NCBI GenBank assembly: GCA_021849365.1
Contig: JAJZSZ010000005.1
Span: 1-36,477, forward strand
DNA from: Bacteroidota bacterium
Lineage (GTDB): Bacteria > Bacteroidota > Bacteroidia > Bacteroidales > Prolixibacteraceae
Length of the DNA stretch: 36,477 bases
Reading direction: 5' to 3'
The position numbers were made by a program, and so were the translations under genes. A model generated the notes under the pieces. It was given only the letters and a program-made list of their open reading frames with translations, did not search any database and was not told where the DNA came from. Position 1 is the first letter of the stretch; each line of letters opens with the position of its first letter. Below, one piece after another: positions 1-36,477 of this stretch.

Positions 1-53
1 TTTAACTGACTGGCAAACAAGCTAGTCATAATGTCTTACTTAATCTTTTTGTG

Positions 54-521
54 ATGAAAAAGAAGAAGTTAAGCAAGCAACAATTGCTGGAAAATCAAAA
101 AAATGAGGATAAAAAGTTTAATCGAATCCTGATTATTAGTTTCAGTTTACTGGTAATCACAGTAGTTTCTGTTCTTACTTTTTACACTTATGGGTGCGAT
201 ACCAGGTTTCTATATCACAAATGGGCATGGTACGGAAAAGAAATTCCCGGCGAATGGGCTTGTATGAACGGCAACAACTTAACGTTGCATAAATCTTTAA
301 AAGTCGCTTATAACAATAAGGCGTATTATTTCTGTAGTCAGGAATGTTTCAACCATTTGGTAAAGCATTTTACGGAAGTTGCAATGGTACCCGATGCTTA
401 TTCAGGTGATTCAATTAACAAGGCCGACGCATTAATCGGGCTAAAGGAAAAAGGAAAACCTGAACTGGTTTACTTTAAGAATGCAGAAACACTCTCCCGG
501 TATTATGGATCGGGAAAATAA
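54..521 (+). CDS. Membrane-anchored TRASH/YHS-like metal-binding protein
   Basis: ORF (GTG at 51, ATG at 54); N-terminal TM segment; C..(23 aa)..C-x3-C pattern (ACMNGNN...YYFCSQECFNHL) resembling a TRASH zinc-finger-like domain; followed at once by a metal RND operon. Confidence 0.6.
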   Translation: MKKKKLSKQQLLENQKNEDKKFNRILIISFSLLVITVVSVLTFYTYGCDTRFLYHKWAWYGKEIPGEWACMNGNNLTLHKSLKVAYNNKAYYFCSQECFNHLVKHFTEVAMVPDAYSGDSINKADALIGLKEKGKPELVYFKNAETLSRYYGSGK

Positions 522-551
522 ATAAAGTTTTAACAAACAAATCAATACAAG

Positions 552-1928
552 ATGATAAACAAAATTATATCTCTTTCAATAAAGAGAACATTAAAATACA
601 GCATCATTCTTTTAATAATGATATGTGTGGCCGCTTTTACAGGCTGCAAAGGAAAAAAAACCGATGAACACGGACATGCTGCTGAAACACATACCGACGC
701 AGGCGAAAAAGTTGCTGAACACGAACATATTGAGGGCGATGGGCATGACCATGCCGCTGAAACAGAAAAGGAACAAGCCGAGGGTGATGGACACGACCAC
801 GCTACTGAAACAGAACCTGAACATTCGGAAGGCGACGGGCACGACCATTCAGCAGAAGGAGAAAGTGCTGGCCAAGCAGAAGTCGGGGAAAAGGAAAGTG
901 AACACGCCGATGAGATTGCTTTTTCAAAGAAGCAGGCAAAATTAGCCGGGCTTACTACCGAAACCGTTTCACCCGGAACTTTTTACAATTCTATTAAAAC
1001 AAGCGGCCAGATTCAGGCGCCCCAAGGCAATGAAGTTGTTATTGCAGCTACTTCAAACGGGATTGTATCATTCACAAATTCCTCAATTACTGAAGGAACA
1101 GCGGTAAGTGCCGGTCAATCGATTGTAACCATATCGGCAAAAAAACTGTTGGAGGGTGACCCTGCGGCTAAAGCAAAGATTGCATACGAAACGGCGCTTA
1201 AAGAATACCAGCGTGCCGAAAATTTGGTAAAAGACCAGATTATTTCTGCAAAAGAGTTTGAACAAACAAAGCTACGCTATGAAACGGCAAAAACAACTTA
1301 TGAGGCACAGTCTTCCAATATTACGGCCAGTGGTGTAAGTGTAAGCTCCCCAATTAGCGGATACATTAAAAACAGGTTGGTGGCACAGGGTGAGTATGTT
1401 TCAGTTGGCCAGCCAATTGCTACCGTTACGCAAAACAGGCGTTTGCAATTAAGGGCAGAGGTGTCAGAGAATAATTTCAGGATACTTAAAAGTATAAATA
1501 GCGCCAATTTTAAGCTTGCTTACGATAATACCGTTTATAAACTTTCCGATTTGAACGGGAAGTTATTGTCTTATGGAAAATCTTCCGGAGATCAGTCTTT
1601 CTACATTCCGGTAACTTTTGAATTTGACAATATCGGTGAAATTATACCGGGTGCATTTACCGAAGTTTATCTTTTATCAAGCCCTCTGGAGAACGTTATT
1701 TCTGTTCCTGTTCCTTCAATAACCGAGGAACAAGGCTTAAATTTCGTTTACCTGCAATTGGATGAGGAAGGATATAAAAAGCAGGAAGTAATGCTTGGTC
1801 AAAACAACGGCGAAAGGGTTCAAATACTTTCAGGACTGAAAAATGGTGATAAAGTAGTTACAAAAGGTGTGTATCAGGTTAAACTGGCTGCAACATCATC
1901 GGTAATGCCCGAAGGTCACGCTCATTAA
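552..1928 (+). CDS. Efflux RND transporter periplasmic adaptor subunit (CusB/CzcB family) with His-rich N-terminal repeats
   Basis: Lipoprotein-like signal (AAFTGC), three EGDGHDH repeats, then typical membrane-fusion protein lipoyl/coiled-coil/beta-barrel sequence (SPISGYIKNRLVAQGEYVSVGQPIATV). Confidence 0.9.
   Translation: MINKIISLSIKRTLKYSIILLIMICVAAFTGCKGKKTDEHGHAAETHTDAGEKVAEHEHIEGDGHDHAAETEKEQAEGDGHDHATETEPEHSEGDGHDHSAEGESAGQAEVGEKESEHADEIAFSKKQAKLAGLTTETVSPGTFYNSIKTSGQIQAPQGNEVVIAATSNGIVSFTNSSITEGTAVSAGQSIVTISAKKLLEGDPAAKAKIAYETALKEYQRAENLVKDQIISAKEFEQTKLRYETAKTTYEAQSSNITASGVSVSSPISGYIKNRLVAQGEYVSVGQPIATVTQNRRLQLRAEVSENNFRILKSINSANFKLAYDNTVYKLSDLNGKLLSYGKSSGDQSFYIPVTFEFDNIGEIIPGAFTEVYLLSSPLENVISVPVPSITEEQGLNFVYLQLDEEGYKKQEVMLGQNNGERVQILSGLKNGDKVVTKGVYQVKLAATSSVMPEGHAH
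732..866 (+). repeat. Three tandem 48-bp (16-aa) coding repeats, EGDGHDHxxETEx
   Basis: Repeat starts at 732, 780 and 828 give EGDGHDHAAETEKEQA / EGDGHDHATETEPEHS / EGDGHDHSAEGES; in-frame Asp/His-rich segment. Confidence 0.85.
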
Positions 1929-1946
1929 CCCTTAACGCGATTTACT

Positions 1947-4900
1947 ATGCTGAATAAAATAATAAAATTTTCGCTGAACAACCGGATGGTTGTTTTGGTC
2001 GCATCCCTTTTACTGATGCTTGCAGGGACTTATACGGCCGTTAATATGGAAGTAGATGTATTCCCCGATTTGAATGCACCCACGGTAGTTGTAATGACAG
2101 AGGCAAAGGGTATGGCTCCCGAAGAAGTTGAACGCCTGGTTACATTTCCTGTTGAAACAGCATTGAACGGGGCGACAGACGTGCGCCGTGTCCGTTCATC
2201 TTCCACCACAGGGTTTTCTATCGTTTGGGTCGAATTTAACTGGGGAACCGATATTTATCGCGACAGGCAGATTGTATCAGAAAAATTAGCCGTAGTGCAG
2301 GATGCTTTACCCTCGAATGTTGGAAACCCAACCTTAGGGCCTCAATCATCCATACTGGGGGAAGTAATGATAGTCGGCCTTACAGCAGATTCCACCTCAT
2401 TGCAGGATTTAAGAACGTTGGCAGACTGGACTATCCGCCCCCGCTTATTATCAACAGGTGGTGTGGCTCAGGTTACTGTACTTGGAGGCGAAATAAAAGA
2501 GTACCAGATATTGCTTAATCCTGAAAAGATGAAGCATTACGGCATCGGGATGGACGAAGTAATAAACGTGGTTACTGAAATGAATCAGAATGCCGCCGGT
2601 GGTGTTTTATATGAATATGGAAACGAATATATCATCCGGGGGGTACTTTCCACCAATAAAGCTTCTGAATTGGGTAAGGCTGTTATTAAAACAACCAATG
2701 ACATACCTATTTTAATAGAGAACATTGCCGATGTGAAAATCGGCAACAAAGCCCCTAAATTGGGTATTGCATCAAATCACGGTAAGCCTGCGGTTTTAAT
2801 GACTGTAACCAAACAACCGGCAACAAGTACCTTGGATTTAACTGATAAACTGGATAAATCACTTGCTGATGTTCAAAAAACCTTACCACCCGATGTGAAA
2901 ATTGCCACAGATATTTTTCGTCAGGCACGTTTCATTGATAATTCAATAAACAATGTAAAGAAATCTATTTACGAAGGCGGTTTTTTTGTGGTAATCGTAT
3001 TGATTATCTTTTTGATGAACGCTCGTACAACCATCATTTCGCTTGTTACGATTCCTCTTTCCCTGGTTTTCGCAATACTTTCCCTTAAATTTATGGGATT
3101 GACCATCAACACCATGAGTTTGGGCGGTATGGCTATCTCTATTGGCGCACTTGTAGATGATGCCATTGTGGATGTCGAAAACGTATTCAAACGCCTGAGG
3201 GAAAACAGGCAAAAACCACTGGAACAGCAAAAAACAATAATGACAGTTGTTTTCGAGGCGTCAAAAGAAGTACGTATGCCTATTCTGAACTCAACTTTAA
3301 TCATCATAGCTAGTTTTATTCCGTTGTTTTTTCTTTCGGGAATGGAAGGGCGCATGCTTGTTCCGCTGGGTGTGGCTTTCATTGCGGCGTTAATCGCATC
3401 TACTATTGTCGCGCTTACCCTTACCCCGGTATTATGCAGTTATTTGCTGGGCAAACCCCGAAATGGAAATAATCACGATCAGGAACCGTATGTTGTCAGG
3501 AAACTAAAAGTTGTATATGAAAAAACACTCAGATGGTCGCTGATTCACAAAAAATGGGTACTTGGTGTAACCGGTGGGGTTTTGGTTGTTTCAATACTTG
3601 TATTCTTCTCATTAGGCCGAAGTTTTTTGCCTCCGTTTAACGAGGGTTCATTTACGATTAACGTAAGCACCGTTCCGGGAATCTCAATTGAAGAATCGGA
3701 CAAGATTGGGCGAATTGCCGAAGAAATACTGCTCTCAGTTCCCGAAATACGAACCGTTGCGCGAAAAACCGGACGCGCAGAACTGGACGAACATGCTTTG
3801 GGGGTAAATGTGTCGGAAATTGAAGCCCCGTTTATACTCGACAAACGCTCCAAAGATGAAGTATTGGCAGAAGTCCGCGAAAAAGTGAAAGTATTACCCG
3901 GTGTCAATATAGAGATAGGGCAGCCAATTTCACACCGTATCGATGCGATGCTTTCAGGAACAAGGGCCAATATTGCAATTAAGCTTTTTGGAACCGACTT
4001 GAATAAAATGTTTACCATAGGAAATCAAATCAAAGCTTCTATTGGGGGCATTGAAGGCATTGCCGACCTGAATGTGGAACAACAAATAGAACGGCCGCAA
4101 TTGAAGATTGTTCCGAAAAGGGAAGTTCTGGCAAAATACGGCATTACCCTGCCCGAATTTGGCGAGATAGTTAGTGTTATGCTTGCTGGTGAAGTTGTTT
4201 CACAGGTTTACGAAGGCAACAGGTCTTTCGACCTGACACTAAAAGTAAATAACGATAGCCGGGCAACCGCCGACAGAATTAAAAACCTGATCGTTGATGC
4301 CAACGGACGGATGATACCATTGGGCAACATCGCTGAAATTACTTCGGCAACAGGTCCTAATACAATTAATCGTGAAAATGTTGCCCGAAAAATAGTTATT
4401 TCTGCCAATGTCGCAGGGCGCGATTTGAGAGGCGTTGTTAACGATATTCAAAAGACTGTAAACGAAAAAATAACATTGCCCGAAGGTTATCATGTCCAGT
4501 ATGGCGGACAGTTTGAAAGCGAACAGGCCGCATCGAGAACGCTGCTTATTACTTCCATTTTCTCGATAATGGTCATTTTCCTGCTGTTGTTTGCTCAATT
4601 TAGAAGTGTAACCGAGTCAGTTGTAATACTCTTGAACCTTCCATTAGCGCTTATTGGCGGAGTTTTTACCATCTATTTTACAAGCGGAATAATAAGTATC
4701 CCTGCAATTATCGGGTTTATTTCTCTTTTTGGTATTGCAACACGAAACGGAATGCTGCTCATCTCACGGTATAACGATTTACAAGACGAAGGTTTATCAA
4801 AATTTGATAGTGTTATGCACGGCTCCCTGGATCGTCTGAATCCTATCCTGATGACCGCGTTGGCGGCTGGCCTTGCACTTGTTCCACTTGCGTTAGGTGG

Positions 4901-5072
4901 CGATTTGCCTGGCAATGAAATACAAAGCCCGATGGCCAAGGTTATTCTTGGAGGCTTATTAACATCAACATTACTAAACGGTTTTATCATTCCAATCATG
5001 TATATTCTAACAAACAGAACGATTGTGAGAGAGATGATGCAAGATGATGAGATAACTGAAAAACAAGAATAA
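1947..5072 (+). CDS. CusA/CzcA family heavy-metal efflux RND transporter permease
   Basis: 1041 aa; RND hallmarks (DVFPDLNAPTVVVMTEAKGMAPEEVERLVTFPVE, GGMAISIGALVDDAIVDVEN, FGIATRNGMLL). Confidence 0.95.
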   Translation: MLNKIIKFSLNNRMVVLVASLLLMLAGTYTAVNMEVDVFPDLNAPTVVVMTEAKGMAPEEVERLVTFPVETALNGATDVRRVRSSSTTGFSIVWVEFNWGTDIYRDRQIVSEKLAVVQDALPSNVGNPTLGPQSSILGEVMIVGLTADSTSLQDLRTLADWTIRPRLLSTGGVAQVTVLGGEIKEYQILLNPEKMKHYGIGMDEVINVVTEMNQNAAGGVLYEYGNEYIIRGVLSTNKASELGKAVIKTTNDIPILIENIADVKIGNKAPKLGIASNHGKPAVLMTVTKQPATSTLDLTDKLDKSLADVQKTLPPDVKIATDIFRQARFIDNSINNVKKSIYEGGFFVVIVLIIFLMNARTTIISLVTIPLSLVFAILSLKFMGLTINTMSLGGMAISIGALVDDAIVDVENVFKRLRENRQKPLEQQKTIMTVVFEASKEVRMPILNSTLIIIASFIPLFFLSGMEGRMLVPLGVAFIAALIASTIVALTLTPVLCSYLLGKPRNGNNHDQEPYVVRKLKVVYEKTLRWSLIHKKWVLGVTGGVLVVSILVFFSLGRSFLPPFNEGSFTINVSTVPGISIEESDKIGRIAEEILLSVPEIRTVARKTGRAELDEHALGVNVSEIEAPFILDKRSKDEVLAEVREKVKVLPGVNIEIGQPISHRIDAMLSGTRANIAIKLFGTDLNKMFTIGNQIKASIGGIEGIADLNVEQQIERPQLKIVPKREVLAKYGITLPEFGEIVSVMLAGEVVSQVYEGNRSFDLTLKVNNDSRATADRIKNLIVDANGRMIPLGNIAEITSATGPNTINRENVARKIVISANVAGRDLRGVVNDIQKTVNEKITLPEGYHVQYGGQFESEQAASRTLLITSIFSIMVIFLLLFAQFRSVTESVVILLNLPLALIGGVFTIYFTSGIISIPAIIGFISLFGIATRNGMLLISRYNDLQDEGLSKFDSVMHGSLDRLNPILMTALAAGLALVPLALGGDLPGNEIQSPMAKVILGGLLTSTLLNGFIIPIMYILTNRTIVREMMQDDEITEKQE

Positions 5073-5073
5073 G

Positions 5074-6252
5074 ATGAGAACATTAATAATAAGCATAATG
5101 GCATTAATTGCGAGCATTTCGCTTAATGCCCAAAACAGTGTCGAAACAGCTTTGAAAGTTATAGAGGAAAACAATAAAACTTTAAAAGCGCTTAAAGAGA
5201 CTGCCGAGGCACAGAAGTTAGAAAACCGTACCGGAATATACCTTTCAGCCCCGGAGATTGGCTTTAACTATTTATGGGGCAACCCTTCGGCTATAGGCAA
5301 TCGTAATGATTTGAATATCACTCAAACATTCGATATTCCTACCATAACCGGTATGAAAAGTAAAATTGCCAACGAGCGTAACGGCTTGGTTGAATGGCAA
5401 TACAAAGCCGAAAGGATGCGTATTCTTCTCGAAGCAAAACAGTATTGCATTGAGTTGATTTATTTTAATGCCCTGAAAAAGGAATTGGAAATAAGGTTGC
5501 AGCATGCCAAAACAATTGCAGAAGGGTATCAAAACCGTTTAAATAGTGGCGATGCAAATCGGTTGGAATACAACAAAGCGCAATTGAGTTTATCTGCCAT
5601 AAATGGCGAAATTTCGCGTGTTGATGTTGAACGTAGTGCGCTGTTGTCTCAACTTAAAAGGCTGAATGGTGGCATGGATGTTATCATGGATGAATATCAA
5701 TTTAGTCAGGGACAACTTCCACTTAATTTTGACGATTGGTATGTACAGGCTGAACAAAAGAATCCCATTTTGGCTTACATCAAACAAGAAGTTGTAGTGA
5801 GCCAAAAGCAGGTGTCGTTGAACAAAGCTAAAGGCTTACCAACATTTTCAGCAGGCTATATGAGTGAAAAAGTTGTTGGGCAAAGGGTTCAGGGACTTTC
5901 TTTGGGCGTTTCTGTTCCTTTGTGGGAAAATAAAAATCGTGTAAAACAGGCAAATGCGACAGTTGTTGCCGCCCAGTCGCGCGAAACCGACAGTAAGCAA
6001 CAATTTTACAACCAGCTTCAAATTCAGCACAACCGTGCTTTAGGCTTGAAAAGCACCGCCGAAGCATATCGAAAATCGTTAGCTTTGGCAAACAGCACCG
6101 AATTGCTCAAAAAAGCGCTTGATGCGGGCGAGATTTCTTTATTAGAGTACATGGTTGAACTGGGTCTGTACTACAATTTGGTAAACCAGACACTGGAAGC
6201 CGAACGCGACTATCAAAAGGCGCTATCAGAACTTTCGGCAGTCGAGTTATAA
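5074..6252 (+). CDS. TolC family outer-membrane factor
   Basis: Signal peptide, 392 aa coiled-coil OMF sequence; one base after the RND stop codon. Confidence 0.88.
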   Translation: MRTLIISIMALIASISLNAQNSVETALKVIEENNKTLKALKETAEAQKLENRTGIYLSAPEIGFNYLWGNPSAIGNRNDLNITQTFDIPTITGMKSKIANERNGLVEWQYKAERMRILLEAKQYCIELIYFNALKKELEIRLQHAKTIAEGYQNRLNSGDANRLEYNKAQLSLSAINGEISRVDVERSALLSQLKRLNGGMDVIMDEYQFSQGQLPLNFDDWYVQAEQKNPILAYIKQEVVVSQKQVSLNKAKGLPTFSAGYMSEKVVGQRVQGLSLGVSVPLWENKNRVKQANATVVAAQSRETDSKQQFYNQLQIQHNRALGLKSTAEAYRKSLALANSTELLKKALDAGEISLLEYMVELGLYYNLVNQTLEAERDYQKALSELSAVEL

Positions 6253-6350
6253 AACAAGACAAGCCAGTGTTTACTTTTAGAAACTTGAATATCTATTTTT
6301 AAACGATGGAAAAATAAGTTTTTAAATAGACTTGAAAAAAGTGGTATCAA

Positions 6351-6426
6351 ACCAACAGCCTTATGGCTGTTGGTTCTTGATGCTATTGCTAATCCCTTTG
6401 GGTTAGTTTCCCGAAGCTCTGCTTCG
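6351..6426. other. Cluster of three short consecutive stem-loops
   Basis: ACCAACAGCC-TTAT-GGCTGTTGGT (6351-6374, perfect 10 bp); CTAATCC-CTTT-GGGTTAG (6389-6406, one G.U); CGAAGC-TCT-GCTTCG (6412-6426, perfect 6 bp). Located after tolC. Confidence 0.6.
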
Positions 6427-6500
6427 AATAAAAAAACTGACTCCAAATGAATTACCTCGTCAGCTCTGCATCGAAGTCGTCCGTTTCCCCTAAATAATTT

Positions 6501-6515
6501 TGCAACTCAGTTGCA
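6501..6515. promoter_or_regulatory. Putative Fur-family operator (7-1-7 palindrome)
   Basis: TGCAACT-C-AGTTGCA perfect inverted repeat; same form recurs at 13647-13661; TATCTTTG (-7-like) follows at 6528-6535. Confidence 0.65.
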
Positions 6516-6550
6516 TTAACTTTTTTCTATCTTTGGCGTTAAATATACAA

Positions 6551-6856
6551 ATGAAACTTTTTGCATACATATTAGTTTTTGTTGTTTTGGCCCTCACTGC
6601 AATTCCTTGCGTTGACGTTCCAAAGGACAATTCCGTGCAAAAAACTGAACTTACCTACACAACTTCTGATCATCATCAAAGCGACACTGACCACTGTTCT
6701 CCGTTCTGTACTTGCCAATGTTGCCAGACAAGTTTCCATGTTTCCAATATCGCCGTCACATTTACTGCTGACATTATAGAAATTAGCTACAATGAATGTT
6801 CTTCAAGTTTCCAAAGTCCTGAACTGTTTGATTTTCTGATTCCCCCTAAAGCTTAA
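6551..6856 (+). CDS. Small secreted His/Cys-rich protein (DUF6660-like)
   Basis: ATG at 6551 (ORF track starts earlier at 6500); signal peptide; HHQSDTDHCSPFCTCQCCQTSFH metal-binding-like motif. Confidence 0.65.
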   Translation: MKLFAYILVFVVLALTAIPCVDVPKDNSVQKTELTYTTSDHHQSDTDHCSPFCTCQCCQTSFHVSNIAVTFTADIIEISYNECSSSFQSPELFDFLIPPKA

Positions 6857-7170
6857 ATTCCTTTATTGCTTAAAGTGAAACCCTTCATGCTCTACCTATA
6901 ATCATCACAGGTCAGATTTCGGTATTATTTTAAGTAAACTTTCTTAACCATGCTTTCATTTCGGAAGTAAATATCTTTTTGCATTTTTAAAATAAAGAAA
7001 GTATAAAATTGAAGCAGAAGATTAAAAAGAAAAAAAGAAAGAAAATCCGTCTTATACAGGTAGTTAAATGGTTTTTTATTGCCCTGCCGTTTTGGTTTTA
7101 ATTGAAGGGATATTTGGGCGGATTTATCACTTTGTCACCATACATGTAAAATAAATAAAACACTTAAATT

Positions 7171-10100
7171 ATGATAGAACGCATTATTCATTTTTCGATA
7201 AAGAATAAGTTTATCATCGGGCTATTCGTAGTTGCGTTAATTGGTTGGGGAACTTATTCTTTAACCAGGTTACCAATTGATGCAATTCCCGATATTACAA
7301 ACAATCAGGTACAAGTTATTTCAATTGCACCTTCATTGGCGGTGCAGGAAGTTGAAAGTTTTATTACCTCACCCATCGAAGTAGCCGTTGCCAATATTCC
7401 GAATATTATTGAGCTGCGCTCCATTTCTCGTTTAGGCTTATCGGTGATAACCGTTGTGTTTAAAGACGATGTAGATATTTATTGGGCAAGGCAACAATTG
7501 GGCGAACGCCTCAAAGAGGCGGAAGACAATATACCTTCCGGCCTTGCTAAAATAGAATTGGCTCCTATCTCCACAGGTTTAGGCGAAATATATCAATACC
7601 GTCTTGCTGTTGAAAAAGGCTTTGAGAAAAAATACAACCCAATGGAATTGAGAACTATTCAGGATTGGGTTGTACGCCGTGAAATGCTTGGCACATCGGG
7701 CGTAGCTGATATTAACAGCTATGGTGGTTTCGTAAAACAATACGAAGTTGCAATAAACCCCGAAAGGCTCAGAGGAATGAACCTTACGCTAACCGATATT
7801 TTTGAAGCCCTCGAACGCAATAACGAAAATACCGGAAGCGCTTACCTTGACAAAAAACCAACCGCTTATTTTATACGTGGCATTGGTTTGGTTAAATCGA
7901 TTGAAGACATTGAAAAGATTGTAGTAAACAACAACCCTTCGGGCATCCCTGTATTAATTCGTGATGTAGCTACCGTTCAATATGGCAGCGCTACCCGTTA
8001 TGGAGCTTTTGTTGTAGATACTACTGAAGCAGTTGGTGGTGTGGTAATGATGCTCAAAGGGGCAAATGCCCACCAAGTTGTTGATAACGTTGAAACCCGC
8101 ATACAATCCATTCAAAAATCAATGCCTAAAGGGGTTACAATTGAACCATTCTTAAACCGCTCAGACCTTGTTGACAGGGCGATAGGCACAGTCTCTGAAA
8201 ACCTTATATTAGGGGCATTAATTGTAATATTCATTCTCGTTTTAATGCTTGGCAACATGAGGGCTGGCCTTATTGTAGCTTCGGTTATACCGCTCTCCAT
8301 GCTTTTTGCCATTTCTTTAATGAACCTCTTTGGCGTTTCTGGCAACCTAATGAGTTTAGGGGCTATCGACTTTGGTGTGATTATAGACGGTGCTGTTATT
8401 ATTGTCGAAAGTATAGTGCACCGGATAACGATGAGCAAACATCACCATCAGGGCATTACCAGGCTATCGCAGGAGCAAATGGATGAACAGGTATTTCAGG
8501 CATCCAGCCGCATTCGTAAAGCCGCCACGTTTGGTGAAATTATCATTCTTATCGTTTATATCCCAATTCTTACTTTAATTGGAATTGAAGGTAAAATGTT
8601 TAGGCCCATGGCTATGGTAGTGTCCTTTGCAATACTTGGAGCTTTTATTCTTTCGCTAACTTATATTCCTATGGTTTCAGCCTTGTTCCTGAGTAAAAAG
8701 ACCGAACACAAACGTAATTTTTCCGATAATCTAATGGACTGGTTTCACCGTGCGTTTAACCCTGTAATTGAATTTGCACTCCGGCGTAAATTGTTGGTTT
8801 CTGTTTCGGCCATTGTGTTGTTCTTGTCTAGTTTATTTCTTTTCAGCCGGTTGGGAGGCGAGTTTATCCCCCAACTCGAAGAAGGCGACCTGGCCGCTGG
8901 TGTTATCACCTTACAGGGCGGGTCACTCAGCAATTCGGTTGAGATGGTACAGAAAGCCAACAAAATATTGCTCGACAATTTTCCGGAAATTAAACATGCC
9001 GTGTGTAAAATTGGCGCCGGAGAAATCCCTACCGACCCAACACCTATGGAAACCGGCGATTATATTATTACCCTGAAAGACAAAGACGAGTGGACATCAG
9101 CCGAAACCCGCGAAGAATTGGTTGAAAAAATGGAAGAAGCTTTGATTCCATTGGCTGGTGTTAAGTTCGAGTTTCAACAACCCATACAAATGCGTTTTAA
9201 TGAATTAATGACGGGTTCGAAGCAGGATATTGCCATAAAAATATTTGGCGACAACCTCAATACATTGGCTGAAAAGGCCAAAGATGTTGAGAAAATAATT
9301 ACAAATATTAAAGGTGTTGAAGATATTAACGTGGAAAAAGTTACCGGGCTGGCACAAGTACAGGTTGAATACAGCCGTGAACGATTGGCACAATACGGCC
9401 TTTCTGTCGAGGAGGTAAACCGTGCGCTTCGGGCTGCATTTGCCGGAAGCCAGGCTGGGGTCGTATTTGACGAAGAAAAGCGCATCGGGCTGGTGGTCCG
9501 TTTAGATAAAGATTATCGCCAAAACCTCGACGATGTGAAAAACCTTTCGGTGGCGCTGCCAAATGGCGGTCAAATACCGTTTCAGCAAATTGCCAATATT
9601 GAAATCAAGTCTGGACCTGCACAGGTATCTCGTGAGAACACAAAACGTCGTATTACCATTGGGTTTAACGTTCGTAACCGCGATATTCAAAGTGTAATAA
9701 ACGAGGTTACAGGACAAATTGACACCCAGGTTCAATTACCAACAGGGTACTATGTAACTTATGGGGGGCAGTTTCAAAACCTACAGGCTGCCAAAGCACG
9801 TTTAGCTATTGCTGTTCCGGTTGCATTGCTCCTGATATTTGTATTGCTGTTTTTTACATTCCATTCGGTAAAACAAACGTTGCTGATTTATACGGCTGTA
9901 CCGATGTCGGCTATTGGCGGGGTTTTTGCCCTTTGGATTCGGGATATGAACTTTTCGATTTCGGCTGGCGTAGGATTTATTGCCTTGTTTGGTGTGGCTG
10001 TGCTTAATGGTATTGTACTGATTGCCGAGTTTAACCGACTCGAAAAAGATGGCGTATCCGATATTTATGAACGTGTCCGTCAAGGATTGCATACACGTTT

Positions 10101-11562
10101 GCGACCCGTTTTAATGACGGCTGCCGTGGCATCACTTGGGTTTCTCCCTATGGCATTGTCAACATCAGCGGGTGCTGAAGTTCAAAAACCTTTGGCAACA
10201 GTGATTATTGGAGGATTGATCTCTGCCACTTTCCTGACCTTGGTGATCTTGCCTGTTTTTTATATCCTCTTTTCTTCAGGAAAATTCAGGCTTTCATTTA
10301 AACAGAAATCTGTAAAAACAATGTCTTTATTTGTGTTGCTGTTTATTGGTTCGTCATTTTTAAATACCACAAAGGCACAGCAAACAAAGGTTGTCAATTT
10401 GCACGATGCGATACAGATGGCGTTGGACAGCAACCTTTCTGTCCGTTCTTCGGTTTATTCGGTCGAGGTTCAGAAAGCGTTAAAAGGCGCATCGTGGGAC
10501 ATTCCAAAAACAGCGGTTGACGGAGAGTTTGGTCAGTTTAATTCGTACAGCAAAGACAACAGTTTTACCCTGTCGCAGTCAATTGCTTTTCCAACGGTTT
10601 ACATCAACCAAAGGAAGTTGGCAAATGCCAATATCAAAAGCAGTGAATGGCAGTTAAAAGCTTCACAACTCGAAATTGCTACCGGTGTAAAGCAGGTTTA
10701 CTGGCAGTTAACCTATCTGTATTCGAAGCAAAAACTGCTGATGTACCAGGATAGTTTGTTTTCAGGCTTTCTCCGGGCAGCCGAGCTCAGGGCCAAAATA
10801 GGCGAAACGAATCGTCTCGAAATGATTTCAGCCCGTTCGCAAAGCCTCGAAGTGAAAAACCAGTTGCAACAAACAATTGCAGATGTGGGGATTTTCAGGC
10901 GAAAATTACAAACACTGCTGAACACCGAAATAGCCCTGCATCCGGCTGATACGGTACTTCACCGCCTTGAATCCGTTTCCATTCCCGATAGTTTGGCATT
11001 AACTGCCAACCCTTCGCTTGGGTACATGCAACAGCAGGTTGATGTTTCGCGCCTCGAAAAAAATCTGGAACGCAGCCGGATGATGCCTGATTTTAACATC
11101 GGTTATTTTAGCCAGACCATAAAAGGTACGCAGGAAGTGAATGGCGTACCCCGAACTTTCGGTACGGGCGACCGTTTTAATGGCGTACAGGCAGGAATTG
11201 CCATTCCTCTTTGGTTTGCGCCTTTTACGGCAAAAACAAAAGCTGCAAGGTTGAAGGAACAGGTGGCCAGCACCAATGCCGAATATTACAACAGGTCGCT
11301 TTCAGGTAGTTACCAGTCGTTGCTTGCCGAAAATGGCAAATACAACAATAGCGTGGTCTATTACGAGAAACAAGCCATCCCCGAAGCCAATCTGATCATT
11401 GATCAGGCTACACGGAGCTATAAGGCCGGAGCGTTGGATTATCTCGATTATATTCTTACGCTTAACCGGGCATTGGGCATCAAGCAAAACTACCTCGATG
11501 CACTGAATAATTACAACCAAACCATCATTTCAATTGACTTTATTACAGGTAAAATATATTAA
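7171..11562 (+). CDS. CusA/CzcA RND transporter fused to a C-terminal TolC-family domain
   Basis: 1463 aa; RND core to about aa 1040 (FGVAVLNGIVLIAEFNR), then a signal-peptide-like segment (MSLFVLLFIGSSFLNTTKAQ) and a TolC-like domain. Confidence 0.92.
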   Translation: MIERIIHFSIKNKFIIGLFVVALIGWGTYSLTRLPIDAIPDITNNQVQVISIAPSLAVQEVESFITSPIEVAVANIPNIIELRSISRLGLSVITVVFKDDVDIYWARQQLGERLKEAEDNIPSGLAKIELAPISTGLGEIYQYRLAVEKGFEKKYNPMELRTIQDWVVRREMLGTSGVADINSYGGFVKQYEVAINPERLRGMNLTLTDIFEALERNNENTGSAYLDKKPTAYFIRGIGLVKSIEDIEKIVVNNNPSGIPVLIRDVATVQYGSATRYGAFVVDTTEAVGGVVMMLKGANAHQVVDNVETRIQSIQKSMPKGVTIEPFLNRSDLVDRAIGTVSENLILGALIVIFILVLMLGNMRAGLIVASVIPLSMLFAISLMNLFGVSGNLMSLGAIDFGVIIDGAVIIVESIVHRITMSKHHHQGITRLSQEQMDEQVFQASSRIRKAATFGEIIILIVYIPILTLIGIEGKMFRPMAMVVSFAILGAFILSLTYIPMVSALFLSKKTEHKRNFSDNLMDWFHRAFNPVIEFALRRKLLVSVSAIVLFLSSLFLFSRLGGEFIPQLEEGDLAAGVITLQGGSLSNSVEMVQKANKILLDNFPEIKHAVCKIGAGEIPTDPTPMETGDYIITLKDKDEWTSAETREELVEKMEEALIPLAGVKFEFQQPIQMRFNELMTGSKQDIAIKIFGDNLNTLAEKAKDVEKIITNIKGVEDINVEKVTGLAQVQVEYSRERLAQYGLSVEEVNRALRAAFAGSQAGVVFDEEKRIGLVVRLDKDYRQNLDDVKNLSVALPNGGQIPFQQIANIEIKSGPAQVSRENTKRRITIGFNVRNRDIQSVINEVTGQIDTQVQLPTGYYVTYGGQFQNLQAAKARLAIAVPVALLLIFVLLFFTFHSVKQTLLIYTAVPMSAIGGVFALWIRDMNFSISAGVGFIALFGVAVLNGIVLIAEFNRLEKDGVSDIYERVRQGLHTRLRPVLMTAAVASLGFLPMALSTSAGAEVQKPLATVIIGGLISATFLTLVILPVFYILFSSGKFRLSFKQKSVKTMSLFVLLFIGSSFLNTTKAQQTKVVNLHDAIQMALDSNLSVRSSVYSVEVQKALKGASWDIPKTAVDGEFGQFNSYSKDNSFTLSQSIAFPTVYINQRKLANANIKSSEWQLKASQLEIATGVKQVYWQLTYLYSKQKLLMYQDSLFSGFLRAAELRAKIGETNRLEMISARSQSLEVKNQLQQTIADVGIFRRKLQTLLNTEIALHPADTVLHRLESVSIPDSLALTANPSLGYMQQQVDVSRLEKNLERSRMMPDFNIGYFSQTIKGTQEVNGVPRTFGTGDRFNGVQAGIAIPLWFAPFTAKTKAARLKEQVASTNAEYYNRSLSGSYQSLLAENGKYNNSVVYYEKQAIPEANLIIDQATRSYKAGALDYLDYILTLNRALGIKQNYLDALNNYNQTIISIDFITGKIY

Positions 11563-11573
11563 TACTCACTATC

Positions 11574-12764
11574 ATGACAAAATATAAATTCATATCCCCG
11601 GCAATACTTTTAGTCCTTTTTATTGCTTTAACATCGTGTAACGGAGGAACAAAGGGCACTGTTGAGACCAAAGAGGAAGAAGAAGAAGTAATCCCGGAAG
11701 ACATTGTTGAGTTACGGGCCGATCAGATTAAATTAGCCAATATCGAAACCGGGTCAATCGAAACCCGCTCTCTTAGTGGGACGCTCAAAGTTAGCGGCAC
11801 CATTGCCGTTGCCCCTCAAAATCTGGCCACTGTCAGTATGCCATTGGGCGGATTTGTTAAAAGCACATCCCTGTTGCCTGGCAATCCTGTTCGCAAGGGA
11901 CAAACCCTGGCGATTCTCGAAAACCAGGAATTTGTTGATATTCAGCAAGCTTATCTGGAGGCTAAAAGCAAATTTGACTATTCGGAGGCCGAATATAACC
12001 GGCAAAACGAATTGTACAAAAACGATGTTTCTTCGCAAAAAAACATGCAACAGGTTACTACCGAGTACAAGAGCCTTAAATCGCAGGTAAAAGCATTGGA
12101 GCAAAAACTCTCGTTGATCGGAATCGATCCTGCCAACCTGCACGAAGATGATATCAGCAGTTCAGTAGCCTTGCTTTCACCTATTTCCGGCTTTGTAAAA
12201 GCGGTCAATGTGAACATTGGCAAATTTGTTGCGCCTTCAGATGTGTTGTTCGAGATTGTAAACAGCGACAAACTTTTCCTTGAATTGACCTTGTTTGAAA
12301 AAGATGCCGATAAGGTTTCTCAAGGCCAGAAAATCAGGTTTTTTATCAATAATGAAACCGAACAGCACGAAGCGGTGATCTACCAGACCGGCAAGTCGAT
12401 CAATGCCGACAAAACCTACAAGGTGTATGCTAGTGTTACCGGAACCTGCAAGAACGTATTGCCCGGAATGTATGTCAATGCCATTATAGAGTCAACCAGT
12501 AATACCGTTACTGCCCTGCCTTCGGATGCCATTGTAAGTTTCGACGACAAGGATTACATTTTCGCCTTCGAGAAAAATAAGGAAGAAGCCGGACAACCAT
12601 TTACCGAATACCGCATTATTGAGGTACAAAAAGGTGTTTCCGATGGTGGATTTACCGAAATTATACTTCCTGAAGGTTTCGACATCAGCACGGCAAAAGT
12701 CGTGATAAAAGGCGCGTACAATTTGCTTTCAGCAAAGAAAAATGCGGGAGAAATGGCTTGTTAA
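11574..12764 (+). CDS. Efflux RND transporter periplasmic adaptor subunit (CzcB/CusB family)
   Basis: Lipoprotein signal (LTSCNGG), MFP lipoyl and coiled-coil sequence (SPISGFVKAVNVNIGKFVAPSDVLFEIV). Confidence 0.92.
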   Translation: MTKYKFISPAILLVLFIALTSCNGGTKGTVETKEEEEEVIPEDIVELRADQIKLANIETGSIETRSLSGTLKVSGTIAVAPQNLATVSMPLGGFVKSTSLLPGNPVRKGQTLAILENQEFVDIQQAYLEAKSKFDYSEAEYNRQNELYKNDVSSQKNMQQVTTEYKSLKSQVKALEQKLSLIGIDPANLHEDDISSSVALLSPISGFVKAVNVNIGKFVAPSDVLFEIVNSDKLFLELTLFEKDADKVSQGQKIRFFINNETEQHEAVIYQTGKSINADKTYKVYASVTGTCKNVLPGMYVNAIIESTSNTVTALPSDAIVSFDDKDYIFAFEKNKEEAGQPFTEYRIIEVQKGVSDGGFTEIILPEGFDISTAKVVIKGAYNLLSAKKNAGEMAC

Positions 12765-12782
12765 TCATTTAAAATCAAGATT

Positions 12783-13112
12783 ATGAAAGAAATAAAAGCG
12801 TTTGTAAAGCCATTTAGGGTAAATGATATTCTGGAACATCTAATGGCTGCAGGGTTTCCAAATATTACGGTTTCAATGGCCGAAGGCACAGGGAATTTTA
12901 AAAGCGAGGAATCATCGCTTTCAACCCACTTTTCGATTACCGACAGTAAAGTGGCTAAAATTGAAGTTGTTTGCAACGATATAGATGTCGAGAGAATTGT
13001 AGGTATTATATCATCGAAAGGACGGACAGGAAATCCTGGCGATGGTATAATCTATGTTTCCGACGTTGATAAAGTTTACAAGGTAAATACCGGCATGGAA
13101 AATGGGAATTAA
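12783..13112 (+). CDS. PII family (GlnB-like) regulatory protein linked to metal efflux
   Basis: 109 aa; MKEIKAFVKPFRVNDILEHLMAAGFPNITVS ... GRTGNPGDGIIYVSDVDKVYKVNTG matches the PII fold pattern. Confidence 0.8.
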   Translation: MKEIKAFVKPFRVNDILEHLMAAGFPNITVSMAEGTGNFKSEESSLSTHFSITDSKVAKIEVVCNDIDVERIVGIISSKGRTGNPGDGIIYVSDVDKVYKVNTGMENGN

Positions 13113-13124
13113 TCAGATAATTAA

Positions 13125-13155
13125 CTGTGGCAGCTTTATGGTTGCCACGGTTTTA
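13125..13155 (+). terminator. Putative rho-independent terminator
   Basis: CTGTGGCA / TGCCACGG stem (13125-13132 / 13143-13150, one G.U) followed by TTTTAT. Confidence 0.55.
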
Positions 13156-13229
13156 TATAAATTGCAACTTAAAGTAAAATAAGTTGATTTTTATTAGCAA
13201 ATAATAATTCACACCTATTCTTACTCAAA

Positions 13230-13643
13230 ATGACAAACGACGAAATTGAAAAGAAACTTGAATTGAAAAACGTGAAACCAACAGCCATGCGAACGTTGGT
13301 TTACAAAGCACTTGTTGATTCGGGGAAAGCGCTGAGCCTGGCGGATTTGGAGCAACGATTTGATAAAGTTGAGCGTTCAACCATATTCCGGGCGCTTAAA
13401 TCGTTTGAGGATAATTTTATTGCTCATACAGTTGATGATGGAACAGGTTCGGTTAAGTATGCCGTTTGCGATGAGGATTGTACCTGTAATTTACATGACT
13501 TGCACGTTCATTTTTATTGTAAGCGTTGTGGAAGAACCCGTTGCATGAAAGAACTTCCTATTCCCAACATTAAACTGACTGACGGCTACTCGTATGAGAA
13601 TGCTCAATTCATTATTACCGGGGTGTGTCCACGCTGTGAGTAA
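13230..13643 (+). CDS. Fur family transcriptional regulator
   Basis: PTAMRTLVYKALVDSG...LADLEQRFDKVERSTIFRALKSFEDNFIAHTV...LHVHFYCKRCGRTRCMKELPIP...GVCPRCE; Fur wHTH plus C-terminal Cys pairs. Confidence 0.9.
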   Translation: MTNDEIEKKLELKNVKPTAMRTLVYKALVDSGKALSLADLEQRFDKVERSTIFRALKSFEDNFIAHTVDDGTGSVKYAVCDEDCTCNLHDLHVHFYCKRCGRTRCMKELPIPNIKLTDGYSYENAQFIITGVCPRCE

Positions 13644-13646
13644 CTT

Positions 13647-13661
13647 TGCAACAGTGTTGCA
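13647..13661. promoter_or_regulatory. Putative Fur-family operator (7-1-7 palindrome)
   Basis: TGCAACA-G-TGTTGCA perfect inverted repeat; matches 6501-6515 and shares flanking TTTGCAAC...GTTGCA(T/C)TAACTT; TACTTTTG (-7-like) at 13674-13681. Confidence 0.65.
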
Positions 13662-13724
13662 CTAACTTGTTTGTACTTTTGATGTTGATATTATTAAAAT
13701 GTCCAACATTAAAAATTATTAGTT

Positions 13725-14249
13725 ATGAAAACAAGAAAATTTAAATTGACTTTTTTGCTGGCAGGATTACTGGCCCTTTCTGCATCACAGGTGATGGCGC
13801 AGCATGGCTGTTGTAACTCAAATTGGTCGGCTAATGTTGATGCCCAATGGTGGAATAACAACACCCCAGCAGAATATGCTTTAAAAGCCGGACAAATTAC
13901 GGAAATCAACAAACTTCGTAAAAACAGCTACGAAACAACACTTCCAATCGAAAATGAGCTTCGTAGTTTGAGAATTGAATATCAGGCAGCAAATTCAAGT
14001 CCCGACCTGGATGTTGAAAAAGTGAAATCATTGAGAAGCAGTATCAGGGCCAAAGAAGAGAAAATTGACGACATCAATTTGGAAACAAAGCTCCAAATCA
14101 AGAAACTTCTTAATGAAAAACAACAGGCCTATTTCAACAACGACAAATATACCTGGTGGGATATGGCAGAAAACTGCTGGTATGCGGGTAATATGGAAAT
14201 GAAATCACGTGGACGAATGATGATGTCACGTCGTAATGATTGTTGGTAA
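13725..14249 (+). CDS. Spy/CpxP-like periplasmic protein (heavy-metal sensor/resistance type)
   Basis: Signal peptide; helical LTxxQ-like sequence (GQITEINKLRKNSYETTLPIENELRSLRIEYQ); CC and W-rich segments. Confidence 0.7.
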   Translation: MKTRKFKLTFLLAGLLALSASQVMAQHGCCNSNWSANVDAQWWNNNTPAEYALKAGQITEINKLRKNSYETTLPIENELRSLRIEYQAANSSPDLDVEKVKSLRSSIRAKEEKIDDINLETKLQIKKLLNEKQQAYFNNDKYTWWDMAENCWYAGNMEMKSRGRMMMSRRNDCW

Positions 14250-14636
14250 ATGAAATACTATTTTGAAAAAACAATAAATTACTCTTTTGAAGAAGCAGTA
14301 GAGAGGGTAACCGAAGAACTAAAAAAGGAAGGTTTCGGGGTATTAACAGAGATTGATGTGGCTGATACCCTGAAAAAGAAACTCGATGTGGATTTCAGAA
14401 AATATAAAATCCTGGGAGCGTGTAACCCGCCTTTTGCATACAAAGCTTTGCAGGCAGAGGATAAAATTGGCACTATGCTGCCATGCAATGTAATTATTCA
14501 ACAAATTTCAGAAACACAAACCGAAATAGCAGCAGTTGACCCGGTTGCTTCCATGCAGGCAGTTCAAAACGATAACTTGATTGGAATTGCAAAAGAGATA
14601 CGTTTAAAACTTGAAAAAGTGATTAACGCACTTTAA
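14250..14636 (+). CDS. DUF302 domain protein (copy 1)
   Basis: 128 aa; FEEAVERVTEELKKEGFGVLTEIDV...YKILGACNPPFAYKALQAEDKIGTMLPCNVI, typical DUF302. Confidence 0.88.
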   Translation: MKYYFEKTINYSFEEAVERVTEELKKEGFGVLTEIDVADTLKKKLDVDFRKYKILGACNPPFAYKALQAEDKIGTMLPCNVIIQQISETQTEIAAVDPVASMQAVQNDNLIGIAKEIRLKLEKVINAL

Positions 14637-14664
14637 TAGTATGTTCAATTAAATTATGAAAATT

Positions 14665-15132
14665 ATGAAAAAGATATTATTTGCTATTGCATTGCTGTTT
14701 TCTGCCGGTTTTGTTTTCTCGCAGGAAATAAACAAAAAACCATATAAAATTATTGTGGGTGCCAGGGTGAATCCTTTGGTTATATATGACTTTGACGGGA
14801 ATCGTACCGAGGCCGTTCGTTTACACGGGGAGATAGGACTGATGTGGAACAAACGCTGGTACTTTTCAGCAGGTTATACCCCGTTTATGAACAGTATTTA
14901 CACCTTCAATGAATACTGGTTTGTAGGGATGGATAAAAAAATTCCCGTTTCGTTTGTTGCTTCGGCGGAGTATATGGCTGACGACAACAAATTTATTTTA
15001 CAGGGAGGGCCAAACATAAAACTTCAAGGCGGAAATCTTTTTGCTTTTTTGTTCACCCCAATGGACAAATTGGATTGGGGATTGAAAATTGGTGGATTTA
15101 TTCCGCTTAATGTTGTAATTAAAGAGCGTTAA
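14665..15132 (+). CDS. Secreted protein of unknown function, possibly a small outer-membrane barrel
   Basis: ORF 14656-15132, second in-frame ATG at 14665; signal peptide KKILFAIALLFSAGFVFSQ; alternating aromatic strand-like sequence. Confidence 0.55.
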   Translation: MKKILFAIALLFSAGFVFSQEINKKPYKIIVGARVNPLVIYDFDGNRTEAVRLHGEIGLMWNKRWYFSAGYTPFMNSIYTFNEYWFVGMDKKIPVSFVASAEYMADDNKFILQGGPNIKLQGGNLFAFLFTPMDKLDWGLKIGGFIPLNVVIKER

Positions 15133-15151
15133 ATAGGTAAAATGATTTTTT

Positions 15152-17239
15152 ATGAAGAAATTTCGATTAAAAAATCTGGATTGTGCTTCGTGTGCCTTAA
15201 AGATTGAAGACAACCTGACAAAGCTGGGAGAAGTAAAATTTGTGACTGTGAATTTTGCAAATTCGACCATGACCATCGATACCGACAACCTTGAAAAGGT
15301 AAAAGCCCGCATTAAGGAAATAGAACCGGAGGTTGAACTGGAAGACATAAATAAAGAGAAGGCAATAGTTTCGACAAGCGAACTTGCAGAAAACAAATGG
15401 CAAATTATAAAAGCTGTTTCAGGGATTCTTCTGTTGGTTGCCGGAATGGTGTTCGAAAAAGAAATACACAACACACCTTTTCATATTGGCGAGTATTTGG
15501 TATTCGGAACTGGTTACCTGATTGTGGGCTGGAAGGTTATTTCGTCAGCAGTGAAAAACATTATCCGTGGTCAGGTTTTTAATGAGCACTTTTTAATGGC
15601 TATTGCCACACTTGGCGCGGTTGCAATAGACCAAATGCCCGAGGCGGTTGCGGTAATGTTGTTTTATGTGGTAGGCGAATTGTTCCAGGATATTGCTGTT
15701 AACCGTTCCCGAAAATCAATCAAATCACTGCTCGAAATAAAACCGGAATATGCAAATTTGGTAGTCGATGGAGAATCAGTTAAGGTTGCTCCTGAAAGCA
15801 TTCAGGTTGGCGACACGATTCTGGTGAAAGCCGGGGAGAAAATCCCCCTCGATGGCGAAGTAATTGATGGAAATTCATTCGTTGATACCTCAGCCCTAAC
15901 CGGCGAAAGTGTGCCACGAAAAGTAAAAAAGAACGATTTGGTTTTATCCGGAACGATTAATCAAACCGCAGTGTTAACAATCAAAGTCACAAAGTTATTC
16001 AGCGAGTCGTCTGTATCGAAAATTCTGGAACTGGTCGAAAACGCATCCTCTAAAAAGGCAGAAACCGAAAAATTCATCACCACATTTGCCAAATACTATA
16101 CGCCGGTGGTGGTGGTCAGCGCTTTGTTGCTGGCCCTACTGCCGCCTCTTTTGTTTAGCGGCCAAACATTCAGCGAATGGATATACCGGGCATTGGTGGT
16201 ATTGGTTATTTCCTGCCCCTGCGCTTTGGTAATCAGTATCCCTTTAGGATATTTTGGAGGGATTGGAGGCGCTTCCCGAAAAGGGATTCTGGTGAAAGGC
16301 TCCAACTTTCTGGATGCGTTGACACAGGTAAAAACTGTGGTGTTTGATAAAACAGGTACACTCACAAAAGGAGAGTTTAAGGTTTCGGAAGTTGTTACCT
16401 CTAACGGTTACACGAAAGAAGAAATACTGGAATATGCAGCGTATGCCGAAACCAATTCAAACCATCCGGTGGCCAAATCAATTTTGGAAGCCTTTGGTAA
16501 CGACATCGAAAGCAAAAGAATTGAGCAGGTTGAAGAAATTTCGGGGCATGGCATAAAAGCCGTAATTGACAGAAAAACAGTGCTTGCGGGCAACGATAAA
16601 TTACTTCACAAAGAAAACATTGACCACCCGGTTTGTAACGTGGAAGGTACAGTGGTGCATGTAGCTATTGATAAGGTTTATATGGGTTATATAATTATTT
16701 CGGACACCCTGAAAGATGATGCCATTGAAGCAATCGAAAAATTGAAAGCAAAAAGCATTCAAACTGTAATGCTTACTGGTGACAACAAATTTGCGGCATC
16801 AGCCTTTGCTAAAAAATTAGGTATCGACAAATTCTTCTCTGAACTGTTGCCCGAAGATAAAGTAAAACACATCGAAAGTTTAATGGCCGAAAATAAGGGC
16901 GGAAAAGTAGCTTTTGTTGGCGATGGGATAAACGATGCCCCGGTAATTGCCCGTGCCGATGTTGGAATAGCCATGGGAGCCCTTGGCTCTGATGCTGCAA
17001 TCGAGACTGCCGATGTGGTGCTGATGACTGATTCCCCATCGAAAGTTGCCGTAGCTATTGATGTTGCTAAGAGGACACGAAACATTGTCTGGCAGAACAT
17101 TTATTTTGCTATGGGTGTAAAATTGGCTTTTATCGTTCTGGGCGTATTTGGCGTCGCCACCATGTGGGAAGCGGTGTTTGGCGATATGGGAGTTGCCTTG
17201 ATCGCTGTTTTTAATGCGATAAGGATATTAAAGAAATAG
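15152..17239 (+). CDS. zntA: Heavy-metal translocating P-type ATPase (ZntA/CadA type)
   Basis: HMA-like [35 protein letters not shown] motifs. Confidence 0.93.
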
Positions 17240-17250
17240 GACGCATTAAT

Positions 17251-17586
17251 ATGATTGAGAAAACATTAACATCATTACTCATTTTTGTCCTTGCTGGTTT
17301 GTGCGAAATTGGTGGCGGTTATCTTGTGTGGCTTTGGCTGAGAGAAGATAAACCGTTTTGGCTTGGTGTTATCGGACTGATCGTTCTCGGATTTTACGGT
17401 GTAGTTGCCACTTGGCAAGCGGCCAATTTCGGAAGAGTTTACGCCGCTTATGGCGGCATTTTCATTGTTCTGGCCATTCTGTGGGGATGGAAAGTCGATG
17501 GTTTTGTCCCGGATAAATTCGATGTTATTGGCGGCGCCATTGCATTGCTGGGGATGTTGATAATCATGTATGCTCCACGTAATTGA
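17251..17586 (+). CDS. YnfA (UPF0060) family membrane protein
   Basis: [21 protein letters not shown]...[46 protein letters not shown]. Confidence 0.92.
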
Positions 17587-17601
17587 ATTAAAAAAAATAA
17601 C

Positions 17602-18219
17602 ATGAAGACAAAAATATATTTCTTATTTACAATACTCTGGTTCGCATTACAGACGTATGCACAGAAACCCCAAGAGATAAAAAACAATGAAGTGGAAGGT
17701 TTCTACATTACAGTGTCCGATTTTTCGGCTGGTAAGCTTACCCTGCCCACAGACAAACAACACAATGGTGATAAAATTAAATTAAACCAGTTTTTTATTT
17801 CACCCGATATTATAAGTATCGAACAGGATAGGAAAACCGTTTTTAACAAAGACAGTATTTTTGCAATTCATCTAACCAATGGCAAAAACTACCGTTTCAT
17901 CAATCGTAATCCATGCTTAATAGCTGATACGTCAAGCCTTTATATTTACACCTATAAAACCACAAAGACAGTGTTTAGTACTTCGGGACCACACCGCAGG
18001 TCAAAGGCTGTTCCTGTAACCTACTACTATTTTAGCTTGCCTGACGAAAAAGCTGTTTTCCCGTTAACCCTTGCAAATGTGCGCAAATATGCGCTTACTG
18101 ACCCAGCTATCCACATTGCCGTTTGCAATAAGTTTACAACAGACAAAATGCTGGAAGAAATCAACCCTGAAACCGGAAATTTTATAATAAATGAATTTAT
18201 CCTGAAGTTAAAAAACTGA
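17602..18219 (+). CDS. Secreted protein of unknown function (paralog A)
   Basis: Signal peptide; aligns by eye with 18723-19304 (DFSAGKL/DYANGKL, KNYRFIN/KFFRFLN, YYYFS/QYYFS). Confidence 0.6.
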   Translation: MKTKIYFLFTILWFALQTYAQKPQEIKNNEVEGFYITVSDFSAGKLTLPTDKQHNGDKIKLNQFFISPDIISIEQDRKTVFNKDSIFAIHLTNGKNYRFINRNPCLIADTSSLYIYTYKTTKTVFSTSGPHRRSKAVPVTYYYFSLPDEKAVFPLTLANVRKYALTDPAIHIAVCNKFTTDKMLEEINPETGNFIINEFILKLKN

Positions 18220-18275
18220 CAAAAAATTAAAAATTACGTACGAAAACGAAGTAACTTTAATAAAGATTTTGAATG

Positions 18276-18650
18276 ATGTTTAGAAGAGTAACAAATATTG
18301 CATTTGCCCTGTTTTTTACCATTACTGCAACTGGCCTAATCATTCAGGAGAACTTTTGTTATAACAAACTGGTTTCCATCTTTATTGAAAAAACTTCGGG
18401 AAAATGCTGCAATATTCCTTGTTCGGGCTGCCATACAAGGGTAATCATCGTTAAGGTTTCCGACAATTTTATCAATACTGTAAAAAAGCAGATTCCTGAA
18501 AAATTAACTTTAAAATGTCCCTATCTTTTTTGTGCCAGAACTGATTTTACCCGATATGGAATGGAAGAAGGTTCCAACGATTTCTACAATCCATTTTCTC
18601 GTTCTAAACTTGCTTTAACCGCTGCCCAACTGATGGTATTCCGATGTTGA
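18276..18650 (+). CDS. Secreted Cys-rich small protein, HYC_CC_PP-like
   Basis: N-terminal signal; NFCYNKLVS...GKCCNIPCSGCHTR pattern resembles the HYC_CC_PP family. Confidence 0.5.
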   Translation: MFRRVTNIAFALFFTITATGLIIQENFCYNKLVSIFIEKTSGKCCNIPCSGCHTRVIIVKVSDNFINTVKKQIPEKLTLKCPYLFCARTDFTRYGMEEGSNDFYNPFSRSKLALTAAQLMVFRC

Positions 18651-18722
18651 AATAATATTTTATTACCCTTTTCAAAATACAATTTACTATTAAAAATTAG
18701 GTCTTAATAAAATATAATCAGT

Positions 18723-19304
18723 ATGAAAACAAATAAATTAAATACAGCAATAGCATTCGCTTTTATCCTTTCCGGATTAACTGTTAACGCGCAAAAAAGT
18801 GGGGTTTATAAGTCTTTTGCAGATTATGCAAATGGCAAATTGGAAGTTTCTATTGATTGTGCAACCGAAAAAGGGAAAATCAGACCAAACGATTTTTTCG
18901 GTAAAGATTATTTGACAGTTATCAAAGAAGGTAAGAAATATGATTTGAGAAAGGAAGAAATATTTGGCTATCAACTTTGTGATGGAAAGTTTTTTCGCTT
19001 TCTAAACAAAACACACATGCCACTGGAAGAGAAAGGGATTATTTGGATTTATTCGAAAGATCTTTTTGAAACTGTTTCTCCCAAAGGTGGCACAAAAAGA
19101 GTAAAGCAGTATTATTTTAGCAGGGGCGGTGATGGTGAAATCAAATACTTGTCATTGAAAAACCTGAAAGCTGCTTTCCTTGAAAATGATAAGTTAGTTG
19201 ATGCAATTGATACACAATTTACCTCTGACCTTTCTTTGAAAAGTTTTGATACTAGCCATAAAATGTTTAAAATAAACCATTTCCTTGAAGATCAAGGTCT
19301 GTAA
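18723..19304 (+). CDS. Secreted protein of unknown function (paralog B)
   Basis: Signal peptide; paralogous to 17602-18219. Confidence 0.6.
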   Translation: MKTNKLNTAIAFAFILSGLTVNAQKSGVYKSFADYANGKLEVSIDCATEKGKIRPNDFFGKDYLTVIKEGKKYDLRKEEIFGYQLCDGKFFRFLNKTHMPLEEKGIIWIYSKDLFETVSPKGGTKRVKQYYFSRGGDGEIKYLSLKNLKAAFLENDKLVDAIDTQFTSDLSLKSFDTSHKMFKINHFLEDQGL

Positions 19305-19315
19305 CAATAAAAAGC

Positions 19316-19361
19316 ACCGTTTTACGAGCCGGAACAATAGTTTTCCGGCTCTGGAAACGGT
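19316..19361. terminator. Two-tier stem-loop, possible terminator or attenuator
   Basis: ACCGTTT-tac-GAGCCGGAA-caatagtt-TTCCGGCTC-tgg-AAACGGT; 7 bp + 9 bp perfect stems with a symmetric 3-nt internal loop. Confidence 0.5.
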
Positions 19362-19392
19362 TACCTACAAATAACACTTAATTCCTAAAATT

Positions 19393-19779
19393 ATGAACTA
19401 TTATTTTAGCAAAACATTGGAAACTTCATTTGACGAGGCGGTGCAAAAAACCGTTGAAGCCCTTAAAACTGAAGGGTTCGGAGTCATCTCAGAAATCAAT
19501 ATCCACGAGAAACTTAAAGAGAAGCTGAATGTGGATTTTCGGCAATATAAAATACTTGGTGCGTGTAACCCCACTTATGCTTACAAAGCATTACAGGCTG
19601 AAGACAAAATTGGCACTATGTTGCCTTGCAATGTGATTGTTCAGGAACTATCTGAAAACCGCATCGAAGTGGCAGCAGTAAATCCTATTGCTTCCATGAT
19701 GGCAATACAGAACTTGTCATTGGCTGGCATAGCACAGGAGGTAACAAAAAAACTTCAATCAGTAATAAAATCGTTATAA
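19393..19779 (+). CDS. DUF302 domain protein (copy 2)
   Basis: 128 aa; shares YKILGACNP..AYKALQAEDKIGTMLPCNVI with 14250-14636. Confidence 0.88.
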   Translation: MNYYFSKTLETSFDEAVQKTVEALKTEGFGVISEINIHEKLKEKLNVDFRQYKILGACNPTYAYKALQAEDKIGTMLPCNVIVQELSENRIEVAAVNPIASMMAIQNLSLAGIAQEVTKKLQSVIKSL

Positions 19780-19938
19780 ATTAGATTTATGATCATTTGT
19801 TTTGTGCCTATGACGGCTACTTCTCAGATATACTTTGGATAGCCCTATGAATTTCAGTAGGAAATAATCCCTATTTTTGTCTTTGACGGTGAGATTTCTC
19901 TATACTGGGATACCTCATAGGTTATATTCAAAATATAA

Positions 19939-21102
19939 ATGAAAGTAATTTTCAAAAAATCCCCATGGGCGTTTATTGTCCTGATCGGAGTGGTTAGTTT
20001 GTTTTCCGACATGACCCACGAAGGGGCGCGAGGCATTACCGGACCATTTCTTGCTACACTGGGCGCCAGCGGGGCTATTGTGGGCTTTGTGGCTGGGTTT
20101 GGCGAATTGGTTGGTTATGGGCTTCGACTGTTCTCGGGAATAATCAGCGACCGTACGAAGAAGTACTGGACTGTCACTTTTGTCGGGTACTTTATCAATT
20201 TGCTGGCTGTTCCCGCTCTTGCCCTGGCCGGGAGTTGGCAAATGGCTGCCGTGCTAATGATTTTGGAACGTGCTGGCCGTGCTATACGAAATCCTGCCCG
20301 CGACGTGATGCTTTCTCATGCCACATCATCCATTGGGCATGGAAAAGGTTTTGGTGTGCATGAGGCGCTTGATCAGATTGGCGCTGTTTCGGGGCCATTG
20401 ATTGTCAGCGCTGTCTATTTCTTTTCCGGAAGTTATTCTGAGTCCTTTGCTGTTTTGCTCATTCCGGCATTATTGGCCTTATCAATTTTATTCGTTGCCC
20501 GACTGAAATACCCTAAAACTGAACAACTTGAAATTAAAGAAAATGTAGAGAAAAAGGTTTTCTCTAAAAGATTCTTCTGGATATATCTGGCGGGCGTTTC
20601 CCTGATGGCTGCCGGATTTGCGGACTATCCGCTTATTGCTTTTCATTTTAAACAAACCAACCAGGTTTCAACCACGATGATCCCAGTTATGTACGCTATT
20701 GCAATGGGGGTTGATGCGTTGACCGCTCTTTTGCTCGGTCACTGGTTTGATAAACACGGCGTGAAAGTGATCATTGGCAGTACGCTGATTTCGTTGTTGT
20801 TTGCACCGCTGGTTTTCATGGGGAATTTCACTACGGCTTTGCTTGGTATGGTTTGTTGGGGAATTGGTATGGCTGCACAGGAATCTGTTGTTAGGGCCGT
20901 CTTATCTTCCATTCTGCCTCCAGATAAAAAAGCAACCGGATTTGGAATGTTCAATGCGATTTTTGGATTGTTCTGGTTTCTGGGAAGTTTTCTGATGGGT
21001 TTTCTATATGACGTTTCTATTCCGTTGCTGGTCGGTTTTTCGTTAATCATTCAATTAGCTTCAGTTCCATTTTTTGTCAGGCTTTCAAAGCAAATTGCAT
21101 AA
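19939..21102 (+). CDS. MFS transporter
   Basis: 12-TM-like 387 aa; SDMTHEGARGITGPFLATLGASGAIVGFVAGFGELVGYGLRLFSGIISDRTKKYW MFS-type sequence. Confidence 0.85.
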   Translation: MKVIFKKSPWAFIVLIGVVSLFSDMTHEGARGITGPFLATLGASGAIVGFVAGFGELVGYGLRLFSGIISDRTKKYWTVTFVGYFINLLAVPALALAGSWQMAAVLMILERAGRAIRNPARDVMLSHATSSIGHGKGFGVHEALDQIGAVSGPLIVSAVYFFSGSYSESFAVLLIPALLALSILFVARLKYPKTEQLEIKENVEKKVFSKRFFWIYLAGVSLMAAGFADYPLIAFHFKQTNQVSTTMIPVMYAIAMGVDALTALLLGHWFDKHGVKVIIGSTLISLLFAPLVFMGNFTTALLGMVCWGIGMAAQESVVRAVLSSILPPDKKATGFGMFNAIFGLFWFLGSFLMGFLYDVSIPLLVGFSLIIQLASVPFFVRLSKQIA

Positions 21103-21160
21103 AATACTCTAATATCCAGCCAGGTACATTTTAACCTTTCACTTTTTTATCAAAATTTAA

Positions 21161-21210
21161 TATGTCGTAGATATACGTCGTATTAAAATTAAACGTATAT
21201 TTACGTCGTA
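21161..21210. promoter_or_regulatory. Putative ArsR operator region
   Basis: ATATACG(21171-21177)...CGTATAT(21194-21200) inverted repeat plus TACGTCGTA direct repeats (21174-21182, 21202-21210), just upstream of arsR. Confidence 0.5.
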
Positions 21211-21227
21211 ATTTAAAATCTAGGGTC

Positions 21228-21563
21228 ATGGTAATAGCAAAGACAGAACTTTTCGATGAAGCGCTTCAAATAAGGGCTAGTTTATTTAAAGCATTGGCTC
21301 ACCCTGCCCGGTTGCAAATTCTTCAGTTCCTGGCCGAGACAAAAACCTGCATTTCGGGTGATATTTCGGAAGAACTTCCTTTAAGCCGTACAACCGTCAA
21401 TCAGCATCTGAAGGAATTAAAAGATGCTGGACTTATTCGTGGACACGTGGAAGGAGTAAAAACCAACTATTGTCTGGATTATGAAAAGGTAGTAGAAATG
21501 AAGGAGATTTTGTCGGGATTTTTGAACGGAATAGAATTGCCGGAAAATTTCTCTTGCAAGTAA
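21228..21563 (+). CDS. ArsR/SmtB family transcriptional regulator
   Basis: RASLFKALAHPARLQILQFLAETKTCISGDISEELPLSRTTVNQHLKELKDAGLIRG wHTH. Confidence 0.92.
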   Translation: MVIAKTELFDEALQIRASLFKALAHPARLQILQFLAETKTCISGDISEELPLSRTTVNQHLKELKDAGLIRGHVEGVKTNYCLDYEKVVEMKEILSGFLNGIELPENFSCK

Positions 21564-21620
21564 CATTAACTATTATTATCAGAAGAAAAAAACATCCTGT
21601 ATCAACTTAAATCAAAAATC

Positions 21621-22463
21621 ATGAACTCAATGAAAGGATCACTTTTATCGCTTACTGTAATTAGCTTATGGGCATTAACAGCCTGCGGCAATTCAAATGC
21701 TGTCAACAAACAGGCAAGTCCGGTTACCGAAACAACCCAAACCTCTCAACCGGAACAGCCAACAGCATTATCTGCAAGCAATTCAAAAATTCAGACTGAT
21801 CTGGAGAAAGCAAAAAAAGAAGGGAAAGCTGTTTTTGTTGTAGTAACCGGAACCGGCGTAACCGAAACTGATAAAGCCACGACAATTGCCAAAGGAGCGA
21901 ATAACATCTATAAAAATGCTGCTGTTGTTCAGTTAGACAGAGACGATGCTGCCAATTCTCAATTGGTAGCAGAATGGAGATTAGCAGGAGCGCCACTTCC
22001 TCTTGTGTTGGTTGTTTCGCCCAAGGGTCAGTTAACGGGAGGAATGGTACTTGCCCAGGCTACTGCTGAAAATATTGCTGCCCTTGTTCCATCTCCAAAA
22101 CTGGAAGAAGTTCAGGAAGTTATTAATAGTAAAAAACCTGCTTTTGTCGTGTTCACAAAAAAATCATATAGTGATCGTGCTGAAGTAATTCAGGCATGTA
22201 AAGAAGCCGTAACGATATTAAAAAATAATGCTGCGATAATTGAAGTGGATTTGGATGACATTAAGGAAGCTAGTCTTATTGACAGGCTTGAAGTAGACAA
22301 ATCATCCAAGGAAACCACCACGCAAGTTGTCAATGTTCAGGGACAAATTGCCGGAACTTCGTCGGGACTACCTGATGCAGCCAAATTAGCCGCAGCAGCC
22401 ATAGCGCCGCCCAAAAGCGGATGTTGTCCGGGAGGAGCAGGGTCATCAGGTTGTGCAAAGTAA
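21621..22463 (+). CDS. Lipoprotein with two thioredoxin-like halves and a Cys-rich C-terminus
   Basis: Lipobox LTAC; two similar alpha/beta halves (AVFVVVTGTG.. / AFVVFTKKSY..); C-terminal SGCCPGGAGSSGCAK. Confidence 0.6.
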   Translation: MNSMKGSLLSLTVISLWALTACGNSNAVNKQASPVTETTQTSQPEQPTALSASNSKIQTDLEKAKKEGKAVFVVVTGTGVTETDKATTIAKGANNIYKNAAVVQLDRDDAANSQLVAEWRLAGAPLPLVLVVSPKGQLTGGMVLAQATAENIAALVPSPKLEEVQEVINSKKPAFVVFTKKSYSDRAEVIQACKEAVTILKNNAAIIEVDLDDIKEASLIDRLEVDKSSKETTTQVVNVQGQIAGTSSGLPDAAKLAAAAIAPPKSGCCPGGAGSSGCAK

Positions 22464-22485
22464 ACTGTCACAAAACTTTAATTCG

Positions 22486-23703
22486 ATGAGATTAACAGAT
22501 TTAACATTAAAGGAACTTTGGCACCGAAAATCGCAGCTTGTTTCGGGATTGTTGGCCATTACGTTGGGCATTGGTGTGATTGTAGGAATACGCTCGTTCT
22601 CTGTAGTATCGGAAAAAGCCGTGGCTGTGAACCTTGATAATTTGGGGGCAAATGTATTGGTGCTTCCACAGGCGGCCAGCGTTGACAATTATTATTCAGC
22701 CGACATTGATGCTCCTACTTTTCCTGAAAGCTATGTCGAAAGAATAGTTACGTCCACTTTGCCCGGTGTCGATAATTTGTCGCCCAAACTAACACGAAGA
22801 GTTAATATAGGCAATGAAAACATTGTGCTGACAGGCATTCTGCCCAAAAGCGAAATAGCATCAAAACCCATTTGGCAACAGGGAGGTTTAATGACTAAAA
22901 AAGTGGCCGCAAGTTGCGCCCCAAAACCCGGAGCCGAACCTGCAAAATATCTGGATGCAAAACTTCAGCGAAAGGGAATTGACTCTTTGGCAGAAGCAGA
23001 TTGTTTTATCGGTTCGGCAGTCGCACAAAGGCTCAATCTATCGGAAGCAGGTACGTTGGCAATCGAAGGCAAAACCTTTACCATTGTGAAAGTTTTACCT
23101 GAAACAGGTACTGTGGACGACGACCGCGTATTTGCAAACCTGCATACGGTTCAGGCACTTTTGGGCACTGGCGAGCAAATCAGCGCCATTGAAATTATGG
23201 GCTGTTGCAGCGAAATTTCCGAAGGGCTATTGGGAAAGCTTAGAAATGTACTGCCTGACACCCGAATTACAACCATTGGTCAAATTGTTTCTACTCAAAT
23301 AGAAACCAACAGAATGATGAATAAAATATCTCTGGTATTTCTCATCATCATCCTTTTTGTTGGTAGCATATCCATTGGCAATTACATCTGGGCAAACGTA
23401 AACGAACGCCGGAAGGAAATCGGAATACTCCGGATGATTGGTTACCACAAAAGGGATATTTACTATATCCTTGTGCTAAAAGGTATCATCATTGGCCTTT
23501 TGGGTGGTATTGCCGGTTATATTCTTGGAACTTTAGGCGCAATCTGGCTTGGGCCACAATTTGCCGGAATCGCGGTCAATCCGATTTATACGCTGCTCCT
23601 TGTTTCTATCGCCCTTTCAATTTCAATTTCAATTTTAGGATCAGTCATTCCTGCTTATCTGGCCGGAAAAATAGAACCATTTTCAAACATGCAGGAGGAT
23701 TAA
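22486..23703 (+). CDS. ABC transporter permease (MacB/FtsX-like)
   Basis: ATG at 22486 (ORF opens at a GTG at 22453); MRLTDLTLKELWHRKSQLVSGLLAI... C-terminal FtsX TMs (VNERRKEIGILRMIGYHKRDIYYILVLKG). Confidence 0.85.
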   Translation: MRLTDLTLKELWHRKSQLVSGLLAITLGIGVIVGIRSFSVVSEKAVAVNLDNLGANVLVLPQAASVDNYYSADIDAPTFPESYVERIVTSTLPGVDNLSPKLTRRVNIGNENIVLTGILPKSEIASKPIWQQGGLMTKKVAASCAPKPGAEPAKYLDAKLQRKGIDSLAEADCFIGSAVAQRLNLSEAGTLAIEGKTFTIVKVLPETGTVDDDRVFANLHTVQALLGTGEQISAIEIMGCCSEISEGLLGKLRNVLPDTRITTIGQIVSTQIETNRMMNKISLVFLIIILFVGSISIGNYIWANVNERRKEIGILRMIGYHKRDIYYILVLKGIIIGLLGGIAGYILGTLGAIWLGPQFAGIAVNPIYTLLLVSIALSISISILGSVIPAYLAGKIEPFSNMQED

Positions 23704-23705
23704 TT

Positions 23706-24419
23706 ATGCTGATACAACTGAAAAATCTCACGAAGACCTATCAACATCACGATGGGGCAATTAATGCAGTTGATAACCTTTCGCTCGACATACCCAAAGG
23801 TTCGTTCGTAACCATCACTGGCGCATCAGGTTCGGGCAAAACAACTTTATTGCTGATTCTTGGTGGCTTATTACGTCCAACTTCAGGAAAGATGAGCTAC
23901 AACGGTAAGGAAATCGACCTGCACCATGACGAAGAATTAGCCAATTTCCGCAGCAATCATGTCGGGTTTGTCATGCAAAGCTTCGCTCTCGTTCCTTATC
24001 TTACTGCTATCGAAAATATCATGATCGCCCTGAATGTGAAAAACAGCAACACGACTGAAAATAGAAAACGGGCGCTGGAATTGTTGGAATGGGTCGGTTT
24101 GGAAGACCGCACCACGCATTATCCCAAAGAACTATCGGCAGGGCAACAACAGCGTGTGGCTATTGCCCGTTCGTTGGCCAACAATCCTGATCTGCTGCTC
24201 GCCGATGAGCCTACCGGCAACCTCGATCCCGGATTATCCGAAGAGATACTTGGTATCTTGAAAGAGATCAATCTAAAACAAAAAACGACAGTAGTCATGG
24301 TTACCCATAGCCCAATGGCTGCCGAATACGGTGATACCAGAATTCAGCTTCAGAATGGGAAATTACACAATCTTCATTTAAATGATGTTAAGATAAATGT
24401 TGAAGTATCAGTGAATTAA
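23706..24419 (+). CDS. ABC transporter ATP-binding protein (LolD/MacB-like)
   Basis: GASGSGKTTLL Walker A, LSAGQQQRVAIARSLANNPDLLLADEPTGNLD. Confidence 0.95.
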   Translation: MLIQLKNLTKTYQHHDGAINAVDNLSLDIPKGSFVTITGASGSGKTTLLLILGGLLRPTSGKMSYNGKEIDLHHDEELANFRSNHVGFVMQSFALVPYLTAIENIMIALNVKNSNTTENRKRALELLEWVGLEDRTTHYPKELSAGQQQRVAIARSLANNPDLLLADEPTGNLDPGLSEEILGILKEINLKQKTTVVMVTHSPMAAEYGDTRIQLQNGKLHNLHLNDVKINVEVSVN

Positions 24420-24523
24420 ATATTTTATTTGCGTAAATATCAATGGGTTACATTTAAAATGAATACAATCCCAACGAAATAAAGAAAACGAGGATGTTAA
24501 ACTAATATATAGGAGGGCTGGAA

Positions 24524-25411
24524 ATGTTTAAAAAGATTTTGATTGCAACAGATTTGTCAGAGTCATCAGATGCAGTTATTAATTGCATGAAAGACTTTAA
24601 GACATTGGGAGTAGAAGAAGTAATTCTTTTTTATGCGTGTGGAATTGACAACAATGATACACTGGCAGAATATACTAAAGATTTCTACGAGCCTGACCTG
24701 CTAAAGCAACAAAAGGTAATTGAGAACCAAGGATTTGTGACTACACTTGAAATCGTTCCGGGTGGCGCTTATGAGGAGTTAAAGAAAGTAGCTAAACGAA
24801 CGGATGTTTCTTTGATCATCATTGGCTCGCAAGAAGTTAATGTTTACAATCAGATATTAAACTTTTATGGAAATGTAAACTCTGAGATACTGCATGTCCA
24901 TGAAAAGCCGCTTTTAATGATTAGTACCAATGTAGTTGAAAACGATGGGAAAAGGATATTTGTATGTTTAAACAAGAATTTAAATGATAGAATCTTGTTT
25001 GCAACTGACTTTTCTGACATTTCTATGAGGGCATTTTCGTATGTCGAAAAGCTGGTTGAAGACGGTTGTAAAAAGGTTACGCTTTTTCACGTCCATGAAA
25101 AAGTAAAAAGATGGTTTACCAATTCTGATCAACTGAAAGAATTCAACCGCATTGATACTGAACGGTTGGAAGCGCGGAGACAGATTCTACTGAACAAAGG
25201 CGCTGAAGAGGTAGAATTAAAAATTTTAGTTGGAACTCCTTCAGTACAAATACTCAAAGAATCAAAAAATGACTATACGCTAATTGTAATGGGTAGTCAG
25301 GGCAGAGGTTTTTTACAGGATATTTTTATTGGTAGCGTAAGTCTGAATGTGGCAAGAAAGACAAAAGTATCCTTGTTGCTCATACCACCTGCTGACCGGA
25401 AAATTCCATAA
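24524..25411 (+). CDS. Universal stress protein, tandem UspA domains
   Basis: KKILIATDLSESSDAV ... ILFATDFSDISMRAF ... VMGSQGRGFLQDIFIGSVSLNVARKTKVSLLLI; RBS AGGAGGG upstream. Confidence 0.9.
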   Translation: MFKKILIATDLSESSDAVINCMKDFKTLGVEEVILFYACGIDNNDTLAEYTKDFYEPDLLKQQKVIENQGFVTTLEIVPGGAYEELKKVAKRTDVSLIIIGSQEVNVYNQILNFYGNVNSEILHVHEKPLLMISTNVVENDGKRIFVCLNKNLNDRILFATDFSDISMRAFSYVEKLVEDGCKKVTLFHVHEKVKRWFTNSDQLKEFNRIDTERLEARRQILLNKGAEEVELKILVGTPSVQILKESKNDYTLIVMGSQGRGFLQDIFIGSVSLNVARKTKVSLLLIPPADRKIP

Positions 25412-25437
25412 AGAACTAAGTATAATAAATTTAGAAA

Positions 25438-25785
25438 ATGATGAAACTCGAAATATTTGAACCATCGCTTTGTTGCGATAGCGGTGTTTGTGGGCCAGAG
25501 CCTGACAAAGTACTTATTGACCTGCAAAATACCATTCAGTTATTAAAAAAAGCTGACGTGGAAACCAAACGATATGCCATTAACCAGGCACCGCTTGTGT
25601 TTGTCCAAAACGTGGTTGTCAGGGATTTTATCAAGGCAAACGGACCGGGCAAGTTACCGCTGGTATTGCTCGATAATCAAATCATCAAAACCGGAGGCTA
25701 TCCAACGATTGATGAACTTAAAGCGCTTATCCCTGATTTGCACGGAATAGAACCCGACACGAAAATTCTTGGAATTTTTAGCTAA
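25438..25785 (+). CDS. arsD: Arsenical metallochaperone ArsD
   Basis: LEIFEPSLCCDSGVCGPEPD keeps the CC...C metalloid site; directly upstream of arsA. Confidence 0.93.
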   Translation: MMKLEIFEPSLCCDSGVCGPEPDKVLIDLQNTIQLLKKADVETKRYAINQAPLVFVQNVVVRDFIKANGPGKLPLVLLDNQIIKTGGYPTIDELKALIPDLHGIEPDTKILGIFS

Positions 25786-25805
25786 TTCAGTACCAAAATA
25801 CAGCA

Positions 25806-27641
25806 ATGACACAATACATATTCTTTTCAGGAAAAGGTGGAGTCGGTAAAACAACGATGGCAGCCACCACCGCAGTTTATCAATCAGGCAAAGGTAAACG
25901 CACTTTGCTGGTATCAACCGACCCGGCAGGAAACCTGGGCGATATTTTTGAACGCAAAGTAGGCGTTGAACCCACACAGGTTGCACCAAATCTGTCGGTT
26001 GCCCAAATGGATTCGGACGCCATTACCGATGCTTACAAAAACCGGATGCTCGGACCACTTTCTGCTATTCTCGATGAACTGGCACTGGCACAGGTTAAGG
26101 AAGAGTTCAACGGAGGTTGCACGGTGGAGATTGCCACTTTCGATAAGTTTACCGATTTTCTGGGTGATGAAACCTACGACCTGATCGTATTTGATACGGC
26201 TCCAACGGGACATACTCTTCGATTGATGACCTTACCAAACGAATGGGATAAATACATCAAGAAAAGCTCGGAAGGAAGCGGACAAACCTGTATTGGCCCT
26301 GTTTCGCAGATTGAGGGAGCAAGGGCAAAGTACGCACATGCTGTTCAGATGATGCAGGATGCCAGTCGTACCGTTGTGTATCTGGTTAGCCGTCCTGAAA
26401 AAACTTCGGTTTACGAAACCTTTAGGGCAAGAACGGAGCTTGAAAAAACGGGCATCCACAACTTTCACCTTATTATCAATGGCGTTTATCCCAATCATGG
26501 AGCAACATCAGGAATTTTCGGAAAACTGGCCGAAAATCAGAAAATCTATATCAACGAACTTCGAAGCAAATTTCCTAACGACACCTCGGAAGTGCCAATG
26601 CAACAATCGGAAGTAAAAGGTGCCGGTAACATTGCTTTATTGGGACAAATTGCTTTTGAAAAGAAAGTCGCGACCTTACATGGTGGCTTCGCCGAAAGTA
26701 AACCTTTCCAGGGGTTTGCCTCCACAGAGATTCTTACCAGATTGCTGGAAAAGAAAAATCATAGCCGTATCGCTATTTTGACAGGAAAAGGAGGTGTTGG
26801 GAAAACGGTAACAGCCTGCACAGTGGCCATGAAGTTGGCAGAGAAAGGCAAAACTTTACTTTTTACCACCGATCCAGCAGCGCATATTGGGCAGGTACTC
26901 GAAACCAATGTTACCCATATTCCGGTAAATGTAACAGGTAACCTGTGGGCCGTTAACATCGACCAAAAAGAAGCGGTTGAAGAATACCGTCATAAAATAT
27001 TAGAAGATGCAAAGTCAAACGGCTACACTCCGGAATTGATTTCTGCACTCGCCGAAGAACTGGAATCACCATGTACCGAAGAAATTGCCATTTTCGAGCA
27101 ATTCGCCAATTTATTGAACGAACCCGAATGGGATTATTTTGTGTTGGACACAGCGCCGACCGGCCACACCTTGCGCCTTTTGGAACTGCCTTTTGAATAC
27201 AAGAAGCAGCTTGATATGAAACTGAAAGGAAGCATTGATTCTGCAATTACTGAAAATGCCGGAGGTGCAAGTTCCAAAATAGAAAACTTAATTAGCAGAC
27301 TGAAAAATCCGGAAGAAGCGACGTTTCTTTTGGTTGCTTATCCTGAATTCACCCCGCTGCACGAAAGTTTCCGTGCAATGATGGATCTGGAAAGAGTTGG
27401 GATAAAGGTACAAGGGGCGTTTTTAAATCACATCCTGAACAAACAGGATTGTACCGATAGTTTTTCTTTGGAAAGGTGGAAACTCCAGCAACATTATCTA
27501 AATCAGTCAAGGGTAATCTATCATTCAAAGCCCTTGTTTGCCATACCGCTTCAATCCGAAGAAATTATTGGTATTAACCAGGTAAAAGCGCTTTCAGAAT
27601 TGATTTTCAACAAAAAGATAACTCAAAAAATATCATCATGA
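25806..27641 (+). CDS. arsA: Arsenical pump-driving ATPase ArsA (two-domain)
   Basis: Two P-loops (GKGGVGKTTMA, GKGGVGKTVTA), two DTAPTGHTLRL motifs, Cys in NGGCTVEIA/QTCIGP/SPCTEEIA. Confidence 0.95.
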   Translation: MTQYIFFSGKGGVGKTTMAATTAVYQSGKGKRTLLVSTDPAGNLGDIFERKVGVEPTQVAPNLSVAQMDSDAITDAYKNRMLGPLSAILDELALAQVKEEFNGGCTVEIATFDKFTDFLGDETYDLIVFDTAPTGHTLRLMTLPNEWDKYIKKSSEGSGQTCIGPVSQIEGARAKYAHAVQMMQDASRTVVYLVSRPEKTSVYETFRARTELEKTGIHNFHLIINGVYPNHGATSGIFGKLAENQKIYINELRSKFPNDTSEVPMQQSEVKGAGNIALLGQIAFEKKVATLHGGFAESKPFQGFASTEILTRLLEKKNHSRIAILTGKGGVGKTVTACTVAMKLAEKGKTLLFTTDPAAHIGQVLETNVTHIPVNVTGNLWAVNIDQKEAVEEYRHKILEDAKSNGYTPELISALAEELESPCTEEIAIFEQFANLLNEPEWDYFVLDTAPTGHTLRLLELPFEYKKQLDMKLKGSIDSAITENAGGASSKIENLISRLKNPEEATFLLVAYPEFTPLHESFRAMMDLERVGIKVQGAFLNHILNKQDCTDSFSLERWKLQQHYLNQSRVIYHSKPLFAIPLQSEEIIGINQVKALSELIFNKKITQKISS

Positions 27642-27925
27642 AAATTACAGATCAAGCTCAGGTTGAGTTGAAAAAAGCACTTGATAGCTTTGATAAACCG
27701 GGTTCCGGAATTCATGTTTACAGCACACAAGGTTGCTGTGGCCCATCCATACAAATGGACATTGCCACTCAGATAGGGAATGGGGAAACCGCAATTTCAC
27801 TTGAAGGCATTGACTTTTTTGTAGCAAGTGATTTAATGCCTAAACTGGCCGAAGTTACCATTGAATTTGGCACAAATGGCTTCCGTCTAACTGGATTAAA
27901 AAAAGCATCTAATAGTTGTTGCTAA
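27638..27925 (+). CDS. IscA/HesB-like (Fe-S biosynthesis fold) protein
   Basis: MKITDQAQVELKKAL...GCCGPSIQMDIA...DFFVASDL...GFRLTGLKKASNSCC; ATGA overlap with arsA. Confidence 0.75.
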   Translation: MKITDQAQVELKKALDSFDKPGSGIHVYSTQGCCGPSIQMDIATQIGNGETAISLEGIDFFVASDLMPKLAEVTIEFGTNGFRLTGLKKASNSCC

Positions 27926-28000
27926 AAACACTGGGCTAAAAACCAAAGGAACAAAGTATGTAAGGATCAAATTTAAGTATTAACTCAATTTCCAGCAATC

Positions 28001-28198
28001 ATGAAGGTTTTGGTAAACTATGTGGTTCAGGATGCAAAAGAACATTCGCATCATTCGGAGATACTTGAAATTGACAGCCCTCCATACAGCTATTCTTCAG
28101 ACCCTCCTGTTCATACGGTTATTAAATGGGTGGACGAGAAACAAAATACACTTCCTGAAGGCCAGAAGATTGTTATAATGAGCATATATAAAATATAA
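28001..28198 (+). CDS. Small protein of unknown function
   Basis: 65 aa ORF with ATG in operon context; no family recognised. Confidence 0.4.
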   Translation: MKVLVNYVVQDAKEHSHHSEILEIDSPPYSYSSDPPVHTVIKWVDEKQNTLPEGQKIVIMSIYKI

Positions 28199-28212
28199 TC
28201 GGGTCCAAATAA

Positions 28213-28647
28213 ATGAAGGTACTTATTATTTGCAGGGCGAATAGTTGTCGCAGCCAAATGGCAGAAGCCATTCTGAAAAGGTTTGATCCGGATTTAATTG
28301 TCAAATCAGCAGGACCAGAACCGGCAGAAGTAGTACATCCGCTTACCATTCGGGCAATGGCTGAAATTGGGATCGATATTTCACAATCTACAACGACAAA
28401 TATTAATGAATTTGTAACCGAAGATTGGGATTTTGTAATAACGGTTTGCGACATTGCAAAAGAATCGTGCCCTGCATTTTTAGGAAACGTTAAAAACTCC
28501 TTTTACCTGAAATTTGAAGACCCGCTGGCTTATGAGGGTGATGATGAGTTCCTTTTAAATTTGATCAGAACTACCAGAAGCCAAATAGTAAATGAATTTG
28601 AAGATTTTTATAATGAATTTATTAATCAAAAAAATAAAGATCTATGA
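28213..28647 (+). CDS. Low-MW phosphatase-type arsenate reductase-like protein (ArsC paralog 1)
   Basis: [16 protein letters not shown]-loop, [14 protein letters not shown] Cys pair, EDP loop. Confidence 0.85.
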
Positions 28648-29087
28648 CTAAGATGAAGGTATTATTTATCTGTATTCACAATTCGGCTCGAAGCCAAATG
28701 GCCGAAGCTTTTCTCAATGAGTTAGGGGGAGATCGTTTTCAAGCTGAAAGTGCCGGGTTTGAACCGGGAACACTCAATCCTTTGGTTGTAGAAGCAATGG
28801 ACGAAATCGGAATCGATATATCGAAGAAGCAAACTCAAGAAATTTTTGATCTATACCGACAGGGCCGATCATATAGTTTTGTCATATCCGTTTGTGATCA
28901 GGCTCATGCTGAAAAATGCCCAATTTTTCCCGGATTATCTAAAAAGTTGGTTTGGTCTTTCGAAGATCCATCATCATTTATCGGGTCTAAAGAAGAAAAA
29001 ATGGAAAAGATTAGAATTGTAAGGGATAACATTAAAACAGAAATTACGAATTTTATTAAAAACGTTAAAGAAATCGAATTTAAATAA
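28644..29087 (+). CDS. arsC: Low-MW phosphatase-type arsenate reductase (ArsC paralog 2)
   Basis: [16 protein letters not shown]-loop, [28 protein letters not shown] overlap with previous gene. Confidence 0.9.
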
Positions 29088-29092
29088 ACATT

Positions 29093-29524
29093 ATGAAAGT
29101 ACTTATTTTATGCACAGGCAACAGTTGCCGCAGCCAAATGGCACATGGTTTTTTACAGTCGTTCGATCCGAACATTACCGTTTGTTCAGCCGGAACCGAA
29201 GCATCGGGAAAGCTGAACCCAAAAGCAGTTGCCGTTATGAAAGAGATCGGCATTGATATTAGTCACCACACTTCCGATTCAGTCGATTTGTACCTCGACC
29301 AGGAATGGGATTATGTGATCACCGTTTGCGGTGGGGCCAACGAAAACTGCCCTGCTTTTTTCGGTAAAGTAAAACACCGCTTGCACATTGGCTTTGATGA
29401 TCCGAGTCATGCAGTAGGAACCGATGAATTTATCTGGAGTGAATTTATCCGGGTAAGGGACGAGATTAAAGAAGGATTCTGGAAGTTTTACAATGAGAAC
29501 ATTTACAAGGCTGAAGGCAAATAA
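29093..29524 (+). CDS. arsC: Low-MW phosphatase-type arsenate reductase (ArsC paralog 3, pI258-like)
   Basis: [63 protein letters not shown]. Confidence 0.92.
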   Translation: MKVLILCTGNSCRSQMAHGFLQSFDPNITVCSAGTEASGKLNPKAVAVMKEIGIDISHHTSDSVDLYLDQEWDYVITVCGGANENCPAFFGKVKHRLHIGFDDPSHAVGTDEFIWSEFIRVRDEIKEGFWKFYNENIYKAEGK

Positions 29525-29580
29525 TTATAACTTCGTGGCAATTTAATTGCCAATCTTTAATCCAAATAAACTATAAACCA

Positions 29581-29868
29581 ATGGATAATCTGAAAATTGA
29601 AAAATCTGATTGTACATGCAACAGCGATTGTTGTCAACCCACAAAAGGAAAACTTTGGAAGAAGATTTTATTTGTTGCAATTCTGTTTTTAGCAGTAGCT
29701 ATAGTAAGTTTTAAACTTGTCGGGAAAAGCAATACCAATGCTCAGATCAAAACTAACGCCATTAGCGCTAAGCAATCTAGTTGTTGCGATACAACGGACG
29801 TAAAGGGTAATGTCGGAATAACCAATCCCGAAAAAAATAAATCATGCTGTCAACCAACTAAAAAGTAA
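29581..29868 (+). CDS. Single-TM Cys-rich protein with repeated CCQPTK motifs
   Basis: DCTCNSDCCQPTKGK - TM - SSCCDTTD ... KSCCQPTKK; stop/start overlap with the CcdA-like gene. Confidence 0.6.
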   Translation: MDNLKIEKSDCTCNSDCCQPTKGKLWKKILFVAILFLAVAIVSFKLVGKSNTNAQIKTNAISAKQSSCCDTTDVKGNVGITNPEKNKSCCQPTKK

Positions 29869-30569
29869 TGGAAGAGTGGATACAACAGGTCTTAAGTTCT
29901 GACCAGGCCGGATACACTGTACTAGCAGCAGTTTTTTTATTTGGATTGATCAGCATTTTCACTTGCGGCTGTAATTTTTCTATAATTGCAATTGTTGCAG
30001 GTTATTCCGGAGCCATTGGGTCGTCCGGAAAAACGAAAGCAGTAATATTGAATGGCATTCTTTTTTTTACCGGAATGATTATTTCAATGGCAGTTATAGG
30101 AGCTATCATCGGTTATGCGAGCGAACTGATAAGTACTTCATTTGGAAATTACTGGAAAATAGCTGCCGGTTTAATTTCTATATTTTTCGGGCTTTTTACT
30201 CTGGAATTACTTCCGTTTAAAATGCCAAGTATTACTATCAATCCAACCAGCCCAAAAACCGGAGTTTTTTCTTCTGTGATCTTTGGGTTAACCATTGGAG
30301 GGTTAACATTAGCCTCCAGTTCTTGTTGTAATCCCGTTTTCCCCATTGTTCTTGCAGTTTCGTTTGTTAAAGGCAGTTTCATCTGGGGAATAATGCTGAT
30401 GTTTGCTTATGCACTGGGCTACGGACTGACTTTCACTGCAATTATGATTGGAATTGGACTCGGGTTTGGAAAAACATCCAGAACATTTACAAAACTCGGA
30501 AATGCGTTAAAATACACAGGTGGTATTGTTATGATTATAGTAGGTTTTTATTTGCTTATTACCCTATGA
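29868..30569 (+). CDS. CcdA/DsbD-like transmembrane protein with non-canonical Cys motifs
   Basis: Six-TM CcdA-like sequence; FTCGCNFSIIAIVAGYSGAIG and ASSSCCNPVFPIVLAVSF in place of the usual proline-cysteine motifs. Confidence 0.75.
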   Translation: MEEWIQQVLSSDQAGYTVLAAVFLFGLISIFTCGCNFSIIAIVAGYSGAIGSSGKTKAVILNGILFFTGMIISMAVIGAIIGYASELISTSFGNYWKIAAGLISIFFGLFTLELLPFKMPSITINPTSPKTGVFSSVIFGLTIGGLTLASSSCCNPVFPIVLAVSFVKGSFIWGIMLMFAYALGYGLTFTAIMIGIGLGFGKTSRTFTKLGNALKYTGGIVMIIVGFYLLITL

Positions 30570-30574
30570 TGTAT

Positions 30575-30646
30575 AATGAATTTATCTGCGTTCGTGGTGA
30601 AAGTAAGAAAGGTTTTTGGAAATTTGACACTAAAAATAATCAATAA
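30575..30646 (+). pseudogene. Decayed arsC 3'-end remnant
   Basis: NEFICVRGESKKGFWKFDTKNNQ* aligns with the C-terminus of ArsC3 (SEFIRVRDEIKEGFWKFYNENIYK); no N-terminal part present. Confidence 0.75.
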
Positions 30647-30652
30647 CAGATT

Positions 30653-31681
30653 ATGGATTTTTCGGTTGACTTTCAGTCGTTAAGACCAGTAAATTACGAT
30701 GTGATATCAGTCGCGACTCGGTTGAACTGGCTGGACTATTGGGGTGCGATCAAAGTCCGTTGGGGATTTGGCCGCGATCATTACACAGTCACTCCGGGTC
30801 TATATAAAGTCGGAAAGCCCAATAAAGATTCAGACGTATTCGTTTCGGCAAACTATAAATTGTCTTTCGATACCCTACGCAAAAATCTTGATTCAATCAG
30901 TGCATGGATTTTGGTGCTCGACACCAAAGGTATTAACGTATGGTGCGCGGCAGGAAAAGGAACTTTTGGAACCGACAACCTGGTGAAGAGCATAAAAAAA
31001 ACTTCGCTGGAAAACATTGTAAAGCATCGCAGAATTATTGTTCCGCAGTTAGGAGCCGTTGGAATTGCGGCTCATAAGGTAAAGGAACAAAGCGGATTCA
31101 GAGTAATCTTTGGGCCAACGATGGCTAAAGACATCAAAGAGTTTGTTCAGATTGCATATAAGGCAACGCCCGCCATGCGGCGGATGACCTTTCCCATTCA
31201 GGAACGCTTGAAACTTATTCCTGTTGATTTCATGTATGGAAAATACAAATTGTTAACTGTCATGGCAATCCTTTTCTTTTTGTCAGGACTTGACAGAACA
31301 GGTTTGATTTTTTCAAAGATGCTCGGAACAAGTTCATTTCCACTACTGAATGTTTTTGGAGCCTATTTTTCGGGGATTGTAATCACACCCTTGTTGTTGC
31401 CCTGGATTCCTTTTAGAGCATTTGCTTTGAAGGGCGCAATTTGTGGCGGAATATTTTCACTGTTCGTTGATTCAATATGGCATATTCCGTTGATTGAAAG
31501 CACTGCAATTGGTTTTATAAATTTAAGCATCGCTTCATTTGTAGCCATGAATTTTACCGGTTCTTCTACCTATACTTCGCTTTCAGGAGTAAAAAAAGAA
31601 TTGAAACGAGCGATTCCATTTCAAATCGCTTTTGCCGCTGTCGGGCTGATCCTTTTCATCATTTCAAAATTATTGATATGA
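30653..31681 (+). CDS. hgcA: Mercury methylation corrinoid protein HgcA
   Basis: Cap-helix motif INVWCAAGKGTFGTDNLV (Cys98, codon 30944-30946), upstream PGLYKVG.P..DS.V.VSANYKLSFDTLR...AWILVLDTKG, five C-terminal TM segments, AMNFTGSS..TS.SGVKKELKRAIP. Confidence 0.96.
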   Translation: MDFSVDFQSLRPVNYDVISVATRLNWLDYWGAIKVRWGFGRDHYTVTPGLYKVGKPNKDSDVFVSANYKLSFDTLRKNLDSISAWILVLDTKGINVWCAAGKGTFGTDNLVKSIKKTSLENIVKHRRIIVPQLGAVGIAAHKVKEQSGFRVIFGPTMAKDIKEFVQIAYKATPAMRRMTFPIQERLKLIPVDFMYGKYKLLTVMAILFFLSGLDRTGLIFSKMLGTSSFPLLNVFGAYFSGIVITPLLLPWIPFRAFALKGAICGGIFSLFVDSIWHIPLIESTAIGFINLSIASFVAMNFTGSSTYTSLSGVKKELKRAIPFQIAFAAVGLILFIISKLLI

Positions 31682-31989
31682 ATACCTTGCAATATTTAAA
31701 AAACACAGTCAGCCTGAAACTTGATCCCAATTTGTGCACCGGTTGTGGATTATGTACTGATGTTTGTCCTCATGCAGTTTTTGAAATCAGGAACAGAAAA
31801 GCAAGGATTGTTGATCTGAATGATTGCATGGAGTGTGGTGCATGTGCATTGAATTGTCAGTTTGACGCCATCACTGTGAAATCTGGTGTTGGTTGTGCTG
31901 CCGGGATCATCAACGGAATGCTGGGAAATTCGAATGCTGCTTGTGACTGTTATGTAGAAAGTGATAGAAGTAAAAACAAATGTTGTTAA
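31678..31989 (+). CDS. hgcB: Mercury methylation ferredoxin HgcB
   Basis: Two 4Fe-4S motifs ([34 protein letters not shown]), [10 protein letters not shown]-terminal CC; ATGA overlap with hgcA. Confidence 0.96.
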
Positions 31990-32008
31990 TAATTTAAACG
32001 TTTTGATC

Positions 32009-33055
32009 ATGATAAAAAAACTTTCATTTTTCGACCGCTACCTCACGTTATGGATATTCCTGGTCATGTTTGCCGCGGTTGTCACTGGCTTTGGGTTTCC
32101 TGGAATTTCAGGCTTCTGGAATTCGTTAAGCTCCGGAACAACCAATATACCCATTGCTATTGGCTTGGTACTGATGATGTATCCGCCACTGGCCAAAGTG
32201 AAATATGAGAAATTACCCTTGGTTTTTAAGAACCTGAAACTTTTAAGCCTATCGCTTACCCAAAACTGGATTGTTGGACCGCTGGTCATGTTCTTTTTGG
32301 CTATTCTTTTCCTGCATAATCAGCCGGGTTTAATGGTCGGCGTTATTTTGGTAGGATTAGCCCGATGTATTGCCATGGTACTGGTTTGGAACGACCTTGC
32401 CAAAGGTGACACAGAGCTGGCTGCCGGATTGGTTGCCTTCAATGCCATTTTCCAGGTATTTCTGTATTCCGTTTATGCATACGTGTTTATTACCCTTTTG
32501 CCTCCATTATTTGGTTTGAAAGGAGCTGTTGTTCAAGTTTCGATTTCGGAGATTGCAATTACGGTTTTGATTTATCTGGGAATACCTTTTGCCGCCGGTT
32601 TGATTTCAAATCTTGTACTTCGCAATTGGAAAGGCAGCGAATGGTATTTTTCCAAATTTATTCCTAAAGTTTCTGTATTAACTCCAGTTGCATTGCTGTT
32701 TACCATTTTTGTAATGTTCTCGTTGAAAGGCGAAAAGATTATCGAACTGCCTGTAGATGTTCTAAGGGTTGCAATACCTTACACCATTTACTTCGGATTC
32801 ATGTTTTTCAGTACCTTTTTTGCAGCCAAATGGATGGGCGAAGGTTACGAAAAATCAACGACAATGGCTTTTACGGCAGGAAGCAACGATTTCGAATTAG
32901 CTATTGCAGTGGCTATCGCCGTATTCGGAATAAACTCACAGGCAGCCTTTGCAACCGTAATCGGTCCGCTAGTTGAAGTACCGGTGATGATTGTATTGGT
33001 GAATGTGGCCTTTTACTTTAAAAGGAAGCTTTTTACCAGTAAAGCTGTTTTATAA
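32009..33055 (+). CDS. acr3: Acr3 family arsenite efflux permease
   Basis: [38 protein letters not shown] and [17 protein letters not shown] Acr3 motifs; ATG at 32009 preferred over 31961, which overlaps hgcB. Confidence 0.94.
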
Positions 33056-33100
33056 TTGGCATGAGCCAGATAGAATTGAGGAAAATTTCAAATCATATAA

Positions 33101-33134
33101 TTCGGCCCTGTTTTCGTATGAAAGCAGGGCCGAA
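33101..33134. other. Strong stem-loop after acr3
   Basis: TTCGGCCCTG TTTTC GTAT GAAAG CAGGGCCGAA; 15-bp stem with one G.U, followed by A-rich rather than T-rich sequence. Confidence 0.6.
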
Positions 33135-33167
33135 AAAATATAAGCCTGTTTATCTAGATCTATATAG

Positions 33168-33266
33168 TTGGCTTTTATCATTCTTGGCGTATTTGGTGTC
33201 GCCTCTATGTGGGAATCGATATTTGGCGATATGGGAGCCTTAATCACTGATTTTAATGCAATATGA
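33168..33266 (+). pseudogene. Decayed zntA 3'-end remnant
   Basis: LAFIILGVFGVASMWESIFGDMGALITDFNAI* aligns with intact ZntA C-terminus [38 protein letters not shown]. Confidence 0.88.
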
Positions 33267-33524
33267 CTATAAACACATACTAGCTAGCACTTTAATGCTT
33301 ATAATTTAGTTTTTTAACGTTCTTGTAGTTGCGTTTTGTAAGTATTTGTATTACAAATGTTTTGTCAAGTAGAGAGATGCTGAGAATATGCAGTATTAGT
33401 TTTTTATTTCACCAAAGATTATTAGTATTCAACAGGGGATGAAAACCAAGTTTTTCCAATACAATATTTTTGCTGTTCACTTGGTCAAAGGCAAAATCCT
33501 CTGTTTTTATCAAGCATAATCCAC

Positions 33525-33681
33525 GCTAACCCTTGCAAGTGTGCGCAAATATGCCTTTATTGATCCAACTTCCCACATTGCAGTTTGTAATAAATTCTCA
33601 ACAAACGAGATGCCATATCAAGTAAACCCCCAAACAAGCCGGGTTGATTTAAACGAAACCATACTTTCAGTTGTTAATTAA
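33525..33681 (+). pseudogene. Decayed 3'-end copy of the secreted protein encoded at 17602-18219
   Basis: LTLASVRKYAFIDPTSHIAVCNKFSTNEMPYQVNPQTSRVDLNETILSVVN* aligns with LTLANVRKYALTDPAIHIAVCNKFTTDKMLEEINPETGNFIINEFILKLKN*. Confidence 0.88.
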
Positions 33682-33719
33682 CTTTGGTAATAATTGCCAA
33701 TATCCGAAAAGCACAAACA

Positions 33720-35426
33720 ATGAAATCCTTCATTACAACTTTGGTGTTACTTGCTATCATTTTTTCATGTTTCAGTCAAAATCCATTGTTCATCCCTCCG
33801 ATTCTTGAAGGAAATAAAGTTAATCTGCATGTACAAAATGGTTCAATGCAGTTTCTTGCAGGAGGTGAGACTGCCACAATAGGTATAAACAGCATCTACT
33901 TGGGGCCGACAGTCATACTAAACCAGGGAGACTCAGTTCAATTGTCGGTATTTAACGATCTCGATGAGCCCACAACCATGCATTGGCACGGGTTACACGT
34001 TCCGGCCAGATTGGATGGAAGCCCTCACAATGTAATTCAGGCACATACGGTCTGGTCCCCCAAGATAAAAGTTTTAGATCTGGCTGCAACGTATTGGTAT
34101 CACCCACACCTTCATGGAAAAACGGCAGAACAGGTTACAAAAGGAGCAGCCGGAATGATTATCGTAAGAGACAATCAGGAATCAACTCTTAACTTGCCAC
34201 GGAATTATGGAGTTGATGATTTTCCGGTTGTTATCCAATCCAGGGCATTTGATTCAAACAATCAGTTTGTGGTTAATACAGCCGATGATCATACCATACT
34301 TATTAACGGAACTATCGATCCTATTTTGAAAGTACCAGCTCAAATTATCCGGTTGCGGGTACTGAACGGCTCAACAAATCGGGTTTATAATATCGGGTTT
34401 CAGGGAAATCATCAGTTTTATCAAATTGCTTCTGATGGCGGGCTGCTGGATTCTCCGGTTGCTTTGACCCGATTAATGATAGCTCCCGGTGAAAGGGCCG
34501 AATTGCTGGTCAACCTTTCGGGATTGAAAGATCAGAACCTGGATCTGTTTTCTTTTGGTTCGGAGTTGCCCAATGGTATTTATGGCGCTGCTGTTCCAGG
34601 CGTTATGGGAATGGGAAGTATTGACGGGTATTCTGCCAATATATTGAATGGTAAAAATTTTAAATTAATCCGGTTATCGGTTACAGATCAAACTGCTCAA
34701 GCGGTTACTACAATACCTTCAAAATTGGTTCTTATGCAGAAGCCCGATCCGAATAAATCATCAGTAACTCGAATCATTACTCTATCTGCGAGCGGCATGG
34801 GTATGGGAAATCTAAGCGGCCCATTTCTTATCAATGGACAAACATTTTCAATGAACCGGATTAACTTTTCGGCCAAGCTGGGAGCCACCGAAATCTGGCA
34901 GATATCTAATCAGACAGCCATTGCCCACCCTTTTCATGTTCATGGGCTTCAGTTTTTCATCACCGACATTGGTGGCAGCCAGCCGGATCGTTCGAGGCAA
35001 GGTCGTAAGGATATTGTTTTAGTACCGGCCATGCAGTCAGTCAGGCTGATTATGAAATTTGATGATTTTTCAGATCCGGAAATACCGTACATGTTTCATT
35101 GTCACATGTTACTGCACGAAGACGATGGCATGATGGGACAATTCCTTGTAACAGGTATTCCAACGGGATTGAATACGCTGGGGGATGATTCCGCAATTCG
35201 AATTTACCCGAATCCTTTTACTGACCGGTTAACAGTTGAAGCTTCAGGAGTTAACCCAAATCTGGTAACAATAGAAATAACCAACAGCCTGGGGCAACTC
35301 TGCCTTCATCAGAAAATATCTGGGTTCCCCGCTACGCTTAATACAAGTAATTTAAAAGCTGGAATCTATGCAATCAGTTTCAAATATGGAGACAGGTTGC
35401 TGATAAAAAAGATAATTCGCTTCTAA
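33720..35426 (+). CDS. Multicopper oxidase with C-terminal T9SS type A sorting domain
   Basis: Cu motifs HWHGLH, YWYHPHLHG, HPFHVHGLQF, HCHMLLHEDDGMMG; C-terminus IRIYPNPFTDRLTVE...LKAGIYAISFKYGDRLLIKKIIRF. ATG at 33720. Confidence 0.93.
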   Translation: MKSFITTLVLLAIIFSCFSQNPLFIPPILEGNKVNLHVQNGSMQFLAGGETATIGINSIYLGPTVILNQGDSVQLSVFNDLDEPTTMHWHGLHVPARLDGSPHNVIQAHTVWSPKIKVLDLAATYWYHPHLHGKTAEQVTKGAAGMIIVRDNQESTLNLPRNYGVDDFPVVIQSRAFDSNNQFVVNTADDHTILINGTIDPILKVPAQIIRLRVLNGSTNRVYNIGFQGNHQFYQIASDGGLLDSPVALTRLMIAPGERAELLVNLSGLKDQNLDLFSFGSELPNGIYGAAVPGVMGMGSIDGYSANILNGKNFKLIRLSVTDQTAQAVTTIPSKLVLMQKPDPNKSSVTRIITLSASGMGMGNLSGPFLINGQTFSMNRINFSAKLGATEIWQISNQTAIAHPFHVHGLQFFITDIGGSQPDRSRQGRKDIVLVPAMQSVRLIMKFDDFSDPEIPYMFHCHMLLHEDDGMMGQFLVTGIPTGLNTLGDDSAIRIYPNPFTDRLTVEASGVNPNLVTIEITNSLGQLCLHQKISGFPATLNTSNLKAGIYAISFKYGDRLLIKKIIRF

Positions 35427-35460
35427 GTCATAAAATCCGTGGGGTACAAAATATGTAAAT

Positions 35461-35667
35461 ATGCAACCAGAATTTAATTTGAGATCAACAATTACCTGTC
35501 CTGCTTGCGGCTTTTCAAAAGAAGAAAAGATGCCTGAAGATTCGTGCCAGTTCTTTTACGAATGTGAGAACTGCAAGACCGTTTTAAAACCACTTCAAGG
35601 CGATTGTTGTGTCTTCTGCTCTTATGGTAGCGTTCCCTGTCCACCTGTTCAATCAAATAGAAGGTAG
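35461..35667 (+). CDS. Small Cys-rich GDCCVFCSYG protein
   Basis: ITCPACGFSKEEKMPEDSCQFFYECENCKTVLKPLQGDCCVFCSYGSVPCPP; conserved small protein type. Confidence 0.75.
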   Translation: MQPEFNLRSTITCPACGFSKEEKMPEDSCQFFYECENCKTVLKPLQGDCCVFCSYGSVPCPPVQSNRR

Positions 35668-35741
35668 TGCCAGTTCTGAAACCAAATCAATTTTTAATCT
35701 ATCCTTGCAGGTTGATGTGCTTTGTCATTAGCCGGTTATGC

Positions 35742-36477
35742 TTATACCACCGTCAATAAAACAGTTCCGTATGAAAAACGTCCGCTCTCAGGTACCAAAA
35801 GCAAAATTTTATCATTTGCTTTTAGGCGTCCGGATTGGCACAAATCATCAAGAGCGGCAAATATGGAGGCAGATGCGATGTTCCCAACTTCCGTAAGATT
35901 GGTAAACCATTTTTCTGTTCCGAGGTCAATATTCCTGGCCTGTATCTCTTCTGCTAGTTTGCCGTGAAAGAACATCGACGAAACATGAGGGACAACGTAA
36001 TTGATTTCAGCGGGATCAACACGATATTTTTCCAGACAATGTTCGATGTGATCTACCCAGTATCGAATGATGTTGGGTTTTAGTAAACGAATATCCTGTT
36101 TTACCGTAAATACAGAGCGGTTGATCAGCTCCTGGCTTTCAAATTCCTTCCAACTGATAAGTTCCCCGTCTTCCCGGAGCTCTGCACCCATAAACATACA
36201 GGTTGGCAGCTCATTGGCATAAGAGGTCATCTCAATCCATTCAATCTTAAGCGATAATTCATTTTGATTCTTTTTATCAGAAAGTAATACGGCACTTGCT
36301 CCGTCACTGAGCATAAACCGCAAAAAATCCTTTTCAAAAGCCATATAAGGATCAGTTCCGACCAGCGAACAGTGTTCATACTCCTCTTCATAATTTTTTG
36401 ATAAAAGAGTGGGTGAAGCCAGTTCTGAAGTTGAACAGATCGCTTTTGACGATATCCCGGACAGAACAGACAGATAA
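35742..36477 (-). CDS. Beta-ketoacyl-ACP synthase III-like protein, 5' end beyond the window
   Basis: Reverse-strand frame stays open to the window edge (LSGISSKAICSTSELASPTLLSKNYEEEYEHCSLVGTDPYMAFEKDFLRFMLSDGASAVLL...GRFSYGTVLLTVV). Confidence 0.8.
   Translation of the reverse strand, partial: YLSVLSGISSKAICSTSELASPTLLSKNYEEEYEHCSLVGTDPYMAFEKDFLRFMLSDGASAVLLSDKKNQNELSLKIEWIEMTSYANELPTCMFMGAELREDGELISWKEFESQELINRSVFTVKQDIRLLKPNIIRYWVDHIEHCLEKYRVDPAEINYVVPHVSSMFFHGKLAEEIQARNIDLGTEKWFTNLTEVGNIASASIFAALDDLCQSGRLKANDKILLLVPESGRFSYGTVLLTVV

Follow-up and report, generated by a model that had tools for sequence, protein, structure and literature searches.

The mercury-methylation pair hgcAB lies here inside an arsenic-resistance operon, and the arrangement is probably best explained as an ars operon in which a CysTM-CcdA-hgcA-hgcB block has been built between arsC and acr3, the whole being expressed as a single message controlled by ArsR and As(III). 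Of this, the sequence shows the identities of the genes, their co-directional layout, an operator of ArsR type that stands only at the start of the run, and conservation in relatives; the single message and its control are inferred. The window, by which we mean the whole stretch of 36,477 nucleotides that was analysed, is an entire contig (C87) of a metagenome-assembled genome (MAG) of 4.78 Mb that is 91% complete and 5% contaminated and whose relatives are Bacteroidota. The features from the arsR promoter to acr3 are as follows.

21161-21210, unstranded: predicted double ArsR operator; sites 21161-21182 and 21189-21210, 28 bp apart, site 2 over a TAnnTTTG-like -7 box
21228-21563, + strand: arsR, ArsR/SmtB-family metalloregulator, presumed repressor (NF033788, 69.7 bits, cut-off 55; PF01022)
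21621-22463, + strand: thioredoxin-like lipoprotein with a Cys-rich tail (weak Thioredoxin_6 match)
22453-23703, + strand: FtsX/MacB-type ABC permease (PF02687, PF12704)
23706-24419, + strand: ABC transporter ATPase (PF00005)
24524-25411, + strand: universal stress protein (PF00582)
25438-25785, + strand: arsD, As(III) metallochaperone (NF033727, 104.2 bits, cut-off 90)
25806-27641, + strand: arsA, two-domain As(III)-pump ATPase (TIGR00345, 421.6 bits, cut-off 135)
27638-27925, + strand: small IscA/HesB-like protein with CC at its end (NF038090, 31 bits, under cut-off)
28001-28198, + strand: small ORF within the run (no match in family searches)
28213-28647, + strand: arsC-type gene 1, LMW phosphatase fold (TIGR02691, 87 bits, under the equivalog cut-off; PF01451)
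28644-29087, + strand: arsC-type gene 2 (TIGR02691, 114 bits, under the equivalog cut-off)
29093-29524, + strand: arsC-type gene 3 (TIGR02691, 137 bits, under the equivalog cut-off)
29581-29868, + strand: CysTM (our label), 95 aa, one TM segment with CC motifs on either side (nothing over cut-off in family searches)
29868-30569, + strand: hgc-type CcdA-like membrane protein, 233 aa, Cys33/Cys35 and Cys153/Cys154 (top Foldseek match CcdA 5VKV)
30653-31681, + strand: hgcA, mercury-methylation corrinoid protein, 342 aa (HgcA_corrinoid, NF040863, 412.8 bits, cut-off 275)
31678-31989, + strand: hgcB, 2x[4Fe-4S] ferredoxin with terminal CC, 103 aa (HgcB_ferredoxin, NF040864, 115.3 bits, cut-off 99)
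32009-33055, + strand: acr3, arsenite efflux permease (TIGR00832, 414.4 bits, cut-off 282.8)

From arsR (21228) to acr3 (33055) the run is co-directional and its widest intergenic gap is ~105 bp. ArsR, ArsC and an As(III) efflux pump are all encoded on one strand with little space between genes, as expected of an ars operon; arsR, arsD, arsA and acr3 pass their family cut-offs, and the ArsC-type genes have the LMWPc domain. As a preliminary description of this DNA had proposed, hgcAB are embedded in the operon, between the arsC-type genes and acr3, and the acr3 ATG at 32009 follows hgcB by 19 nt. Its placement of arsD, arsA and arsC upstream on the same strand also holds, although the name arsC must be qualified to LMW-phosphatase/ArsC family, as these genes fall under the ArsC equivalog cut-off. 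Between the end of arsR and the start of hgcA lie ~9.1 kb and 13 predicted genes. At three loci of relatives (L038, L056 and L106) a thioredoxin-like lipoprotein gene is followed by the same two ABC genes as in the window.

The remainder of the window is also rich in metal-related genes. A dense metal-efflux region (552-17586) encodes two CusA/CzcA-type RND pumps with adaptors, a P-II-like protein, a Fur-family regulator, an HMA P-type ATPase and a YnfA-family protein; one ORF of 1463 aa (7171-11562) is an RND pump fused to an outer-membrane efflux protein domain. Two mutually similar DUF302 proteins (14250-14636 and 19393-19779) are encoded in the metal region, and a DUF302-like protein is found immediately 5' of arsR at the hgcAB locus L207. 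After acr3, positions 33684-35426 encode a multicopper oxidase of CueO type that bears a type IX secretion tail.

The identities and coordinates of hgcA and hgcB are as first described, with a 4-nt overlap (ATGA). The NVWCAAGK cap helix claimed for HgcA occurs in the translation as GINVWCAAGKGTFG, in agreement with the N(V/I)WC(A/S)(A/G)GK pattern, and the five TM helices correspond to five hydrophobic segments at ~200-342. The two 4Fe-4S motifs, GVGCAA and terminal CC reported for HgcB are likewise all present. The HMM search suggested as a check gave scores over the NCBIfam cut-offs for both proteins, with the HgcA_corrinoid match spanning model positions 2-324 of 325 and the HgcB_ferredoxin match full length. 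Additionally, CdhD matches HgcA residues 45-164, as expected of the corrinoid domain. The sequence evidence thus confirms hgcA and hgcB as genuine members of the mercury-methylation families.

A near-palindrome, TATGTCGTATRTTTGCGACATA, occurs 5' of arsR in ~60 relatives with a TAnnTTTG box at its centre; TAnnTTTG is the -7 element of Bacteroidota promoters. This operator-like element is 22 nt long and in several loci is present as two copies at 28-bp spacing. Inverted repeats are found at the window's arsR promoter as well. A matrix was built from 19 strict sites in the arsR promoters of relatives, with the window left out. Its best match in the window was at 21161 (22.4 bits), with a further site at 21189 (13.4 bits); 20 shuffled versions of the window reached at most 17.6 bits. 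The window's sites (22 and 13 bits) are weaker than most sites of relatives (~30–36 bits), as scored by a matrix trained on related arsR promoters. What is new here is this 22-nt predicted ArsR operator, which the window has at the promoter of arsR but lacks at hgcA.

Near hgcA, the matrix scan of the window found nothing comparable to the arsR-promoter site. The interval between the CcdA-like gene and hgcA has neither an operator-like site nor an inverted repeat, and on this ground a separate promoter for hgcA was rejected. A search for TTTG-N18-22-TAnnTTTG returned no match within the window, and a palindrome at 29536, TGGCAATTTAATTGCCA, was rejected as an operator because it is dissimilar and occurs only once. 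Since the predicted operator precedes arsR, ~9.4 kb upstream of hgcA, and hgcA itself has none, the simplest reading is arsenic-dependent read-through from the arsR promoter into hgcAB. On the other hand, internal promoters or terminators could lie in the ~9 kb between arsR and hgcA, where gaps reach 105 bp. Two loci of relatives that lack arsR also bear on regulation. At L040, where no ars gene lies within 6 kb, a similar element (17.6 bits) lies directly 5' of hgcA, and at L046, which consists of CysTM-CcdA-hgcAB only, one (16.9 bits) lies directly 5' of CysTM; at both, a second, weaker copy follows the first. The position of these elements supports inclusion of hgcAB in the ArsR regulon, and we read hgcAB as belonging to this regulon in Bacteroidota, through the predicted operator. 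The prediction of the preliminary description that arsenic could drive hgcAB expression through ArsR is partly supported.

In the mechanism that we propose, ArsR would bind the predicted double operator over the -7 box and block transcription until As(III) or another thiophilic ligand frees the operator of ArsR. One long message would then encode ArsD, ArsA, ArsC and Acr3 together with HgcAB; the Ars proteins and Acr3 would reduce and export arsenic, and HgcAB would transfer a methyl group from methyl-cobalamin to Hg(II). The genome has MetH, and HgcA is its only CdhD-type corrinoid protein; on this basis methyl-THF would be the source of the methyl groups and would remethylate HgcA. The CcdA-like protein and CysTM would most likely keep the thiols of HgcAB reduced or relay a thiophilic metal at the membrane for HgcAB, and this is the least certain step.

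The gene before hgcA had been named ccdA, but it is no ordinary CcdA. Its protein has no Pfam match over cut-off and reaches only 20.8 bits against a DsbD fusion model; as the curated CcdA and DsbD models are not matched, we refer to it as CcdA-like. An AlphaFold model of low confidence (pLDDT 64) gave only one convincing match in Foldseek, CcdA 5VKV (probability 1.00, E 0.011). From this model the protein is assigned a CcdA fold, with a Cys in each of TM1 and TM4, and C35 and C154 are invariant across an alignment of 14 sequences. Other identities were rejected: the gene has no match to the family known as ArsG-type permeases, and the similarity of the protein to MerE (14 bits, E 0.05) is at noise level.

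A tree of 70 CcdA proteins unites those of hgc type in one group of 35 rows, separate from the CcdA proteins of the order's other ars operons and with hgcA within 3.5 kb in 32 of the 35, although long branches and a support of 89 mean that the edge of this group is not firm. An extra Cys within three residues of the TM1 Cys is found in 33/35 hgc-type proteins vs 2/35 other CcdA proteins. By its sequence, then, the CcdA-like gene beside hgcA is a distinct subfamily with extra membrane cysteines and no general ars gene. Of 386 genomes of the order, 16 have hgc-type CcdA, and in 14 of these hgcA is its neighbour or lies no more than ~2 kb away (Fisher p 1.5e-17, calculated without regard to kinship and by combining two draws of almost the same genomes). 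It was found in 2/297 genomes of the phylum sample, each time beside hgcAB, and in 1/199 Planctomycetota and 2/201 Chloroflexota genomes, samples whose centre genomes were chosen for hgcA. In all, ~1,080 genomes of three phyla were sampled. The gene for the small, Cys-rich CysTM is paired with the CcdA-like gene in relatives.

We tentatively propose that the CcdA-like protein, with its vicinal membrane cysteines, and CysTM are dedicated accessories of HgcAB, serving thiol reduction or Hg/MeHg relay, and that they have become re-associated with hgcAB, next to which they are found in several phyla. Such a role may have been overlooked because the CysTM-CcdA genes were taken for generic ars or ccdA genes. 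It is possible, although we regard it as doubtful, that the pair is instead part of the ars system, supplying electrons to ArsC, and is unrelated to HgcAB. The exceptions to the hgc linkage are mostly ars loci and speak for this alternative: G154 has an ArsC-ArsM fusion, CysTM, CcdA and acr3 together without hgcA; G094 has arsR, arsM, CysTM and CcdA without hgcA; and G962, an extra Chloroflexota case with no HgcA over cut-off, has a distant member (171 bits) near arsD. A further exception is a second hgc-type copy in G196. However, the order's other ars operons use distant CcdA proteins, hgc-type CcdA forms its own group mostly close to hgcA, and the linkage to hgc persists where acr3 and arsC are absent (L046, L209 and L211) and in other phyla. 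Given the exceptions, the pair accompanies hgc genes mostly but not always. In the collection of open-access papers that was searched we found nothing linking hgcAB to CcdA or DsbD, and the undescribed CysTM-CcdA pair may represent a missing partner in mercury methylation.

To determine how common the arrangement is, we examined the loci of relatives, namely the 24 of 393 genomes of the order with HgcA over cut-off and 80 loci found by searching genome contigs with the window's HgcA, and annotated the neighbours with the window's own proteins. As the loci were gathered by HgcA similarity, they are not a random sample. Among the 36 distinct Bacteroidota hgcAB loci (37 listed, one genome twice), 30 have one or more ars genes no farther away than 6 kb. 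Within this distance and on the same strand, acr3 is found in 17, arsC in 18, arsR in 23 and the CcdA-like gene in 22. The 17/36 for acr3 compares with roughly 0.1% expected for a random 12-kb stretch, which is our estimate from 149 of 386 genomes of ~4 Mb having such an acr3. The order arsC-CysTM-CcdA-hgcA-hgcB-acr3, with arsR ahead of it, is repeated in independent MAGs (L041/L177, L043, L050, L053 and L106), and L062 and L214 are Bacteroidota hgcAB loci without a nearby ars gene.

Several loci merit separate mention. Locus L168 (2670-5024, genome G169) has a decayed hgcA between arsC and acr3, with in-frame stops and no hgcB found; here hgcAB are apparently being lost and the ars operon is staying. 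An ArsC-ArsM fusion protein is encoded at L170 (1987-3216), in an ars locus with the CysTM-CcdA pair, and similar single ORFs occur at L038 and L042. HgcA-like proteins under the HgcA cut-off are encoded at L173 (5248-6513, genome G212) and L026 (genome G332), and perhaps belong to the HgcAB-like fusion family.

The operon is a mosaic, in that the sequences of its parts have different nearest relatives. Phylogenetic placement of HgcA, another check that had been suggested, puts the window's HgcA nearest to G023, G137 and L031, near whose hgcA genes no hgc-type CcdA was found. The HgcA tree places it in a Bacteroidota clade that includes one Ignavibacteriota row, and a transfer from far outside the phylum is unsupported. 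The CcdA-like protein groups with that of G129 (76% identical), and for Acr3 the nearest protein is the other Acr3 of this genome, at 90% identity. An AU test on HgcA rejects pairing of the window with G129 (p 4e-69), and the HgcA data also reject pairing with G384 (p 1.5e-5). On the Acr3 tree, 21 of 113 proteins are hgc-linked and at least 15 changes of state are needed; thus, the hgc-acr3 linkage arose or was lost many times.

These different ancestries of the HgcA, CcdA and Acr3 modules could also mean that hgcAB and ars genes were simply gathered by gene transfer, without common regulation or function, and the two RND efflux systems, HMA P-type ATPase and multicopper oxidase elsewhere in the window fit such a collection. 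We consider this unlikely. Many genomes retain the arsC-CysTM-CcdA-hgcAB-acr3 order together with its overlaps and short gaps, and repeated assembly in the same gene order argues for selection; in addition, L040 and L046 have the predicted operator directly before hgcA or CysTM-CcdA-hgcAB.

It is more improbable still that the chief role of HgcAB here lies in dealing with arsenic, for instance in place of ArsM, and that mercury methylation is a side activity. This possibility is raised by a second, paralogous operon in the same genome, arsR-arsC-arsM-acr3 on contig C334, whose DNA composition agrees with the window's. In this paralogue and in many relatives the position of the window's hgc block, between arsC and acr3, is taken by arsM. 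Reportedly, hgcAB also affect As(V) sensitivity in strain ND132. Nevertheless, arsM and hgcAB occur in one operon at L033, L038, L042 and L207, hence they are no exclusive alternatives and replacement of arsM by hgcAB was rejected as a rule, and the diagnostic residues of the mercury-methylation family are kept in HgcA and HgcB. Lastly, artificial joining of hgcAB and ars genes during assembly, conceivable in a MAG with 5% contamination and a window spanning one complete contig, was rejected as highly improbable, since GC is even (0.405 in the first part, 0.408 in the second and 0.408 in hgcAB), tetranucleotides agree with the bin's other contigs, and identical junctions are found in unrelated MAGs.

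The preferred reading, an ars operon with a built-in hgc block under ArsR, is known in outline and is not unique, as both the linkage of hgcAB to ars genes and ArsR control of hgcAB are already published. The passages of McDaniel et al. 2020 (PMC7438021) on these neighbours describe acr3, arsC, arsM and arsR flanking hgcAB in diverse putative methylators. The window resembles those loci in having hgcAB directly beside arsenic genes, and differs from them, as described in these passages, in having arsR, arsD, arsA, three arsC-type genes and acr3 in one run; the conserved CysTM-CcdA pair is unmentioned in the same passages. In Pseudodesulfovibrio mercurii ND132, an ArsR-like regulator controls hgcAB and arsenic alters expression (Gionfriddo et al. 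2023, as relayed in PMC10349881 and PMC13362967). An ArsR-family regulator is likewise expected to control hgcAB in response to arsenic in the window. In these accounts of ND132, however, the ArsR-like gene precedes hgcAB and is transcribed together with them, whereas in the window arsR heads the resistance operon ~9 kb upstream; with arsR not next to hgcA, the window is not an ND132-type unit. A rice-paddy study found hgcAB contigs with arsC, acr3, arsA or arsD, and no arsR on the contigs examined.

Castillo and Saier proposed that CcdA in ars operons supplies electrons to ArsC. Similar to their operons, the window has a CcdA-family gene inside an ars operon, but its protein belongs to a separate subfamily with vicinal membrane cysteines that is mainly linked to hgcAB. 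The order's arsR-arsC-arsM-acr3 operons, including that of C334, share with the window the Acr3 lineage and an upstream arsC, and have arsM where the window has CysTM-CcdA-hgcA-hgcB. The hgc-linked CcdA-like protein is the more novel point and is absent from the interpretation given in the preliminary description.

These results bear on why bacteria methylate mercury, how hgcAB are controlled and which further proteins are needed. A gene found mainly beside hgcAB is a concrete candidate for a missing membrane or redox partner. A conserved predicted ArsR operator before Bacteroidota hgcAB makes arsenic control testable beyond Desulfovibrio-type bacteria, and such control, if true, would link methylmercury formation to arsenic.
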